Part shown: positions 1 through 64,000 of the stretch, one piece after another | Position numbering within the stretch: the first letter of the stretch is position 1 | Layout of the letters: every line of letters starts with the position of its first letter | Assembly: GCF_000317515.1 (NCBI RefSeq) | Contig: NC_019738.1 | Location: forward strand, 3,746,001-3,810,000 | Origin: Allocoleopsis franciscana PCC 7113 | GTDB taxonomy: Bacteria > Cyanobacteriota > Cyanobacteriia > Cyanobacteriales > Coleofasciculaceae | DNA length: 64,000 nt | Direction: 5' to 3' | Translations under genes and position numbers: made by a program | The notes under the pieces: generated by a model | Told to the model about the DNA's origin: nothing | What the model saw: the letters and a program-made list of their open reading frames with translations, nothing else | The model's database searches: none

Positions 1-174
1 GGGCAAGGTGGAAAGGCTTTAACCGATTGGGACAGTAAAATTACAATTCAACCAGGCACGAAGGGATTCTTTAACATATTGGTGGAGCGTAAGGGCATAC
101 GTGAAGGAAAGCCCTTTTCTGAGAGGGAGCTATTTAAGTTCAACGGACAGAAATATGTTCCTAGTCAGGTTTAA
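1..174 (+). CDS. C-terminal end of a gene cut by the window edge
   Basis: Frame 1 is open from the first base and stops at TAA 172-174, giving 57 residues that end in QKYVPSQV. The peptide is polar and lysine-rich with no membrane segment and no motif I recognise. The N-terminus lies outside the window, so no function is offered. The stop codon overlaps the left box of a possible short attC-like hairpin (169-209), so the gene could be the body of an integron-type cassette, but that is inference. Confidence 0.55.
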   Translation, partial: GQGGKALTDWDSKITIQPGTKGFFNILVERKGIREGKPFSERELFKFNGQKYVPSQV

Positions 175-209
175 AGCTGATCTGCAACCGATGACGCTAG
201 CCGTTAGAC
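169..209 (+). repeat. possible short attC-like hairpin
   Basis: GTTTAAA at 169-175 faces GTTAGAC at 203-209, and the inner bases (GCTGAT against GCTAGC) can partly pair. The right box fits the R' consensus GTTRRRY. At 41 bases it is shorter than usual attC sites, so this is the weakest of the three attC-like candidates in the window. Confidence 0.3.
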
Positions 210-219
210 CTTAAAACAA

Positions 220-885
220 ATGTACAAGTATCGCGCTATTTTGAAGCGGGTGGGTATTGTGCTGATCGCGGTCGGGATTCTCGATATCGCGTATTGGATC
301 TATTGCATATCACAAGGTCAGAGCTATTCGTCCATCTTTAACATTCCAGCGGTGGTGGCGGGTGTGTTTCTTTTTCGGGGTAGTCTACGTGCTGTTCCCC
401 TGGTCACCTGGGTCGCCGCTTTCATGCTCTCTAACTTAGTTAGCGACTTCATACTACTTCCCTTTTTGAAGCCAGCAGAACTCTGGGCAATTGAATTTCG
501 CCTCGATGCGATTGCTCTTTGTAGGTCGCTTCTACTTACAATTATCCTGATCGCGCTTCATTGTTGGATCTACACACAGCTACGAGCTGCACCTGTAGTG
601 TCGGCAAGCGTTAGATCTGGTCATTCTGCCTCCACTCCGAAGCTTGCATTTATCCTTGGGGTAGCGCTGGTAGTATTACCTGTTGGCATGATGCACTTCA
701 TTCGAGGTGGCGCGACTGGAGCTAAAGCAGTGGAGGTAGCCCGTACACAATACGGAGAGGGCTATAAGTATCATCTCACAGGCATGGGCTGGTACTGGCC
801 GAATGAGGTACATGCCAGCCTCACCGCATACAACGAACACGAGATAAAACCTGTTCAAGTCCAGTGGAAGCAGCGATCAAAGTAG
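220..885 (+). CDS. hypothetical multi-pass membrane protein
   Basis: 221 residues. Hydrophobic stretches lie near residues 10-30, 40-55, 58-80, 98-117 and 142-160, so four or five membrane spans are likely. A soluble tail of about 55 residues follows, rich in aromatic and basic residues (GMGWYWPNEVH). I recognise no family motif and offer no function. It starts at ATG only 45 bases after the upstream stop; no strong ribosome binding site is evident. It lies in an accessory stretch of small unrelated genes and may have been acquired. Confidence 0.6.
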   Translation: MYKYRAILKRVGIVLIAVGILDIAYWIYCISQGQSYSSIFNIPAVVAGVFLFRGSLRAVPLVTWVAAFMLSNLVSDFILLPFLKPAELWAIEFRLDAIALCRSLLLTIILIALHCWIYTQLRAAPVVSASVRSGHSASTPKLAFILGVALVVLPVGMMHFIRGGATGAKAVEVARTQYGEGYKYHLTGMGWYWPNEVHASLTAYNEHEIKPVQVQWKQRSK

Positions 886-980
886 CAAAAGAGCGATCGC
901 TGAGGCACAGCCGAAAGCTCATTCACATCTCAAAGTCACTGTCATCATTAAAATTAGTAGAGAGAGCTTAAAGGGAGAGA

Positions 981-1229
981 ATGCTAATGACATTGCAGGA
1001 ATTGCAAAAGCAGGCGTTGCAATTGCTAATTAGCGATCGCTGGCGTTTGGTTCAATCCGTGTTGGCATCAATTGAAAAAGAAACGTTGTCATCTATTTCA
1101 CCCAATTCAACGATACAACCTTTGACTAATCTTTATCCTTGGACTCAAAGACTAATCGGTTCGATTCAGCTAGATACAGACTATTCAACAGAATCCTATG
1201 TTGATTATCTAGAGGAAAAATATAGTTGA
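981..1229 (+). CDS. small antitoxin-like hypothetical protein
   Basis: 82 residues. The N-terminal half (MTLQELQKQALQLLISDRW and the next 20 residues) resembles the short helical proteins that in cyanobacteria often sit before a PIN-domain toxin, hence the antitoxin-like label. No toxin gene follows: the next gene is a GIY-YIG protein, so it is either solitary or mis-assigned. An AGGGAG ribosome binding site lies just upstream of ATG 981, and a second ATG two codons in is equally possible. The C-terminal half is acidic and ends DYLEEKYS. HIP1 core GCGATCGC falls inside the gene. Confidence 0.55.
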   Translation: MLMTLQELQKQALQLLISDRWRLVQSVLASIEKETLSSISPNSTIQPLTNLYPWTQRLIGSIQLDTDYSTESYVDYLEEKYS

Positions 1230-1394
1230 AGCGGTGGATACAGCATAACATCTTTGCTATGGGTGTTAGAGCGCACCTGTAGGATTGAATAAATAGTTAT
1301 GCGGTTTCCGTTATTGGTCGGCGTAGTATGCGGAAATCATTTCTCTGAGTTCAGAGTTGTGTCACTGCAAAGCAATTGATGAAGGAGTATTTTC

Positions 1395-2072
1395 ATGGGC
1401 ATTAGGAGATTCAAATCAGTTATTTACATTGATAGAGATCTCAGTGAGCCAGCTCAAGGGTGGGGATGGGTAGAGGTTGATGTTGAGCATGTGAAACGAT
1501 TCGGAATTGATACAAAGCATCCTCAACACAGAGTAGTAACTAAATGAAAAATAAGGATTGATTCAATTTCTAACTCCGTTTATGAGTACGATGACCCCAA
1601 TCATTTTGTTCGCCCTCCAGCAAGAGGCAAGGCAGGCGGCAAAAAGTTTGTCCTCAATATCAATGGAGAACTCATTACAATAAAAGCTCAAAAATCCCTA
1701 ACAATCCAAGCAATCTCTACATGGGTAAAGACTTGGGCAAGCCCAGAGACTAAGATTATTACCCCTGGCAATCGATTACTTTCCTTGGATGGTGATAAAT
1801 TAGCGCATCAGGCTCATTTCATTTATTTCATACTGAACGAAGATAGCAAAGCTATCAAAATAGGTCGGGCGAAGAATTTGGAAAATAGGATAAAATCGCT
1901 GCAAACGTCTAGCCCAACACAATTAAAATTAATCAAGTCAATACAGGTTGAGAGTGGAGAGAAAGCCCAACAGTTGGAGCAGTCGTTGCACAAGAAGTTT
2001 CAGGAAATTAGGTTGGCTGGCGAATGGTTTAAGATTAGGGAAGATCTCTTAGACTATATTGAGCAGATTTAG
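1395..2072 (+). pseudogene. GIY-YIG / T5orf172-type protein interrupted by an in-frame TGA
   Basis: Translation from ATG 1395, after a clear GAAGGAG binding site, runs 50 codons to TGA 1545-1547. The very next codon continues in the same frame to TAA 2070-2072. Ignoring the TGA gives one 225-residue protein. Its C-terminal third carries a GIY-YIG-like fold of the T5orf172/MUG113 type: FIYFILNE, then IKIGRAKNLENRI, and the conserved Glu region EQSLHKKF followed by GEWFKI. The part before the stop is not separately recognisable. A one-base change from CGA, TGG or GGA would produce the TGA. A short product could still start at TTG 1785. The gene is followed by an attC-like site. Sequencing error or true inactivation cannot be told apart here. 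Confidence 0.7.
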
Positions 2073-2091
2073 TAACTTGGAAGTTGCAGGT

Positions 2092-2178
2092 GCATAACAA
2101 TCGGGTTGGAAGGAACTGACGAAAGATCTTGGTGTATAGGCAAAGGTTACTGACAGCCGCTCAACCGGAACGTTAGAC
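2092..2178 (+). repeat. attC-like recombination site
   Basis: GCATAAC (2092-2098) and GTTAGAC (2172-2178) bound an 87-bp imperfect hairpin. Its arms AATCGGGTTGGAAGG and CCGCTCAACCGGAAC are largely complementary, with mismatches in the positions expected of L boxes. The right box fits GTTRRRY exactly; the left box departs from RYYYAAC at one position. It directly follows the GIY-YIG gene, as an attC follows a cassette gene. No integrase is present in the window. Confidence 0.5.
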
Positions 2179-2294
2179 TCCTCAAGTTATTGGTGAGGAT
2201 GTAGTTGGAAAGTCCAGAGTTCAGTGGTGCTGTACAACAACAGATTGGGAAGATGAGAAAGTGAGAAACTATAGTAGAAAATCAGGCAATATTC

Positions 2295-2519
2295 ATGCCC
2301 AGGAAAATTCGAGAGTTAAAAGCTCAGATTGCGCGTGAAGGTTTTATTTATCTGCCTAAGCGCGGCAAAGGTAGCCACGATCGTTGGCGACATCCTCTGC
2401 TCAGGAAAACACTCACAATTCCAGGCAAGGATGGGGATGATGTGCCACTCTACCTAGAAAAACAGTTGGCACAGTTATTAACTGAACTGGAAGAGCTAAG
2501 GGAGGATAAGAATTTATGA
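2295..2519 (+). CDS. hicA: HicA-type mRNA interferase toxin
   Basis: 74 residues, the usual HicA length. It has the YcfA/HicA double-stranded RNA-binding-like fold signature: an N-terminal helix, GFIYLPKRGKGSHDRWRHP with the catalytic histidine (His28 in GSH), then the beta strand KTLTIPGK and a C-terminal helix. Family members cleave mRNA when freed from HicB. The stop overlaps the start of hicB (ATGA at 2516-2519), so the two are translationally coupled with toxin first, the common HicAB order. All key residues are present, so the toxin looks intact. Confidence 0.88.
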   Translation: MPRKIRELKAQIAREGFIYLPKRGKGSHDRWRHPLLRKTLTIPGKDGDDVPLYLEKQLAQLLTELEELREDKNL

Positions 2520-2734
2520 GTCGATACAGCATGATTGTTCAATGGTCGGATGAAGATCAGCTTTTCCTAGTTACGATACCAGAGTTTAGCGATCGCGTTG
2601 TTATGCCTTGCACTCATGGCAAAACTCGCTCTGAAGCCATTCGTAACGGTGAAGAAGTGATTGAAATGTACTTGGAAGCTTGGCAAGTAGAAGGTGAATC
2701 CATCCCTGAACCCAATACCCTGCAAATTGCCTAA
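2516..2734 (+). CDS. hicB: HicB-type antitoxin
   Basis: 72 residues with the partly degenerate RNase H fold of HicB antitoxins: YSMIVQWSDEDQLFLVTIPEF, then the THGKTRSEAIRNGEEVIEMYLE helix region. No C-terminal helix-turn-helix or ribbon-helix-helix domain is present, so it is the short form, which binds the toxin but may lack its own DNA-binding domain. It overlaps hicA by four bases. The pair sits in the attC-like, degraded region at the left of the window, consistent with a mobile toxin-antitoxin module. Confidence 0.85.
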   Translation: MSRYSMIVQWSDEDQLFLVTIPEFSDRVVMPCTHGKTRSEAIRNGEEVIEMYLEAWQVEGESIPEPNTLQIA

Positions 2735-2740
2735 TTATCA

Positions 2741-3061
2741 TTGCCTCATCTCAGAAAACCTGAACTGATTGAAGAAGTTGTCTACGTGCCTGCTGCACTG
2801 CATCTTACAAGTCATGGTCAACCCCATGGAAAACTAGGGCTTTTATGCTCCAAGCGAAAAGATGGACTTGTCAAGGTTTCAGCATTTGGCGAGAGTCCTA
2901 ATTGCCTTGGCGACTGCTATAACAAACCTACTTCACCAGAACTCGGTCTGACTGACCCAGACTTTATGAATAGACCTGCTGCCTCAATCCTGGAGTGCCC
3001 CCTAAATCCCCCAATTTTGGGGGACTTTGAATTCAGGTTCCCCCCAGAATTGGGGGGGTAG
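2741..3061 (+). pseudogene. degenerate Uma2-like fragment fused to a palindromic repeat
   Basis: The open frame begins at TTG 2741. Its first 30 residues (ELIEEVVYVPAALHLTSHG) resemble the N-terminus of Uma2-family nucleases (ELVDGVVYV..PH). After HGKL the similarity is lost, no PD-(D/E)XK core follows, and the last 25 residues are simply translation of a GC-rich palindromic repeat (2997-3067). I read it as the remains of a Uma2 gene into which a small repeat has landed. The Uma2 assignment rests on a short stretch and is tentative. Confidence 0.4.
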
Positions 3062-3067
3062 GGGGGC
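2997..3067. repeat. REP/MITE-like palindromic element
   Basis: A 71-bp element begins GCCCCCTA and ends TAGGGGGGC. Each half holds a run of C, AATT, then a run of G (CCCCCAATTTTGGGGG and CCCCCCAGAATTGGGGGG), so the whole folds as an imperfect inverted repeat with smaller hairpins inside. Repeats of this composition are frequent between cyanobacterial genes. It forms the 3' end of the degenerate Uma2-like frame. Confidence 0.65.
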
Positions 3068-3453
3068 GAAAATCGACTGCAAGCAAGAGGTCTAATGATG
3101 AATTTTCAAGTTCTGGGAGTCGCTGGACTGGTCGGCAAACGCTTTGAACTCGATCGCATCGTGACTACAGAAGAGGCGCACACCCTAGGTGGTAGTTCAT
3201 TGCTGTAAAGGCTTGTTGGTGGTGCTTCAACCCTACCACGTCCCCATCCCCAACCTCTTCAGGCAACAAAGCCATCCAGCTGAGCCACTTGTATCAAAAC
3301 AGGATGGCAGTAATAACGCCTTTGGAACAGTATCTGAGCGATTAGTGACAGAACTGATATGATCTTGGGATCGGCTAGTTACTCCTCAAAGAATTGCTCA
3401 GTTCCGTGACTTTGACTAGCTCCTTCTCACAATCTGCCAATTAGGTCTTAAGT
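3062..3453. other. gene-poor remnant stretch with one copy of a 78-bp repeat
   Basis: Nothing here looks like an intact gene. Bases 3104-3181 are identical to 11587-11664. Here they fall in a 37-codon frame from ATG 3095 that reads NFQVLGVAGLVGKRFELD and then ends in unrelated residues. The remainder shows no stem-loop or promoter I can defend. It looks like decayed coding sequence left of the large kinase. Confidence 0.5.
3104..3181 (+). repeat. 78-bp direct repeat, copy 1
   Basis: Base-for-base identical to 11587-11664, in the same orientation and the same relative reading frame. Flanks differ at once on both sides (TTTT against AATTT on the left, ACC against GTC on the right). Confidence 0.9.
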
Positions 3454-6400
3454 ATGTTAACTCATCGGACTGTTCTTGTAATTGCTGACTCTGCTGAGAG
3501 CGATCGCGTTTATGAGCATCAATTACAACAGGATAGTAATGTTGCATACAAGATTCTTACCGAGCAATATGATACCCCAATTCTGGCACTGTCTCAATCG
3601 CAACAGATTGATGGCATTCTCTTAGAACTTCACTTTCCCCACTCCAATAGCATCCAGCTTCTTCGTCAACTCAAAGAACAGATGGGCGATCGCTGCCCAC
3701 CGATCGTTGTAATTGACAGTGACGATGCAGAGGTAGCGGTGCGGGCGTTCAAAAACGGGGCAGCAGATTATTTGGTGAAAGACCGGATGACCCCTGATGA
3801 TTTGCGCCTATCGATGCACAGTGCGATCGAAAATGCTGAATTACGACGGGAACTCGAACGTAGTCAGGAGCAGTTTCAAACCTCGGTTGAGAATATGCTG
3901 GACTGCTTTGGCATCTTTTCAGCTATGCGGGATGAGTCGGGTCAAATTGTAGACTTTCGGATTGATTATCTCAACGGAGCGGCATGTGAAAACAACCGGA
4001 TGCCGAAAGCAATGCAGATCGGTCGAGGGTTATGCGAGGTGTTGCCCGCTCATCGGGAGTCAGGGCTGTTTGATGAGTATTGCCGATTGGTTGAAACGGC
4101 TGAACCGTTGATCGAAGACTCGCTCATTTACGATGACACGTATGGCAAGCAGCATCTGGTTCGGGCGTTTGATATTCGAGCCACTAAATTGAATGATGGC
4201 TTTGTCGCTTCTTGGCGAGATGTCACCGATCGCAAGCGCCTGGAATTGGAATTGAGCCACACAGTTACAGACCTACAACGACACGAGGCAGCGATTCAAC
4301 AACTGAACCGGGATTTGACAAATCGGGTTGCTGAACTGCAAAGCCTGTTAGACATCATTCCTGTGGGTATTGCGATCGCCACCGATCCAAGTTGTACCCA
4401 GATGCAGAACAATGCGTACCTTCGACAACTGCTAGGTGTTGACCCCGGCAGCAACATCTCAAAGAGTGCGCCTGTTGATGAGCAGCCCCCCTATCGGGTT
4501 TTCCAGGATGGACGGGAAGTACCCGCCGAGGATTTACCGATGCAAGTAGCTGTCAGATTGGGTATAGACGTGCGAGACGCTGAGTTTGACATTCTGTTAC
4601 CCAATGGCACGGTACACCAATTACTCTCCTATGCAACTCCCCTACGAGACGACCAAAATCAAATTCGGGGTGTAATCGGAGCCTTTTTAGATATCACTGA
4701 GCGAAACCAGGACGCAGCAGCTCTCAAAGCTAGTCAACAGCGCTATCGAGAGTTAGCCGAAGCCATGCCCCAAATGGTTTGGACTGCGGACGCAACTGGA
4801 GCAGTCAATTATTGCAATCAACGCTGGTACGAGTACACAGGGTTGAATGAAGCGGAATCGATGGGTTTAGCGGCAGCTAATACGGTTCACCCTGATGAAC
4901 GCGATCGCTCGTTAACTCAATGGAGTGAAGCGATCGCGAATGGACAGTCATTTGAAGTTGAATACCGCCTTTGCCATTGGGGGGGTGAGTACCAATGGTT
5001 TATCTGTCGAGCAATCCCGACACGAGACAGTCAAAACCAACTCACAGGTTGGATTGGCACGATTACGAACATTGATGACATCAAGCGCAGTGAGGCATTG
5101 GTGCAGCAGAGCGAGCAGCAGCTTCAGCGGCAACTTGCGGAAATTGAAGCTATCTATCAGTCTGCTCCGATTGGCTTGAATGTCCTAGATACTGAACTCC
5201 GTTTTGTGCGGATTAATCAGCGCTTGGCAGACATCAACGGGCTACCGATTGAAGCTCATCTTGGGCGTACTGTACGAGAACTATTTCCCAATCTGGCAGA
5301 TACGCTTGAACAACTTCTGCACCCAATTCTGAAAACGGGAGAACCGCTGCTGAATGTTGAAATTCAGGGTGAAATTCCGGCACAACCTGGCATAAAGCGC
5401 ACCTGGCTAGAACACTTTTTGCCGTTGAAGGCTGGGGAGCGGGTAGTTGGCATCAGCACCGTTTGTGAAGAAATTACGGAGCGGATTGAGGTAGAAGCCG
5501 CCCTGCGTCAGAGTGAAGAACGCTTCCGCCACATGGCAGATAACGCTCCTGTCATGATTTGGGTGACAGACGCTACAGGCTACTGCACCTACCTCAACCA
5601 GGGCTGGTATGACTTTACAGGTCAAACCGAGGCAACGGGTTTGGGGTTTGGCTGGCTCGATGCCGTGCATCCCGAAGATAGCGAATCCTCCAAAAACGTG
5701 TTTTTAAGCGCAACCCATCGTCAAGAAGCGTTCCGCTTAGAATATCGTTTGCGTCGTAAGGATGGTAAATATCGCTCTTGCCTCGATGCGGCAAGTCCGT
5801 GGTTAGGGGAAGATGGGGAGTTTAAGGGATACATTGGTTCAGTGATTGATATTAGCGATGTCTACGACGAGCTTCGCTTACGCAAACAAGCCGAGGAAGC
5901 CCTGCGTGTCTCTGAAGAACGATATCGCACTCTGTTTGAGAACATGAATGAAGGCTTTTGCGTCGCTGAAGTGCTGTTTGACGAACACAATAAGCCTATT
6001 GATTATCGTCTATTGGAGATTAACTCAGTTTTTGAGAAACATTCGGGACTTAAAAACGCACAGGGCAAAACCGCACGGGAACTGCACCCGGAACTGGAAC
6101 AGTACTGGATTGACCTTTATGGCAATGTTGTCCTGACAGGCGAACCTGTCCGCTATGAAAACTATTCTGAGGCATTAAATCGGTGGTTTGATGTTTCCTC
6201 CTTCCGAATTGGGCCGCCAGGAAGCCGAAAAGTTGCCATTCTGTTTGAGGACATTAGCAAACGGAAGCAGACTGAGCGAGAACTGCAAGAGAGCGAAATG
6301 CGGTTCCGGACTCTGGCAGATAACATTTCTCAGTTTGCCTGGATGGCAGATGAGAACGGGCAGATTTTCTGGTATAGCAAGCGCTGGTTTGACTACACAG

Positions 6401-9027
6401 GTACTACTCTCGAAGAAATGGAAGGCTGGGGCTGGCAGAAAGTGCATCATCCAAACCATGTCGATCGCGTGGTCGAGAAAATCAGCCGATGCTTTGAAAC
6501 AGGCGAAACCTGGGAGGATACCTTCCCCCTACGCGGTAAAGATGGACAGTATCGCTGGTTTCTTTCCCGTGCGATTCCGGTTCGAGACGAACAGGGCAAG
6601 GTGTTGCGGTGGTTTGGCACGAATACGGACATCACTGAACGCAAACAGACAGAAGCCGCCTTGCAAGCCAGTGAAGAGCGTTATCGATCGCTGATTGAAG
6701 CCACTGCTCAAATCATCTGGAATGAGCAAGGCGATCGGGGCGAGTTTACCACCCCGCAACCCGCTTGGAGTGCCTTCACCGGACAAACTTACGACGAATT
6801 GAAAGGCTGGGGTTGGCTCAATGCCGTGCATCCTGACGATCGAGCAATGACTACCCAAGCTTGGTTAATCGCCTTAGAGAACCGTGCCCTTTACGAAGTT
6901 GAACATCGCGTGCGCCGACATGATGGCGTGTACCGTCACATGAGTGTGCGAGCCGTGCCCGTGTTTGAGGAGAATGGCTCCATTCGAGAATGGATTGGTG
7001 TTCATACCGATGTGACCGATCGCAAACAAGCAGAAGCAGCGCTGCACCAGAGTGAAGACCGTCTCCGCATGGCGATCGAGTCTGCTCAGTTGGGCACCTG
7101 GGACTGGAACCTCATCACCAATAAACTGACCTGGGATACAGGTTGCAAAGCGATGTTCGGGTTGCCGCCAGATGCAGAGAGCAGCATTGAGGTCTTTTTT
7201 GAGGGACTGCATCCCGACGATCGCGAACGCTTAGAACAGGTGATGCAATGGTCTTTCAACCCAGCTAGCGGCGGCAACTGTGACACGGAATATCGGACAA
7301 TCGGCATTCAGGACGGGATTGAACGCTGGATTGCGGCAAAAGGGCAGGCTTACTTTAATGCCGCCGGAAATCCGATCCGCTTCATTGGCACTGTAATGGA
7401 CATCACTGAGACGAAGCGCCGCGAAGCGGAACGCAAACAGGCGGAGGAAGCGCGACGCGAGAGTGAAATCCGATTCGGCACCCTTGCCAGTCATGCCCCT
7501 GTAGGCATCTTTATGACCGATCCACAAGGAAATTGCCTTTATGTCAACGAACGTTGGTGTGAAATGGCAGGTATGTCACTAGAGGCAGCTCAAGCCACGG
7601 GATGGGTGTCTGCGTTGCATCCTGACGATCGAGAGCGTGTTGCCGATCTCTGGTATCAAGCCGCTCAAAATAAGCAAGTTTTTGCGGCTGAATACCGCTT
7701 TCAAACACCACAAGGTAAGGTGACGTGGATACAGGGAAGTGCGACAGCCTTACAGCGTGGAACTGGCGAGGTGACTGGTTACCTCGGTACATTGACCGAT
7801 ATTACAGAGCGCAAGCAGGTTGAAGCCGAACGCGAACAACTCTTTCAGCAAGAACAAGCCGCACGGGAAGCCGCCGAACGCGCCAACCGCATTAAGGATG
7901 AATTTCTGGCTGTGCTTTCTCACGAATTGCGATCGCCACTGAACCCCATCCTGGGTTGGACAAAATTGTTGCAGATGCGTAAGTTTGACGAAACTAAAAC
8001 GGCTGAGGCTCTCGCTACCATTGAGCGAAATGCCAAAGTACAAACTCAACTAATTGACGATCTGCTGGATGTTGCCAAAATTTTACGCGGCAAGCTGAGC
8101 CTGAATGTGAACTCCGTTAATCTATCCTCGGCGATTGCAGCGGCGATCGATACAGTCAGAACGGCAGCCGTCGCTAAATCTATCTCACTTCATCCTGTAT
8201 TACCCAATATTGGACAAGTATCTGGTGATGCCGCCCGCCTTCAGCAAATTGTCTGGAACTTGTTGTCTAACGCCATCAAATTTACTCCCAAAGGTGGACG
8301 AGTAGATATCCAGCTCAATCGGGTGGGAAACCAGGCAGAAATTGCGGTAAGAGATACTGGCAGAGGCATCAATCCAGACTTTCTTCCCCACATCTTTGAA
8401 TCCTTCCGGCAAGAGGATGCTTCGATTACTCGCCAATATGGAGGATTAGGATTGGGGTTAGCGATCGTCCGTCAGTTAGTTGAGGCTCATGGCGGTACCA
8501 TTACGGCTGATAGTCCGGGTGAAGGATTAGGAGCCGCATTTACGGTTCGATTGCCATTACTGGATGTTGCACCGGAAATCCAGCAGACGGATGAGTTGCC
8601 ACAAGACAAACTCGATATTACAGGAATTCGAGTCCTTGCCGTCGATGATGACCCCGATGCCCGCGAGCTATTAACGGTATTACTGACTCAATATGGTGCA
8701 GATGTATTGACGGTTGCCTCTGCGGTAGAAGTACTGGAACATTTGCCATCCTTTCAACCCGATGTGTTAGTCAGTGATATTGGTATGCCCGAAGTCGATG
8801 GCTATACCCTGATTCAACAGGTTCGCGCTTTACCTTCCAAAGGGGGACAGATTCCAGCGATCGCCCTAACTGCCTATGCTAGAGAAGACGATCGCGATCG
8901 AGCGATAACCAGTGGTTTTCAACGGCACGTAACAAAGCCCCTTGAGCCAGAACAGTTAGTTCAAGCGGTGTTGGCACTCACACGCAGTGAACTCAACCAT
9001 TCCTTGAACCAAAATTATTCGGTTTAA
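3454..9027 (+). CDS. giant hybrid histidine kinase: receiver, ten PAS, HisKA-HATPase, receiver
   Basis: 1857 residues with no membrane span, so a soluble sensor. Order: receiver-like domain (1-130), about ten PAS modules (starting near residues 138, 293, 430, 565, 690, 825, 950, 1077, 1205 and 1345), most followed by PAC-type ends such as DITERK, then HisKA with His1490 in SHELRSPLN, HATPase with N box WNLLSNAIKF and G boxes DTGRGI and GGLGLGLA, and a C-terminal receiver with phospho-acceptor Asp1775 (SDIGMP) and a lysine in VTKPL. In the N-terminal receiver the usual Asp is Glu58 (LLELHFP), so it may not be phosphorylated. Cytoplasmic phosphorelay is expected; ligands of the PAS array are unknown. 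No output regulator lies beside it. Confidence 0.93.
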   Translation: MLTHRTVLVIADSAESDRVYEHQLQQDSNVAYKILTEQYDTPILALSQSQQIDGILLELHFPHSNSIQLLRQLKEQMGDRCPPIVVIDSDDAEVAVRAFKNGAADYLVKDRMTPDDLRLSMHSAIENAELRRELERSQEQFQTSVENMLDCFGIFSAMRDESGQIVDFRIDYLNGAACENNRMPKAMQIGRGLCEVLPAHRESGLFDEYCRLVETAEPLIEDSLIYDDTYGKQHLVRAFDIRATKLNDGFVASWRDVTDRKRLELELSHTVTDLQRHEAAIQQLNRDLTNRVAELQSLLDIIPVGIAIATDPSCTQMQNNAYLRQLLGVDPGSNISKSAPVDEQPPYRVFQDGREVPAEDLPMQVAVRLGIDVRDAEFDILLPNGTVHQLLSYATPLRDDQNQIRGVIGAFLDITERNQDAAALKASQQRYRELAEAMPQMVWTADATGAVNYCNQRWYEYTGLNEAESMGLAAANTVHPDERDRSLTQWSEAIANGQSFEVEYRLCHWGGEYQWFICRAIPTRDSQNQLTGWIGTITNIDDIKRSEALVQQSEQQLQRQLAEIEAIYQSAPIGLNVLDTELRFVRINQRLADINGLPIEAHLGRTVRELFPNLADTLEQLLHPILKTGEPLLNVEIQGEIPAQPGIKRTWLEHFLPLKAGERVVGISTVCEEITERIEVEAALRQSEERFRHMADNAPVMIWVTDATGYCTYLNQGWYDFTGQTEATGLGFGWLDAVHPEDSESSKNVFLSATHRQEAFRLEYRLRRKDGKYRSCLDAASPWLGEDGEFKGYIGSVIDISDVYDELRLRKQAEEALRVSEERYRTLFENMNEGFCVAEVLFDEHNKPIDYRLLEINSVFEKHSGLKNAQGKTARELHPELEQYWIDLYGNVVLTGEPVRYENYSEALNRWFDVSSFRIGPPGSRKVAILFEDISKRKQTERELQESEMRFRTLADNISQFAWMADENGQIFWYSKRWFDYTGTTLEEMEGWGWQKVHHPNHVDRVVEKISRCFETGETWEDTFPLRGKDGQYRWFLSRAIPVRDEQGKVLRWFGTNTDITERKQTEAALQASEERYRSLIEATAQIIWNEQGDRGEFTTPQPAWSAFTGQTYDELKGWGWLNAVHPDDRAMTTQAWLIALENRALYEVEHRVRRHDGVYRHMSVRAVPVFEENGSIREWIGVHTDVTDRKQAEAALHQSEDRLRMAIESAQLGTWDWNLITNKLTWDTGCKAMFGLPPDAESSIEVFFEGLHPDDRERLEQVMQWSFNPASGGNCDTEYRTIGIQDGIERWIAAKGQAYFNAAGNPIRFIGTVMDITETKRREAERKQAEEARRESEIRFGTLASHAPVGIFMTDPQGNCLYVNERWCEMAGMSLEAAQATGWVSALHPDDRERVADLWYQAAQNKQVFAAEYRFQTPQGKVTWIQGSATALQRGTGEVTGYLGTLTDITERKQVEAEREQLFQQEQAAREAAERANRIKDEFLAVLSHELRSPLNPILGWTKLLQMRKFDETKTAEALATIERNAKVQTQLIDDLLDVAKILRGKLSLNVNSVNLSSAIAAAIDTVRTAAVAKSISLHPVLPNIGQVSGDAARLQQIVWNLLSNAIKFTPKGGRVDIQLNRVGNQAEIAVRDTGRGINPDFLPHIFESFRQEDASITRQYGGLGLGLAIVRQLVEAHGGTITADSPGEGLGAAFTVRLPLLDVAPEIQQTDELPQDKLDITGIRVLAVDDDPDARELLTVLLTQYGADVLTVASAVEVLEHLPSFQPDVLVSDIGMPEVDGYTLIQQVRALPSKGGQIPAIALTAYAREDDRDRAITSGFQRHVTKPLEPEQLVQAVLALTRSELNHSLNQNYSV

Positions 9028-9065
9028 CCCATCGGCTGTTTCATTAGACATCTCCGAAAATAGCC

Positions 9066-9087
9066 AAAAGCAGTCTCTGACTGCTTT
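9066..9087. terminator. hairpin terminator inside the IS left end
   Basis: AAAAGCAGTC and GACTGCTTTT form a ten-pair stem around the loop TCT, followed by few further T residues. It is symmetrical, so it could stop transcription leaving the transposase gene or entering from the upstream kinase. Confidence 0.6.
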
Positions 9088-9207
9088 TGAAGTATTTAAC
9101 GCAGCCGGGTAATTTGAACCATTTCAACGTTTTTATTAGGGCTACAGCTAATTCAAATCAATAATTATCCCAAATATATCTATTTTTTATCTAAAATGTT
9201 TATCGAT

Positions 9208-10119
9208 TTAGTCGCAGACTGAGCTATTTATAAATAACGTCCCAATCCTTAATCTGACTAATCCACACACTAGAAGAATTATTCTCTGATAACTCTTGGC
9301 TCTTAGGCGAAACCTTTCTTGGGCTACACGGAAAATCTTTAGTAATCTAATTACGTGTTCAACAAATATTCTCTCACTCGCTTTCTCTCGATTTTTTTGT
9401 TTTTCTTCTTGGCTTAATTCCCTGGCTCTCGGCTTTTTTTGAGGAGTTTCTATTTGGACTTCTCCTATATAGCCTTTATCTCCTTTGAATTTTTGTGTTG
9501 GAGCTAACTTGGATTGACCTTCTCTCCAAATATTTATGTCGCTAGTCGGCCCTGGCTTTCCCACTATAACATCTACAATCTCTTGTCCATTTGGTGTGAC
9601 AATTAATTGATTTTTCAAAGTATGGTTTTTCTTTTTGCCTGAATAAAACTTTTTTTGTTCTTGATAGTCCTTGGGTCTCGGTATTGGCTGTTCACAGCTA
9701 TCCACTATTAACTCCAACTCGGCGAGAATTTCTTGCACCCATTTATACTCACCGGGATTTTTTTTTACTTGTTCCAGCAGACTAGCAGGCAGCAATTCCC
9801 TCAATAGCTCTGACCAGTAGTGAAATATGTCATTCGCTGTTGATTCACTAACTCCGAACTGGACTCCTAGCATCTGGAATGTTGGCTCCGGGTGTAGATA
9901 TACCAAAGTTAATATTATTTGGTCTTTGACTGATAGTTTTGGTCTTCTACCTCCTCCTGCCTTGTTTATCCTTACTTTTCTTTGCTCAATCTCGATATCT
10001 TTCTGTTGATGTAATAATTCAGCGGCAGCTATTAATTGCTGTAACTGTTCGTACTCTAGTCCAATTAATCGTTTACTTTCTTGTTGATTTTTTTCAAGGT
10101 ACTCTGGTATATTACTCAT
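9208..10119 (-). CDS. IS5-family DDE transposase
   Basis: 303 residues. An N-terminal helix-turn-helix-like region (GGGRRPKLSVKDQIILTLVYL, QFGVSESTANDIFHYW) is followed by a DDE_Tnp_4-type nuclease core. Candidate acidic residues are Asp in IVDSCEQPI, Asp in KFKGDKGYIGE and Glu in SERIFVEHVIRLLK. The spacing and final basic helix (FRLRAKSYQRIILLVCGLVRLR) fit the ISL2 group. The gene is alone in its element and occupies most of it, starting about 75 bases from the right end. No frameshift is seen, so the transposase is probably functional. Confidence 0.9.
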   Translation of the reverse strand: MSNIPEYLEKNQQESKRLIGLEYEQLQQLIAAAELLHQQKDIEIEQRKVRINKAGGGRRPKLSVKDQIILTLVYLHPEPTFQMLGVQFGVSESTANDIFHYWSELLRELLPASLLEQVKKNPGEYKWVQEILAELELIVDSCEQPIPRPKDYQEQKKFYSGKKKNHTLKNQLIVTPNGQEIVDVIVGKPGPTSDINIWREGQSKLAPTQKFKGDKGYIGEVQIETPQKKPRARELSQEEKQKNREKASERIFVEHVIRLLKIFRVAQERFRLRAKSYQRIILLVCGLVRLRIGTLFINSSVCD

Positions 10120-10197
10120 TTTACTGTAAAAATTAAAAAGTAAATTATAATATTACCACTTTATTTTCGGTTTTTAATTATATTTCGGAGATGTCTA

Positions 10198-10389
10198 TTG
10201 AATGAGAAAGGTGCGGTGGCAGTTGCCAACAGCTTTGCCCTCTGTCCACAGAACTATCAACAACGGGTTGAGTCAGTGTTTGGTTTGTTAGCGGTTGATG
10301 CAAAATCACTAACGGATGCGATCGCAATCCTTGAAGGAATTGAGCATGATTTGAGTCAATGGTATGGCAATCGTCGGTTAGTTATTTGA
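10198..10389 (+). pseudogene. orphan reading frame just right of the IS, unrecognised
   Basis: 63 residues from a TTG that lies in the target duplication to TGA 10387-10389. The frame is also open backwards into the IS, so a real N-terminus may have been cut off by the insertion. However, rejoining the left and right flanks gives a TGA within about 12 codons upstream. The peptide (VANSFALCPQNYQQRVESVFG) looks protein-like and is partly helical, but I recognise no family. A GTG at codon 6 could serve as an alternative start. Low confidence that it is expressed. Confidence 0.3.
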
Positions 10390-10735
10390 CAACTCTCTGC
10401 CCTAGAAGTGCAGAGATTCTTGGATCATCCAGTCCACTTACCAAGCATGGCTTCCCACACTTACCAGAGGTGGTTCTGTCCTCAAGCTTTCGACCCATTG
10501 CAGAGTCTTGTTCCCGTGTGCCCCACGGTACAATTCAAAACCCAAAATCTTGGTTTTTCTGGTACTTGTTGCTTGAAGTTTTTACCTGTACAAGCTTTCC
10601 TGTACAGAACCCCATAACTTCAGTTTTCAAGGTGCGTTGCCTCTCGGCTACTGGGTTTTTAAAGTGGTTGAATACCCTGTCCACCTGCAACCACAATACC
10701 ACAAAAGCCGTCAAGCGAAGGACGGGGCTTTAAAC
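10389..10735 (-). mobile_element. IS605-like element reduced to its ends (no transposase)
   Basis: Read on the minus strand, the segment opens with a subterminal hairpin (10704-10731: AAAGCCCCGTC, loop, GACGGCTTT, with a CC bulge). It runs about 280 bases without a convincing gene, then ends in a hairpin at 10395-10415 (CTCTGC, loop, GCAGAG) followed by GTTGTC. This matches the layout of IS200/IS605 elements, whose left and right ends are hairpins and whose right end encodes the guide RNA of TnpB. No TnpA or TnpB is left, so it could only move in trans. Exact cleavage sites are not fixed. Confidence 0.5.
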
Positions 10736-10772
10736 CCAATTTTTCGGTAAAGTCTAAAGGGCTAGCAATGCC

Positions 10773-10859
10773 CCACAACAAACTGCTTCCAGTTGACGGA
10801 TAAAGGCGAGCAGTTGAGATCGAGAGTATGTCTGCGGTAGGTGAAGCGGAACGTTAGCT
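10773..10859 (+). repeat. attC-like recombination site
   Basis: An 87-bp imperfect hairpin, the same length as the site at 2092-2178. The left arm reads CACAACAAACTGCTTC and the right arm GAAGCGGAACGTTAG; TGCTTC pairs with GAAGCG apart from one wobble, and AAC with GTT. The right box GTTAGCT departs from GTTRRRY at one position and the left box CCACAAC is degenerate, so the call is moderate. Confidence 0.4.
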
Positions 10860-10938
10860 TGCCTAAAATATTTGCGTGCAGTACTTTAGTTTTTCATCGC
10901 GTTGTTATGCCGAAGAAAGCTTATCGCCCTTCCCTTAC

Positions 10939-11490
10939 TTAATCAAACTCCGGTGCCCAAACCTCAGCCACTACCAACTCCCATCCCGGTAGCAGTTCCG
11001 GCACTGTCAGCACATCCCCATCTCGCAAAACCACCTTCTCCACACCCGGACGATAAACCTCCATCGTCCGAGTTCGCGGGTCAACTAAAACCCCAACCTG
11101 CGTTCCTAACGCTAAAAACTCTTGAATCTTCTGACGCAGCTTAGACAAGGAGTCAGTTTTGGATTTGACCTCAAACATCAAATCAGGGACTAACTGAGCA
11201 TAGTCTCCTGTTGTTCGCCGCAATCGCTCTGCTCGCACAAACGAAGCATCAGGAGCACGCACGTCCTTATCGGCATTGGGAAGAATAAATCCAGCATTGG
11301 ATGCCGTCACTCGCCCCAACTTGCGAGGTCTGACCCAATTGCCCAAGAGTCGGATAATCTCAGCCGCAACTTCATCGGATTCATACCCTGATGGACTCAT
11401 GACAATAATCTCCCCACTCACCAACTCCATCCGATAGTCAGGATGCTGCACTTGCAATTTTTCCAGGTCTTTCACCGTCAATCCTGGCAT
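10939..11490 (-). CDS. Uma2-family restriction-endonuclease-like protein
   Basis: 183 residues from ATG 11490, chosen because GGAGGAG lies seven bases upstream; the frame also extends 11 codons further to a GTG. Uma2 (DUF820) features follow in order: DYRMELVSGEIIVMSP, the strand-helix EVAAEIIRLLGNW, and the PD-(D/E)XK-like core APDASFV then PDLMFEVKSKTDSLSK, with Asp, Glu and Lys in place. Cyanobacterial genomes hold dozens of these genes; their substrate is not established. The gene is intact, unlike the fragment at 2741, and is convergent with the accessory segment to its left. Confidence 0.88.
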   Translation of the reverse strand: MPGLTVKDLEKLQVQHPDYRMELVSGEIIVMSPSGYESDEVAAEIIRLLGNWVRPRKLGRVTASNAGFILPNADKDVRAPDASFVRAERLRRTTGDYAQLVPDLMFEVKSKTDSLSKLRQKIQEFLALGTQVGVLVDPRTRTMEVYRPGVEKVVLRDGDVLTVPELLPGWELVVAEVWAPEFD

Positions 11491-11577
11491 TAGAACTCCT
11501 CCGCTATCGGGAAACACCTTCACCCTCCAGAGTAGACCTAAATCAGGTAGATAGCGCAGCTAGCCTAGACTTCATGA

Positions 11578-11757
11578 ATGTTGGAATTTCAAGTTCTGGG
11601 AGTCGCTGGACTGGTCGGCAAACGCTTTGAACTCGATCGCATCGTGACTACAGAAGAGGCGCACGTCCTTCTAATGACGTATCGCTGTTGTGTGTTCGAG
11701 ATTACTTTTCTGGAGTTCAGGCGATCTCACCTGGGTTCAGATCCCATACTTGTCTAA
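11578..11757 (+). CDS. 59-residue frame carrying the second copy of the 78-bp repeat
   Basis: ATG 11578 to TAA 11755-11757. Residues 3-29 (EFQVLGVAGLVGKRFELD and on to TEEAH) are encoded by the repeat shared with 3104-3181; the rest (LLMTYRCCVFEITFLEF) is unique. I recognise no family, and no ribosome binding site is obvious. Repeated use of the same peptide at two loci suggests both are fragments of a multicopy gene; expression is doubtful. Confidence 0.3.
   Translation: MLEFQVLGVAGLVGKRFELDRIVTTEEAHVLLMTYRCCVFEITFLEFRRSHLGSDPILV
11587..11664 (+). repeat. 78-bp direct repeat, copy 2
   Basis: Identical to 3104-3181 and in the same orientation. The two copies bracket 8.4 kb that holds the giant kinase, the IS and the IS605-like remnant, so recombination between them would delete that block. 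Confidence 0.9.
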
Positions 11758-11901
11758 GAAGTCGAGGATCTACGCTTCGGGCGATCGCTATTCTTAGCTC
11801 AGATTACAAAACTGTAATTCAGACAAAGGGCAAGTTGTAATTTTGGTTGAGCTTAATCGAACTATAGACACTTTTCTAGATTCAACCAAAGGAGAAAGCT
11901 T

Positions 11902-12510
11902 GTGATGAATCCCCGCCGATTGCTGGCACTGATAGCGCTTCCTGTTCTAGTTGGAACATTTGGGTTTGTGGCTCTAAATCAGGCAACTGCTCAATCGCCT
12001 AACCAACTTGCACAAAACTCATCCCAGCCCAATCAACAACAAGAGGGGCGAAGAAATCATCGAGGTCCAGATTTTGCCGCAGCGGCTCAGAAACTAGGTA
12101 TTTCAGAAGCCCAGTTGAAGGAAGCACTGGGCGTACCGACAACGCCACCTGCACCGGGACAACGCCCACCTCGTCCCGACTTTAAGGCAGCGGCGGCAAA
12201 ACTCGGCATTACAGAAGAGCAACTGGTGAATGCTCTGGGAGTTCCCCCCCGTCCGCCACGCCCCGATTTTGCAGCAGCAGCTCAGAAACTAGGCGTGTCA
12301 GAAGCCAATTTGAAGACCGCATTGGGGGTGCCGGAGAATCCACCCAGTACACCCCCTGCCCCAGGAGAACGCCCACCCCGCCCCGACTTCAAGGCGGCGG
12401 CTGCAAAACTTGGTGTTACGGAAGAGCAACTGATAAATGCCCTGGGAATTCCGCCCCGCCCTCCTGAGGATGGCAACCAACCCGATGGATCGGGTTCTCC
12501 CCAGCAATAA
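11902..12510 (+). CDS. secreted protein with four helical, proline-linked repeats
   Basis: 202 residues from GTG 11902 (ATG 11905 equally possible; AAAGGAG lies 7-10 bases upstream). A signal peptide (RRLLALIALPVLVGTFGFVAL, cut near ATAQS) is followed by a Gln/Asn-rich linker and four copies of a unit of the form PDFAAAAQKLGISEAQLKEALGVP. Two variants alternate (AAAQKLGISEAQL, AAAAKLGITEEQL), joined by proline-rich linkers (PPAPGQRPPRP), so the gene arose by duplication of a two-unit block. Each unit should form a short helical hairpin. Probably periplasmic or outer-surface; no enzymatic motif. It stands alone with a leader of over 100 bases and a hairpin terminator downstream. Confidence 0.75.
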   Translation: MMNPRRLLALIALPVLVGTFGFVALNQATAQSPNQLAQNSSQPNQQQEGRRNHRGPDFAAAAQKLGISEAQLKEALGVPTTPPAPGQRPPRPDFKAAAAKLGITEEQLVNALGVPPRPPRPDFAAAAQKLGVSEANLKTALGVPENPPSTPPAPGERPPRPDFKAAAAKLGVTEEQLINALGIPPRPPEDGNQPDGSGSPQQ

Positions 12511-12574
12511 GCTCAAGCTAATTTAGGGACATTCGATATAGGGCTTCAGATAGCTTGAACTGTAGAAAGCTGCA

Positions 12575-12596
12575 AGGGTGCGTCGGAGCGCACCCT
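12575..12596. terminator. convergent hairpin between the repeat protein and a DUF928 gene
   Basis: AGGGTGCG and CGCACCCT form an eight-pair GC-rich stem with a six-base loop between two convergent genes. No T-run follows, so it may instead be one of the short GC-rich repeats common in these genomes. Confidence 0.45.
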
Positions 12597-12612
12597 ACGT
12601 GGAGTAATCCCC

Positions 12613-13437
12613 TTAGGGCCCAGAGGATACGAATCCATCTCCAACTGTCGCTGGAATTGTCACCACTGCCTCTTGAGCGATATTGTTTAGACCTGCCGCG
12701 CTCAAAAGTCTCTCCCAATTGGCTGCTATTGCCGCATCGTTGGGATAGTTACGACGCAGTTGAACTAAAGTAGCTAAGGCATCTTGCCAAATCTCCGCTT
12801 CGGCATATAACTGTACTTGCTGTTGAGGTGATGCCTGCTTGAGCTGATTATTGAGTATGGCATTAAGTTCTACCCGTCTCACCCATCCTTCTACCGTAAT
12901 ATCTTGCGATCGCTCATCGGGTTGACAAATGAGCGTGAATGACCATTTATAATCCTCACCCACCTTTAAAGGTGGTAAGCCGGCTTGCGTTGGTAGCGTC
13001 AGCGTCAGAATACCGGGCTTGCCACTAGTCTTGAAAATAGATTTATAAACAGAATCACCACTGTTATCCTGTAACTCAAACTCCACCAATAAAGGCGATG
13101 CCTGGGGCGATACTGCCGGCATATAGACAAAGAATGTGGGATAGGGAGCAACCGTTACCCCAAAGCGATCGCCAGGGACTAAGGCGGTTAGGGGTTTACC
13201 CACCACCGGACAACTGCTGTTAGCTGGGCCACCGGAACGCGTTCCCCCTCCTTCTGTACGAATCGGTGCACCAATACCCATTGGAGGTCTATACTGCTTG
13301 GCTTCCCAGCGCCTTGGTATTCCTTGAGCGAGAAGGGCTTGCGGAGTCTGTACGAGCAGGAAAACACCCGTAAGCATGGCCAATTTCAGAGAAACGGCCA
13401 AAGAGCATTTGGAAAAACGGAACCGTATCTGTGCCAT
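12613..13437 (-). CDS. DUF928 family exported protein
   Basis: 274 residues. An N-terminal signal segment (LAMLTGVFLLVQTPQALLAQG) is followed by the DUF928 domain: a Cys near CPVVGKPLTALVP, the strand region YPTFFVYMP, LLVEFELQD, then GEDYKWSFTLICQPD with the second conserved Cys, and a C-terminal helical tail (QLYAEAEIWQDALATLVQLRR) typical of the family. Function is unknown; DUF928 genes commonly neighbour CHAT, FHA and CHASE2 genes in cyanobacteria. Only 21 bases separate it from the upstream DUF928 gene, so the two form an operon. Probably periplasmic or cell surface. Confidence 0.88.
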   Translation of the reverse strand: MAQIRFRFSKCSLAVSLKLAMLTGVFLLVQTPQALLAQGIPRRWEAKQYRPPMGIGAPIRTEGGGTRSGGPANSSCPVVGKPLTALVPGDRFGVTVAPYPTFFVYMPAVSPQASPLLVEFELQDNSGDSVYKSIFKTSGKPGILTLTLPTQAGLPPLKVGEDYKWSFTLICQPDERSQDITVEGWVRRVELNAILNNQLKQASPQQQVQLYAEAEIWQDALATLVQLRRNYPNDAAIAANWERLLSAAGLNNIAQEAVVTIPATVGDGFVSSGP

Positions 13438-13458
13438 GACAGTTGTGGGTTGTTAATT

Positions 13459-14241
13459 TTAGTTATTGGTGTTTCTGGTACCCTGAGACCTAGATTGTAT
13501 AGAAACATCGTTTAATTCCACTACAGCAAACAGCTTGTTCCAGGCATCGGTCACCGAGGGATCATTGGGACGAATGCGTCGTAGTGCAATTAAATTAGCC
13601 AGCATCTCGTACCAACGATTAGCTTTTGCATAGAGAATAATACGTTCTTCGGGAGCAGCCTGCTGAACGCGACGTTCGAGTTCTGAGTCTTCTGCAACTC
13701 GCTTGATGATCCCTTCAGCCGTCTGAGCCTCGGCTCCACTTGGGTCTTGAGAATCACACATCACCCTTAACTGCCACTTATATTCTTGACCCACGTTCAG
13801 GGAATATGGACTCGCCAACGTTAAGCTCATAATGCCAGAAGTACCCACACTGCCATCGTTATACTTGGGCAAAGGATACTTGACGGAGTAAATCTTTTGC
13901 TCGTTGGCATCTCTAAGAGTAAACTCCATTTCTGGTGCTGGTGCTTCCTGAGCCTTCATTTTAGGCATGTACCAAAAAACGGTCGGATACTCAGCCGCCG
14001 TTTCGCCTCCGGCACGTGGAACCAACGCTGTTAGGCGTCGCCCGTCGGTAAAGCAGGGACCCCGGCTTGCTCCACCTTGCCGATTTTCGGGAAGCCCTCG
14101 ACTTGGCGCACGGAAGGAACTTTCGAGTTGGCTGCCCAGGGATGAAGAACTTGTGGACTGAGCTAAGACATGGAAGGGCGTGCCTAGCGTTAAAGCTAAA
14201 GCCAGCAGGGTGAAGCGTGAGGTGTGTGTGAACCAAGCCAT
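13459..14241 (-). CDS. DUF928 family exported protein
   Basis: 260 residues from ATG 14241, chosen because the signal peptide (SRFTLLALALTLGTPFHVLAQ) then begins the protein; the frame extends 43 codons further upstream without signal-like content. DUF928 features: PCFTDGRRLTALVPRA, YPTVFWYMP, EMEFTLRD, GQEYKWQLRVMCDS, and the C-terminal helical part ILYAKANRWYEMLANLIALRR. Paralogue of the next gene (12613-13437) and of 49369-50148. It leads the two-gene operon. No strong ribosome binding site is visible upstream of the chosen ATG. Confidence 0.85.
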   Translation of the reverse strand: MAWFTHTSRFTLLALALTLGTPFHVLAQSTSSSSLGSQLESSFRAPSRGLPENRQGGASRGPCFTDGRRLTALVPRAGGETAAEYPTVFWYMPKMKAQEAPAPEMEFTLRDANEQKIYSVKYPLPKYNDGSVGTSGIMSLTLASPYSLNVGQEYKWQLRVMCDSQDPSGAEAQTAEGIIKRVAEDSELERRVQQAAPEERIILYAKANRWYEMLANLIALRRIRPNDPSVTDAWNKLFAVVELNDVSIQSRSQGTRNTNN

Positions 14242-14441
14242 GGTAAAAGGAGTTGTGGTAGACCGAGAGGTTTTTATTCCAAGATGGCAGAACTGATGCC
14301 AAAGTTCCAATACCTCGGTAGCAAATCTATAATAATCAGGTTCTAAGACCCGTATCTGCCTTAGTTTCAATTGTTATCACTTGAGGCATAAAAGGCATCA
14401 ACAACCTTGATTTCTTATTTAAATCTTCATCTGGATTAACT

Positions 14442-16124
14442 ATGATTCCCGACTCAGCTTCATCTATTCCACCCAAACAGAAATCTTTCACAACAATTAG
14501 ACCGATTGGGGCAGCCGCCTTGCAGGGCATCGCCTTTTCGGGAGAAACTCTTTTTGCCATTGATGCCACAAACGGCTATCTGCTACAAATCGATCCGAAA
14601 AGCGATAGCTCAACCATTTTGAACTCCAGTCGCGAGTTAGATTGGGTGGGTGCTTCTGGTTTAGCGCTGGCTGGAGAGACCCTTTGGTTAACATTGGATA
14701 ATAGTGTTTACTTCTGCCAGCTCAAGGGTGATTTAAGTCTCCAGCACTTTGTCACCTTGCCTTACACGGCTAATGGCATTGCGGTTCGGGACGCAACAAT
14801 CTATATTACCAGCCAAAGATCTGGATATATTTTCATTTACAGCCGTGATACAGGACGTGAGATTACCCGGTTATATGCTCCAGGCGTTGGGGCTGAGCAT
14901 ATTACAATCCGAGGGGAGGAACTTTGGGTTTCAGATGCAGAGGAACAGACGGTTTATTGTCTCGATCGCGCCACAGGCGAAATACACTTTAGTGTACTCA
15001 CTCCCTTTGCAAACCCGACCGGCTTAGCCTTTTACACCGACCCTGAAACGGGTCAAGATATTCTCTATGTGGCTTATTCGGGTGAGGAACCGTATATCCG
15101 GGATAACCCCAACGCTGACCCTAATTTTGAATTGCAATATCGCGATCGCACATTCATTCATCCCCTCTACTTTAGCCACAATGCCGAGCGCCACTATGCC
15201 CTCTCCAATGGCTATTTGATTGAAATGTCCTACATCGAGGAACTTGCCCCCCTCGAAGATGTTGAACTCAAACAGGTCGAATGGCGCATTGCCCTGCCTG
15301 CGGAAACAGATCGACAAAAGATCAGAAAAATTGAACCGATAGGTATGCCCTTCACCGAAGAAGTTCAGGATGGACAGCGCATCGCTGTTTTCAAATTTGA
15401 TACTCTCAAACCCGGTGAACGGCATCTCTTTGGTTGGAAAGCCCTTCTAGAAGTGTGGAGTATTAAATATCGTCTCACCCCACGAGAAGTGGAAAAGCTA
15501 CCGGATTTATCCCCAGATTTTGAAACTCGCTATCTGGTGGACAATGACGAGTTAGCGATGGATACAGAGATTATTCGCCGCGCTGCTCGCGAAGCCATTG
15601 GTCGAGAAACCAATCTCCTACGGAAAGTTTACAATATTCGCAACTATGTCTATGACAAACTCTCCTACGGCATTAAACCTCACATTGACACTCCAGATAT
15701 TGTTTTAGAGCGCGGTGTTGGTTCCTGCGGCGAGTATTTAGGTCTGTTGCTGGCACTAGGACGGCTGAATGGGATTGCCTGTCGCACAGTGGGTCGTTAC
15801 AAGTGCCCTGCCCACAACGACAAGTTCGGTATCCCGTTAGAACCTGACTTTAATCATGTGTGGATGGAATTTTATGTCCCTGGAGTCGGCTGGTTGCCGA
15901 TGGAATCCAATCCTGATGACACAGTTGAAGGCGGCCCTTACCCGACTCGGTTTTTTATGGGTCTTGCCTGGTATCACATGGAGATGGCAAAAGGCATTAC
16001 CTTTGAAACCCTCAGAAGTGAAGGCGCTCCTGTGAATAAGGAAAATACTTCGATTGGTGAACTCGCGATTAATCATGTCCGGTTCAAAATTCTCGAAGAA
16101 TTGTCACCGCCTCAGTGGACTTAG
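14442..16124 (+). CDS. propeller plus transglutaminase-like cysteine protease-fold protein
   Basis: 560 residues, no signal peptide. Residues 20-250 are repeating beta units (LQGIAFSGETLFAID, GASGLALAGETLWLT, ANGIAVRDATIYIT, AEHITIRGEELWVSD, PTGLAFYT) that read as a beta-propeller. Residues 390-530 form a transglutaminase-like core with the triad Cys429 (GVGSCGEY), His472 (FNHVWMEFY) and Asp492 or Asp493 (ESNPDD). Such domains act as peptidases or transglutaminases on proteins; the substrate is unknown. The propeller plus transglutaminase pairing may recruit a protein partner. Divergent from the DUF928 operon and followed by a good terminator. Confidence 0.85.
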   Translation: MIPDSASSIPPKQKSFTTIRPIGAAALQGIAFSGETLFAIDATNGYLLQIDPKSDSSTILNSSRELDWVGASGLALAGETLWLTLDNSVYFCQLKGDLSLQHFVTLPYTANGIAVRDATIYITSQRSGYIFIYSRDTGREITRLYAPGVGAEHITIRGEELWVSDAEEQTVYCLDRATGEIHFSVLTPFANPTGLAFYTDPETGQDILYVAYSGEEPYIRDNPNADPNFELQYRDRTFIHPLYFSHNAERHYALSNGYLIEMSYIEELAPLEDVELKQVEWRIALPAETDRQKIRKIEPIGMPFTEEVQDGQRIAVFKFDTLKPGERHLFGWKALLEVWSIKYRLTPREVEKLPDLSPDFETRYLVDNDELAMDTEIIRRAAREAIGRETNLLRKVYNIRNYVYDKLSYGIKPHIDTPDIVLERGVGSCGEYLGLLLALGRLNGIACRTVGRYKCPAHNDKFGIPLEPDFNHVWMEFYVPGVGWLPMESNPDDTVEGGPYPTRFFMGLAWYHMEMAKGITFETLRSEGAPVNKENTSIGELAINHVRFKILEELSPPQWT

Positions 16125-16183
16125 GAATTGCCTATTTAGGGGCTAATCAGAATCGGTTAATCACTATTTAATAGGTATTCGTA

Positions 16184-16207
16184 AGGGCAATCTCCTGCGA
16201 TTGCCCT
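16184..16207. terminator. hairpin after the transglutaminase-like gene
   Basis: AGGGCAATC and GATTGCCCT make a nine-pair stem with a six-base loop, 60 bases after the stop codon. A weak T-containing tail follows. Confidence 0.55.
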
Positions 16208-16363
16208 CGTTCAATAATAACTGGCTCTCGAAAAGTGAGCATTTTTCCCCAACCATGCCTGTTTCACTTCAACTACACACACCTGTGTTTTGGTGAAAAA
16301 AAGGCTGGAACCGAGCTCACCATTGTTTGATACAGTGATGCTTCGTCAAACGCTGGAATCTTT

Positions 16364-17383
16364 ATGTCCCAGGTATCGCTCCCCCCACCGCTCCATCCAG
16401 AGCTACCCCTCACCGCTCTTGCACCCATGCAGGATGTGACAAACCATTGGTTTATGAAGGTTATTGCTCATTACGGCAGTCCTGACTACTTCTTCACCGA
16501 GTACTTCCGCGTGAATGATACCTCTAGGCTCAATCGTAACATTCTGGCGGCCATCACCCAAAACGACACGGGTCGCCCCATTTTTGCTCAAATGATTGGC
16601 GAAAGCATTCCAGACTTAGTCAGAACAGCGATTGAGCTGTGCAACTATAATATCGCTGGAATTGACTTGAACATGGGCTGTCCAGCACCGAGAATCTATC
16701 GCAAAAATGTTGGAGGTGGATTGCTACTTTCCCCCGAAAAAGTGGATCGGATTTTGGGAGAACTGCGACAAGCCGTCAATGATCGACCAATGACAGTCAA
16801 GATGCGCGTAGGCTTTGAAAATACAGATACCTTTTACGAAATTTTAGATTTAATCAATCGCCATAGCATTGATTTGCTCTCTTTGCATGGTCGCACGGTG
16901 AAAGATATGTACCACGGGCCAGTGAAATATGATTTGATTGCCTCTGCGGTCAAAAGGGTTCATTGTCCAGTGCTTGCCAATGGCGATATCCACTCAGCGA
17001 CAAAGGCTTTAGAAGTGCTTTCTCAAACGGGCGCGGCGGGAGTGATGGTAGGACGTTGGGCGGTCGGGAATCCTTGGATTTTTAATCAAATTCGGCAAGC
17101 TTTGCGAGGAGAACCAATCACGCCCGTTCCTTTTTTTGAGGTACGCAACTATATTGATCGTTTATGGCAAACCCCCACAGCAGCATCTATGCCAATGCGA
17201 TCGCGCCTAGGCTATCTCAAAATGTTCCTCAACTACATTGCCCTAACTGTTGACGAGACGGGAGATTTCCTGCGGCTGATGCGACAGACGCAGACCGAGG
17301 TCGAACTGCTTAACCTCTGTGACCGCGTTTTCCTGACTGATCTGACAAAAAATTTAGCCCTAGCACCTTCCTTGAGCCTCTAA
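16364..17383 (+). CDS. tRNA-dihydrouridine synthase family protein
   Basis: 339 residues with the flavin-binding TIM barrel of Dus enzymes, which reduce uridine to dihydrouridine in tRNA with FMN and NADPH. Landmarks: LAPMQDVTNHWF at the first strand, IFAQMIGE, the active-site loop GIDLNMGCPAPRIYRKNVGGGLLL with catalytic Cys106, VKMRVGF, SLHGRTVKDMYHGP, and the FMN phosphate loop GVMVGRWAVGNPWIF. The LHGRT and GNPW motifs and overall length suggest DusC/DusA-like rather than DusB, but the exact tRNA position cannot be assigned. Monocistronic. Confidence 0.9.
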   Translation: MSQVSLPPPLHPELPLTALAPMQDVTNHWFMKVIAHYGSPDYFFTEYFRVNDTSRLNRNILAAITQNDTGRPIFAQMIGESIPDLVRTAIELCNYNIAGIDLNMGCPAPRIYRKNVGGGLLLSPEKVDRILGELRQAVNDRPMTVKMRVGFENTDTFYEILDLINRHSIDLLSLHGRTVKDMYHGPVKYDLIASAVKRVHCPVLANGDIHSATKALEVLSQTGAAGVMVGRWAVGNPWIFNQIRQALRGEPITPVPFFEVRNYIDRLWQTPTAASMPMRSRLGYLKMFLNYIALTVDETGDFLRLMRQTQTEVELLNLCDRVFLTDLTKNLALAPSLSL

Positions 17384-17628
17384 CTAGAGTTCAATTTCTT
17401 TTAGCAGGATTTCTTTGATAGTTATTTCTCATAGCACTAGTGCAAGAAGGCAGTTCTAAGTATTGTTTTTGCGTATTAAAACTCGACTTTTGCAAGAAGT
17501 CTAAGGAATTGAGTTATCTCGGATTGCAAAAGAACCCAGATCAAAATCAGGTAGATTCCCAAAACCCGTCAGAATGAGTAATGACTAATAACTGAACAAA
17601 TCCAGAACGCCTACGCCTACCCATTCCC

Positions 17629-18834
17629 ATGACGAGCGCTCCCCTAAGCTGGAGGGAACTAGAAACCCTCACGGACTATCAAATTGACCCCGTTAACGGT
17701 CCCACTAACGCCCAAGCTCGACTACGCCTGTTTGGTCTTCCTCAAGCCGATGTGCGAGTAACACTCTACCGCGACAACCACGCCTGGTGTCCCTACTGCC
17801 AAAAAGTCTGGCTTTGGCTTGAAGAAAAACAAATCCCCTACCGTATCGAAAAAGTGACAATGTTTTGTTACGGGGAGAAAGAAAGCTGGTACAAACGCCT
17901 TGTCCCATCGGGAATGTTACCAGCACTGGAGTTAGACGGACGCCTGATTACCGAAAGCGATGACATTTTGCTCGCTCTAGAACTTGCCTTTGGTCCTTTA
18001 GGGCAGGGTATGGAAAGCCCCACAGTACTACCCCTGCGCCAACTAGAGCGACTTTTATTTAGAGCTTGGTGTAGCTGGCTTTGCTATCCGATGGTGTCGC
18101 AAGGGCAAGAGCAGCGCCACCGAGAGCAATTTATTAAAGTCGTAAATAAGGTTGAGTATGCCCTCGCCTCTACTCCCGGTCCATACTTTCTGGAAGAGTT
18201 CGGTACGGCTGATGTTATCTTCACACCTTATGTCGAACGCATGAACGCCAGTCTGTATTATTACAAGGGCTACTCACTGCGAGAGGAGAATCCTTACTTG
18301 GCTGCTTGGTTCGATGGGATGGAAAGCCGACCGACTTATCGCGGTACTCAGAGCGACTTTCACACCCACGCTCATGACTTACCTCCTCAGATGGGCGGTT
18401 GCTGGGAAAATGGTGAGCCGAAGATGCTGTTGAATAAAAATAGGGTGGATAATGGGCCTTGGATTGGGCTGCCTGATGTGGGTTACCCAGAACCGGAAAG
18501 CTCCCGTGCTGAAGCGCTAATTCGAGTGATTAAGCATCGCGCTAATATTATTCGGGTCAATCCGGCTGATGACGAATTGTTTGAAATAGCTCTGCGTTGT
18601 GCATTGACTTGGATGATGACGGGTGTTGTGTGTGTGCCACCGACTGGTTCGGATAAGGCGCTGAGATATTTACGCGATCGCATTAATGTACCTCGCGATA
18701 TGTCGATTTTTGCTGCCAAGCGACTCAGGGAAGCTTTGGAAAAAACGGCAAGTTTTGTCGGTGATGAACAAGGTCCGCCGATTCCGATTAAGCATCGGCG
18801 AGACCAAGACCCGGCTTATTTTGCTACAAATTAG
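17629..18834 (+). CDS. glutathione S-transferase family protein with C-terminal extension
   Basis: 401 residues, about twice a standard GST. Residues 45-125 form a thioredoxin-fold GST N-domain with the CPYC motif ([14 protein letters not shown]), then [17 protein letters not shown] as the cis-proline and glutathione-binding region. Residues 140-260 are an all-helical GST C-domain ([12 protein letters not shown]). The last 140 residues are a helical extension ([20 protein letters not shown]). CPYC suggests glutaredoxin-like or omega-class thiol chemistry. Cyanobacterial homologues of this length exist; the substrate is unknown. Monocistronic. Confidence 0.85.
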
Positions 18835-18928
18835 ATTCCCCATAGAGCTGATTTTCTCCTCCATGAAAGGGATAAATGATGGCTTACCCTGAGACAAGTA
18901 TCTGATTCAGTTAGGACTGGAAAATGGC

Positions 18929-19109
18929 ATACAGCGGATTGCACGTTTATGAAGTACAGTAATCGATGTTAGGGGAAAGGGCGAAGCATTTGGTCGATAA
19001 GCTATAAATTAATAAGAAGATTTTCTCACCAAATGCTGACGCTCGTTCCTCGCTACCGCTACGCTAACGCCCCTACAGATGTACTCTATTTACCTGCAAT
19101 CTGCTGTAT
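18929..19109. mobile_element. MITE with 30-bp terminal inverted repeats
   Basis: The left end ATACAGCGGATTGCA continues to GTACA at 18958; the right end TGTAC at 19080 runs to TGCAATCTGCTGTAT at 19109. The two arms match over about 25 of 30 positions. The outermost bases read TA followed by CAGC, as expected for an element inserted at TA by an IS630/Tc1-type transposase. The interior holds no gene. Confidence 0.7.
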
Positions 19110-19164
19110 TTTCCTCTGGGCGCAAGCAATCGTTGAAGTCAATTTACAAAATCTGAAAGCCAGT

Positions 19165-19204
19165 AAAAAAAGACCCCTAATTAACCAAGGTTAGGGACTT
19201 TTTT
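19165..19204. terminator. bidirectional intrinsic terminator
   Basis: A run of A, then G, A, CCCCTAA pairs across a short loop with TTAGGG, A, CTTTTTT. The stem is about 14 pairs with one internal mismatch and has T-rich tails on both strands. Confidence 0.8.
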
Positions 19205-19682
19205 ATCTAGAAAAACCTATTAAAAGCTTTACAGGATAAGGATTTATGCGAATTTTTATCAAAACCAAACAAGCTACAAAAAGTAAGATCTAGATAACCA
19301 GAATCACTAGTCTTTACTTGGGTCGCTGTAGAGATACATCATATTGCAGGTGAAACCTTCATAGAGACGTTCGTGAGAGCATTACTTGGTTGTATTTCTG
19401 GATTATTTATAGGATTATTACTGTACTCAGCCGTATTTTGGATGCTAAGGAGTTTCAAACCCTTAAAAACAAAGATGTTCCGATAATAATTAACGACTTT
19501 CATACACTCTACAAGAGTGCCCAAAAATCTTTCCTTGCTGTTTAGATTGTCAAGTCTAAATCAAATCAATTCGGTTTAGAAATTCGGGGATGCAATCGCT
19601 CATCCTCTCTCGCTGCCAGCAATGCCTGTTAACATTACAATCATTATTGGTTAAGCTAATTAAGGTTCGTTGGATATGAAAA

Positions 19683-20456
19683 ATGGATGTTATTCCAGCA
19701 ATTGATTTGCTTGAAGGTCGGTGTGTACGGTTGTATCAGGGAGACTATGCGCGATCGCAAGTCTTTAACGATAACCCGACCGATGTTGCTAAACAATGGG
19801 TTGATCAGGGTGCCACTCGCCTACATGTTGTAGATTTAGATGGGGCAAAAGTGGGTCATCCCGTTAATACAGAAACCATTGCCGCTATTGTCCAGGCTGT
19901 GCCCGTGCCGGTGCAAGTGGGGGGAGGATTGCGCGATCGCACAGGTGTGGCACAATTGCTCGATATCGGTGTCCATCAAGTGATTTTGGGCACTGCTGCG
20001 GTAGAAGACCGCCCCTTGGTAAAACAGTTGTGCGACGAATTTCCAGGGAAAATTATGGTGGGAATTGATGCCCGTAACGGCTTAGTTGCTACCCGTGGCT
20101 GGATAGAAACGTCTGAGGTTAAGGCAACCGAACTCGCCCACCAGATGAGTCAGTTGGGAGCGGCGGCAATCATTTATACTGACATTCATCGGGATGGCAC
20201 GTTGAGTGGCCCCAACACAGATGCTCTTAGAGAACTGGCGCGTAGTCTCTCCATTCCCGTTATTGCCTCTGGTGGTGTGAGTTCAGTAACCGATTTGTTG
20301 AGTCTGCTGGCGCTTGAACCATTGGGTGTGAATGGGGTCATTGTCGGTCGTGCGCTTTACACTGGAGATGTTTCCCTGAAAGAAGCGATTCAGGCTGTGG
20401 GACAGGGACGCCTTCAGGATATTCCCCCAGATTTGGGGTTTTCGACCTTTGCCTGA
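19683..20456 (+). CDS. hisA: phosphoribosylformimino-5-aminoimidazole carboxamide ribotide isomerase
   Basis: 257 residues, standard HisA length. A (beta/alpha)8 barrel built from two homologous halves, with catalytic Asp8 in [15 protein letters not shown] and the second Asp in MVGIDARNG. Phosphate-binding loops are QVGGGLRD and ASGGVSSV, and [14 protein letters not shown] is typical. It converts ProFAR to PRFAR, the fourth step of histidine biosynthesis, in the cytoplasm. No other his gene is adjacent, which is normal for cyanobacteria. Confidence 0.97.
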
Positions 20457-20529
20457 GGTTTGATGTCTCCTAAATGGCGCGGATGGCTAGGTGTTTGGGG
20501 AACAGGTCAAAAACAGGGGAGTACATACT

Positions 20530-22764
20530 ATGTCTGAGCCGACTACCGGCGGGGGCTTACCCGTACTGCAATACTGGCTAGAACAAACCCTCTCACCCCA
20601 AGGATTATCCATCTGGCAAACCCTGAACCATCATAGTGCCTGTTTGTCCTGTGCTTGGGGAACGGGAGGACAAAAAGGGGGTTTTGTCAATGAGGCGGGG
20701 GAATATTTACAACGCTGTGCCAAAAGTGTAGAAGCGATCGCTGCCGAATTGCAACCCGCCATCCCCCCCAATTTTTTCAGTCAAGTTAAGCTCAACGAAT
20801 TACAACAACTCAACTCACAACAATGCGATCGCTTAGGCAGATGGAGTTATCCCCTCATCTACCGCGCCGGAGCAGATAAGTATCAAAGAATTAGCTGGGA
20901 AGAAGTCTATCAGATCGCCACATCAGCCCTGCGTCAGCCGCCCGAAAGAATTGCCTCCTATAGTTCCGGACGCTCATCTAACGAAGCCGCCTATCTGCTG
21001 CAACTGCTGTTCAGAGCATTAGGGAGCAATAACCTAGCCGACTGCTCCGATCTTTGCCATGCGCCTTCTACCATAGGTTTAAAGCAAGTTTTCGGCTCAG
21101 GAACCTCAATGGTGAGCTTGGAGGGACTGCAACACGCAGATTGTGTGGTTTTAGTCGGTTCCAACGCTCCCGCCAACCATCCCCGTCTGATGAACGAATT
21201 AATTAAAATTCGGGATAAAGGCGGCAAAATCATCATTATTAACCCTCAACTCGAAATCGGCTTAGTCAAATTTGCCTCCCCTGCCTTTCCGATTAAATCC
21301 CTCCTCAAAGGGGGTTCGGAGATTTCCACCCTCTACCTCCAACCGATTCCTGGCAGCGATGTCGCTTTGTTTGTCGGTATCCAAAAATCCCTGATTGAAC
21401 AAAATCTGTTGAAAACAGACTATCTGCAAGCTTATACAGAAGGATATCAAGCCGTCTTAGACTATGCGGCTCAAACCTCCTGGGCAGATATCACAGCGAC
21501 TTGCGGACTATTTCAGGAAGAGATTGAAGAAGCCGCATATATCATCGGTACATCTGGGCGGGTGGTGTTTGCCTGGGCGATGGGCATCACCCAACAGCGT
21601 AATGGGGTACACAATGTCCACAGTATTGCCAATACGGCTCTCATCACAGGCAATGCAGGCAAACTGGGAGCCGGTACGATGCCCATCCGAGGACATTCCA
21701 ATGTTCAGGGTTTTGGCTCAATGGGAGTGACGGTGCATTTACGCGCTGAGATTCAACAAGCCCTTGCCCAACTTTTAGGGCATCCCCTCAGCAACACCCC
21801 AGGTTATGATACCCGTGCTTTGATTGAAGCGGCTGACCAGGGGAAAATTGATACTCTGTTTTGTTTAGGAGGCAATTTATATGCCGCTAATCCCGATTTA
21901 ACCCAAGCCCAGAGAGCTTTATCCAAAATTGACACGATTATTTATGTAGCCACCAAACCGAATTTAGGACATTTTCACGGTTTAGCGAAGCAGAATACCC
22001 TGATTCTTCCCGTCTTTAATCGGTTTGAAAATCCCCAGCCAACGACTACAGAGTCCGGTAATAATTTTGTGCGTTTAAATGACCCAGGAAGGAGTCACTT
22101 GCAGGGGGCAAATGCAGAATTAGTTTCGGAAGTCGAACTGCTGACAGAATTAGCCGATCGCTTATTGGGAGAAACGCCGATTAACTGGCGGAAGTTACAA
22201 GACACTCGCTATGTGCGGAAGTTAATTACTAAAACGATTCCTGGCTATCAACAGATAGAAAAGATGGAGAAAACTAAAGAGGAATTTACGATAGATGGGC
22301 GCATCTTTACTGAGCCAAAATTTGCCACCCCGTCCCAGAAAGCGCAAATGTTTGTTACCCCTCTGCCTAAATTATCCCTGCCCACAAAAAGTGATTTTGG
22401 CCTGCCTGAAGATGTTCCAGGAATTATCCTAATTTTAGGGACAGGTAGAAGTTATGGACAACATAATACTGTAGTTTATCGCCCCTACGACAAATATCGA
22501 GAAATGCCTCACCGTCATTGTATTTTGATGAATATCAATGATATCAATCGGGGAGGATTTAGTGAGCATCAACGGGTAACTGTTAAAGGAGATGCTGGAA
22601 TCTTAGATAATATTGAAATTATTGCAGGGGGTATGCGAGAAGGAGCGGCTTTTATGTTCTATCCTGAAGCCAATATTTTATTTAAAGCAGATATTGACCC
22701 TGACAGTGGAACTCCGGCTTATAAGCGAGTCCCTGTGGTGGTTTATGGGGGCGAAAGTCAATAA
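20530..22764 (+). CDS. FdhF/YdeP-type molybdopterin oxidoreductase
   Basis: 744 residues from ATG 20530, preferred over GTG 20491 because AGGGGAG lies nine bases upstream. The N-terminal CLSCAWGTGGQKGGFVNE region, RWSYPLIYRAGADKYQRISWEEVY, the GRSSNEAAYL motif, and a DLCHAPSTIGL segment where formate dehydrogenases place the metal-ligand residue mark the FdhF/YdeP family (bis-MGD molybdopterin fold). Pterin contacts include VGSNAPANHPR and LGGNLYAANPD; the last 120 residues are the MopB C-terminal barrel (ILGTGRSYGQHNT). Substrate is not known; formate is not assured. It follows hisA but is probably separately transcribed. Confidence 0.85.
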   Translation: MSEPTTGGGLPVLQYWLEQTLSPQGLSIWQTLNHHSACLSCAWGTGGQKGGFVNEAGEYLQRCAKSVEAIAAELQPAIPPNFFSQVKLNELQQLNSQQCDRLGRWSYPLIYRAGADKYQRISWEEVYQIATSALRQPPERIASYSSGRSSNEAAYLLQLLFRALGSNNLADCSDLCHAPSTIGLKQVFGSGTSMVSLEGLQHADCVVLVGSNAPANHPRLMNELIKIRDKGGKIIIINPQLEIGLVKFASPAFPIKSLLKGGSEISTLYLQPIPGSDVALFVGIQKSLIEQNLLKTDYLQAYTEGYQAVLDYAAQTSWADITATCGLFQEEIEEAAYIIGTSGRVVFAWAMGITQQRNGVHNVHSIANTALITGNAGKLGAGTMPIRGHSNVQGFGSMGVTVHLRAEIQQALAQLLGHPLSNTPGYDTRALIEAADQGKIDTLFCLGGNLYAANPDLTQAQRALSKIDTIIYVATKPNLGHFHGLAKQNTLILPVFNRFENPQPTTTESGNNFVRLNDPGRSHLQGANAELVSEVELLTELADRLLGETPINWRKLQDTRYVRKLITKTIPGYQQIEKMEKTKEEFTIDGRIFTEPKFATPSQKAQMFVTPLPKLSLPTKSDFGLPEDVPGIILILGTGRSYGQHNTVVYRPYDKYREMPHRHCILMNINDINRGGFSEHQRVTVKGDAGILDNIEIIAGGMREGAAFMFYPEANILFKADIDPDSGTPAYKRVPVVVYGGESQ

Positions 22765-23029
22765 AAGCGCCCGCCATAAGCATGGAATGATTGCAAGTAA
22801 TCATCTGGATAACTTAACTGGGTATTTTGGACTTGAGCTATTTCACTGTCCCAGTCGTGCGTTTGTAACTGTTGTACTTGCTGCCGCCAGGAACGCCAAT
22901 TTTCTCCACTCGCTCAATCATCATCTTACGAGCTTGCAGCTTCGCTAGGTTGGCTAACGGCTTGATCGAGAGTAAGCCATTGATCAGGCGAACGGCTATG
23001 CTGGGAAAGGTGTTTACGGCAGTGGTCAT
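22758..23029 (-). pseudogene. N-terminal remnant of a class I methyltransferase, frameshifted
   Basis: ATG 23029 opens MTTAVNTFPSIAVRLINGLL and continues KMMIERVEKIGVP, a start I associate with cyanobacterial SAM-dependent methyltransferases. At 22885-22895 the frame slips: adding one base (CCTGG to CCTTGG) restores WRQQVQQLQTHDWDSEI and then LSYPDDYLQSFHAYGG. That frame stops at 22758, inside the tail of the oxidoreductase gene, before any methyltransferase core. So the gene has both a one-base deletion and a lost 3' end. The family call rests on memory of similar N-termini. Confidence 0.6.
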
Positions 23030-23242
23030 AAAAAGGTAGCTTTAAATGTACTTTGGGAGTGAATCAGGATTATTGTCTCAAAGTTAGGACTGACGCACTT
23101 GCCCCCCTGCCCCCTAAATCTGACAGAGCTCAATTCTGTTCCCCCAAATCTGAGGAAGGCAAATTTAGTTTTGGACACACCATAAGCTAACACCAACACT
23201 GGATGCAGCCAGTTACACTGTTTATTTTTATAGGTTCGCTCA

Positions 23243-25834
23243 ATGTCGCACTTGTATTTTGATTCTGACAATAACGGTCATAAGTCATTTGAGTTACCGG
23301 GTGCTAAACCTCACTACAATCCTGATCGCCCCGGACAAGTCAAGCATATTTTCCTCGATTTGGCGCTAGATATCCCCAATCAAAGCTTCAGTGGAACTTG
23401 CACGATCGCACTCTTACCGATCCGTAATGACACTCACCCGTTAACCTTGGATGCGGTTAACCTGAATATCCAATCCGTACATATAGAGGGAACACCCCAA
23501 CCCTTTGACTATGACGGTGAACAACTGCATATTCGGCTGATTAACCCTACCGAAGCAGGGAAAGAAATTAAAGTTGCGATCGCATACAGTGTAGAAAAAC
23601 CTCAACGGGGTCTTTACTTCATTGTCCCCAATGAACACTACCCCAACAAACCCACCCAAGTCTGGACACAGGGCGAAGATGAAGACTCTCGCTTCTGGTT
23701 CCCTTGCTTTGATTACCCTGGACAGTTGGCAACCTCGGAAATTCGGGTGAAAGTCCCCAAACCCCTGATTGCGATTTCCAACGGCGAACTGATCGCCACG
23801 GAAGAAGATGGAGAGGACAAGATTTATCATTGGTTGCAGCAGCAAGTTCATCCGACTTATTTAATGACCTTAGCTGTGGGTGACTTTGCCGAAATTCGGG
23901 ATGAGTGGCGAGGCAAACCCGTTACCTATTATGTCGAAAAGGGGTACGAGGAAGACGCCCGCCGCAGCATGGGCAAAACGCCTCGAATGATGGAGTTCTT
24001 CAGCGAGAAGTTTGGCTATCCTTATCCGTTCCCCAAATACGCGCAAGTGTGCGTGGATGATTTCATCTTTGGCGGGATGGAGAACACCTCCACCACCTTA
24101 CTCACCGATCGCTGCTTGCTGGATGAACGGGCGGCGATCGATAATGACCGCACGGAAAGTTTAGTCGCCCACGAACTCGCTCATCAGTGGTTTGGGGACT
24201 TAGTGGTGATTAAACACTGGTCTCATGCTTGGATTAAGGAAGGATTGGCCTCTTATTCCGAAGTATTTTGGACGGATTATGAGTATGGCAACGATGATGC
24301 CGCTTATTACTTGCTAGGTGAGGCGCAGAGTTATTTAGCCGAAGATAGTTCTCGCTATCGTCGCCCAATTGTGACTCATGTTTATCGGGAAGCGATCGAA
24401 CTTTATGATCGGCACCTTTATGAAAAAGGCGCTTGCGTCTATCACATGATTCGCACCGAGTTGGGTGATGAGTTGTTCTGGAAGGCAATCCAGACGTTTG
24501 TCCAAGACAATGCCCACAATACGGTAGAAACGGTTGACTTGCTTCGGGCGATCGAAAAAGCAACCGGGCGCAATCTGTTATTTCTCTTTGATCAGTATGT
24601 CTTCCGAGGTGGACATCCGGATTACAAAGTTGCCTATTCCTGGGATGGAGAGAATCAGTTAGCGAAAGTGACAGTTACCCAAACTCAGGCGAAGAATGAC
24701 AATAATGGGAGTAATAGTGAGCTATTTGACCTGAAAATTCCGATCGCTTTTGGTTACACTCAACCCGAAAGCCATACTCCGGAATTAAAAACCTTTACCG
24801 TCAGAATTCATGAACGGGAACAGAGTTTTTACTTCCCCTTAGAGAAAAAGCCTCAATTTATTAGCTTCGATCGCGGCAATCATTACCTGAAAACGGTTGC
24901 TCTGGAATACCCCATCTCGGAACTGAAAGCTCAGTTACAATCTGACTCTGACCCTATTTCCCGCATCTATGCTGCCAAGGCGTTGGCGAAGAAGGGGGGT
25001 TTAGAAGCAGTAAAGGCGTTGTCTGATACGTTGACAAATGACTCGTTTTGGGGTGTGCGGGTAGAGGCGGCAAAATGCTTAGCCCAAGTGAAGCTGGATC
25101 AGGCAACGGATGCTTTAATGGCGGGTTTAAACGACAAAGATGCCCGTGTGCGTCGGTCAGTGGTACAAGCGTTGAGTAAAATCAAGACATCTCAAAGCTA
25201 CGATGCCGTAAAACAGGTACTCTCCCAAGGAGACGCTAGCTACTATGTAGAAGCTACAGCCGCCCTCGCCCTCGGTAAAATGGTGTCCGCGACTCTCAAA
25301 GGCAAAGAAGATGAAGTTCTGCAATTGCTGAACAACGTCCTGAGAGAAAGGGATGGATGGAATCAAGTGGTGCGGAGTGGTGCGATCGCAGGCTTAAGTC
25401 AGATGAAGTCTTCACCTGTCGCACTGGAAGTAATTTTGGAATATACAACTCCGGGTACTCCTCAACCCTTGCGTTTGAGTGCCATTCGTGCATTGGGTGC
25501 CATTTCGACCGGTCAAACTCCGAACAATACCGAATGGATTTTAGAGCAATTAGAAGAACTGGCTGGAGAAAGCTTCTTCTTGACTCAAGTCGCGGTTGTT
25601 GCCGCCCTGGGGCAAATGGAAACGGTTAAAGCGATCGCGGTTTTACATTCCCTTGCCGATCAAACTCCCGATGGGCGAGTCCGCCGCATGGCTGAGGAAG
25701 CGATTCAGAGGGTACAGAAGCATGTGGGTTCTGATCAAGCGGTGAAACAACTCAGGGAAGAACTCGATCAGTTGAAAAAAGAAAACCAGGAACTCAAAAG
25801 CCGGATGGAAAATCTGGAAGCGAAGTCCAAGTAA
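23243..25834 (+). CDS. M1-family zinc aminopeptidase with C-terminal HEAT repeats
   Basis: 863 residues. An N-terminal beta saddle domain is followed by the thermolysin-like core: FGGMENTSTTLL (the GXMEN exopeptidase motif) and HELAHQWFGDL with zinc ligands His310 and His314, catalytic Glu311, and the third ligand Glu333 (WIKEGLASY). A beta domain ends near residue 560. From about 575 to 840 come HEAT-like helical repeats (AAKALAKKGGLEAVKAL, RVEAAKCLAQVKLDQATDAL), then a coiled-coil tail (QLREELDQLKKENQELKS). It removes N-terminal residues from peptides, probably in the cytoplasm since no signal peptide is seen. The HEAT array replaces the usual ERAP1-like C-domain of PepN. Confidence 0.92.
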   Translation: MSHLYFDSDNNGHKSFELPGAKPHYNPDRPGQVKHIFLDLALDIPNQSFSGTCTIALLPIRNDTHPLTLDAVNLNIQSVHIEGTPQPFDYDGEQLHIRLINPTEAGKEIKVAIAYSVEKPQRGLYFIVPNEHYPNKPTQVWTQGEDEDSRFWFPCFDYPGQLATSEIRVKVPKPLIAISNGELIATEEDGEDKIYHWLQQQVHPTYLMTLAVGDFAEIRDEWRGKPVTYYVEKGYEEDARRSMGKTPRMMEFFSEKFGYPYPFPKYAQVCVDDFIFGGMENTSTTLLTDRCLLDERAAIDNDRTESLVAHELAHQWFGDLVVIKHWSHAWIKEGLASYSEVFWTDYEYGNDDAAYYLLGEAQSYLAEDSSRYRRPIVTHVYREAIELYDRHLYEKGACVYHMIRTELGDELFWKAIQTFVQDNAHNTVETVDLLRAIEKATGRNLLFLFDQYVFRGGHPDYKVAYSWDGENQLAKVTVTQTQAKNDNNGSNSELFDLKIPIAFGYTQPESHTPELKTFTVRIHEREQSFYFPLEKKPQFISFDRGNHYLKTVALEYPISELKAQLQSDSDPISRIYAAKALAKKGGLEAVKALSDTLTNDSFWGVRVEAAKCLAQVKLDQATDALMAGLNDKDARVRRSVVQALSKIKTSQSYDAVKQVLSQGDASYYVEATAALALGKMVSATLKGKEDEVLQLLNNVLRERDGWNQVVRSGAIAGLSQMKSSPVALEVILEYTTPGTPQPLRLSAIRALGAISTGQTPNNTEWILEQLEELAGESFFLTQVAVVAALGQMETVKAIAVLHSLADQTPDGRVRRMAEEAIQRVQKHVGSDQAVKQLREELDQLKKENQELKSRMENLEAKSK

Positions 25835-25842
25835 TTGATTAG

Positions 25843-25874
25843 CTAAGGGGCATTCAATATTAAATGCTCCTTAG
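25843..25874. terminator. bidirectional terminator between convergent genes
   Basis: CTAAGGGGCATT pairs with AATGCTCCTTAG (one mismatch) around an eight-base loop, between the aminopeptidase and the kinase operon. It can serve both transcripts. Confidence 0.7.
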
Positions 25875-25883
25875 ATTCTATAG

Positions 25884-28034
25884 TCAGTGATGATCTTCCA
25901 CTGTCCGAATTCCTGCCGCTTCCATCAAATCGATCAGGCGATCATAACGAAAGCCTTTGATCAAGCTGACTATCGATTGGGCTAAAGGGGAATAATCAGG
26001 AGGGATTTGCTCAATTAGCCGAAAAATTGCCTCATCATCCACCGAATCCACCGCCTCATACAGCTTATCCGTCCACTCCTGGGGCATGGCTTGGAAAGAA
26101 GCTGGCTGTAAAATAAAGGGTGAATCCAAATTGCTGCCTTCTATCCCTTCTGAGACAGCAATTTGCCCTGTGCATCCGAAAGCAGGTAACTCTTCATAGA
26201 CATAACGCACACCCAAGTATTGAGCCATCTTGTCAAAAATCATCTCTTCTCGAAAGGGTTTACGCACAAAGTCGTCACAGCCTACGGAAACAACCAGGTG
26301 ACGTTCTTCCTCGAAGGCACTGGCAGTAAGCGCAATGATCACCGTTTTGCCGATTGGCGCTGACGGATGGATAACTTCCCGCCCTTGTGTGCTCTTTCCA
26401 TCTTTCCCTCTCTCCTGCTCCCTGGCTTTAATCTGTTGGGTGGCTTCATACCCATCTAGGATGGGCATCCGCATGTCCATCCAAATCAAGTGCGGTTGAA
26501 ACCTGTTCCACTGTTCCAAGGCTTCTTGCCCATTGACGGCTTCCTGAACCTCAAAGCCCAAAGCCGCTAAGAGTTTAACCAGGAGCAGGCGACTTTCTGG
26601 GGCGTCGTCAACCACTAAGATGCGATAGTTGGGTTGTCCAGGTTCTAAGCCGATGACTCTGCGAGTGGGCTGAAGCAGGGGAATTTCAGTGGCTGAACTG
26701 AGACTCACCTGAACCTCAAACTGAAAAATAGTTCCCTTTCCCAACGTGCTATTCACGGTAATGTCTCCCCCCATTAGTTGCACGAATTTTCGGCTGATGG
26801 GTAAACCTAAGCCAGTTCCTTCGGAGGATTTCCGACCGATTGCAGTTTGTATAAAGGCTTCAAATATCAGATCTAAGTCTTCAGGTTCAATACCAGGGCC
26901 AGTATCTTCTACTGCGAAATAAAGGGTTACAGGCTGAAGGTTTAAAGGGGGCGTGGAACTTTCAACGTTGAACTTTTCAACTTGCAACTCATGAGAACCT
27001 TCAACCTTTAATTTCCTGCTGACTCGTAAGGTAACACTTCCGAATGCTGTAAATTTGAGCGCATTGCCGAGGAGGTTGATTAAGACTTGACGCAGCTTAT
27101 TTTCGTCTGTTTGCACATGTTGGGGAAGACCTGGGGCATAATCAAAAATTAACTGTAAGCCCTTTTTTTGAGCGGGCAACTGAAACATGGCTTCTAAACT
27201 GTCCAACAGGCGATATAAATCAAAGCTTTGTTGATCGAGTGTTACCTTTCCCACCTCGATTTTGGACATTTGTAGAACGTCATTAATCAGTTCGAGTAAA
27301 TGTTCACCACTACGATTGATGATTTCGATCGATTCTCGTTGCTCAATAGTCAGGGAGGAGTCACGGATGAGCAATTGGGTAAAGCCGAGGATGGCATTGA
27401 GGGGTGTGCGGAGTTCATGACTCATATTAGCGAGGAATTGGCTTTTGGCTCGATTGGCTCTTTCAGCCGCTTCTTTCGCCTCCTGCATCGTGGCTTCCGA
27501 TTGGCGTAGTTCAGCCTCGGTTTTAGCTAATGCAGCAGTACGTTCAACTACTTTTTGTTCCAAAGAAGAATTTAATTGTTCCAACTCCTGATTCATGTGC
27601 TGGAGTTGAACAGTTTGCTGGTTTAGTTTTTTTTCCTGGAGATAACTATTGATGGCTTCTTGAACTGTTAATTTAAGGTCTTCAAACTGCCATGGTTTGG
27701 CAATATAACGGTATAATTTTGCATACTTAATAGCATTTCCTACAGCCTCCAAATCAGCTTGCCCGGTCAGCATGATTTTCAGGGTTTTGGGCGATAGGGT
27801 ATGGATACGTTTTAATAATTCATCTCCTCTAATATAGGGCATGAGATAATCGGAGATGACTAAAGGAACTTCATACTGTTCATCGAGTAATTCTTCCAAT
27901 AACTCTAAAGCTTCTTCACTTCCGGCTGCGGTTTCAATCAGATATTCATCTCCCAAGGTTTTTTGCAGCTCGATTTCCAGGCTATCCAGAATGGTTTGTT
28001 CATCATCAACACAGATAATGATTGGTTTATTCAT
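25884..28034 (-). CDS. hybrid histidine kinase: receiver, coiled coil, HisKA-HATPase, receiver
   Basis: 716 residues, soluble. N-terminal receiver with Asp62 (ISDYLMP) and Lys in AKPWQ, of the RpfG-like type; coiled coil 130-185; HisKA with His206 ([14 protein letters not shown]); HATPase with [25 protein letters not shown] and [10 protein letters not shown]-terminal receiver ([26 protein letters not shown]); then about 95 residues that are unassigned. Two low-complexity stretches interrupt conserved domains: [20 protein letters not shown] in the ATPase and [16 protein letters not shown] in the receiver. It is last in a three-gene operon and probably receives phosphate relayed from the upstream kinase. 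Confidence 0.92.
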
Positions 28035-28052
28035 GGCTTAATAAAGAAACAT

Positions 28053-28448
28053 TTATATTTTTTGTAACCCTGAGTTAATGGCTTCAATTAATTCATGGGT
28101 ATGCCAAGGCTTATGCAAATAGGCATGTAAGCTGGCTTGTACTCTTGCTCTGTTTATGGCTTCTTCATCCGCTTGACCTGTCAGCAGAATCGTAATAATT
28201 TTGGGATAGGTTTGATGAATTTGTATCAGCAATTCATCTCCCTTCATTCCAGGCATTAACCAATCAGAGACAATCACTAAAATGTTTGTTCGTTCTTCAA
28301 CCAGTTCTTCAATAATTTCTAGGGCTTCATTAGCGCTTTCAGCAAATTCATAGAGATAAGCATCTGCAAAAGCTCTTCGGAGTTCTATTTCAAGACTTTC
28401 TAATACGACTACCTCATCATCAACACATAAAATTGCTGGTTTAGGCAT
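28053..28448 (-). CDS. stand-alone receiver-domain response regulator
   Basis: 131 residues, a receiver domain only. Acidic pocket VDDE, phospho-acceptor Asp62 ([15 protein letters not shown]), conserved Thr/Ser at [11 protein letters not shown] and Lys in HKPWHTHEL. It is very similar to the N-terminal receiver of the downstream kinase (both [18 protein letters not shown]), so it probably arose by duplication and acts as a phosphotransfer intermediate. Its start overlaps the stop of the upstream kinase by eight bases, indicating coupled translation; 18 bases separate it from the downstream gene. Confidence 0.93.
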
Positions 28449-30408
28449 CGCTACTTTCCCTTTTATTTGTTATCTCTAAAGGTAATGATACGGTAAAGTT
28501 CGTTTGACCCGGCACTGAGTTTACCGAAATCGATCCTTGATGTTTATCAATAATTTTTTTGACAATATCTAAGCCCAATCCGCTGCCTTCTCCTGCGGGT
28601 TTCGTTGTAAAAAATGGCTCAAATATTTTTGGCATAATTTCCGCAGGAATCCCCTGACCATTATCAATGATAGTAACGATTAGATTTGTATCTTGCTTTG
28701 TGGCATCAATTCTTAAAATTCCCTTGTAGTTCATCGCTTGTAGAGCATTATGAACCAAATTAGTCCAAACTTGATTGAGTTCATCAGGATAACACAACAG
28801 CAGCGGCAATTGTTCATAGTTTCTCATCAATTCCACACCTTGTTTAATTTGGTTATGGTAGAGAGTTAAGACCGTTTCAATGCCTTCTATAATATTAGCC
28901 TGTACTTTTTCACCAGAGGAGTCATAACGAGCATAGTTTTTCAGCGCAAACACAACTTTTGCGGCACGTTCGGTCGCGGTGGCGATAGTTCGGGTACTTT
29001 TCTGAACGCTCACCAAATCATAGACAGTCTTTAAAATGGTTAGGCTATTAGGGTCTTGTAACAAGGGTAAAAGAGAGACAATATCCTCTCCCACGACACC
29101 AATATTAACCAGGAGGCTGGCAAGACTATCGGCATTGCTAATAGCATAATTGTCAAGCTGACGCTTTAATTCTTTTCTCAATCGACGCTTTTCTTGACTT
29201 GACAATAAATCCGTTTTCTGGCTGAATTTGGACACCAGATTAAAAAAGTCTAACTGACGTTCTTGGGATATTTTTTGCAAAAAACTCGGTAATTCTTCTA
29301 GGTTTTTGGTAAAAAATTCAGCAATATTTCCGATGGATGACCGAATCGCTCCTAGGGGTGTATTGATTTCATGAGCAACGCCAGCAACCAATTGTCCTAG
29401 GGCTGCCATTTTTTCGGATTGAATCAGTTCTTCCTGAGTGGTTCTGAGATAGTCGAGAGCTTGTGAAAGTTCTTGGGTACGCTGCTGGACTTGAATTTCT
29501 AAAGTGCGATTATATTCAGCTAATAATTTAGCTGATTTTTTGCGTTCTGTAATGTCTTGAAAAGCTGCTATAGCATACACAACTTGTCCCTGTTCATCAA
29601 AAATTGGCGTAGCCCAAACTTCCAAGGGGATAATCTTATCGCCTTGGTGGAGTTCCACATCATCGCTGGTTATTCTTTCGCCATTCAATGCCCGCATTAG
29701 TGGCTGTTGATTCCTAGGGTATATTTCATTGGTTCCCTCCCTATAAGCTTGATAAATTTCCGGCAATTGATCTGCCGTAGCATCCGCTACAATTTCTTTG
29801 CCGAGTAACTGTTGAGCCGTCTGATTGGCGTAATAAGTTTTGCCACTCACATCAGCCACAAAAACGCCAACTGGTACCGCTTCTAAAAATTGAGTGAGCC
29901 TTTTTTCACTTTTCCGTAACGCCTCTTGAATCCATTCACGTTCTGCAATTTCTTGCTGTAAATGTTCTAATAATTCAGCTTGAGCTCGCTGAGCTAACCG
30001 CTCTTTTTGTTGCACCTGTTTCATCTGCTGCACATGTCGCAGAGTTTTGTTCATCGTAATTTCTAAATCTTGAAGATTGAGCGGCTTTGTGAGAAAGTCA
30101 AACGCTCCCCAGTTCATCGCCACTCTAATATTCTCCATATCGCCATAAGCGGAGATAATAATCGATTGAATTGTGGGATATTTATCAGAAATATGAGTCA
30201 GCAAGGTTAGCCCATCCATTTGGGGCATATTGATATCTGTTAACATGATATCGATATCCGGTTGGGCTTCTAACTGTGAGAGTGCTTCTAATCCATCGTG
30301 AGCAAAGAAAAATTCAATTTCTTTTTGCCGGATTTTTCGTCTAAATTTTTGGCAAATTAGAGGTTCTAAGTCTGACTCATCATCTACAACGAGTATTTTG
30401 GTTGACAT
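28441..30408 (-). CDS. receiver-PAS-histidine kinase, first gene of the operon
   Basis: 655 residues from ATG 30408 (the frame extends four codons to a TTG). Receiver with Asp58 ([11 protein letters not shown]) and a Lys in LTKPLN; coiled coil; PAS near residues 170-290 ending DITERKKS; HisKA-like dimerisation helix with His346 in [13 protein letters not shown]; HATPase with [17 protein letters not shown] and [11 protein letters not shown]. The HEINTPLG form and a long insert between HisKA and HATPase are usual for NtrB/cyanobacterial-type kinases. The kinase autophosphorylates, probably on a cytoplasmic cue; the downstream receiver is its likely partner. Confidence 0.9.
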
Positions 30409-30420
30409 AGTATCTTTCAA

Positions 30421-30948
30421 AAAGCGAGGTTAGCTACAAATTAAAGAGTTTGGCTGGAACTCGTCAAGTTAATCGCAGGAACCTTTCCTCTTTGCTCTAG
30501 CGGCAGTACTCTAATTTGACAAATCAGCCTTATAGCCATCCACTTCAGGAGCATCCCGACATTACTCTGTAGGGTATAGGGTTAAACTTACCTAAGTGCT
30601 TTTAGGGCTTCACTTACAGCCTAACAATCGCTACGCTATGGCTTCTCAAAGTTTGACAGCTTGTCTTTTGACGCCCTCATATCGCTTCCCTTAAATTAAA
30701 AAAAATCATAGGATGCGCCCATTAACTGTCGTTCAGATGCCTATGACTTGCTATGTATTTGAAGGGAGGAAAACTCAATTGAAGAAACTTTAAATTGAAG
30801 ATGTGGCTAACTATGTCTTAGAAAAAGCAGACAAGGGTTGGAGTTAAGGATTAATTGTGAATGGATACAGCGAAGAGTAAAAGGTAAATTCTAATTGCTA
30901 ATTCTCTGTGTCCATTTCCAGTTTTTAGCTGTGATACAACAAAACAAT
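30421..30948. other. intergenic region between divergent kinase operon and TPR gene
   Basis: About 500 bases should hold the promoters of both transcripts. A short inverted pair TCATAGG/CCTATGA (near 30708-30750) is the only symmetry I noticed. I see no gene. Confidence 0.4.
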
Positions 30949-31875
30949 ATGAATCAATTCATCCGAATTTTCTTCAGCTTCAGCATTACAGCATTGCTGG
31001 TTATTTTACCCTTGACAACCCAAGCCAGAGCCGAATCTTTAGCGATTGTACCGAGAAGTGCCCTGGAATGGTTCAATTTGGGAGTAGAACAAATTCAGCA
31101 CGACCAATACGAACCCGCTTTACATGATTTTACTCAAGCCATTGAGTTAGATTCAGATTTTGCTGAGGCTTACAGTAATCGCTGCTTGGTTTATATTCAA
31201 TTAGGAGATTATATCCAAGCGACAGAAGATTGTTCGACAGCACTAACCCTCAATCTTAACAATACAGAAGCTTATCTCAACCGAGGTTTGGCTTATCATA
31301 GGCTGAGGAATTATTCAGAAGCAATTTCTGAATACAATCAGGTTATAGAACGAGTTCAGGATGATTTACGTGCTTACTATAATCGAGGATTATCACGTTT
31401 TGAACTGCAAGATTTTCAGGGAGCGATCGCAGATTACAATCAAGCATTAAATAAGAGCGATCGCGTTTCTAATCGGCAACAGGTGGAAATATATAATGAT
31501 CGCGGTTTAGCACGGCTGATGATGGGGAACTTTGACGGAGCGATCGCAGATTTTTCCTTAGCCATCAATCTAGATACAAATAATCACAGAGCTTTCTACA
31601 ACCGAGCCTGTGCCTGTCACCGCATGGGCGATTTATTGAGTGCCGTTCGAGACTTTACAGCAGCTCTACAACTCGACCCAAACCATGCTGAAGCTTATGT
31701 GAATCGGGGTATTATTCACCACGAACTAGGGTTTCAACAAGCTGCATTATCTGACTTGAAAGCGGCATCAAAGCAATTTCATCAACAGGGGAATCGAGTT
31801 GCTTATCAGCAAACGCTGGCGCTGATAGAGCGGTTGCAGTTGCTGTTGCGATCGTGGGATGATGCGATCGGTTAA
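30949..31875 (+). CDS. exported TPR-repeat protein
   Basis: 308 residues from ATG 30949, chosen because it puts a signal peptide first (IFFSFSITALLVILPLTTQARA). Then about seven TPR units, among them EWFNLGVEQIQHDQYEPALH, AYSNRCLVYIQLGDYIQATE, AYLNRGLAYHRLRNYSEAIS, AYYNRGLSRFELQDFQGAIA, IYNDRGLARLMMGNFDGAIA, AFYNRACACHRMGDLLSAVR and AYVNRGIIHHELGFQQAALS. These make a protein-binding superhelix, probably in the periplasm. HIP1 sites occur inside the gene. The partner is unknown. Confidence 0.88.
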   Translation: MNQFIRIFFSFSITALLVILPLTTQARAESLAIVPRSALEWFNLGVEQIQHDQYEPALHDFTQAIELDSDFAEAYSNRCLVYIQLGDYIQATEDCSTALTLNLNNTEAYLNRGLAYHRLRNYSEAISEYNQVIERVQDDLRAYYNRGLSRFELQDFQGAIADYNQALNKSDRVSNRQQVEIYNDRGLARLMMGNFDGAIADFSLAINLDTNNHRAFYNRACACHRMGDLLSAVRDFTAALQLDPNHAEAYVNRGIIHHELGFQQAALSDLKAASKQFHQQGNRVAYQQTLALIERLQLLLRSWDDAIG

Positions 31876-32004
31876 GTATCAAATCCTTGTCTTGTTCACA
31901 CCAAGGGCTGATTCCCTCAATCGGTGAACTTGGGACAATCAACTTATAAGACTTGTCCTGACTTCACCGGGAAAGTCAATGAGCGATGAACACAAGGCAA
32001 AGTA

Positions 32005-32478
32005 ATGATTAAATCTTGGATGGTGATAGGGGCTGTGGCCTTAATAGTGGTGTTGGGTGGTGGATTGATTACACCCGACGGTGCTAAATGGTTCAACCGC
32101 CTACAACGTCCGAGATGGCTAACCTTTGAGCCAGCCATTCCCTTCATCTGGACTGTTATTTATATTTGCGCGGCTTGGTCAGCTTATATTGTTTGGGAAA
32201 AGGCCCCAGGTAACACCAAAACTTGGTGGTTGATGGGCTTATATCTGCTTTTAGAAATCGTTACCACCGCCTATACACCTGTGATGCTCAGACTCCGTAG
32301 CCTCAAGGTGGGTACCATTATTGGCGGTACTGGTGCTGTCATAGGCATCATCCTGGCACTACTGGTTTTTCCTATTTCGATTTGGGCCTCTTTGTTACTA
32401 CTGCCCTACATTCTTTGGAGTCCCATTGGTACTTATACCACTTGGGAAATGATGCGCCTCAATCCTGAAGAGGTCTAG
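32005..32478 (+). CDS. TspO/MBR family tryptophan-rich sensory protein
   Basis: 157 residues with five membrane spans (near 5-22, 45-65, 75-95, 102-120 and 125-145), the TspO length and topology. Conserved features: GAKWFNRLQRPRW with the PxW loop between helices 1 and 2, FIWTVIYICAAWSAYIVW, and WASLLLLPYILWSPIGTYTTWEM in helix 5. TspO binds porphyrins or sterols and is linked to stress and tetrapyrrole control in photosynthetic bacteria. It is somewhat divergent from classic TspO, so function may differ. No partner gene adjacent. Confidence 0.8.
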   Translation: MIKSWMVIGAVALIVVLGGGLITPDGAKWFNRLQRPRWLTFEPAIPFIWTVIYICAAWSAYIVWEKAPGNTKTWWLMGLYLLLEIVTTAYTPVMLRLRSLKVGTIIGGTGAVIGIILALLVFPISIWASLLLLPYILWSPIGTYTTWEMMRLNPEEV

Positions 32479-32665
32479 GGCGTGTTTTCAAATTTCTCCA
32501 TCCGATTTAGATCCCCCCAGATCCTCGTATGAGTTCCGGCCTTTTTCAGGTAGGAAAGTTAAAATCATGGGAATGTTGCCGCCAAAGTTGTCAAAAACAC
32601 CCGATAATGAACAACTGTCTGTCTTTAGGGATAAGACTTTAGTCGGCGTTGGCGTATGAGGGGGT

Positions 32666-32887
32666 GTGATGAATTTACTTAGAGGTAGATTACTGCTTTT
32701 GACTGAACAGCTCCCTAGCCTAATCGAACAACTTTCTGATGAGAATTTGCAAGAGGCTTGGCTCGTTCTTCAGCCGCTTTACTATAACCTCTATATGCTC
32801 ATCGCCATGCAAGAGTCGATGCGAACGGTAAGACCGGGGGATATGCTCACCCGTGAACAAGCGTTACGATTTTTACAGTTTCCCTGA
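32666..32887 (+). CDS. small helical protein, probable antitoxin
   Basis: 73 residues from GTG 32666 or ATG 32669, preceded by GAGGGGG. Helical and acidic at the start (LTEQLPSLIEQLSDENLQEAWLVLQPL), ending GDMLTREQALRFLQFP. It precedes a RelE/ParE-like gene by 57 bases on the same strand, as antitoxins usually do. I do not recognise a DNA-binding fold, so the antitoxin role comes from position only. Confidence 0.6.
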   Translation: MMNLLRGRLLLLTEQLPSLIEQLSDENLQEAWLVLQPLYYNLYMLIAMQESMRTVRPGDMLTREQALRFLQFP

Positions 32888-32944
32888 GCTGACCCGATAA
32901 TCATTGTCAACAAAGATTTGTAACTTGGAGTCAGAACCCACCTT

Positions 32945-33202
32945 GTGAGCATAGAAGTGCGCTATGCCCGATCCTTTTTAGAAGATCTCAAAAATTTAGA
33001 GTCGGCGGCTTACCAACAGGTTTGCCACGTCGTCTTCGAGCAGTTTATCGGACTCCAGCGAATTCAAGACCTGCCAGAGCTACACCGAATTAGCTCGGAT
33101 GCGATTTTTTACAGATTTTCCATCGACAACTACTTAGTCGGGATTGAAATTACTGGTCAGATTGTGAAATTTTTGCGCGTTCTACCCAAACCCTATATTT
33201 GA
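32945..33202 (+). CDS. RelE/ParE-superfamily toxin-like protein
   Basis: 85 residues from GTG 32945 with the RelE/ParE pattern: VRYARSFLEDLKNLE at the N-terminus, a central helix, then DLPELHRISSDAIFYRFSIDNYLVGIEITGQIVKFLRVLPK in place of the usual core strands and a final basic residue region. RelE-type toxins cleave mRNA on the ribosome and ParE types poison gyrase; which applies cannot be told from sequence. Paired with the small gene just upstream. Confidence 0.72.
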   Translation: MSIEVRYARSFLEDLKNLESAAYQQVCHVVFEQFIGLQRIQDLPELHRISSDAIFYRFSIDNYLVGIEITGQIVKFLRVLPKPYI

Positions 33203-33255
33203 CTCCTCGTAAACTTGTGATTGGCAAGACACGAAGTTTGAGAGCAATTTAATTT

Positions 33256-34842
33256 ATGGACGCCGCTACTCTTTGGCAACGTTACCAAGACTGGTTATTC
33301 TACCATAAAGAGTTGGAATTTTATCTCGATATCAGTCGTATGCGCTTTGATGACGCTTTTGTCGAGACATTGCGACCGAAGTTTGAGAAGGCGTTTCAAG
33401 ATATGGACGCATTGGAGAAAGGTGACATCGCCAACCCGGATGAAAACCGCATGGTCGGTCACTACTGGCTGCGAGACGCCGATTTAGCCCCAACTCCAGA
33501 ACTACGGGACGAAATCCTCAATACCCTGGAAAAAATCGAAGACTTCACCGAAAAAATTCAGACGGGTGCCATTCATCCCTCTGGAAAGTTCCAATTCACC
33601 GATGTCTTATCCATCGGCATTGGGGGTTCCGCCTTAGGGCCTGAGTTTGTGGCGGAAGCCTTAGCCCCCGTTTCTCCAGCACTCGCCATTCACTTTATCG
33701 ACAATACCGATCCGGCGGGTATTGATAAAGTCATGGCTCAACTGCAAGACAAACTTGATACCACCCTAGTCCTCGTCATCTCCAAGTCTGGGGGCACGCC
33801 GGAAACCCGTAACGGTATGATTGAGGTGAAAAAAGTCTACGAGTCCAAGAATTTAAACTTTCCCTCTCATGCCGTGGCCATAACTGGCACAGGCAGCAAC
33901 TTGGATCAACTCGCTAAATCTGAAGGTTGGCTAGCCACCTTCCCGATGTACGACTGGGTGGGAGGACGCACCTCAGAACTATCCGCCGTGGGACTCCTCC
34001 CCGCCGCGATGCAAGGCATTGACATCCGTGAAATGCTTGAGGGTGCGAAAGAGATGGATGCCGTTACCCGCATACCCAAGCTCGAAGACAACCCCGCCGC
34101 CCTGCTAGCCCTGTGTTGGTACTTTGCCGGGAATGGCAAAGGTGAGAAAGATATGGTGGTTCTACCCTATAAGGACAGCTTGCTCCTCTTCTCACGCTAC
34201 TTACAACAATTGGTGATGGAATCTCTGGGCAAGGAGAAAGACTTAGAGGGCAATGTTGTCCATCAAGGAATTGCCGTGTATGGTAACAAGGGTTCAACTG
34301 ACCAACATGCCTACGTGCAACAGTTACGAGAGGGAGTCGCTAATTTCTTTGTCACCTTCATTGAAGTTTTAGAAGACCGACAAGGAATCTCTCCAGAGGT
34401 CGAACCAGGGGTAACCTCAGGCGATTATCTATCGGGTTTATTGCAGGGGACTCGACAAGCCCTGTATGAGAATCTGCGGGACTCGATCACGGTAACGATT
34501 CCTCAAGTCAATCCCCGCACGGTGGGCGCTCTGATTGCCTTGTACGAGCGTGCAGTGGGTCTTTATGGTTTCCTCGTGAATATCAACGCTTACCATCAGC
34601 CTGGGGTCGAAGCAGGCAAGAAAGCGGCAGCGGCTGTTCTGGATTTACAGAAACAGGTGATGCAGGTACTTCAGGCAGAAGGTGCTCCCCTGTCTCTTTC
34701 TGAGTTGGCTGAAAAAATCGGAACACCGGAGCGGGTGGAATCGATTTATATGCTGTTGCGCCATCTGCAAGCGAACCAGCGAGGTGTTGTCCTAGAAGGC
34801 AATCCGGGGCAACCGAGCAGCTTAAAGGTGTCAGCAAGTTGA
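33256..34842 (+). CDS. pgi: glucose-6-phosphate isomerase
   Basis: 528 residues, the length usual in cyanobacteria. SIS-type sugar phosphate sites are present: [49 protein letters not shown] and [16 protein letters not shown] (with the Gly-Ser-Thr-Asp-Gln-His signature). The catalytic Glu lies in [11 protein letters not shown]. The C-terminal 60 residues ([21 protein letters not shown]) form a helical tail seen in cyanobacterial homologues. It interconverts glucose-6-phosphate and fructose-6-phosphate in glycolysis and the Calvin cycle's link to glycogen. Confidence 0.97.
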
Positions 34843-35100
34843 TTTGAGGGGTACTGATTCCTTTCTTAGTGAGCGCTTGAGCGATTGAGCGCTCGCTACA
34901 AACCGATTACTGCCTTCAGGAAGAGTTGATGTAATACGACTTTGCCCATAGGAGCATGAGATCTGGGAGGGAGTGGCTGTACACTGAGTTAGGGCACAGT
35001 TTTAGCATTCAGAACCTAAACACAATTGTTTTTAGGTTTCTGCTGAGTTAACCAGATATGACCTAGCGTAAGAGAAGACTCGCTCTTAGATCAGTACCCC

Positions 35101-35784
35101 ATGCCATTGATTATCCTGGTTGCAGACGACAACCTGGGAACCCGTCTTTCTGTAAGTGATTATCTAGAGATGTCTGGCTACTCAGTCATCGTAGCTGAAG
35201 ATGGCCAGGAAGCTCTCTCGAAAATCGAAAAGTACCATCCTCACCTACTGGTGACGGATATCAACATGCCCCGCATGGACGGCTATGAGCTGGTGAAAAA
35301 GCTTCGTCAGCAACCCTCGTTTCGCTTGTTGCCGATTGTCCTGCTAACCGAACGCGCCACGACGAAGGAACGCATTGAGGGCTATGAGTCAGGGTGTGAT
35401 GTTTACCTGCCGAAGCCTTTTGAGATGGATGAATTAGGCGCGGTTATCCGCAATCTTGTGGAGCGCCAACTGGATCGGAAAGTTTCCTTCCCCGATTCCC
35501 GTACAACATCCGAGCGTTCACCCGATTGGGACTCGCCATCGACACCAGACAACATGCCAGCAGAGGCGATCGCTCCCAATTCTACAGCCATCGAGTTGAC
35601 GGAGCGAGAAAAGGAAGTATTAGTTTTGCTCGCCATCGGTTTATCCAACGTTGAAATTGGTAAGAAGCTGTACCGCAGTCCTCGGACAGTCGAAAAGCAC
35701 GTCAGCAGTCTTTTACGAAAAACCGAAACGAGTAACAGAGCTGAACTCATCCGATTTGCATTAAAAAATCATTTAGTTAATTAA
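35101..35784 (+). CDS. LuxR/NarL-type response regulator
   Basis: 227 residues. Receiver 1-125 with acidic pocket ADDN, Asp53 (LVTDINMPRMDG), and Lys in YLPKPFEMDE; linker rich in Pro/Ser; GerE/LuxR helix-turn-helix 160-225 (LTEREKEVLVLLAIGLSNVEIGKKLYRSPRTVEKHVSSLLRK). Full-length and intact; binds DNA as a phospho-activated dimer. No kinase is adjacent on the same transcript; the MASE1 kinase 450 bases downstream is the nearest candidate partner. Confidence 0.95.
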   Translation: MPLIILVADDNLGTRLSVSDYLEMSGYSVIVAEDGQEALSKIEKYHPHLLVTDINMPRMDGYELVKKLRQQPSFRLLPIVLLTERATTKERIEGYESGCDVYLPKPFEMDELGAVIRNLVERQLDRKVSFPDSRTTSERSPDWDSPSTPDNMPAEAIAPNSTAIELTEREKEVLVLLAIGLSNVEIGKKLYRSPRTVEKHVSSLLRKTETSNRAELIRFALKNHLVN

Positions 35785-35876
35785 CTCAACTGATTTTTAT
35801 AACCGCAAGAGAAGGGCTATTGACGACATCTGGCTAAGGTACAGTGATTTATGAGAAAATCACACCAAAACACACC

Positions 35877-35901
35877 AAAAATTTAAAATTATAAATTTTT
35901 T
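35877..35901. terminator. AT-rich hairpin after the response regulator
   Basis: AAAAATTTA and TAAATTTTT form a nine-pair stem with a T-run at the 3' side, 95 bases after the stop. The stem is all A-T, so termination may be inefficient. Confidence 0.4.
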
Positions 35902-36032
35902 GGGGAACATCCCAAATGTACACGCTTTAAAGAAGGGTGAGGAGAGTTTATATCTAAATGCTCCCAAGCAAAATAGATAAATTTCAGAAATCAGGACAAA
36001 AATAAAGATAAATTTAATTGAATTGAATGTGT

Positions 36033-36058
36033 TTTAATCACCCGATCGGGTGATTAAA
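36033..36058. promoter_or_regulatory. perfect 26-bp palindrome upstream of the MASE1 kinase
   Basis: TTTAATCACCCGA joins its exact reverse complement TCGGGTGATTAAA with no loop. Such loop-free symmetry suits a dimeric repressor or activator site rather than a terminator. It lies 175 bases before the kinase start, in an otherwise gene-free spacer of about 450 bases. Confidence 0.5.
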
Positions 36059-36233
36059 GTTAACCCAGGCGTAGAACTCTGAAGCAGCTCTTTGTCAAAG
36101 CTTTATTTAACAAATCCTACAGCTCATCCACCTGGGGGAAGTCGATAACTGTGCAATGATCGAAGCTATTTTTAGAGGTGATTGATCGAAGGAAAGCACA
36201 AGTGAAGACCAGAATTTTTAGGGTTTTAGCAAA

Positions 36234-39113
36234 ATGAATCGACAGAACCTGATGCCCTTGAGTCAGAGAAGCATCTGGCGATATATTGCCGTAGTCGGCG
36301 CGATCGCGGTTGCTTACTATGGTGGGGCATACCTCACCGTCTCCTCTCTAGGGCTGGGTTTAGAGGCTTCTCCCTTATGGCCTTCCGCAGGGATTGCCTT
36401 AGCCGGTTTACTCTTGGCAGGAGAGCGTGTCTGGCCGGGGGTGGCACTGGGGTCATTCTTTTGGTGCCAGTCACAGGTATCCTTAACCATGGCTTTCGCC
36501 TTAGCGTTCAGTATCACGTTACAAGCCTTCCTTGGAGCCGAAGTCTTTCGTTGGCTGAAGTTTCGCCCCTCCCTCAAACGGCGGCAAGATGTCTTACACT
36601 TAGTCGTCTGGGGAGCATGGGGTTCGACCCTAATCAATGCCAGCCTCAGTACGCTGATTGGTTGCTTGGGCGGTACTGTTGAGCCTGAGCAGTGGCAGGA
36701 AAACTGGTGGACATTGTGGGTCGGAGACGGCATGGGCATTTTAGTGGTCACTCCCCTGCTGTTAATGGGTCGCCATTGGCTGGGGAACGTGAGATGGATG
36801 ATCGCCCAAATTTTACAAGGGAAACCCTGGGAGTGGGGCAAGAAGTGGTGGTTTCACAGACGATTGAGAGTTGTTCCCCATTCCCCAGCTTTGGACAAGC
36901 CTTCTCAGGGCGAAAAAAACTCCACTCTCGCTGAAGCTGTTATCTGCTTTACCCTGTTGTTTACCCTTTGCTGGTTGGTATTCGCGTTAAAATCAGCCGT
37001 TGATTTGGCTCAATATCCCCTGGAATATCTTCCCTTTCCCTTCGTTGTCTGGGCCGCAATTCGCTTTACTCAGCGAGGTGCAGTGGCGGCAACCCTGATT
37101 GTTTGCACGATTGCCATTTGGGGAGCGATGCAGGGAGTTGGGCCGTTTGTGGCAAATACAAGCATCAAGCAAACGGTTTTATTCTTACAGGGCTTTATGG
37201 GCGTTGTCTCGATTACAGCCTTAGTCCTCGCGGCGGCGGAATCAGAACGTGCTCGTGCCGTAGATTTACTCAAAGAGAGGGAAGCCAGTTTAGCCAATGC
37301 TCAACGCCTTGCACAACTTGGAAACTGGGATTTTTACGAGACGTGCAACAACTCCTGTTTACCTCAGCAGAAATTGCAGTGGTCGGATGAACTTTACCGC
37401 CTTTTTGGTTTTAGTCCTAAAGCCTTCGAGCCGACTTGGGAAACATTGTTTCAAGTGGTTCATCCCGCCGATCGCGATCGCGTAGGACAGGCGATTCGAG
37501 GTGCTTTACGAGAAAATCAGCCCTACTGCCTGGACTATCGAATTGTACGTCCGGATGGTTCAGAACGCATGGTTTGCGAACAATCGGAGATTTACGGGGG
37601 CGGGATTAGGGGCACAGTGCAGGATATTACTGAGCGCCAACGAGTCGAAGCTCAACTTCGCGCCGCCGCCGAGCATGTGAGCGAAGCGGCTGAACGACAG
37701 CGCTTGTTAGGAGAGATGGCGCTGCGGATTCGGCGTTCTCTCCATCTCGATCAAATTCTGAACACAACGGTCGCAGAAGTCCGAGAATTTTTAAAGGCTG
37801 ACCGTGTCTTTATTGGTCAAATTGATGGCATTTCTCAACCCTTAAACGTGAGTCAGTTGTTAGCATCGCACCGAAGTTCATCCCAGAATGTAGCCCAAGT
37901 TGACAGTTCCGAGGAAAACCTACCCTTCAAAAATGCCTTGGACAAACAACCTTCAAACCTTCAAACCTTCAAACCTTCAACCCTGTTAAAAGGTCTAATT
38001 ATTGCTGAATCAGTAGAACCCTGCTATCCCTCGCTTCGTAGCATGGTTATTGAGGATGAGGCAACCATACAAGAATGGCGATCGCGGTTTAGCCAAGGTC
38101 ATGTTATTGCCATTGAGGATACAAAAACTATCCCTTGTTCCTGTCATATTGCCGCCTACCACGCCGAGTATCAAGTTGGAGCCATCCTCGCTGTGCCCAT
38201 TTGGGTGGGGGATAACCTATATGGGGCGTTAGTCGTTAACCAATGTAGCCAGTCCCGTCATTGGCAATCGTGGGAAATTGAGTGGCTTACTTCACTCGCC
38301 ACACAAGTCGCAATTGCCATCCAGCAAGCAGAACTCTATCGACAGATTACAGACCTCGCCGCTCATTTGGAATCCCAGGTAGAGGAGCGAACCCAAGAAC
38401 TCACCGCGAAAATGACCGAACTTCAGGAACTTAACCAACTCAAAGATGTATTCCTGCAAGCCGTTTCCCACGACCTCCGCACCTCTTTGCTGGGAATGTC
38501 AATGGTATTAAAACATTTATATCAATCAGCGGGAGATGGAGTAACCCTATCTCGGCCTATCCTGGAACGAATGATCACAAGCAACGAACGTCAGCTCAAC
38601 TTAATTAACTCTCTATTAGAAGATCATTTTAACGAAGAGCGTCAATTAGAACTGCACCGTCAACCGATACAGCTCACTCAATTGTGTCAGGACTTAATTA
38701 CCGGCTATTCGCCGATACTGGCTCAAAACCAAGCCACTCTGACTCCACAATTACCCGAAAATTGCCCCATGATCGATGCTGATCCAATTCAGGTACGACG
38801 GGTGTTGGAAAACTTGCTCACCAATGCCTTAAAACACAATCCACCAGGACTAAATTTGACCTTGCAACTCCAGGTTGAAGACCAAAAAATTCGCTGCACT
38901 CTGCAAGATGATGGGTTAGGCATGAGCCAAGAACAACAAAACAGCCTCTTCAAACTTTACATTCGAGGTCTGCATACGAAGCACTTAACTGGCATTGGTT
39001 TGGGTTTGTATCAATGTCGCCAAATTATTAACGCTCACGGTGGAGAGATTGGTATTATAAGTAGTTCTAATGCTGGGTCAACCTTCTGGTTCACCCTCCC
39101 ATTAGCTGACTAG
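36234..39113 (+). CDS. MASE1-PAS-GAF sensor histidine kinase
   Basis: 959 residues. N-terminal MASE1 membrane domain (eight or so spans, residues 15-345; PLWPSAGIALAGLLLAGERVWPG is typical), PAS 350-475 ending DITERQ, GAF 500-705 (TVAEVREFLKADRVFI, AILAVPIWVGDNLYGALVV), coiled coil, HisKA with His746 (AVSHDLRTSLLGM, where Pro is replaced by Ser), and HATPase (LENLLTNALKHNPPG, DDGLGM, GIGLGLYQCRQI). Membrane sensor with unknown MASE1 ligand. The GAF domain contains an 8-bp tandem repeat tract (37951-37981) coding for NLQTFKPST. Downstream cupin gene is convergent. Confidence 0.92.
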   Translation: MNRQNLMPLSQRSIWRYIAVVGAIAVAYYGGAYLTVSSLGLGLEASPLWPSAGIALAGLLLAGERVWPGVALGSFFWCQSQVSLTMAFALAFSITLQAFLGAEVFRWLKFRPSLKRRQDVLHLVVWGAWGSTLINASLSTLIGCLGGTVEPEQWQENWWTLWVGDGMGILVVTPLLLMGRHWLGNVRWMIAQILQGKPWEWGKKWWFHRRLRVVPHSPALDKPSQGEKNSTLAEAVICFTLLFTLCWLVFALKSAVDLAQYPLEYLPFPFVVWAAIRFTQRGAVAATLIVCTIAIWGAMQGVGPFVANTSIKQTVLFLQGFMGVVSITALVLAAAESERARAVDLLKEREASLANAQRLAQLGNWDFYETCNNSCLPQQKLQWSDELYRLFGFSPKAFEPTWETLFQVVHPADRDRVGQAIRGALRENQPYCLDYRIVRPDGSERMVCEQSEIYGGGIRGTVQDITERQRVEAQLRAAAEHVSEAAERQRLLGEMALRIRRSLHLDQILNTTVAEVREFLKADRVFIGQIDGISQPLNVSQLLASHRSSSQNVAQVDSSEENLPFKNALDKQPSNLQTFKPSTLLKGLIIAESVEPCYPSLRSMVIEDEATIQEWRSRFSQGHVIAIEDTKTIPCSCHIAAYHAEYQVGAILAVPIWVGDNLYGALVVNQCSQSRHWQSWEIEWLTSLATQVAIAIQQAELYRQITDLAAHLESQVEERTQELTAKMTELQELNQLKDVFLQAVSHDLRTSLLGMSMVLKHLYQSAGDGVTLSRPILERMITSNERQLNLINSLLEDHFNEERQLELHRQPIQLTQLCQDLITGYSPILAQNQATLTPQLPENCPMIDADPIQVRRVLENLLTNALKHNPPGLNLTLQLQVEDQKIRCTLQDDGLGMSQEQQNSLFKLYIRGLHTKHLTGIGLGLYQCRQIINAHGGEIGIISSSNAGSTFWFTLPLAD
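37951..37981 (+). repeat. 8-bp tandem repeat inside the kinase GAF domain
   Basis: Nearly four copies of CTTCAAAC follow each other. The unit is not a multiple of three, so gain or loss of one unit would shift the frame. Confidence 0.85.
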
Positions 39114-39145
39114 GGGCATAGGATAGAGAGGGAAAGACTCATCAA

Positions 39146-39508
39146 TCAACTATCACGATGCACGATGTCAGGAGAAAAGGCTGGCAAACACACGGCAATA
39201 TACTCCGCGCCCTCTGGAGAGGGAGTGCTGTAACGAACCCACTCACCTTTTCGAGCTATTACAGCCTGTCCTGCCTGAACGTCCATCTCGCCCCCCTCGT
39301 ATTCAACATGCAGCATTCCTTTGATCACAACGGTGAATTCGTCAAATTCAGGCTGTTGTCCCGGTTCCATCCAGCCACTCAAAGAGCGCATATGGGCAAT
39401 ACTAACGGCTGAAGTTTGAGTGGATACGCGACCAATGTATTCATCGATGAGTTTGGGCTTGTTGCCTGCTGCTTCAATGCGGTTGGGTTGTTCAATAAGT
39501 TGGGGCAT
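39146..39508 (-). CDS. cupin-domain protein
   Basis: 120 residues with one small cupin barrel: EFDEFTVVIKGMLHVEYEGGEMDVQAGQAVIARKGEWVRYS. The first cupin motif has E and D where metal-binding cupins carry His (PEFDEFTVV), and motif 2 lacks a clear His, so metal binding is uncertain. Single-domain cupins of this type bind small ligands or act as isomerases; no substrate can be inferred. Convergent with the MASE1 kinase. No neighbour suggests a pathway. Confidence 0.8.
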   Translation of the reverse strand: MPQLIEQPNRIEAAGNKPKLIDEYIGRVSTQTSAVSIAHMRSLSGWMEPGQQPEFDEFTVVIKGMLHVEYEGGEMDVQAGQAVIARKGEWVRYSTPSPEGAEYIAVCLPAFSPDIVHRDS

Positions 39509-39670
39509 CGCTAAGGGTTAATGGATAAGGGTTAATCGCTGCTCGTACTAAAAGATAATCGTAAACTCTTCTCAGTCAAAGCCAGTAAGAGTCAGCTATT
39601 TAAAAAATGGTGTATGAAAACATCCTCCGAAGGGAAGATATATTGAAGCTATTGGGTCAAGGGGTCTACC

Positions 39671-42600
39671 GTGAATAAAACTAGGTGTTTTGGGTGGGAG
39701 AGAACGGGTATTGGCATCGCCATTGGGACACTCGCTCAACTATCTGTGGTGATTGCCATTCCTAGTAAACCTACGCTGGCACAAATTACACCGGATACAA
39801 CTCTAGGGGCTGAAGGTTCCCGCCTGACTCCGGGTACCAATGTGCAAGGGCTTCCGGCTGACGTCATCGAGGGCGGCGCACTCCGAGAAACCAACTTGTT
39901 TCACAGTTTTTCCGAATTTAATGTCAATAACGGGCAAAGAGTCTACTTTGCCAACCCCACAGGCATTGAGAATATCTTCAGTCGTGTGACTGGTAATAAT
40001 GTCTCGAATATTCTAGGAACTCTAGGCGTCAATGGTAACGCTAATTTATTCCTGCTTAATCCCAATGGCATTATCTTTGGCTCAAATGCAAGACTCGATA
40101 TTAAGGGTTCATTTTTAGCAACCACCGCTAATAGTTTCCAGTTTCCCGATGGAACCCAGTTTAGTGCCACCAACCCTGAAGCACCCCCCTTGTTGTCGAT
40201 TAATGTTCCCCTTGGAGTGCAGTATGGTTCACAACCCGGAACGATTGCGAGTACAGGGAATTTAACTGTTGGGCAAGACTTAACCCTAGAGGCAGGGAAT
40301 CTAGATTTACAAGGTCAGTTAAGAGCAGGCAGAGATTTAACCCTAGAAGCTCAAGATACAACGCAAGTGCGCGATCGCACCACCCATCCCTTCATCGCCT
40401 CTGCGGGTAACAAGTTAGTGGTGCAGGGTAACCAAAGGGTAGATATCTTTGCCTTGAATCACCCCAACAGTGGCTTCTATTCAGGTGGGGATATGGTGTT
40501 GCGGAGTGCCAACCCGGTGGGAGGTGATGCTCACTATTGGAGTGGGGGAAGTTTTCGGGTTGAACAATTGGATGGAAGTTTGGGTAATCTCTTCAGTCCT
40601 GATGACCCGATTATTTTATCGAGTGGAGATGTCAGTTTAGGAGATTATACGGGTGCATCGTTACATATTTTGGCGGGTGGGAGTGTCACCCTGAGCAATA
40701 TTGAGATTACAGGCACAGACACGGATGCCAATACCATTCACCCAGGGAATACAACCCCCTTTAACGGCACCCAAACCCTTGCCTCCCTTGCCGGCTTGAC
40801 GCTATCGGATGGTACACCCATCACGATTCAAGGTAATACAATTGCCACACTGGATGTGCGGGCTGGTGTGAACTGGGCGGCATTGGGTGGTTTTCCGGCA
40901 CCTGATCCTACAGTCATTGGGACGATACCCAGCCCTTCCACTGCACCTCTATCGAATGCCAACATTACGATCACGGGTACTATTATCAACAAGCAGCCCG
41001 ATGGTTTAGTGTTGTTAACCAACCAGTTCCAGCCGAATGGACTGGTTGGAAACATTCAGGTGAATCGGATATTCACCTCCTCCTTGTTTGACAGCACTTC
41101 CAACAGTGGACGAATTATTATCGACTCTCGTGGAAACTTTACCCCTGTAGGTCGGTTAGACACGAGTACCTTTGGCAGTGGACTAGGGGGTGACATGATG
41201 ATTCGGGCTGCGGGGGATGTGCGTCTGGACGGTGTGGAACTGAGCAGCAATACCTTTAGTAGTGGAAGTGCAGGAAATATTTCTATCGCGGCGCGATCGC
41301 TATTCTTAACGCGGGGAGGTCAAATTACCAGCCAGAGTGGGGATGATGCGATCGGCAATGGCGGCAATATCACCCTCAACCTATCCCAGACTCTATCTGT
41401 GGATAGCGATCGCCAAGGGAGTTGGCCTAGTGCCATTTTTACACAGGTCAATCGACGCTCCCAAGGTGATGGCGGAAATATCTGGATTAGTACTGGGGAT
41501 TTAATCTTAACCAATGGCGGGGAAATTTTAGCCAATAACTTTGGTAACCGACCTGGTGCTAAAGCCGGTGACATTACGATTCGTGCAACAGGTACAGTTA
41601 CTGTGGATGGTTCCCGTCAAAACGATTACTGGATATGGATTAATGATGCGGGCAGTAGAATTGGCAGCAACATCGGATTTGGGGTAGAGGATGGTAGTAG
41701 CGGCGGGAAACAAGCCGGCAGAATTGACATCCAAGCCGCAGGACTAAGCCTTCAAAATGGAGGTTACATCGCCAGCAAAGTTGAGTACAACGAAAATGGA
41801 CAGGGTGGGGATATTTTGCTCAATATCCTTGGAACTCCAGGTAACCCAGGCCAACTTGTAATCAGCGGCGTCAGCGAACGTGAGTACAATCCTAGTGGCA
41901 TTTTCACTGATGTTGAAGCTGGCACGGTCGGGAATAGCGGCATCATTACCATCAATACAGGCGACTTATCTATTACTAATGCTGCTGGCATTGAATCCGG
42001 TATGGCTGGCACAGGGAACAGGGGAGGGGATATTAACATTAATGCGAGTAGGACTGTGGCCTTTGACCGCAGTGGTGTTTTTAGCCGTTTGTCGGGAACC
42101 GCTACACAAGCCGGAAACATTAATATCACCACCCCTAGCTTATCGCTCACGAATTACGCTCAACTCTCTACCAGCACTAGTGGTCAAGGCAACGCGGGGG
42201 ATGTAACGATTAATACTGGCAATGGTCAGGTAACGTTGCAGCAGGGAAGTCAAATTTCCAATGCCATCGAACCGAATGCCACAGGTAGTGCAGGTCGAAT
42301 CAGCCTCACAGCCGGTCAACTGTCACTGATTGATGAGAGTGCCATTGTTAACTCCGTGGGTGAAAAGGCTCAGGGCAATGCCGGGAATACAGAAATCAGT
42401 GTCCCTGGTGGCAACATTACGATCACGGGCAGTGGTAGCCGGATTAGTAACTCGGTGGAACAGGGTGCGGTGGGGAATGGCGGTATCATCACCCTGAACA
42501 CGGGCAACTTGTTTATCATCAATGGTGCTCGTATTGATTCGAGTATGGCTGGCACGGGTGACAGAGGCGGCGATATTAACATTAATACGGAGCGGACTGT

Positions 42601-43753
42601 GGCGTTTGACGGCGAGGGTAGTGGTGCCTTTAGTACCTTGTCCGGAACAGCCCCACAAGCTGGCAACATCAATATCACCACCGGTAGCCTATCGGTGGCT
42701 AATCAAGCTTTAGTTTCTACCAGCACCAGTGGTCAAGGCAATGCTGGGAATGTAAGGATAAATGCCCTTAATACAGTAGCTTTGCACCAACAAGGTGGCA
42801 TCGAAAGCCGGGTGGAATCAACCGGAGTCGGGAATGGAGGCAATCTGGAAATCACAGTTCCCACGATGATTATCACCGATGGAGCTAGTCTCCAAGCCGA
42901 TAATCAGGCAACAAGTAGTAGCTCCCAGGCTGGGAAGATTCAAGTTCGAGTCAATAACCTAATGCTAGATCAGAACGCCGCTATTACCGCTGAAACGGCG
43001 AGTGGCAATGGGGGTGATATTGAGATTACAGCCAACGATCTGAAACTGTACCGCAACAGTGTTATTTCCACCTCGGCTGGTTCTCGGCAAAATCCTGGTA
43101 ATGGGGGCAGAATCAATATTGATGTGAGAAATGGGTTTGTCAGTGCCGTCCTTAATGAAAATAGCGATATTATTGCCAATGCCTTTGGCGGTGCAGGTGG
43201 TAAAATTACGCTCCAAGCACGGCGACTGATTGGACTGCAAGCGCGATCGGGCTTAACGCCAGAAGAACTGCAAGCGCTTCGCTACAATGGCACTAGTGAT
43301 ATTAGTGTCGGTTCCGATGCGGGTTCAGGAACGAACTTACAAAACATCCAAATTGAAACCCAGTCTTCTGACCCTGTTCAGGGACTTATAGAATTGGATG
43401 TAACCCCCGTAGACCCCGCAGGCTTAATTAACTACGGTTGTGCATCTCGAAACAGCTTGGTTGCTAAAGATCAGAGTACTTTCTTCGTCACTGGTAGGGG
43501 AGGATTGCCCCCAACACCCGATGACCCCCTCAGCAGTGGAGCCATGACACCCCCTTGGGTGACTCGTGACATTGGAACAGCGAGTAATGCAGCCCCTGTC
43601 GTAGCACGACCTTCGAGTACAGCAAAACCTCCGCTCGTAGAAGCTCAGGGTATGGTGATTAGTCCTGATGGAAAAGTCATTCTTACCGCCAATGCGGCAA
43701 CGGCTACCCTTCATCCGTCTGGGTTTTCTAGTCAAGGGTGTTCTGGAGAGTAG
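39671..43753 (+). CDS. filamentous-haemagglutinin-type TPS exoprotein (1)
   Basis: 1360 residues from GTG 39671. Signal segment (GIAIGTLAQLSVVIAIPSKPTLAQ) then the TPS domain recognised by a TpsB transporter: TLGAEGSRLTP, EGGALRETNLFHSFSEFNV, FANPTGIENIFSRVTGNN and NANLFLLNPNGIIFG with the NPNGI motif. The rest is a long beta-helix of irregular GN/GG repeats (GNGGNITL, GTGNRGGDININASRTVAF, STSGQGNAGNVRIN). The C-terminus has a Cys-containing part (INYGCASRNSL) and ends near GFSSQGCSGE, as is usual for cyanobacterial members. Secreted to the outer surface or medium. No TpsB is in the window. First gene of a probable three-gene operon. Confidence 0.9.
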   Translation: MNKTRCFGWERTGIGIAIGTLAQLSVVIAIPSKPTLAQITPDTTLGAEGSRLTPGTNVQGLPADVIEGGALRETNLFHSFSEFNVNNGQRVYFANPTGIENIFSRVTGNNVSNILGTLGVNGNANLFLLNPNGIIFGSNARLDIKGSFLATTANSFQFPDGTQFSATNPEAPPLLSINVPLGVQYGSQPGTIASTGNLTVGQDLTLEAGNLDLQGQLRAGRDLTLEAQDTTQVRDRTTHPFIASAGNKLVVQGNQRVDIFALNHPNSGFYSGGDMVLRSANPVGGDAHYWSGGSFRVEQLDGSLGNLFSPDDPIILSSGDVSLGDYTGASLHILAGGSVTLSNIEITGTDTDANTIHPGNTTPFNGTQTLASLAGLTLSDGTPITIQGNTIATLDVRAGVNWAALGGFPAPDPTVIGTIPSPSTAPLSNANITITGTIINKQPDGLVLLTNQFQPNGLVGNIQVNRIFTSSLFDSTSNSGRIIIDSRGNFTPVGRLDTSTFGSGLGGDMMIRAAGDVRLDGVELSSNTFSSGSAGNISIAARSLFLTRGGQITSQSGDDAIGNGGNITLNLSQTLSVDSDRQGSWPSAIFTQVNRRSQGDGGNIWISTGDLILTNGGEILANNFGNRPGAKAGDITIRATGTVTVDGSRQNDYWIWINDAGSRIGSNIGFGVEDGSSGGKQAGRIDIQAAGLSLQNGGYIASKVEYNENGQGGDILLNILGTPGNPGQLVISGVSEREYNPSGIFTDVEAGTVGNSGIITINTGDLSITNAAGIESGMAGTGNRGGDININASRTVAFDRSGVFSRLSGTATQAGNINITTPSLSLTNYAQLSTSTSGQGNAGDVTINTGNGQVTLQQGSQISNAIEPNATGSAGRISLTAGQLSLIDESAIVNSVGEKAQGNAGNTEISVPGGNITITGSGSRISNSVEQGAVGNGGIITLNTGNLFIINGARIDSSMAGTGDRGGDININTERTVAFDGEGSGAFSTLSGTAPQAGNINITTGSLSVANQALVSTSTSGQGNAGNVRINALNTVALHQQGGIESRVESTGVGNGGNLEITVPTMIITDGASLQADNQATSSSSQAGKIQVRVNNLMLDQNAAITAETASGNGGDIEITANDLKLYRNSVISTSAGSRQNPGNGGRINIDVRNGFVSAVLNENSDIIANAFGGAGGKITLQARRLIGLQARSGLTPEELQALRYNGTSDISVGSDAGSGTNLQNIQIETQSSDPVQGLIELDVTPVDPAGLINYGCASRNSLVAKDQSTFFVTGRGGLPPTPDDPLSSGAMTPPWVTRDIGTASNAAPVVARPSSTAKPPLVEAQGMVISPDGKVILTANAATATLHPSGFSSQGCSGE

Positions 43754-43883
43754 TAAACCAGGACAAAATTCTTTGACGCTGCTCCGTCAAATCCAGATGG
43801 GTGTATGGATATATCAGATTTAGCGTACACTGAATCCCCCTTTGGGTGGATATATTGGAACTGTTTGGTTCAAGAGGTCTGCC

Positions 43884-46265
43884 GTGAGTAAAAGTAGCAA
43901 TTTTGGGCTGGAAAGGACAGGTCTTCTAGGAGCCATTTGGGCATTTATTCAACTATGTTTATTCGTTGCTCTTCCCAATATCCCTACACTGGCACAGATT
44001 ACACCTGATACAACTCTAGGGGCTGAAGGTTCCCGCCTGACTCCGGGTGCCAATGTGCAAGGGCTTCCGGCTGAGCTCATCGAGGGTGGCGCACTCCGAG
44101 AAACCAACTTGTTTCACAGTTTTTCCGAATTTAATGTCAACAACGGACAGCGAGTCTACTTTGCCAACCCCACAGGCATTGAGAATATCTTCAGTCGTGT
44201 GACTGGTAATAATGTCTCGAATATTCTAGGAACTCTAGGCGTCAATGGTAACGCTAATTTATTCCTGCTCAATCCCAATGGCATTATCTTTGGCTCAAAT
44301 GCCAGACTCGATATTAAGGGTTCATTTTTAGCAACCACCGCTAAGAGTTTCCAGTTTCCCGGTGGAACCCAGTTTAGCGCTACCAACCCTGAAGCACCGC
44401 CATTATTGTCGATTAATGTTCCCCTTGGGGTGCAGTATGGAGCGCAGCCAGGGACTATTACTGTCAACCAGGCCAATCTGAACGTTGGTTCACAACAAAG
44501 TTTAATTTTACTCGGTGGAGATGTAGAGCTAAATGGCGGAAGATTGAATGCTTCAGGAGGATTGATTGAACTGGGAGGATTAGCAGGTGAAGGCAGCGTC
44601 GGATTGGACGTTGAGGATGGCTTTTTGAGCTTGAGAGATTTTACAGGGACACATGGGAATGTATCCATCAGTGGAAGTACGATATCCGCCACAGCTACTG
44701 GGAATTCTGACACGGCTAGTGGTGATATCCAGATGACTGGGCGTAACGTTCAGATTAGTGATAGCACAATTGCGAGCATCGGCAATGACGAATCCTACGG
44801 CACGATAACGATTAAAGCCTCAGATTCGGTTTTCTTGAATAACGCTATCCTTGACACTCAAAATAAAAATGGTACTGGAGGCGATGTATTGATCAATGCT
44901 CCTAACCAGATTTCAATTGCCAACAGTAAAATTTCTAGCGAAGGATATTTCGGACGGATTTCCATCGGCAGTCTCGACCCCGATGAAGAAGATCCAATTA
45001 AGCCAGGGACAGTTGTAATCGACAACTCTAAATTGACATCTGAGACTGCTTCTACAGATGGAAATCTACCTGACCAGCAGGGCTTAGGCTTAGTCAGCAT
45101 TAGAGCGAGCGACAGTGTTGAGATTAAAAACGGAAGCCAGCTCAACGCTACTACCTCTGGAATAGGTGACGCTGGCAATATCGCCATTTCTGCTCCTAAT
45201 GGCACAGTTGTGATTAATAACAGGAGCAAGCTACTCAGTGAGGCAACAAAAGACGCACAAGGTGATGTTGGCTATATCAAAATCACAGCAAGAAACCTTT
45301 TAATCGATGAGGCTCAGGTAAGCATTAACGATCAGTCGCTCGATAACCCAACAAATGCCACCAATGTTGATATTAATGACCTTGATTCCTTTGATGATAT
45401 TGATTCCTTTGATGATATTGATTCCTTTGATGATATTGAAAAGTTACCTGGAAGGATATACATTAGTGCCGAGCAGATGACACTGGATAATCAGGCCAGA
45501 ATCGAGGCTAATTCTGCATCAGTGGACGGCGGCAACATTTACATTGAAGCCTCAGAGCGGCTGATGCTGCGTCGAGGCAGCCTGATATCAGCTGAAGCTG
45601 ACACGGCTCAACAAGGAGGCGGTGGCAAGGGCGGTAACGTCACAATTAATGCGAAGGACGGGTTTGTGGTGGCAGTTCCCTCGGAAAACAGTGACATCAT
45701 TGCCAATGCCTTTGATGGTGATGGTGGAAAAATTACTATCTTTGCCAATAAGATTTTTGGTCTGAAACGACAGAGAGGGCAGAGTACCAGTCAGCTAAGA
45801 AGCAATCGTAGCAGTGATATTAGTGCCAGTTCTAAATTTGGATTTGAAGGGGAAATAAAAATCAATACCCTAGCTCTTGACCCCGCTCAGGGACTCGTGG
45901 AACTGCCCGTAACCTTAGTAGACCCCACCGGCTTAATCGCCCAAGGCTGTCAATCTCGAAACAATGGGGTTGCCAAAGGGCAGAGTACATTTGTCGCCAC
46001 CGGACGAGGAGGATTGCCCCCCAGCCCTGATGACCTCCTCAGCACGGGAGCCACACCTCCCCCTTGGGTCACTCGTGATAGTGGAAGAGTCAGTAAAGCG
46101 GCGGGTGTCGCTACGTTACCTTCTCGTACACCCACCCCCCCACTTGTGGAAGCTCAGGGTATGGTGATTGGTTCTAAGGGGGAAATCATTCTCACTGCCG
46201 GGGTTACAACCACTACCCCTCATCCATCTGGGTTCTCTGCCTCAGGGTGTTCTGGAGAACGGTAA
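43884..46265 (+). CDS. filamentous-haemagglutinin-type TPS exoprotein (2)
   Basis: 793 residues from GTG 43884, chosen because it aligns with the GTG of the upstream paralogue; the frame extends 14 codons to ATG 43842. Same layout: signal segment, TPS domain (nearly identical to copy 1 at protein and DNA level), shorter and different beta-helix, then the shared tail (GQSTFVATGRGGLPPSPDD ending GFSASGCSGER). An 18-bp tandem repeat codes for DSFDDI three times. The middle part does not resemble copy 1, so the genes share ends but differ in the repeat body. It follows copy 1 by about 90 bases. Confidence 0.88.
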   Translation: MSKSSNFGLERTGLLGAIWAFIQLCLFVALPNIPTLAQITPDTTLGAEGSRLTPGANVQGLPAELIEGGALRETNLFHSFSEFNVNNGQRVYFANPTGIENIFSRVTGNNVSNILGTLGVNGNANLFLLNPNGIIFGSNARLDIKGSFLATTAKSFQFPGGTQFSATNPEAPPLLSINVPLGVQYGAQPGTITVNQANLNVGSQQSLILLGGDVELNGGRLNASGGLIELGGLAGEGSVGLDVEDGFLSLRDFTGTHGNVSISGSTISATATGNSDTASGDIQMTGRNVQISDSTIASIGNDESYGTITIKASDSVFLNNAILDTQNKNGTGGDVLINAPNQISIANSKISSEGYFGRISIGSLDPDEEDPIKPGTVVIDNSKLTSETASTDGNLPDQQGLGLVSIRASDSVEIKNGSQLNATTSGIGDAGNIAISAPNGTVVINNRSKLLSEATKDAQGDVGYIKITARNLLIDEAQVSINDQSLDNPTNATNVDINDLDSFDDIDSFDDIDSFDDIEKLPGRIYISAEQMTLDNQARIEANSASVDGGNIYIEASERLMLRRGSLISAEADTAQQGGGGKGGNVTINAKDGFVVAVPSENSDIIANAFDGDGGKITIFANKIFGLKRQRGQSTSQLRSNRSSDISASSKFGFEGEIKINTLALDPAQGLVELPVTLVDPTGLIAQGCQSRNNGVAKGQSTFVATGRGGLPPSPDDLLSTGATPPPWVTRDSGRVSKAAGVATLPSRTPTPPLVEAQGMVIGSKGEIILTAGVTTTTPHPSGFSASGCSGER
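45384..45437 (+). repeat. three tandem copies of an 18-bp unit
   Basis: GATTCCTTTGATGATATT repeats exactly three times in frame, giving DSFDDI three times in an acidic loop of the second exoprotein. Confidence 0.95.
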
Positions 46266-46360
46266 AGCATTTTATCGTTTCTATGGGCAAGAGTAGGAGA
46301 CATGATGAACCTCCTCGCCTTCATGTTCATTAATTGAATTCAACAAATTTACGGATCAAG

Positions 46361-49213
46361 ATGGCAAGTAAACGATTTGTACTTTTGCATCGCTTACAAA
46401 AGCTGGGAATAGTGGGCTTCGGTAATTGGGGCTTAAGCAAGGCTCAGGCAAAATCTAGGCTTCCCAAATTCAAATACCGCTATGGATTTTTGGCTGCTCT
46501 AACGGCCTTGTGTTGCGTCGTGGTTGTCCCCATGGTGGGCAGAACTGCAACACCCACAGTGGTCGCCAATCCCTCTATCTCAGTTGTGAAGACTCAATCC
46601 TTGCCGCTGCCCTCAACTCTCCTGGCATCGGTCGGTGACTCTACGGCTCAACCCCTGCCGAATCTGGCTAAAAATCCCGAAAGCTTGGATGAACAAGCCA
46701 AAACTCTGTATTTAGCAGGGCGATTTTCAGAAGCCGTATCCGTTTTGCAGCAACTCCTGCAAGTGTACCAGACGAATGGCGACCTCCTGGGGCAAGCGGT
46801 GGTACAGAGTAATCTCGCTTTGAACTATCAGCAATTGGGACGCACTCAGGAGGCCACTCAGGCCATTGCCGCCGCACTTCAGGGAGTGGAAAAAACACAA
46901 AACTCCTCTGAGCGCTCAGCCGTTTGGGCACAGAGTCTGGATGTTCAAGCGAACCTGCAACTGGCAAAGGGAGAAGCAGAACAAGCTGTGGCAACTTGGG
47001 AACAAGCGGCTGCACTTTACAGCCAGTTAGGAGACACCAACAGAGCCACTCTGACGCGCATCAACCAGGCGCAGGCGTTGCAGGCATTAGGACTTTATCG
47101 GCGGTCGGTTTCGACCCTCCAGACGTTGAAACAGTCTTTGGACAAGCAACCTGACTCTCTCACCAAAGCATCGAACCTCCTCAGCTTGGGAGAAGCACTC
47201 CGGGTGATTGGAAACCTTGAGGAAGCGGATGCCAACTTACAAGAAAGTCTGAAGATTGCCCAAAACCTCAAATCCCCGGATGCCATTAGTGCGGCTTACC
47301 TCAGCTTAGGCAATCTCGCCCGGACTCAGGCAGACCAGAAAATAGGCCAAGCACAACCAAAAGAGGCTCAGAAACAGCGGCAAGCCGCTCTCGATTTCTA
47401 CCAGAAAGCCTCGGATACTGCTGCTATCTCAAAAACTCAAACCCAAGCCCAACTGAATCGCCTGCGCCTGTTGATCGAGATGAAGAAGTGGCAAGAGGCG
47501 CAAGCGCTTTATCCTCAGTTACAAGGTCAAATCGCGAACCTGCCTGTGGGTCGTCCTGCCATCTATGCCCAGGTTAACTTAGCCCGCAGCATGATGAAAT
47601 TACGCACTAGGGGCGAAAAGCCGTCTTCCACACCAGAAACTCGCGCACCCCAAGATATTGCCCAAATTCTGGCTGTGGCTTATCAGCAGGCGGAACAATT
47701 AAATGACGGGCGATCGCAAGCGGTTGTCTTGAGTGATTTGGGGCATTTGTATGAACTGCAAAATCAATGGACTGATGCCGAACAACTGACGCAACGGGCA
47801 TTGGTTTTATCCCAACAATCTGTGAATGCCTCCGATATTGACTATGAATTTTCCTGGCAGCTAGGTCGCATTTTCAAAGCACAAGGCAAATATCAACAAG
47901 CGATCGCAGCTTATGATGAAGCCTTTGAAAGGTCGCGATCGCTCCGAGGTGATTTGGTAGCCACCAATCCAGATGTGCAGTTTTCCTTCCGAGACAGTGT
48001 CGAACCCGTTTATCGCCAATTTGTAGACTTGCTGCTGACTCCTCCATCTCGTGAGGCTGAACCCCCTCAGCAAAATCTGCAAAAAGCTCGTGAGGTATTA
48101 GAAGCGCTACAAGTCGCACAACTGCAAAACTTCTTACAACAAGCCTGTGAGGAGAAACGATTAGAAATTGACCGGATTATTGATCAAAAAGACTCACAAA
48201 CAGCCGTGATTTACCCAATCATCCTAGACAACCGATTGGAAGTCATGGTTAAGTTACCCAAGGAAGACCAGCTCTATCGCTCCTCCACTGAAATTTCTAG
48301 GGATAGCGTTGCCAAGACATTAAAACAATTCAAAACCACTCTGGAAACCGAGAGTCCGTTTGATCAGCCGGTGAAAAAGGTGGGTAAAACCGTTTATGAC
48401 TGGCTGATTGCACCGTTTAGCGATCGCCTCGAAGCGGGTGGTATCAAGACCCTGATCTTCGTCTTGGACGGTTCTCTGCGAACGATTCCCATGGCGGCTC
48501 TTTACGATGGAGAACGCTATCTGGTTGAGAAGTATGCCGTTTCCTTGGCTTTAGGTCTAGAGGTGCGCGACCCCGAACCCCTCCTGCGTCAAAACATGAA
48601 GGTACTCGCAGCCGGTCTGACTGATCCGCCGAAACAGTTTGAGAACACCTATAGCAAACTGCAAAATGTCAAACACGAACTCGACGCGATCAAGGACACC
48701 AACGTCCCGGTTAAGTTTATCCTCGACCAGGCATTTACCGAGGGAAATTTCCAGCAAGCCATGAATTCAAACAATTACCAGGTTGTTCACCTAGCCACTC
48801 ATGGTCAGTTTGGGGCGACACGGGAGAGGACTTATTTACTGGTTGCAGATGGCGCGATTTATGTAGACCAATTGAGTGAATTATTCCGTACACGCGGACA
48901 AAGCCGAGAAGACGCGGTGGAATTATTGGTTCTGAGTGCTTGTAAGACAGCCAGCGGAAACGATCGCGCCGTTCTAGGGATTGCCGGAACAGCCGTACAG
49001 GCTGGTGCACGCAGCGTAATCGCGGGTTTGTGGAGTCTAGCGGATGACTCCAGTGTGCTATTTGCCCAAGAACTGTATAAATATTTAGGGGAACCTGGAA
49101 TCAGCCGAGCCGAAGCCTTACGTCGAACCCAGGTGGCGTTTCTCAAAGACGAGAGTAAATATCAGCACCCCCGCTTTTGGGCACCTTATGTTTTGGTGGG
49201 CAGTTGGTTGTAA
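46361..49213 (+). CDS. TPR-CHAT caspase-like protease
   Basis: 950 residues from ATG 46361 (the frame extends nine codons to a TTG). A signal or anchor helix (YGFLAALTALCCVVVVPMVG) near residue 45, then about ten TPR-like units (LYLAGRFSEAVSVLQQLLQVYQ, QSNLALNYQQLGRTQEATQA, LSLGEALRVIGNLEEADANL), and a CHAT domain from about residue 640. Catalytic His814 (VVHLATHGQFG) and Cys861 (LLVLSACKTASGND) are both present, so the peptidase should be active. CHAT is the caspase/separase-like family. It follows exoprotein 2 by under 100 bases, suggesting co-transcription. A role in processing or quality control of the exoproteins is a guess. Confidence 0.92.
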   Translation: MASKRFVLLHRLQKLGIVGFGNWGLSKAQAKSRLPKFKYRYGFLAALTALCCVVVVPMVGRTATPTVVANPSISVVKTQSLPLPSTLLASVGDSTAQPLPNLAKNPESLDEQAKTLYLAGRFSEAVSVLQQLLQVYQTNGDLLGQAVVQSNLALNYQQLGRTQEATQAIAAALQGVEKTQNSSERSAVWAQSLDVQANLQLAKGEAEQAVATWEQAAALYSQLGDTNRATLTRINQAQALQALGLYRRSVSTLQTLKQSLDKQPDSLTKASNLLSLGEALRVIGNLEEADANLQESLKIAQNLKSPDAISAAYLSLGNLARTQADQKIGQAQPKEAQKQRQAALDFYQKASDTAAISKTQTQAQLNRLRLLIEMKKWQEAQALYPQLQGQIANLPVGRPAIYAQVNLARSMMKLRTRGEKPSSTPETRAPQDIAQILAVAYQQAEQLNDGRSQAVVLSDLGHLYELQNQWTDAEQLTQRALVLSQQSVNASDIDYEFSWQLGRIFKAQGKYQQAIAAYDEAFERSRSLRGDLVATNPDVQFSFRDSVEPVYRQFVDLLLTPPSREAEPPQQNLQKAREVLEALQVAQLQNFLQQACEEKRLEIDRIIDQKDSQTAVIYPIILDNRLEVMVKLPKEDQLYRSSTEISRDSVAKTLKQFKTTLETESPFDQPVKKVGKTVYDWLIAPFSDRLEAGGIKTLIFVLDGSLRTIPMAALYDGERYLVEKYAVSLALGLEVRDPEPLLRQNMKVLAAGLTDPPKQFENTYSKLQNVKHELDAIKDTNVPVKFILDQAFTEGNFQQAMNSNNYQVVHLATHGQFGATRERTYLLVADGAIYVDQLSELFRTRGQSREDAVELLVLSACKTASGNDRAVLGIAGTAVQAGARSVIAGLWSLADDSSVLFAQELYKYLGEPGISRAEALRRTQVAFLKDESKYQHPRFWAPYVLVGSWL

Positions 49214-49244
49214 TTCCTGTTTGAGTGGAATACTTCAAATTATT

Positions 49245-49268
49245 AGGGGCACGACATATCGTGCCCCT
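49245..49268. terminator. strong hairpin after the CHAT gene
   Basis: AGGGGCACGA pairs perfectly with TCGTGCCCCT around the loop CATA, 32 bases after the stop codon. It sits between convergent genes and could end both transcripts. Confidence 0.75.
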
Positions 49269-49368
49269 ATCCTGTCGTTATAGCAGTTGCCAAGGCGACT
49301 CTTGACTCTCGCCCAATGCTGAAACCTTGACCGATTAATCTTTTCCCTTCTGCCTTCTGCTATCTCCC

Positions 49369-50148
49369 TTAATTGCTCCCGCTCTCAGGACGCAGTTCAC
49401 TCACCGGAGTTGTGGCAAATTCTTGCAGATCAAACAACTTCACCAATTCGCTCCATGCGCTTGGATTGTTAGTCCGATTGCTGGCAAGCCCAGTCACGTA
49501 CTCAAACCATAAATTATTCTCTTTATAAGCCAGGTACTGCTGTTGCGGGGGCGTAGCTTTGAGCCGACTATCCAGTTGGGCACTAGCTGGAATCCTAGTC
49601 AGCCAACCCGCGACGCTTGGGTTCGCCGACGGTTGATCCGGATCGCAGATAATGGAAAGCCTCCAATAGTAGTCTTTGCCCACTTCCAACGCTTTTTCTG
49701 TGGAGGGGAGAGTAAACTTGACAATACCTGCTTCATCTGGTAAAGCAAGCTGAAGCGGTTCTGTCAGCACTGGGTTACCTGTATCATCCTGCAACTCAAA
49801 CTGGACAGATGTAACCTTGACATCGGAGGTCTCACTTTGAGGCGCATTCTGACCAAAGGGTACATAAAACCAGAAGGTGGGATAGCCTTGGGTTGTATTT
49901 CCTGGGTCTTTTTCCGGATTCAGCGCCTTGAGATTCTTTGTGCCTGCGGGACACTCCCCACGCACAGCGCCGCTGCTGGATGTGTTACCTGCATTGAGAG
50001 GACGTTTGGCAAGTAGTTGCACCGAGCGCTGGTTTGACTGAGCTTGAGCTTTTTGACTCAATAAGGGCAAGAGTGGCATTGTTGGCACTAACGCAGCCAT
50101 CGTTCCGAAAACAAGAGCTTTTTGGATGAGTGAACGTGTTAATACCAT
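49369..50148 (-). CDS. DUF928 family exported protein (third copy)
   Basis: 259 residues. Signal peptide (ALVFGTMAALVPTMPLLPLLSQKAQA), then the DUF928 landmarks CPAGTKNLKALNPE, YPTFWFYVPFG, SVQFELQDDTGNPV, GKDYYWRLSIICDPDQ and the helical tail YLAYKENNLWFEYVTGLASNR. Paralogue of the pair at 12613-14241. It lies convergent to CHAT and downstream of a TIR-CHASE2 gene of the same strand, a neighbourhood in which DUF928 is often found. Function unknown; probably periplasmic. Confidence 0.9.
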   Translation of the reverse strand: MVLTRSLIQKALVFGTMAALVPTMPLLPLLSQKAQAQSNQRSVQLLAKRPLNAGNTSSSGAVRGECPAGTKNLKALNPEKDPGNTTQGYPTFWFYVPFGQNAPQSETSDVKVTSVQFELQDDTGNPVLTEPLQLALPDEAGIVKFTLPSTEKALEVGKDYYWRLSIICDPDQPSANPSVAGWLTRIPASAQLDSRLKATPPQQQYLAYKENNLWFEYVTGLASNRTNNPSAWSELVKLFDLQEFATTPVSELRPESGSN

Positions 50149-50184
50149 GAGTTGTGAACCTCTTAATAGTGTTTCCAGAGTAGA

Positions 50185-50301
50185 ACTTACGCAACTGTCA
50201 CAAAAAATCGGGTTTTTTGTTTGTAGTCAGGGCTTTAGCCCAACCCAATGAGAACTGTAGTCCTCCCAATAAACTGAAAATAATATGCCCATTGCGTAAG
50301 C
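50185..50301. mobile_element. small MITE-like element
   Basis: ACTTACGCAA at 50185-50194 and TTGCGTAAGC at 50292-50301 are inverted copies with one mismatch, enclosing about 95 gene-free bases. Elements ending in ACTTACGCA are common in cyanobacterial spacers. A target duplication is not clear. Confidence 0.5.
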
Positions 50302-50375
50302 TCTCAAGATCAAATGCTACAAGTTGAGTTTGTCGGTTGTTCCTGAAACCTGAACCACGGAGTGTGGATAGGTAA

Positions 50376-53300
50376 CTACTTTCGCAAGTAGTAATTCAGA
50401 CAACCCACTCCGGCACCTGTGCCGATGAGGGCAATGAGTGCAGGAGCTAATGGTAGCCATCCACCGGGGAAGGCGAGGACGAAATAGCAGATGCCGTAAA
50501 GAGTGACAACCGAAACCACACCTGCGATCGCTAAAAATCTCGGTTGCCGAAACCACCAAACCACAAAACCACCGACCACCGACCAGCCAAAAATCCAAAG
50601 CGTTTCCGACCCCATGGGCATCCACCAAATCAAGGGACGCCCATTCAGTGTGGCACTCAAGAGTTGGCTAATCATCTGCGCGTGCAATACCACTCCCGGA
50701 ACTTCACCATAAGGTGTATTCCAGTAGTCGGCTTGGCGTTCGGCTTTATCCACCAGGCCAATCAACACAATGCGATCGCGGATCAAGTCTGCGGGAACGC
50801 GATTTTCCAACACATCCTTGAGAGGAACGATTGGCACGAACTTTTCTGGATCACCCTGATGAATTCGATAGTTGAGCATCGCTTGATACCCACCCAACTG
50901 ATCACCTCGATCTCGGTAGCCGCTGCCATTTCCTGACGTTGGTGCCCACAAGGGCGGAATCACCGTCTTGCCAAACTGCATGTGGCGCACAAAGTCTTCT
51001 TCCTTCGGATCAAAGGGAGAGGAATAAGGAATACCCTTCCCTTCCAGGTATTTTTGCGCCAGTACCAGGCTGAAGGCATTCATCGTGTTGCAATAATCTG
51101 GATCTGCCCCTGCCATCAGGTAATGGCGACGTAAAAACTTACCCCCATCATCTTGCAGATTAGCAAAGCCGACCCGCTCTATCGGTACATTTGTCGGGGC
51201 TTTGTTTCCCTTCTTCATTTGCCCCCGATCATTCGTGCCACTGCCTTTGCAAACGGCTACCAAGTTGGTGGTGTCTTTAAAGGTTTGAGTGAGTTCTGGT
51301 AATGAACTCAAGTCCCGGATAAAATCTAAGCCAATCAAGCGGGGTTGATGACGGTTAAGGGCTTTGAGGGTATCCGATAGCGCCAAGTCCGGCACAGTCC
51401 CTCGCCCCAAGCGATAGCGATCACTGCGATCGATCATCTCAGCACTGTCTACATCAACCCCGACAATCACCAGCCGATCATCTTTCGGTTCATTCGGACG
51501 CAACCGGAGCAAATGGTCGTAGGCTGCCAGTTCCACCGGTTGCATCAGCCCAAAAAAGCGTCCAGCAAACACTAATGCCGTGACAGCCAAGCCAGTCAAC
51601 ATCACCGTGCGCCGCTTCACCCGACGATAGGGGAGTTCTCGACTCGCTGCCAAATACTCTAACTGAAGGTCGGTGGGAGCCGGTTCTCGATTGGTCGTTT
51701 GTGTCAACCACTGCTGGGAGGCAACCAAATCTTTCCCCCGCACCAAGAAGCCATCATCACGTCCATGCTGTTCCCACTCCTTGGCTTTGAGCAACAAACG
51801 GGTGTGAGTTCTGACATAATCTGGGTCTGTATCCAGGGTTCTCGTGAGTTCCCCAAAGTTGGTAAGGAAGTCTCCTCCATGCTTGCGGAAATCCACCCAC
51901 TGCACTTTTGCTAAACCTGGGTGCAGCGTCGCCGGATCGACCTCCTGATATAAAACGGTGACAATGCGCTTATTCAAGCTCATCGCATACTCCACCTGTG
52001 CCGCAGAGTCGGGCGAATTGACGGAGTTGGGGGAAATAATAAATAAAAAGTTGTTGGCGTATTCAATTCCCCGCTGAATCTCTTGCTGAAAGTCAACCCC
52101 AGAGGCGATACTTTCTTGCTCAAACCAGGTTGTCTTGCCTTGAATTTGTAGAGTCTCGTTCAGCTTGCGGGCAAAATCAGAATCGGTGCGGGAGTAGGCA
52201 ATAAATACATCGAGGGAAGCATCTGGAGGTTGTTTGAGGCTTTCCGCGATGAATTCTTCTTGTAGGGGTGTGGATGAATTCTGAGTTCTCTGTTTTGCCA
52301 CCTTCAACCACGCCTCAGCTTGGCGAAGATTGTAACCCCGCAATAAAATGCTGGGATTGCGCTTTTGCCGTTCCCACTTCAGCGCCTTCGCCAATACGAT
52401 TTTATGCTGCTCATGGTAAGCGGCGTCTTCACGCAGTACCTTAATTAACTTGGCAATAGCATCGTGATATTGCGCCTCTTGCTCCGGATCTGTGATCGTG
52501 ATGAACTGTATAGCACCTAGTTCAGGCGGAACTTGCTCAAGCTCAACCTCTTTAATCAGTACAGGAATAATTCGCTTTTTGTGCGTCCTGGCGTGAGCCA
52601 GTTCCATTTGACAGTATTGCGATGCCAGAGAGGCTGGAGACATGAGATAAACCACATTATCGGCTTCCTCCAGACCCCGATAAATGGCCTCTACAAAATC
52701 TGTCCCAGAGTTAATGTCTGTTAGGTTCGTCCAAACGGTGAAACACTCGCGCCTCAAACTGTTCGCCACTTTTTCCATGAACGCCCTCTCCTTTTCCGAG
52801 TAGGAGAGAAAGACATGAGTCATTAGGTTATTGGCGTTCTTGGTACTTTCACCAATAAAGGCACAGTGCAAGTCGGTTGGTTCGCAAGGGGGTTGCTCAT
52901 CCTTAAACCGGATTTTTAGCCAGTTTTCGGCTTGTATCCGTTCTTCTCCGGTTAAGAGGTAACTTGACTGTTTCTGATTGCGTTCCCACTCCAGCGCTTT
53001 AGCTAAAAAGTAGGTGTGCTGTTTTACATAGTCTCGATGACGAGTAAATATTTCTAGCAGTCCAGCAAAGGATTTCTCAAAATCGTCAATTCCTTCGCGG
53101 AAGTAAACCCAGTTGATTTTGCCAATCACAGGGTGCATATTGGGGAAACTGGAGTGTAAACCCTTGGATTTGTAAGTTTCCCACTCACTCAGATCACGGC
53201 CTGGGTTGCGTTGCTGCCAAATTTCTTCTGTAATTTGCTCGACGTGCAACAGGGGAATAATTCGTTTATTGCGTCGGAGGGCTAGCTCAATTTCTTTGCC

Positions 53301-53555
53301 GCAGTAGGGCGAGTTGACAGAGTGGGGGGCGATGAGAAATAGAAAGTTATCGGCTTTCTCGATGCCGTCATCAATTTGGTTTTGGTAATCTACCCCTAAA
53401 GGAATATCGTTTTGATCAAACCAAACCTTTCGTCCTTCTTTCAGGAGCCGGTCATAGAGCTTAGTTGCAAAAGCTTTGCTATCTGCTCGTCCGTATGAAA
53501 TAAATGCATCTTGAAAGCTATTGATCTTTCCTAAAACTTCTAAGCTGCTATTCAC
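50376..53555 (-). CDS. TIR-TIR-TIR-CHASE2 membrane protein
   Basis: 1059 residues from GTG 53555 (the frame extends seven codons to a TTG). Three TIR domains near residues 14-165, 245-375 and 448-575. TIR1 and TIR2 keep the putative NADase Glu (Glu88 in SPYCGKE, Glu318 in SQYCQME), whereas TIR3 has Gln520 (SPDSAAQ). Each TIR is followed by a short helical module of the form AKALEWER..LLRG..QAEXWL. Then a membrane helix (TVMLTGLAVTALVFAGRFFG), CHASE2 (670-940; AAYDHLLRLRP, IVGVDVDSAE, GLDFIRDL) and two to three C-terminal helices. CHASE2 lies outside the membrane, so this may join an external signal to TIR output inside. It is the minus-strand neighbour of DUF928. Confidence 0.88.
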   Translation of the reverse strand: MNSSLEVLGKINSFQDAFISYGRADSKAFATKLYDRLLKEGRKVWFDQNDIPLGVDYQNQIDDGIEKADNFLFLIAPHSVNSPYCGKEIELALRRNKRIIPLLHVEQITEEIWQQRNPGRDLSEWETYKSKGLHSSFPNMHPVIGKINWVYFREGIDDFEKSFAGLLEIFTRHRDYVKQHTYFLAKALEWERNQKQSSYLLTGEERIQAENWLKIRFKDEQPPCEPTDLHCAFIGESTKNANNLMTHVFLSYSEKERAFMEKVANSLRRECFTVWTNLTDINSGTDFVEAIYRGLEEADNVVYLMSPASLASQYCQMELAHARTHKKRIIPVLIKEVELEQVPPELGAIQFITITDPEQEAQYHDAIAKLIKVLREDAAYHEQHKIVLAKALKWERQKRNPSILLRGYNLRQAEAWLKVAKQRTQNSSTPLQEEFIAESLKQPPDASLDVFIAYSRTDSDFARKLNETLQIQGKTTWFEQESIASGVDFQQEIQRGIEYANNFLFIISPNSVNSPDSAAQVEYAMSLNKRIVTVLYQEVDPATLHPGLAKVQWVDFRKHGGDFLTNFGELTRTLDTDPDYVRTHTRLLLKAKEWEQHGRDDGFLVRGKDLVASQQWLTQTTNREPAPTDLQLEYLAASRELPYRRVKRRTVMLTGLAVTALVFAGRFFGLMQPVELAAYDHLLRLRPNEPKDDRLVIVGVDVDSAEMIDRSDRYRLGRGTVPDLALSDTLKALNRHQPRLIGLDFIRDLSSLPELTQTFKDTTNLVAVCKGSGTNDRGQMKKGNKAPTNVPIERVGFANLQDDGGKFLRRHYLMAGADPDYCNTMNAFSLVLAQKYLEGKGIPYSSPFDPKEEDFVRHMQFGKTVIPPLWAPTSGNGSGYRDRGDQLGGYQAMLNYRIHQGDPEKFVPIVPLKDVLENRVPADLIRDRIVLIGLVDKAERQADYWNTPYGEVPGVVLHAQMISQLLSATLNGRPLIWWMPMGSETLWIFGWSVVGGFVVWWFRQPRFLAIAGVVSVVTLYGICYFVLAFPGGWLPLAPALIALIGTGAGVGCLNYYLRK

Positions 53556-53744
53556 ACAAAACCTCAAGTATGTCAAGTTTTTTTAAACGAACGTCAGGAG
53601 CAGATGAGCGCTACTCGATTGCTTCCTTATTTCTACTTTATCTATTCCTTTAGGTAGTTGTCCAAATTTATTATCTTTACTAGCACTAAAAAATATTGGT
53701 AAGTTGGATTTTCGTCACATTACCCAGATTGTCTATCTCTAGAG

Positions 53745-55487
53745 CTATAAAAGAGCGTTATTCGATATAATCATGGCGATCGCTAAACGCACCGCTTGCC
53801 CCACCACCGAAAAACGTGCTGCCTCCGAAGCCGCTTCTTGCCACCTTAACAATTGTTTCTGGAAGATTTCATCGGTTTCAGCTCGCTTCATAATTACTTT
53901 ACCAATGACTTCTTTTTGAATTTCTTCCGTCGAAATGTTCTGTTGTTGCAAAAACTCGATCAGCCGCTCTACACTATCCACACACTGTTCTGGTGCTTGG
54001 GACATGATAATCCGTTGAATCTGAGTGACCACCTCTTGATATAACTGCCGTTTGCGACGGTTAGGTGATAAGGACAGGGGAGGTGGTGCTGGCAATGGGG
54101 GCAGCCGTTCGATCTGTAAATTCTGAGCCTCCTTGATTTCAAGTAAGTCCAGGAGAATTTGGCGTCGAGTCACAAAACGCTCCAACATATCTGGATAGAG
54201 TTGCACAATCCGCTGACTAATCAGCTTGGTATTGACCGATCGATTAGCGGACAAGCGCAGTAAGTATTTCCCAGAATTGGCTTCATAGGATTTGAGGGTG
54301 AGTTGAAGATTCGGAGACTCGAATTGGACTTGAGTGAGAGTAAACACGAGCGCCTCCCAGTTCGGAGCCTCAAGAAACGACACGGTTACCGTTAAGCGGT
54401 TTTCGGTGTTTTTGCGCTCCAATCCTGCGGGTGGCAAATCGCCCGTTACTGGATAGCGATCGCTTGGGCTTTTGCTAGAGTAGTCGAATCCCGTAAACAC
54501 ATATCGACACTCAACATAAGATAAATCGACCTCCTCCAAATGCCACTGATGAATGCAGCAACCCGTCAGTTCTGCCCGGTCGAGTTTAGTCCGAATTAAA
54601 TAACTTTCCAACAGATAGGCACCACTCAAATTGGCCTCACTTAACAGAGTATCCTTCAGATAAGCCCCACTTAAGTCAGCTTTTCGCAAATCAGCTCCCC
54701 GTAAATTCGCCTCACTCAGGTCGGTGCGTAATAAATAAACCTCTTGCAGAACTGCACGCAACAAATCTGCTTTTCGTAAACTGGCTCTGAGCAAATAAGC
54801 CCCCGTGAGATTCGCTCGACTCAAGTCTGCACCCTCACAATTGGCTTCACTCATATCCGCACCCGTGAGAATCGCCCGATGCAAGTCTGCCTGTCTGAGA
54901 TTTGCACCTCGCAGGTAAACGTTATTGAGATTCGCCTCTGTCAAATTAACGCCAACTAAAGTCGCTTCTTGTAAATTCGCCTGTTCTAAATTAGCTTCCC
55001 GTAGATTCGCACCGGTGAAATTGGTAGCGATGAGGTTGGTGCGGCAGAGATTGGCTTCCATCAACTGTGCGCCCATGAGCAGAGCATGGTTGAGATTAGC
55101 GTGTTCGAGATTAATCTGATCAAGCTGAGTGTTCTGCAAATCTGCCCCACTCAAATTAGAAGCGCTTAAATCCGCCCAATTTAAATCAGCCTCTCGTAGA
55201 TTTGCCAATCGCAGATCCACTTTACTCAGCTTGGCTCGACTCAATATTGATTGAGTAAAATTGGCATTGTCCAAGATAGCGCTATGTAGATTGGCCTGAT
55301 GCAAGTTGGCTCCAGTGAAATTGGCGTGGCTGAAACAACACCAACTCAGATTTGCACCACTGAGGTTAGCACCCGTCAAATTAATTTTGCGGAGGTTCGC
55401 CCCGGTCAGGTTTGCCCCACTCAGGTCAATATGGGCAAAGTCACGTTCTCCTTGTCGGTATCGGTCGAGAAAGTTTTGTACTTGCAT
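53745..55487 (-). CDS. pentapeptide-repeat protein
   Basis: 580 residues. Residues 18-325 are about 55 A(D/N)LXX pentapeptides (GANLTGANLRKINLTGANLS, EADLNWADLSASNLSG), expected to form a right-handed quadrilateral beta-helix. The final 240 residues are a separate globular domain (SFLEAPNWEALVFTLTQVQF, LIEFLQQQNISTEEIQKEVI) that I cannot assign. Cytoplasmic, since no signal peptide. Pentapeptide proteins can mimic DNA and bind gyrase, but most cyanobacterial ones have no known role. It lies 190 bases from TIR-CHASE2 on the same strand. Confidence 0.88.
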   Translation of the reverse strand: MQVQNFLDRYRQGERDFAHIDLSGANLTGANLRKINLTGANLSGANLSWCCFSHANFTGANLHQANLHSAILDNANFTQSILSRAKLSKVDLRLANLREADLNWADLSASNLSGADLQNTQLDQINLEHANLNHALLMGAQLMEANLCRTNLIATNFTGANLREANLEQANLQEATLVGVNLTEANLNNVYLRGANLRQADLHRAILTGADMSEANCEGADLSRANLTGAYLLRASLRKADLLRAVLQEVYLLRTDLSEANLRGADLRKADLSGAYLKDTLLSEANLSGAYLLESYLIRTKLDRAELTGCCIHQWHLEEVDLSYVECRYVFTGFDYSSKSPSDRYPVTGDLPPAGLERKNTENRLTVTVSFLEAPNWEALVFTLTQVQFESPNLQLTLKSYEANSGKYLLRLSANRSVNTKLISQRIVQLYPDMLERFVTRRQILLDLLEIKEAQNLQIERLPPLPAPPPLSLSPNRRKRQLYQEVVTQIQRIIMSQAPEQCVDSVERLIEFLQQQNISTEEIQKEVIGKVIMKRAETDEIFQKQLLRWQEAASEAARFSVVGQAVRLAIAMIISNNALL

Positions 55488-55607
55488 GGAGGCCGTTTGG
55501 ACAGGGAGAGTGGAAGAGTGGGGAAAGGTGATTTTTGTTGACCGGGAGGGATTATCTACTGCTGTGATTGGTGCATCATGGTCACCAGCATACCGAGAAA
55601 TAAACTA

Positions 55608-55634
55608 CTCAGGCTTACTTCGTTGAAGCCTGAG
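55608..55634. repeat. right-end hairpin of the TnpB element
   Basis: CTCAGGCTT and AAGCCTGAG pair perfectly around nine bases; the stop codon of the TnpB tail lies within it. On the minus strand this is just beyond the tnpB coding end, where IS605-type elements carry their right-end hairpin. Confidence 0.55.
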
Positions 55635-55766
55635 TTTTCAGTAGCCCTGTATCCCAGGTGGTCAACTCAACAGGTTGTCCCGTCCATAAAACACAACTAA
55701 GATACGAACCTCCAGGCTGGTTTATAGACAGCCCCAAAGCAGAAATATTTTTCGCGCCATTTAAAA
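55615..55766 (-). pseudogene. 3' part of tnpB (beyond the intron)
   Basis: Reading from 55766 gives LNGAKNISALGLSINQPGG, and the last residues include WDTGLLKTQ, ending at stop 55615-55617. LNGAKNI is the final RuvC block of TnpB, where DADLNGA(K/R)N places the third catalytic Asp; here the Asp codon itself lies at or beyond the junction. The fragment is in the same orientation as the 5' part at 58768-59883. So the two belong to one gene interrupted by an intron. Confidence 0.7.
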
Positions 55767-55806
55767 TTAAAGTCGGCGACTCCCTCACGAGAGCCGCCGC
55801 TCTCCA

Positions 55807-55840
55807 AAACCGTGCTTGATACTTTCGCATCACACGGCTC
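55807..55840 (-). ncRNA. group II intron domain V
   Basis: The 34-base minus-strand hairpin starts GAGCCGTG, has the CGAAAG loop and bulge, and closes with CACGGTTT. This is the catalytic core fold of group II introns, about 20 bases after the RT stop. A GC-rich hairpin like domain VI follows on the minus strand (55770-55800). Confidence 0.85.
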
Positions 55841-55859
55841 CTCAGCAATACGGTGTTTG

Positions 55860-57677
55860 TCATACAAACCTCATTGCCAGCATATCGTTTTCCCAGAACC
55901 ATTCTGAGTTAACTGGCGGCTTAGGCTCGACACTATTGCAGTCGGATTTTGTGCCATAACTGCCGTCAAGGGCAGTTTTTATATCGTGGCAATGTCGATG
56001 AAGGAGTTGCCAATTTTTGTATTCATCCTTTCCACCAAGAGATTTCGGGATGATGTGGTCACGCTCTATTACATCTCCATCTTTGAGGTACAGTCCGCAG
56101 TGGGCGCATTTTCCTTTTTGCTGTTTCAGCAGCGATGCTGTTCGCTTTGGCATCTCAGGATTTTTTCCCATTCGGATACTCCAGTAAATTAGGTTTCCAT
56201 CGTATGGTGACGCTTCGCCTTTAACTTTCACATAGTCCCTAATATTGGTGTCTCTGTGTTTTAGTAACCGAAGGTGTTTTTCACCTTGCCTGGTTGCGAA
56301 GACCCAATTATCGCCGCCAATGGTTTTCCAGTATTTGTCTGCAAGCCATTGTTCACCTTTGTTTCTGTGTCGGCTTTTTGCCCATGCTTTTAATGCAATG
56401 TAGATATTAGCATCGAGCTTTTTAAATGCTTTGCTGCTATTGACCGTAGAGTAATAGTTTGTCCATCCTCTAATGATAGGATTCAATTTGTCTATCAGGC
56501 TCTTTTGTGAGCTTCCTTTGTGGTCGTTTATTACTCTCTTGATTTGGTCGTAATGTACCTTACATTTTTCTTTGCTTGGGGTGATGATAGTTTTGAAGCC
56601 TAGAGGTTTCCCTTTTGTGTCTTTTCCTGTCGTGTATTTTCCGACAGGGAATTGTCGGACATAGTATCCCAAAAAGTTAAATCCTGGTTTTTCTTGTCCA
56701 TGCTCATTTAAGGTATGAGCTATACGGGTTTTGCTCGGTTTCAATTCTAAGCCCATGCCTTTTAACCATTCAGAGATTACCTCTCTGCATCCTTGGACAA
56801 CGGTTATGTCATTGTGGAGAATCACAAAGTCATCGGCGTAGCGTATTATTGAGACTGAATCTCGCTTATCCCTTTTTGGAAGTTGATATTTTCCATCTGA
56901 CCTTTTTAGGTCACAGGTTTCCACGTACTCTTTAATTCGCCATTCCATCCCGTGAAGGGCAATATTTGCCAGTAACGGAGAGATTACCCCGCCCTGTGGC
57001 GTACCCTCGGATGTGTCGAAGTACTGCATATTATCCATCACCCCCGCTTTTAACCACGCTCGGATTTGTCGGCGAATGGTGGGGGACGTATTTAGTTTAT
57101 TGAGCAGTGCTTCATGGTCAATGCGGTCGAAGCATTGTGCAATGTCTGCATCCAGCACGTATTTTGCTTTTTGCTTGATTACAGTCTGTATCGCTGATAT
57201 CGCATCTTGGCACGACCTTCCTGGTCTGAACCCATAGCTATTGGGTTCAAATTGCGCTTCCCATTCTGGTTCTAGTGCCAGTTTGACTAGCGCCTGCAAG
57301 GCGCGGTCTTTCATGGTAGGTATTCCCAATGGTCGCTTCTCTTCCTTTCCCGGTTTTGGAATCCATACTCTCCGGGTGGGGCTGACCTTGGTTCCCAATT
57401 TCAATTGACCTATAAGGTTTTGACGTTGCTTTGGGGTCAGGCTCCTCTGCCCATCCACACCTGCCGTCTTTTTGCCTTGGTTATCTTGGGTAACTCTACG
57501 CACCGCGAGACATCTTGCTGACCAAGATTTCATCAACAACTTTTGGAGTCGGCGAACTGTCCTGACATCTCCACGACTAGAGGCTTGGTAAATCCGTTTT
57601 TGTAGCTTGAATGCCATCCGCTCATGCTTTCGCCAAGGGATTTTGTTCCATTCATACATCGGTTGTTCCGTGTTCAT
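55860..57677 (-). CDS. ltrA: group II intron reverse transcriptase-maturase with HNH nuclease
   Basis: 605 residues, full-length. RT palm and fingers: KRPLGIPTMKDRALQALVKLALEP, NSYGFRPGRSCQDAI, YVLDADIAQCFDRIDH, GTPQGGVISPLLANI and the catalytic YADD at 280-283. Then the maturase X (GIIM) domain (LNPIIRGWTNYYSTVNSSKAF) and a C-terminal HNH endonuclease with zinc cysteines (CAHCGLYLKDGDVIERDHIIPKSLGG, HRHCHD). It aids splicing and retrohoming of its intron. The 63-base gap to the RT fragment upstream is too short to hold its own domains I-III, so its intron is 5' truncated. Confidence 0.95.
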   Translation of the reverse strand: MNTEQPMYEWNKIPWRKHERMAFKLQKRIYQASSRGDVRTVRRLQKLLMKSWSARCLAVRRVTQDNQGKKTAGVDGQRSLTPKQRQNLIGQLKLGTKVSPTRRVWIPKPGKEEKRPLGIPTMKDRALQALVKLALEPEWEAQFEPNSYGFRPGRSCQDAISAIQTVIKQKAKYVLDADIAQCFDRIDHEALLNKLNTSPTIRRQIRAWLKAGVMDNMQYFDTSEGTPQGGVISPLLANIALHGMEWRIKEYVETCDLKRSDGKYQLPKRDKRDSVSIIRYADDFVILHNDITVVQGCREVISEWLKGMGLELKPSKTRIAHTLNEHGQEKPGFNFLGYYVRQFPVGKYTTGKDTKGKPLGFKTIITPSKEKCKVHYDQIKRVINDHKGSSQKSLIDKLNPIIRGWTNYYSTVNSSKAFKKLDANIYIALKAWAKSRHRNKGEQWLADKYWKTIGGDNWVFATRQGEKHLRLLKHRDTNIRDYVKVKGEASPYDGNLIYWSIRMGKNPEMPKRTASLLKQQKGKCAHCGLYLKDGDVIERDHIIPKSLGGKDEYKNWQLLHRHCHDIKTALDGSYGTKSDCNSVEPKPPVNSEWFWENDMLAMRFV

Positions 57678-57740
57678 GACTTGTTTTACTACTACTGTTG
57701 GCTTTACCTTCCTTATTACCGTGGGTCTGTTAGCATATCC

Positions 57741-58340
57741 TCACTCATGGCTGATATTGTCAAAAGCCCCTTTAATATCGGCATCTAGCACCCATGTGTC
57801 CATTCCTTTCTGGAGTCTAATCCAGGATTGTTCAAGAGCGTCATGGCAGCTTCTACCGGGGCGAAATCCGTAGGAATTAGCCTCAAATTCGGCTTCCCAA
57901 ATGGGTTCCAACGCATTTTTGACAACTGCCTGTGCGACTCGGTTTTTGACCGTTGGGATGCCTAATGGACGTTGTTTGCCGTTTGCTTTGGGGATGTATA
58001 CCCTTCTGGCAGGTTTGGCTTGCCACAGGCTATATGTCAGCATTTCTCTGACAAGTTTGACTCTTTCTGCTGGGGTCGTTGCCGTCTGACCGTCTATGCC
58101 CGCCGTTCGTTTCCCTTGATTTTCTTGAGTCACCCTTCGCACTGACAGTAGCAGGTTGGAGTAACTGCGTAGCATCAGTTTCATAAGGCTGCGAACCTTA
58201 TTCCACTGACCGTTCTGTTTGGCACGATAAATTCTCCGTCTCAGGTTCCTAACGCGCTCTTTGATGGTCTTCCAATCAATGTCTGACCACTCTGTTGGCG
58301 GTTCCTTGGCTCCGATTTCATTGCTGAATCTATCTTTCAC
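57741..58340 (-). pseudogene. truncated group II intron reverse transcriptase
   Basis: 199 residues matching only the N-terminal half of an RT: RRVTQENQGKRTAGIDGQ, RRVYIPKANGKQRPLGIPTV, NSYGFRPGRSCHDALEQSW and VLDADIKGAFDNISHE, where the frame stops. The YADD, maturase and HNH parts are missing. It is similar to but distinct from the complete RT that follows on the same strand, so it belongs to a different intron lineage cut by the arrival of the second. Confidence 0.9.
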
Positions 58341-58767
58341 TTCGGTTCGGTTCCTTCTCTAAGGTTTTATCGTTTGAAACCTAGTGGAAGTCTGCCGTCT
58401 TTCGACGTAGGGCAAATCTTGAACCCCTATCTTCTGCATTACACAGAAGCATTTGCTTTCTCCACCTTCCTTTACCCTCTAAATAATTCCGTCTTCCTTA
58501 CAGTTGACCTACTCAAGTTTTCGACCTTCACCTGAGAATCTATAGGGCTTACTGTGTTCCGTACATCTGAACTTCGATTGGGTTAGGATTCCATCTCTAT
58601 CCCGGCAGGAGTTTAGTTCTCTCGTTAAGACTAAACCATACTGTCATAACCAACCTGCTTACCTTTTGGTCAGAGTGTGTCAACCTGGTTTCACTCTTCA
58701 GCGAATTACGGGACTATCAATAATGGTTCACTTTCGTTAATCCTTCTCAATCTTCCCCTTGCCCTCC
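58341..58767 (-). ncRNA. probable group II ribozyme 5' domains
   Basis: No gene. On the minus strand the stretch lies directly upstream of the truncated RT, as domains I-III do, and contains short self-complementary pieces and purine-rich runs (AACGAGAGAACTAAAC, GGAAGACGG). A 5' GTGYG-type splice site is not convincingly found, so borders are uncertain. Confidence 0.45.
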
Positions 58768-59883
58768 TTACAATTCAGGTTTTGTATCTTGGACTTTTGT
58801 GCCTTGCATTCCGTCAGGTTCATTGCTTACTTTTGACGTAGAATGACCACATCTAAACCGCTTACCACTTCTGTTCGATTCACCCCGAATTGGGTGGATA
58901 TGCAGGCACTTGTGGCAAGTTTGGCTGGTATAACGAGGGTCAACAAATACCAAATTTACACCAAACTTTATCGCTTTATAAGTCAGAAACTGGCGAAGTT
59001 GGTAGAACGCCCAGCTATTGCTCCTACGTCTCTCTGTTTTAGAGCGAGGTTGTTGGTTGGTGCGCTCACGAATTCCCGTCAAATCCTCCAAGGCAATAGT
59101 TTGCTTGGTATTTTTGGCGTGTTGGATAAGTCGATAGCTGACGGTATGATTCACCTGTGCCTGAAAGCGTCGTTCGCGTCCACTCAACCGTTGCAAGACC
59201 TGTCTCGCCCTACGACGAGTAGACCTTGTGCCTTTGGACGCTTTTTGCTGCAACGAAGCTCTGACACGGGCGTATTTGTCTCGAATCAGGGTTATTTGTT
59301 TTCCACTGAATTTCTCCCCCTCAGAGGTAACGCAAATGTCTGTTCTGCCCAAATCCACGCCCAAAACTTTATCTGTTTGTTCAGGTTGTGGTGGTTCCGA
59401 TTCAAGCTGAATTTGCAGGTAGTAAGTACCATCTTTTCTTTTTACCAGCACTGCCGATTTAGGGTTTCTCCCTGTCAACAAGTGACGCTGATAGTTGCCA
59501 ATATACAAGGGGAATTTCTCTCTCCCTTTCATCGTGGTCAAACTAACAGTCCAATCTTTCTCCTTAAAGGTGAAAGTCCGAGCATCATAGGTTGCACTGG
59601 TTGGAGCAAACCCCTTAACAGGTCGGTTTTGCTGTTTAGCGGTTTTACGGTTGGCACAAACCCTGCGAATAGCATGGATGGTCATCTGAGCCGACAAGCC
59701 CGAATAATCCCGTGCTTCCTTGTAAATCAAGGATTGTACGGCTATCTGGTTAGTCAGTTTTGGGTCAGTGTTTTTGTTCACGTACTCACAGCAGTTTGCA
59801 AAGGCACGAAGTACCGCGTCAAGTTTCTCAACCTGACCTTGAGTAACTTCGAGTTTACAGCTAACCGTGAGGACTTGAGACAT
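58768..59883 (-). pseudogene. tnpB: 5' part of tnpB (RNA-guided nuclease, IS605 family)
   Basis: 371 residues from ATG 59883, chosen because LTVSCKLEVTQGQ is the usual TnpB start; the frame extends 12 codons further. The RuvC-like core has the first catalytic Asp (VLGVDLGRTD, residue 177) and the Glu (IALEDLTGIRE), then the zinc finger begins SQTCHKCLHIHPIRG and FRCGH. After FRCGH the sequence departs from the family: the second Cys, the last catalytic Asp and the tail are absent and replaced by a short foreign peptide ending TKPEL. The true tail lies across the intron. Without splicing the protein cannot be an active nuclease. Confidence 0.85.
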
Positions 59884-59925
59884 TTTCAAAGGGTGAAGAA
59901 TATGCGACGAATATACCATGTGATT

Positions 59926-59960
59926 GCTAATTTAGGGGGCATCGAACCCCCTAAATTAGC
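59926..59960. repeat. perfect 15-bp-arm hairpin, probable left end of the TnpB element
   Basis: GCTAATTTAGGGGG and CCCCCTAAATTAGC pair exactly around a seven-base loop, 43 bases before the tnpB start. IS605-type left ends carry such a hairpin. It could alternatively be an intergenic repeat, since GGGGG/CCCCC palindromes recur in these genomes. Confidence 0.55.
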
Positions 59961-60153
59961 CGCTATCCCTCCCTACCTTGTAGCCGTTCATTCTCGCCTA
60001 GCGGCTACGAAAATCTGGCGACTGTTGGTGGGGACTCTCGCGAACACGTTGAATAAAAGGTTTGATCGAAGTTTCGTCCGGTTGCAACTTGAGAACCGAT
60101 ATATACGATTTAAAGGCTGATTAGCTTAAAACTCAAGATTGAATGAGTGAAAA

Positions 60154-61056
60154 TTACTCAGCAGAAGCAAAAACCATCTGAGGTGCAAGTAACAGCCCGT
60201 TTTCTGAAGGAATCACCTGACCGATCCCCAAAAATTCACCGTCTTCTCGCTGAACCCGTAACGCATTTGGAGGAAGATCCGTAGAGGTATGATGCCAAAC
60301 GATCCGCTGCCCTAAACACCACCGATTAGCCTCTGATGCAGGTAAGGTGGCAACGGCTAGATGCTGCAATGCAGTTATGGGTGGTATGGGCTGAAATGTC
60401 CCTTGTTGCAATTGTGCGTCCAATTCTTCTAACGTCAGACTATTTTCCAGATGGAAGCCACAGCTTTGGGTACGGGTAAGGGAGGCTAGAGTGCCGCCGG
60501 TATTGAGTAATTCGCCTAAATCTCGCGCGATCGCACGAATATACGTCCCCGAACCACAGGCGATCGCTACATCCAGTTGGGCCAACTCCCCCGGACGCCA
60601 ATCCAACACCTGAATCTGATCAACTTCCACCGTCCGCACCGGGACTTCAGCCGTTTCACCGGCTCTAGCTAAATCATACAAGCGTCTTCCCTGCACCTGA
60701 ATCGCGCTGTACATCGGTGGTATTTGTTGAATTGTGCCCTGAAACTGCGGCAGAAGGGATAAAATCTCGTCTAGTGTCAACCCTTCGGCTGAGTGAGTGG
60801 CGATCACCTCTCCTTCCAAGTCATCCGTCGTGGTTCTCACCCCCAGTTGGATTATGGCTCGGTATGCCTTATCTTGCGGCATATACTGCAACAATCGGGT
60901 GGCTTTACCCAATGCGATCGGTAAGACGCCCATAGCAGCAGGATCTAACGTTCCCCCATGTCCCACCCGCTTGAGGCGCAAAAGTCGCCGGACTTTGGCA
61001 ACGCAGTCATGGGATGTCCAACCGGCTGACTTATTGAGATTCAAAAAACCTTGCAC
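60154..61056 (-). CDS. truB: tRNA pseudouridine(55) synthase
   Basis: 300 residues, standard TruB length. Catalytic Asp38 in RVGHGGTLDPAAMGVLP; the following ATRLLQYMPQDKAYRAIIQLG and TYIRAIARDLGELLNTGGTL blocks are family landmarks. A C-terminal PUA-like region follows. It makes pseudouridine 55 in the T-loop of tRNAs. Its downstream end is next to the TnpB element, which is therefore inserted in the spacer and does not break the gene. Confidence 0.97.
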   Translation of the reverse strand: MQGFLNLNKSAGWTSHDCVAKVRRLLRLKRVGHGGTLDPAAMGVLPIALGKATRLLQYMPQDKAYRAIIQLGVRTTTDDLEGEVIATHSAEGLTLDEILSLLPQFQGTIQQIPPMYSAIQVQGRRLYDLARAGETAEVPVRTVEVDQIQVLDWRPGELAQLDVAIACGSGTYIRAIARDLGELLNTGGTLASLTRTQSCGFHLENSLTLEELDAQLQQGTFQPIPPITALQHLAVATLPASEANRWCLGQRIVWHHTSTDLPPNALRVQREDGEFLGIGQVIPSENGLLLAPQMVFASAE

Positions 61057-61246
61057 TATTCAATCCTATTTGGGGAGAGCTTGCACCATTGTAATCAGTT
61101 GCCAGTGCCACTTTTGATCAAAGGCCAAGACTGACATTCAAGATCACAAATTCATTGGTGCAAGACTCCCCATGACCCATTACCGATGACCCATTACCGA
61201 TGACCCATTACCCATTTTCAAGATCGCTCTCATAGCTAAGACAATT

Positions 61247-61708
61247 TCAGGCTTCTTGTAATTCCCGCAACGTCTTCAGCGACTCCTCAATATGACCTTT
61301 AAAGTTGAGCTGGGAGTTAAAAATATGTCGCACAACCCCACTCTTGTCAATGACATAGGTCACACGACCGGGCAAAAGTCCCAGGGTTGAGGGAACGCCG
61401 TACAGTTTACGTAATTGCTTGCCCTTATCGCTTAACAAAATAAACGGCAATCGGTGCTTGGCGGCAAATTGCAGATGAGAGGTGGATGAGTCATCGCTAA
61501 CGCCAATCACTTCAGCACCTGCGTCTTGGAAGACTTGGTAACTATCGCGAAAGGCACAGGCTTCTGCCGTACATCCTGGTGTATCGTCTTTGGGGTAAAA
61601 GTACAAAACAACGTTCTTTTTGCCGATAAAATCTTTGAGGCTGATGGGTTCCCCTGATGCGGAAGTCAAGGTGAAATCAGGAGCCTTGTCTCCAATCTGA
61701 ACAGGCAT
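61247..61708 (-). CDS. bcp: thioredoxin-dependent peroxiredoxin (PrxQ/BCP type)
   Basis: 153 residues. Peroxidatic Cys46 and resolving Cys51 in DDTPGCTAEACAFRD, separated by four residues as in atypical two-cysteine PrxQ enzymes. FYPKDDTPGCT and GVSDDSSTSHLQFAAKHRLPF are typical. It reduces hydrogen peroxide and alkyl hydroperoxides with thioredoxin as donor. No signal peptide, so cytoplasmic. Single gene. Confidence 0.95.
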   Translation of the reverse strand: MPVQIGDKAPDFTLTSASGEPISLKDFIGKKNVVLYFYPKDDTPGCTAEACAFRDSYQVFQDAGAEVIGVSDDSSTSHLQFAAKHRLPFILLSDKGKQLRKLYGVPSTLGLLPGRVTYVIDKSGVVRHIFNSQLNFKGHIEESLKTLRELQEA

Positions 61709-61899
61709 ATCTATACATTTGTTACAAATCTGTATTTAATCTTAACTTTTTTACAGAAATTAAAGTCGGTGAGCGATCGCTTGAGGGTTGCTGAAGCCAA
61801 AAATAAACCTGTAGGAGTCCCCCTTGTGGGTACCCGGTAATGAGAGAGGGCAACCACAAGGAAAGTCTCTACATAATTGCTCCTAGCAACACCATGTTC

Positions 61900-63750
61900 C
61901 TAAGGTGTAGGCACAGGCACTGATGTTGGTGTCGGTTCTGGGGTGGAACCCTCAGCCCTTTTTGCCCGCTTAATCTGCTCCTCGGTCAAAGACTCCACAA
62001 GGCTCAAGGGAAGAGGATATCGGCTCAGAAATTGAGCGTAGGAAGCACTTAAGTAAACTTGGTAATCTGGATTATTGGCAATGTAAGTTTGAAAAAATGC
62101 CAAACTCAAAGCTTTCATATAATTCTGTGCCACTGTGGGATCAGAACCAATCACTTGAGGAGGTAGGGGTATTGCTCCCTCTGATTGCCCTAAAGTAGAA
62201 AAGTGCGTTCCTCCTTTGAGCAAAACCAGGTATTTGCTTGGGGTTGTCAGCCAGGTAAAGGGTCGAATTTGTTCGGGCAAAGCTGGAGCTACGTTATCAT
62301 CACTACTTGCCACTAACATCAGTGGGACTTGAATCTGACTGTATTGGGATTTTCCAAAAATTGTACTCCCCACGGGATTGATGGCAATCCCGGCTTTGAT
62401 TCGCTCATCGGAGAGTTGATAGTCCTTGGATAGCAACTCTAGGGCGCGACACTGAAGGAGAAGGGATAAGTTTAAAGAGTCATTTGAGGGGTCGCACTCT
62501 TTGTTTAATACCTCAAAATCAATCTTGGCACCCGTCAGTGCTAAAACCGTGTAGCCTCCGAAGGATTGACCTAAGACGCCGACTTGTTGCAGATTAATAC
62601 GTTCCCCAAATGATCGCTTGAGTTCATTGAGGAGAAACTTAATATCTAATGGTCGGTCGATTAACTCGGCTGGGGGAGTTACCTCACTGGCAAGACCATT
62701 GATTAAAGCCTGTAATTGATCCGCGTTACTTCCTGGATGTTCAGGGACAGCCACCGCAAAGCCATAAGAAGCCAAATGGTTGGCTAAATAGGCAAAGGTT
62801 GTACGGTCTGAGCCTAAACCATGAGAAATCACAATTAAAGGTGCTGGACGTTGACTTTGTTGAGGGAGGTAAAGATCGACGGGAAACTGTCTCTGACGAC
62901 TAGAGTCATAGAGGGTCAGGGTTTGCTTGGAATATTGAGTTTCTCCAGGTTGCCGCAGGTCGGGTAACGTAGAGAAATAATTCGATTCTCGGCCTAATCC
63001 TTTCGGTAATGTGTGTCCTGAAGAGAGTGTAGACGGTGGTGCTGATTCCCGTTCGGATGCCTGTGCGGATGCTTCTGTAACAGCCTGTTGCTCTACTGCG
63101 GCGATCGCTAATTGGGTTTGCTGAATCAAGCTTGAGAGCTCTTCAATGACCTGAAAGCCACGCACCGAGTTAATCCGGATGCCGTAGGTGGGAAACTTCT
63201 CCAGGACATTCAACAGAGTCAATCCGTCTGGCGCACCCGCCGCTTGGATTAGCGCCGCCCGAATCGCGTAGAAACCGGGTTGACCGGCTTTGGTTTGGAT
63301 AATCTGACCGACTCGATCTAAGATAATTTTCCCTTGAGACGAATAGAGAAATTGCGCGATCGCTAGCGGCTTGATATCGATTCGAGTCTGTAAAATTGTC
63401 CGCAACTGCTCCAGTTGCTGCGGATTAAGACGGTCTGTATAAGCGGCTAATTCTCGATCAATTTTGCCATCTCTTGCATAAGTAGCAAGAGATTTGACCG
63501 ACAAAGATACTTCTAAAGGGCCATAAGTTAGATAAATTCGTTCAGCCCCCTGTGCGGGAGTGGACACAACCACTGGAGCGATCAATAATCCTAGATTGAC
63601 CAGAACGATTCCTAGTCCAGCCGATCGTTTTCCCTTCTTGGCTGATCGATCAAGTCCACTCGCCTTGATCAAAATTCTGAACCAATCTCCGTCTTGCTCA
63701 CGAAGCGTTGGGTTCGGATTGCGCTGACGTACTCCGACATTAATGTTCAT
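61900..63750 (-). CDS. exported alpha/beta hydrolase with DUF1400 domain
   Basis: 616 residues. A hydrophobic segment (LGIVLVNLGLLIAPVVVSTPAQG) near residues 45-67 follows a basic N-terminus of about 40 residues, a signal sequence or anchor. Residues 70-215 match the DUF1400 domain (ERIYLTYGPLEVSLSVKSL). Residues 270-580 are an alpha/beta hydrolase: LIVISHGLGSDRTTFAYLA oxyanion region, nucleophile Ser396 (GVLGQSFGGYTV), acid in VASSDDNVAP and His in LKGGTHFSTLG. Lipase or platelet-activating-factor acetylhydrolase-like chemistry is likely; substrate unknown. The C-terminus is a Thr/Pro tail. Confidence 0.9.
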   Translation of the reverse strand: MNINVGVRQRNPNPTLREQDGDWFRILIKASGLDRSAKKGKRSAGLGIVLVNLGLLIAPVVVSTPAQGAERIYLTYGPLEVSLSVKSLATYARDGKIDRELAAYTDRLNPQQLEQLRTILQTRIDIKPLAIAQFLYSSQGKIILDRVGQIIQTKAGQPGFYAIRAALIQAAGAPDGLTLLNVLEKFPTYGIRINSVRGFQVIEELSSLIQQTQLAIAAVEQQAVTEASAQASERESAPPSTLSSGHTLPKGLGRESNYFSTLPDLRQPGETQYSKQTLTLYDSSRQRQFPVDLYLPQQSQRPAPLIVISHGLGSDRTTFAYLANHLASYGFAVAVPEHPGSNADQLQALINGLASEVTPPAELIDRPLDIKFLLNELKRSFGERINLQQVGVLGQSFGGYTVLALTGAKIDFEVLNKECDPSNDSLNLSLLLQCRALELLSKDYQLSDERIKAGIAINPVGSTIFGKSQYSQIQVPLMLVASSDDNVAPALPEQIRPFTWLTTPSKYLVLLKGGTHFSTLGQSEGAIPLPPQVIGSDPTVAQNYMKALSLAFFQTYIANNPDYQVYLSASYAQFLSRYPLPLSLVESLTEEQIKRAKRAEGSTPEPTPTSVPVPTP

Positions 63751-64000
63751 TTAGCTAGCCGTCCTTCCTCACTCATCACCAAACATGCAAAAACGTCTCC
63801 ACCTTCCCAAGGTTTGAAAATCATCCCCTTCCCTTGCTGTTCCTGCTCAGAAAATTTCTGAACGCACTTGTAGGTCAAGTGAGTAACTTTATCATTGGGA
63901 TTTTTCTATCAGACGTCTCAAGAAATTTGATACTCTTATGTCAATTTTATCCATTACTCTAGAGCAATGGCTACCTTAAATTTAATGCAGTTTATTCTAT
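63751..64000. other. window end, no gene seen
   Basis: 250 bases upstream of the hydrolase on the minus strand; it presumably contains its promoter. I see no reading frame or element with support. Confidence 0.4.

Follow-up and report, generated by a model that had tools for sequence, protein, structure and literature searches.

A three-TIR CHASE2 receptor and its DUF928 neighbour facing two-partner-secretion and TPR-CHAT genes in Allocoleopsis franciscana

In Allocoleopsis franciscana PCC 7113, genes for two TPS exoproteins and a TPR-CHAT protein converge on those for a DUF928 protein and a CHASE2 receptor with three TIR domains. The gene set recurs together at other loci and was lost together in a genome of the same genus, so that it is probably one surface-watching unit. 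Judged by its domains and its place in the CHASE2 tree, the receptor is a CHAT-CHASE2 receptor whose effector has been swapped and whose near-constant partner is DUF928. The reading preferred here, held on balance and with restrained confidence, is that the locus is an envelope or exoprotein sensor (DUF928-CHASE2) with a TIR output, arranged around an exported TPS system.

Organization of the locus and its proteins

The window analysed is a stretch of 64,000 nucleotides (NC_019738.1, assembly GCF_000317515.1, positions 3,746,001-3,810,000 of the forward strand), in which the ORFs proposed by a first-pass annotation were recovered at their positions and assigned by Pfam domain matches. On the + strand, TPS exoprotein 1 (39671..43753; 1360 aa, with a signal peptide-like N-terminus and a TPS domain at about 39779-40558) is followed by its tandem paralogue TPS exoprotein 2 (43842..46265; 807 aa) and by the TPR-CHAT protein (46334..49213; 959 aa); the gaps are 88 and 68 bases, which bears out the same-strand FHA-FHA-CHAT run with gaps under 100 bases first described. 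A promoter and terminator scan called none on the + strand in these two gaps, but its overall site count was not above that of shuffled sequences, so that this result carries no weight. The three genes (39671-49213) converge on DUF928 (49369..50148; 259 aa) and the TIR3-CHASE2 receptor (50376..53576; 1066 aa), both of which lie on the - strand (49369-53576) by ORF and Pfam analysis, as annotated before. A near-perfect inverted repeat without assigned strand (49244..49269) stands between the convergent TPR-CHAT and DUF928 genes, where the intergenic region folds better than 200 of 200 shuffles (z -5), and is likely a bidirectional terminator. Upstream of the receptor gene are a pentapeptide-repeat gene (53745-55487; repeats by Pfam) and a group II intron RT.

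Both exoproteins carry an N-terminal TPS domain after the signal peptide (PF05860, 183 and 193 bits) and are 81% identical over the first about 215 aa and 44% over the C-terminal part; the C-terminal TGRGGLPP...EAQG motif of TPS1 is common to many TPS proteins at such loci. The window holds no TpsB, as had been remarked, the four ShlB matches of this genome all lying elsewhere, while at relative loci (e.g. L060, L132) TpsB adjoins the TPS genes. The locus thus shares TPS-domain exoproteins with two-partner secretion (type Vb) systems, and differs from them by the absence of TpsB from the window and by the addition of an exported TPR-CHAT protein and a CHASE2/DUF928 pair.

The TPR-CHAT protein has a hydrophobic N-terminal segment (about 46484-46540) and a CHAT domain (about 48377-49204) in which the catalytic pair already reported as intact, His823/Cys870, is kept and is invariant across an alignment of 26 sequences. 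Its predicted fold resembles Csx29 and separase (Z about 30 to Csx29 chains), and it is a putative protease. TPR plus CHAT fold and dyad are shared with Csx29/Craspase and separase; unlike these, the window protein is predicted to be exported and is tied to secreted proteins, with no gRAMP or CRISPR gene among the scanned neighbours. By hydropathy and inspection, an N-terminal export or anchor segment occurs in 27 of 34 TPR-CHAT relatives versus 0 of 36 CHAT-CHASE2 and TIR3-CHASE2 proteins. Because of this export signal, and because relatives are fused to or in operons with secreted TPS proteins, TPR-CHAT is predicted to sit outside the cytoplasm; CHAT and TIRs would therefore be separated by the membrane, which CHASE2 spans.

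In the receptor, TIR1 (about 53127-53519), TIR2 (about 52476-52820) and TIR3 (about 51810-52220) precede a first membrane helix (about 51549-51605), CHASE2 (about 50568-51581) and C-terminal membrane helices, all on the - strand. The NADase Glu is present in TIR1 and TIR2 and is Gln in TIR3, in agreement with the two of three TIRs counted initially; the TIR3 position is Glu in 6 of 9 TIR3-CHASE2 proteins, and the TIRs are putative NADases. In a CHASE2 tree with nine TIR3 rows, the TIR3-CHASE2 proteins form a single clade (100/96) inside the N-effector clade, surrounded by receptors whose cytosolic domain is a caspase or kinase. Two separate origins, drawn from a tree with four TIR rows, were dropped after the nine-row tree. 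Since the same CHASE2 chassis elsewhere bears CHAT, a Ser/Thr kinase or a class III cyclase, the TIR array is a swapped output: most relatives of the window receptor carry a caspase inside the cell where three TIRs of the NAD-cutting type stand here, and the caspase that would have sat in the compartment of the signalling output has given way to the TIRs.

The EACC2-caspase-CHASE2 systems with an ECF sigma factor and DUF1822, as presented in the available parts of Kaur et al. 2021 (PMC8195603), have the same CHASE2 chassis, flanking membrane helices and cytosolic N-terminal effector, and the CHASE2 tree puts the window receptor in their clade; the window protein differs in having three TIRs, not EACC2 plus caspase, and in having no ECF sigma or DUF1822 gene adjoining it. 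DUF928 and hemagglutinin are absent from those parts of that paper. Among the relatives studied here, CHAT-CHASE2 genes do have DUF1822 and sigma-like genes upstream, the latter being ORFs of about 215 aa whose sigma factor matches are weak and are clear only at L121 (ECF sigma).

By prediction, DUF928 is exported and combines an Ig-like with a TPR-like part. Its signal peptide (AQA/Q) was read by inspection, and its structure model (mb5ce431ecc26) shows an Ig-like sandwich (residues 72-187) followed by four helices (190-238). The best solved structure match to the model is MtxA, with a Z of 9.1 over 143 residues (next match 7.0), a value modestly above background. The similarity is one of modelled structure: no sequence similarity is detectable by profile search, and the DUF928 profile gave chance-level matches only against PDB sequences, MtxA (4z29) not being listed up to E 10; any homology would be remote. 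In the parts of the source available, MtxA is a periplasmic Ig+TPR protein of Magnetospirillum, encoded ahead of a CHASE2 adenylate cyclase (PMC4439547). DUF928 shares these partner features, being a predicted exported protein with an Ig-like and then a TPR-like helical domain, encoded beside a CHASE2 receptor; the output of the Magnetospirillum operon is a cyclase, and TPS or CHAT are not reported in those parts. In the open-access literature DUF928 is named in one paper only. A CHASE2-DUF928 pairing beside WD40 genes was recorded once, in Nostoc punctiforme, and was called unique to it among seven species (PMC5587647). The pairing is alike; there it was described for one species, whereas here it is order-wide.

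Linkage within the genome and across the order

The genome of A. franciscana is rich in these families (about 50 CHAT, 34 TPS, 15 DUF928 and 16 CHASE2 matches), which cluster far over circular-shift expectation: 11 of the 16 CHASE2 genes have DUF928 within 10 kb, versus a mean of 0.5 and a maximum of 4 in 1000 shifts. Nine single-ORF TPS..CHAT fusions were also found in this genome. Across the order (9 families), DUF928 is the next gene downstream of CHAT-CHASE2 at 31 of 32 loci, and TPS or TPR-CHAT lies within 10 kb at 25 of the 32. DUF928 is present in 133 of 148 genomes, all of which have CHASE2, and the 11 CHASE2-free genomes have none, in a count taken without regard to phylogeny or genome size.

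TPS-TpsB-TPR-CHAT operons converging on DUF928/CHASE2 occur at relative loci. DUF928 lies directly downstream of TIR3-CHASE2 at five loci; at three others (L052/L094, L091, L092) it does not adjoin, and two of these have neither TPS nor CHAT nearby. At L121, TIR3-CHASE2, DUF928, TPS and TPR-CHAT are consecutive on a single strand, 42, 30 and 26 bases apart, and in genome G089 a TPSx3-TpsB-TPR-CHAT array is divergent from TIR3-CHASE2-DUF928. The window TPR-CHAT has its genome-wide best match within the TIR3-CHASE2 locus of G101 and, in G089, about 15 kb from that locus. In the same-genus genome G133, TPS1, TPS2, the larger part of TPR-CHAT, DUF928 and TIR3-CHASE2 are jointly missing, deleted in one event of a kind that can take out neighbours whatever their function. 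The neighbourhood is conserved in other genomes, which answers the co-occurrence question raised at the outset and the objection of no conservation beyond this genome. A search of the open-access literature found nothing on CHAT with hemagglutinin or CHAT with CHASE2.

Proposed function and alternative readings

In the preferred model, the two TPS exoproteins would be made with the TPR-CHAT protease from one strand, and the exported TPR-CHAT would probably process or police them outside the cytoplasm, the exoproteins being its presumed substrates. We infer that the exported DUF928 partners CHASE2 by physical contact and conveys the condition of the envelope or exoproteins (loss, misexport, cleavage or contact). 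CHASE2 would relay this signal through the inner membrane to the three cytosolic TIRs, which would then use up NAD+ or make a cADPR-type messenger, with growth arrest or a reversible signal as the putative outcome; a role in defence or cell death is possible. As a precedent for an outer-membrane-to-CHASE2 relay, the CHASE2 adenylate cyclases CyaD1/CyaD2/CyaK of Sinorhizobium meliloti are activated by a protein signal via the outer-membrane protein NsrA; their output is a cyclase, and the parts of that source available mention no DUF928, TPS, CHAT or TIR (PMC13001267).

A wider proposition, advanced tentatively and with somewhat less conviction than the model of the locus itself, is that DUF928/MtxA-type exported Ig-TPR proteins and CHASE2 form a general envelope-surveillance pair, with a constant periplasmic half and a freely swapped cytosolic output (cyclase, kinase, caspase or TIR array), which in cyanobacteria would monitor TPS exoproteins and the exported CHAT protease and here would turn on a TIR NADase from outside. 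CHASE2 receptors are widespread, and we know of no ligand for most of them. A near-constant, predicted exported partner, which accompanies almost all CHAT-CHASE2 proteins found here and resembles in structure MtxA, the neighbour of a CHASE2 cyclase in a different phylum, opens the ligand question to direct experiment. If the TIR version holds, a TIR enzyme would be governed by a receptor that senses outside the cytoplasm, much like animal Toll-like receptors, and in bacteria cell-surface proteins would be tied to outputs of the caspase or TIR type.

The rival that deserves most weight, although it is on the whole unlikely, takes the locus as two independent units, one an operon for TPS/TPR-CHAT secretion and the other a DUF928-CHASE2 signalling pair controlling other things, linked by shared regulation or niche and not through a single pathway. 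It accommodates the loci where DUF928-CHASE2 stands without TPS/CHAT (7 of the 32 with CHAT-CHASE2, and several with a cyclase or kinase), the TPS-TpsB-CHAT genes without CHASE2 at L004 and L013, and the window halves on opposite strands with a terminator-like repeat in between; the single-strand order at L121 with gaps under 45 bases, the TPS or TPS-CHAT genes immediately before CHASE2-DUF928 at L006, L007 and L008, the joint loss and the best-match linkage of TPR-CHAT speak against it. Less probable still is a defence against phages or competitors, in which DUF928-CHASE2 would sense phages adsorbing to the TPS layer, or contact made there, and the TIRs would deplete NAD+, aborting infection or killing the cell. 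The intact-Glu TIRs and their domain-level likeness to Thoeris/CBASS/pAgo TIRs agree with this, as do genes of the SLATT and SLOG types in the vicinity of TIR3-CHASE2 at two loci (L121 and L092) and the proposal, in the available parts of PMC8195603, of caspase-CHASE2 relatives as apoptosis or immunity systems; however, NCBIfam defence-protein models fall far under their cut-offs (a test for Thoeris gave domain-level matches only, ThcB4 reaching 103 bits against a cut-off of 220), PADLOC matches, including those to ThsB, are partial and to single TIR domains, and the cyclases and kinases at homologous loci suggest general signalling.

The linked set of surface proteins, CHAT and TIR-CHASE2 that the first-pass annotation proposed is upheld by recurrence, best-match linkage and joint loss. 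Its further suggestion, an intracellular stress-death module in which a CHAT protease and a TIR sensor cooperate, is very improbable: the CHAT dyad and TIR Glu residues would suit it, but the export signal of TPR-CHAT, and its relatives fused to or in operons with secreted TPS proteins, would put the two on different sides of the membrane. That the genes came to lie side by side by chance, in a large genome where these families abound, is refuted for the set, given the excess of CHASE2-DUF928 pairs over the shifts and the conservation in other families, and could hold only for an individual neighbour, for instance the pentapeptide gene. This gene, counted in the system at first, is present at the locus and falls outside the conserved set: it does not adjoin the other TIR3-CHASE2 genes, and it is retained in G133 where the rest is lost.

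Content and linkage of the gene set

The genes form a genuine and conserved unit, which represents a variant CHASE2 receptor system, and their linkage is firm. In the window (C1:3746001-3810000 of a 7.97 Mb cyanobacterial genome), two exoprotein genes of two-partner secretion (TPS1, 39671..43753; TPS2, 43842..46265) and TPR-CHAT (46334..49213) lie on the forward strand, DUF928 (49369..50148) and TIR3-CHASE2 (50376..53576) on the reverse strand, and a pentapeptide gene at 53745-55487; ORF calls and domain profiles confirmed all six where the first-pass annotation had placed them. Its further readings, an intact CHAT dyad (invariant in an alignment of 26 sequences), a Glu in two of three TIR domains (TIR1 and TIR2; TIR3 has Gln) and absence of the transporter partner TpsB from the window, were likewise borne out; the genome has four TpsB genes elsewhere, three of these next to a CHAT gene. 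TPS1 and TPS2 are a tandem duplication, with 81% identity across the first ~215 residues.

In the same-genus sister genome (L130, G133:C6:200000-219999), where the flanking genes are 86–97% identical to those of the window, TPS1, TPS2, the 5′ part of TPR-CHAT, DUF928 and TIR3-CHASE2 are missing together, and short remnants matching window 40061-40160, 46191-46333 and 47909-49219 mark the deletion. The pentapeptide gene, originally counted in the set, does not belong with it on this evidence, being kept there, inverted and at 92% identity, while the others were lost.

Four families (CHAT, TPS, DUF928, CHASE2) were also mapped across the own genome and one shifted against another 1000 times. CHASE2 lies near DUF928 in 11 of 16 cases (shift mean 0.5, maximum 4) and near TPS in 9 of 16 (mean 1.3), and CHAT near TPS in 22 of 52 (mean 4.1, maximum 11); this clustering is not chance. 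Further CHASE2 proteins from clusters of this kind are joined to a class III cyclase, and lone ones to a kinase or GGDEF domain. Nine ORFs, found as identical open frames in the TPS and CHAT searches, are fusions with a TPS domain and, at the C-terminus, CHAT (for example L008:8503-13566 and L002:4994-12355; two of the nine were examined individually), implying that CHAT domains may be exported as part of an exoprotein. One of the nine also lies behind a glycosyltransferase.

CHASE2 receptor loci across the order

Among 148 genomes of the order, the nearest relatives of the window CHASE2 part, after TIR3-CHASE2 proteins, are CHAT-CHASE2 proteins of ~790 aa. The set recurs well beyond its own genome, as the proposed co-occurrence check asked: DUF928 is the next same-strand gene downstream of CHAT-CHASE2 in 31 of 32 loci from nine families, mostly overlapping (by 50–90 bases) or <50 bases apart, and 25/32 have TPS or TPR-CHAT no more than 10 kb away (10/32 have TpsB). 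DUF928 occurs in 133/148 genomes, always with CHASE2, and all 11 CHASE2-less genomes also lack it (raw counts, kinship ignored). A common full layout, [sigma-like] > DUF1822 > CHAT-CHASE2 > DUF928 convergent with TPS > TpsB > TPR-CHAT (sigma-like and DUF1822 genes profiled in a sample), is found at L056, L060, L062, L063, L070-L072 and L086. The window shares this convergent arrangement, but TIR3 replaces CHAT, TPS is doubled, TpsB is absent, and no sigma or DUF1822 gene adjoins TIR3-CHASE2.

CHAT-CHASE2 loci with sigma and DUF1822 genes match, on these features, the EACC2-caspase systems, proposed to be sensors with autopeptidase activation (Kaur et al. 2021, PMC8195603). CHASE2-DUF928 adjacency has been noted once (PMC5587647); no description of the cyanobacteria-wide DUF928 partnership, of a link with TPS/TPR-CHAT or of the swap to TIR was found in the open-access literature.

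The searches yielded nine distinct TIR3-CHASE2 proteins of full length. Where flanks are usable, DUF928 follows directly in 5/8 loci (window, L051, L053, L120, L121), and TPS and/or TPR-CHAT lies within 10 kb in 6/8. In a Leptolyngbya MAG (L121), TIR3-CHASE2 > DUF928 > TPS > TPR-CHAT share one strand with gaps of 42, 30 and 26 bases, an ECF sigma gene standing two genes upstream; in genome G089, three TPS genes, TpsB and TPR-CHAT diverge from TIR3-CHASE2 > DUF928 > CHAT. Among dozens of CHAT matches genome-wide, the best match of the window TPR-CHAT is at the TIR3-CHASE2 locus in the same-family G101, and in G089 about 15 kb from that locus. Outside cyanobacteria, a Thioploca sp. MAG (L117) encodes a TIR3 protein with CHAT and TPS genes after it in the same orientation.

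In a tree of 53 CHASE2 domains, all receptors with N-terminal effectors (CHAT, kinase, TIR3) form one group (support 100/99), TIR3-CHASE2 is one clade (100/96), and N-terminal kinases arose at least twice among CHAT rows; this tree replaces one built on fewer TIR rows, in which TIR3-CHASE2 was split. The TIR3 module is 62–66% identical to that of larger CHASE2-less proteins, one identified as TIR3-WD40, a type that is the likely donor. CHASE2-less proteins of Bacteroidota MAGs (L110-L116, L126, L127) also contain a triple-TIR module, at 43–47% identity.

Structure models and predicted topology

The DUF928 model (pLDDT 83) consists of an Ig-like sandwich and, C-terminal to it, four helices. Its top Foldseek match is MtxA (best VIA Z 9.1, 143 residues, 3.7 A; next Z 7.0), with no sequence similarity detected by the DUF928 profile against PDB sequences. 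MtxA is described as exported to the periplasm, with Ig-like and TPR domains, and its gene as followed by a CHASE2-adenylate cyclase gene (PMC4439547). Since the structural search is blind to gene neighbourhoods, the modelled match independently supports DUF928 as a putative CHASE2 partner, Z 9 alone being modest. The protein to which CHASE2 cyclases of S. meliloti respond is perceived via outer-membrane NsrA (PMC13001267). The TPR-CHAT model (m289545e800f3, pLDDT 81) aligns with Csx29/Craspase TPR-CHAT (Z about 30), with separase and with the transmembrane anti-sigma factor DdvA (8rot, 8rw5; Z 22.7, 562 residues), the last a lead to a possible extracytoplasmic TPR-CHAT-like fold.

A strong N-terminal hydrophobic segment is present in 27/34 TPR-CHAT proteins versus 0/36 CHAT-CHASE2 and TIR3-CHASE2 proteins, and signal peptides were read at the N-termini of DUF928 and TPS proteins. 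From these, by hydropathy and inspection rather than a trained predictor, the prediction places TPS, TPR-CHAT, DUF928 and the CHASE2 domain on the outer side; the cytosolic part would be TIR3 or, in CHAT-CHASE2 proteins, the CHAT domain, whose dyad is intact in 32/32. A metacaspase-CHASE2 protein of the same topology has been noted in Trichodesmium (PMC3501461). The predicted topology contradicts a shared compartment for CHAT and TIR of the locus; the best reading, held with slight preference, is a relay from envelope to TIR.

Further features of the window

A C-terminal segment, TGRGGLPP...EAQG(W)...LTA...C, is conserved in TPS exoproteins of many loci (window TPS1 ~residue 1273) and may serve in sorting or anchoring or as a target of CHAT. 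A tandem DUF928 pair at 12613-14370 (reverse strand), with no CHASE2 nearby, adjoins a transglutaminase-like gene (14442-16124). On the reverse strand, a group II intron reverse transcriptase with an HNH domain (55860-57677) is immediately adjoined by a truncated second reverse transcriptase fragment (57741-58340).

What the first reader, a model, noticed from the sequence alone, without database searches (positions are those of the whole stretch)
55608..59960. tnpB interrupted by a composite group II intron
The TnpB C-terminal tail (LNGAKNI) lies 3 kb from its N-terminal part, and the gap is a group II intron with two RT starts. It is one mobile element inside another inside a third, and the intron joins a 5' part of one lineage to the RT and domain V of another. 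Splicing could in principle restore TnpB.
Basis: partly seen in the sequence, partly recalled or inferred. Interest (0 to 1): 0.75.

Follow-up and report, generated by a model that had tools for sequence, protein, structure and literature searches.

The report
Broken chimeric intron in tnpB
A cyanobacterial transposon gene (tnpB) is cut by a damaged hybrid of two self-splicing retro-introns; the hybrid can no longer splice, but its relatives repeatedly invade very different tnpB genes at exactly the codon of a catalytic aspartate.

Summary
An IS605-type tnpB (minus strand, 59919->58843) is separated from its tail (55765->55615) by a group II intron chimera. Part A (58841->~57745) is the 5' part of one intron lineage, with an N-terminal RT fragment. 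Part B (~57741->55766) is an intact 605-aa RT/maturase/HNH plus domains V-VI of another lineage.

The inference that splicing could restore TnpB fails. Compared with intact relatives, the chimera lacks the first ~112 nt of intron A (including GTGYG), ~570 nt of intron B, and 22 nt of tnpB exon. Joining the exons would hit a stop.

The 3' junction is exact and informative. Introns of B's RT clade sit at the same place, splitting the GA|Y codon of the third RuvC aspartate, in tnpB genes only 18-54% alike, although their RTs are 76-90% identical. Six of seven clade members are at this codon. A 5'-junction pattern finds it in 13 of 389 related genomes (reversed control: none). EBS1 loops match their own targets far better than swapped ones.

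I read the locus as a dead relic of a tnpB-homing group II intron, probably a collapsed twintron. Introns in IS200-family elements and twintrons are known; I found no report of this codon as a shared target.

The parts
58843..59919 (-). tnpB 5' exon (IS200/IS605 OrfB; RuvC I-II and zinc finger up to ...GKRFRCGH), cut off 22 nt before the intron target codon
   Evidence: Pfam OrfB_IS605 / Cas12f1-like_TNB; alignment to uninterrupted L101, L057, L064
58842..58842 (-). Junction J1: tnpB ...GGTCATT joined to A-intron nt ~113 (CTACGTC...); no GTGYG here
   Evidence: Full-length A relatives carry GTGCGA... about 112 nt further upstream
57742..58841 (-). Part A: 5'-truncated lineage-A group II intron, domains I-III plus start of domain IV
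   Evidence: 88% to L133/G165, 68-76% to other full A introns, matches ending at 57743-57745
57741..58340 (-). RT1: N-terminal 199 aa of the lineage-A reverse transcriptase, broken at ...GAFDNISHE*
   Evidence: RVT_N 114.7 bits, RVT_1 positions 1-85 of 205
57739..57749 (-). Junction J2 (A/B seam) with short microhomology (GAGTGAGG)
   Evidence: A relatives read ..CATGA(G/A)TA.., B relative L154 reads ..AACAGTGAGGATATGC
55860..57677 (-). RT2: intact 605-aa lineage-B intron-encoded protein (RT with YADD, maturase, HNH)
   Evidence: Pfam RVT_N, RVT_1, GIIM, HNH; 80% to L084
55766..55842 (-). Domains V and VI and the intron 3' end (...GACTTTAAT)
   Evidence: RF00029 56.3 bits, full model 1-77
55615..55765 (-). 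tnpB 3' exon: [GA]T TTA AAT GGC GCG... = (D)LNGAKNISALGLSINQPGG...; starts inside the split RuvC-III Asp codon
   Evidence: Same phase and position as L084, L085, L217, L219, L226, L229
55599..55686 (-). Right end of the IS element (overlaps end of tnpB)
   Evidence: 98% to a solo copy at G000:C1:635024-635109, 89% in G007
60027..60057 (-). Left-end motif of the IS element
   Evidence: 97% to G000:C1:4457553-4457583

Best explanation
This is the inactivated remnant of a tnpB-homing group II intron. Shown: the 3' half (lineage B) belongs to a strongly supported RT clade whose members insert at one site, splitting the GA|Y codon of the third RuvC catalytic Asp, in widely divergent tnpB genes. 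Shown by covariation: target choice is by EBS1-IBS1 base pairing. Shown: in this copy the 5' half has been replaced by a 5'-truncated piece of another lineage (A), with loss of the 5' splice site and 22 nt of exon, so neither splicing out of tnpB nor restoring TnpB is possible. Inferred (about 0.45 on its own): an A intron had inserted into domain I of the B intron (a twintron, as in the closest A relative, G165), and two deletions then collapsed it. Inferred: RT2 could still act only in trans. The confidence given is for the whole apart from that route.
For: RT clade of 7 (100/100) including RT2; 6 of 7 at the tnpB Asp codon. Host TnpBs 18-54% identical, RTs 76-90%. Ligated exons read DRDINAAKNI, DRDENAARNI, DRDFNAAINI, DRDLAAAL, GDADYNGAKN; two relatives (L219, L260) have an intact host TnpB frame and intact RT across the intron. 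Pattern survey: 16 sites in 13 of 389 genomes, reversed-pattern control 0; 13 clear and 1 probable tnpB 5' exons. EBS1 found by unbiased scan at offset 0 (A lineage); own pairing 4.09/6 versus 2.42 for swapped partners, maximum of 2000 swaps 2.93. Off-site member L154 has EBS1 CCGCCA matching its own site TGGCGG. Loss of the 5' end by alignment with A relatives. L133 is an A intron inside a B-type domain I at GACTAGCCAT|CAATCC, with two domain Vs; window A EBS1 ATGGTT pairs 6/6 with AGCCAT. A and B parts are otherwise single copy in this genome.
Against: The route to the chimera is not proven: J1 and J2 are also explained by one reverse-transcription event with a template switch, or by two neighbouring introns. 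The A EBS1 also pairs (three G.U) with tnpB GGTCAT exactly at J1, although 14 such sites exist in 1.29 kb. The 22-nt exon loss is inferred from a relative 81-88% similar. Two clade members (L217, L219) have only 4-5 of 6 EBS1 pairs. No expression data.
Confidence: 0.82

Rival explanations
1. One aberrant retrohoming event: the B RNP primed reverse transcription at the tnpB Asp codon, copied B from its 3' end up to 57741, switched template to an A intron RNA, stopped ~112 nt short of A's 5' end, and the cDNA was joined to the upper strand 22 nt upstream.
For: Explains exact 3' junction, chimera, 5' truncation and small exon loss at once; short microhomology at J2. Template switching by group II RTs is established knowledge (mine, not tested here).
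Against: No second such chimera among relatives; no donor A or B copy in this genome now; nested A-in-B precedents exist.
Confidence: 0.3
2. Two introns sat side by side in tnpB (A at GGTCAT|T, B at GA|T) and a deletion from A's RT to B's domain IV fused them, with a separate loss at A's 5' end.
For: A EBS1 ATGGTT can pair with GGTCAT at J1; a tnpB with two introns exists in G016 (L085).
Against: The pairing has three G.U and 14 equivalent sites occur in the gene; A's truncation would have to start exactly at its own insertion point.
Confidence: 0.17
3. One reading: a functional composite intron that splices out and restores TnpB.
For: Domain V/VI and RT2 intact; in some relatives splicing would restore TnpB.
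Against: No 5' splice site, 22 nt exon missing, joined exons hit a stop.
Confidence: 0.03
4. Assembly artefact joining two introns.
For: Introns are common assembly break points; several relatives end at contig ends.
Against: The contig is 7.47 Mb and neither part has another copy in this genome to mis-join.
Confidence: 0.04

Closest known systems
Thermosynechococcus elongatus group II introns, family F4 in ISEL1 (Mohr et al. 2010, PMC2882425)
   Same: Cyanobacterial group II introns at a conserved site in an IS200-family element; EBS/IBS targeting; use of other mobile elements as harmless sites
   Different: There: three introns in one IS species of one genome, position in the gene not stated in the text I read. 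Here: one RT clade in divergent tnpB families of several cyanobacterial families, nearly always at the RuvC-III Asp codon; this copy is a dead chimera
Group II twintrons (T. elongatus F3 in F1, PMC2882425; Trichodesmium, PMC4649490)
   Same: Intron inside intron; A relatives sit in B-type introns (L133, L134, L137)
   Different: The window copy has no complete inner or outer intron left
IStrons (group I intron plus IS605-type transposase, PMC4227781)
   Same: Self-splicing intron combined with an IS200/IS605-type element
   Different: Group I and one mobile unit there; here an independent group II retroelement parasitises tnpB
T. elongatus TeI4f/TeI4g recombinants (PMC2882425)
   Same: Evidence that two group II introns recombined
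   Different: There by homologous exon shuffling between ancestral introns; here the two RTs are 48% identical and ends are lost

Membership tests
Mobile bacterial group II intron (HNH-bearing IEP) | Domain V/VI catalytic core | tested here: met
   RF00029 56.3 bits over the full 77 positions
Mobile bacterial group II intron (HNH-bearing IEP) | IEP with RT (YADD), maturase and endonuclease domains | tested here: met
   RT2: RVT_N, RVT_1, GIIM, HNH; YADD in translation
Mobile bacterial group II intron (HNH-bearing IEP) | GUGYG 5' end at an intact 5' exon junction | tested here: not met
   Window starts at A nt ~113; A relatives aligned
Mobile bacterial group II intron (HNH-bearing IEP) | EBS1 complementary to the flanking IBS1 | tested here: inconclusive
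   B's EBS1 is lost here; A's EBS1 ATGGTT pairs best with B domain I, weakly with tnpB. Met in relatives
tnpB RuvC-III-homing intron clade (defined here) | RT in the 7-member clade and 3' exon starting inside the GA|Y Asp codon | tested here: met
Twintron | Complete inner intron inside a complete outer intron | tested here: not met
   Only the 5' part of A and the 3' part of B remain; one domain V
IS200/IS605 tnpB (OrfB) | OrfB_IS605 and zinc-finger/RuvC C-terminal domains | tested here: met
   Pfam 34.6 and 54.5 bits, above cut-offs
IS200/IS605 tnpB (OrfB) | Intact gene with third RuvC Asp | tested here: not met
   Asp codon split and its first two bases plus 20 nt before it lost
IStron | Group I intron at the element end | tested here: not met
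   No group I family hit in Rfam

The most novel reading that the evidence does not exclude
Cyanobacteria carry a specialised family of group II retroelements whose RNA targets the conserved RuvC-III codon of tnpB, so that an RNA-guided retroelement lives in, and by splicing switches, the catalytic codon of an RNA-guided nuclease across many transposon families.
Probability: 0.45. Interest if true: 0.75.

Novelty: new variant of a known kind. Interest (0 to 1): 0.52.

Why it matters
TnpB is held to be the ancestor of Cas12 and is present in many copies in cyanobacteria. A retroelement clade that homes to its catalytic Asp codon gains a large supply of conserved, non-essential targets, as homing introns and inteins do in other conserved active-site codons. 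Splicing would decide whether TnpB has its third catalytic residue, so the intron could regulate an RNA-guided nuclease. The many natural EBS1/IBS1 pairs are also ready-made data on target recognition. The window copy itself is a dead fossil of that process.

Tried and rejected
Rfam domain I-IV models: no hit in window or intact relatives, so the RNA core was placed by alignment instead. Plasmid collection: only partial RT matches. Deciding between A landing in tnpB or in B's domain I by EBS1 alone: rejected as proof, 14 compatible sites in tnpB. EBS2: no clear covarying position. Empty site in the sister genome: the IS is absent beside truB in G001 but the other flank differs, so no clean empty site. 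L242 matched the 5' pattern but its exon is not TnpB, and L249 is uncertain; both were left out. Phylum-wide pattern search: no genomes beyond the order, so the pattern is confined to this order in the sample. Literature: no paper found on group II introns in the tnpB RuvC codon; most subscription-journal papers are not held.

Full report
WHAT IS THERE. On the minus strand an IS605-type tnpB runs from 59919 to 58843 and breaks off at ...GKRFRCGH. Its tail, (D)LNGAKNISALGLSINQPGG..., starts at 55765. Relatives found in 243 genomes of the order (best 87-88% protein identity) include uninterrupted ones. L101 reads ...FKCGHCGWVGDADENGAKNISALGLSINQPGGSYLSC... and aligns to both window pieces, 81% and 88% at DNA level.

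THE INSERT IS A CHIMERA. Rfam finds group II domains V-VI at 55842-55766 (56.3 bits). RT2 (57677-55860) is an intact 605-aa IEP with RVT_N, RVT_1, maturase and HNH domains. RT1 (58340-57741) is only the first 199 aa of another RT, 48% identical to RT2. DNA relatives of the two halves stop at the same seam: B-type introns begin to match at 57741-57740 (81% for L084) and A-type introns stop at 57745-57743 (88% for L133). The seam shows short microhomology, GAGTGAGG. Outside this locus neither half has a near-identical copy in the 8-Mb genome; the only other intron matches at about 70%. A mis-join of repeats is therefore unlikely.

IT CANNOT SPLICE. Full-length A introns begin GTGCGA(C/T)GTG... 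about 112 nt upstream of the point where the window's part A begins; the A relatives align there. The window has tnpB ...GGTCATT joined straight to that internal point. By comparison with L101, 22 nt of tnpB (GTGGTTGGGTTGGTGATGCTGA in L101) are also missing. They encode the last zinc-finger cysteine up to two bases of the RuvC-III Asp codon. Joining what is left gives CAT TTT TAA.

THE 3' JUNCTION IS A RECURRENT TARGET. The intron ends ...GACTTTAAT and the exon resumes inside the Asp codon, GA|T TTA AAT GGC. The same split occurs in other tnpBs with both ends present: L084 (Symploca sp. SIO2E6, the same contig as L153) GACCGCGA|..|TATCAACGCC = DRDINA; L217 GACAGAGA|..|TGAAAATGCT = DRDENA; L226 = DRDFNA; L219 = DRDLAA; L229 GATGCGGA|..|TTATAATGGT = GDADYNG; L085 = DRDENA with domains I-III deleted. 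Further 3' junctions at the same codon: L099, L100, L205, L228, L235. In a maximum-likelihood RT tree, RT2 falls in a seven-member clade (100/100), and six of the seven sit at this codon. L229 sits at the same codon but belongs to another RT clade. Host TnpBs are 18-54% identical, while the clade's RTs are 76-90% identical. The intron has thus moved between divergent tnpBs rather than being inherited with one.

SURVEY. The 5'-junction pattern GAYVSNGAGTGYGANTCGTT gives 16 hits in 13 of 389 genomes of the order; the reversed pattern gives none. Thirteen of the 16 5' exons clearly end in a TnpB zinc finger plus DR or DA, one more probably does, and two do not or are unclear. A phylum-wide sample adds no genomes. 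L219 and L260 keep an intact TnpB frame on both sides and an intact RT, so in such relatives splicing would restore TnpB. That step is inferred, not shown.

HOW THE TARGET IS READ. An unbiased scan of all alignment positions against all exon offsets picked one loop pairing with the six nucleotides just before the intron (EBS1-IBS1) in both lineages: B 0.77 of pairs versus a background of 0.36 (sd 0.055); A 0.82 versus 0.37 (sd 0.07). With 60 B-type introns, own partners pair at 4.09 of 6 and swapped partners at 2.42 (maximum of 2000 swaps 2.93). L154, the one clade member not in tnpB, has EBS1 CCGCCA, complementary to its own site TGGCGG, as expected of a retargeted member.

HOW THE CHIMERA AROSE (inferred). 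The closest A relative, L133 in G165, is a twintron: an A intron (1718-4181) inside domain I of a B-type intron at GACTAGCCAT|CAATCC, with two domain Vs. Two other A introns lie inside B-type RT genes (L134, L137). The window A EBS1, ATGGTT, pairs fully with AGCCAT of that domain I site. The simplest nested history is A inside B inside tnpB, then two deletions. A single retrohoming event with template switching, or two neighbouring introns fused by deletion, remain open; I give the three histories about 0.45, 0.3 and 0.17.

WHAT IS KNOWN. Mohr et al. 2010 (PMC2882425) describe T. elongatus introns at a conserved site in the IS200-family element ISEL1, twintrons, and recombination between introns. 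Twintrons are also known in Trichodesmium (PMC4649490). IStrons (PMC4227781) combine group I introns with IS605-type elements. I found no report of the tnpB RuvC-III codon as a shared target. I rate this a new variant of a known kind; the window copy itself is a dead relic, and the family around it is the interesting part.

Noticed in passing
G000:C1:897154-899700 (locus L096, minus strand): Second, apparently intact group II intron in this genome (RT ~603 aa, 63% to RT2, RF00029 53.7 bits); its EBS1 CTGGTT matches its 5' exon AACCAG at 6 of 6.
   Followed up: partly
G000:C1:635024-635109 (L097 5024-5110): Solo 86-bp copy of the IS right end (98%) with no tnpB beside it, between unrelated genes; another right-end-like piece at C1:558526.
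   Followed up: partly
L085 (G016:C271) 528-4841: One tnpB carrying two group II introns, ending at 3111 and 4841; the second keeps only its first 12 nt (GTGCGATTCGTT) before the RT start, so domains I-III are deleted.
   Followed up: partly
L138, L140, L145, L087, L204, L207: Other group II introns sit in tnpB at different sites (N-terminal region, zinc finger, a few codons after the Asp), so tnpB looks like a general intron hotspot in these cyanobacteria.
   Followed up: partly
L134 and L137: A-lineage introns inserted inside B-type intron RT genes at conserved RT motifs (RVTQDNQG, DADIAKCFDR).
   Followed up: partly
window 50376-55487: Protein with repeated TIR-like domains and a CHASE2-like C-terminal part (by eye) next to a pentapeptide-repeat protein, downstream of the IS element.
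   Followed up: no
L259 (G016:C246) and L265 (G292:C298): Intron 5' ends at the tnpB Asp codon without a following RT: one has an N gap, the other looks 3'-truncated.
   Followed up: partly
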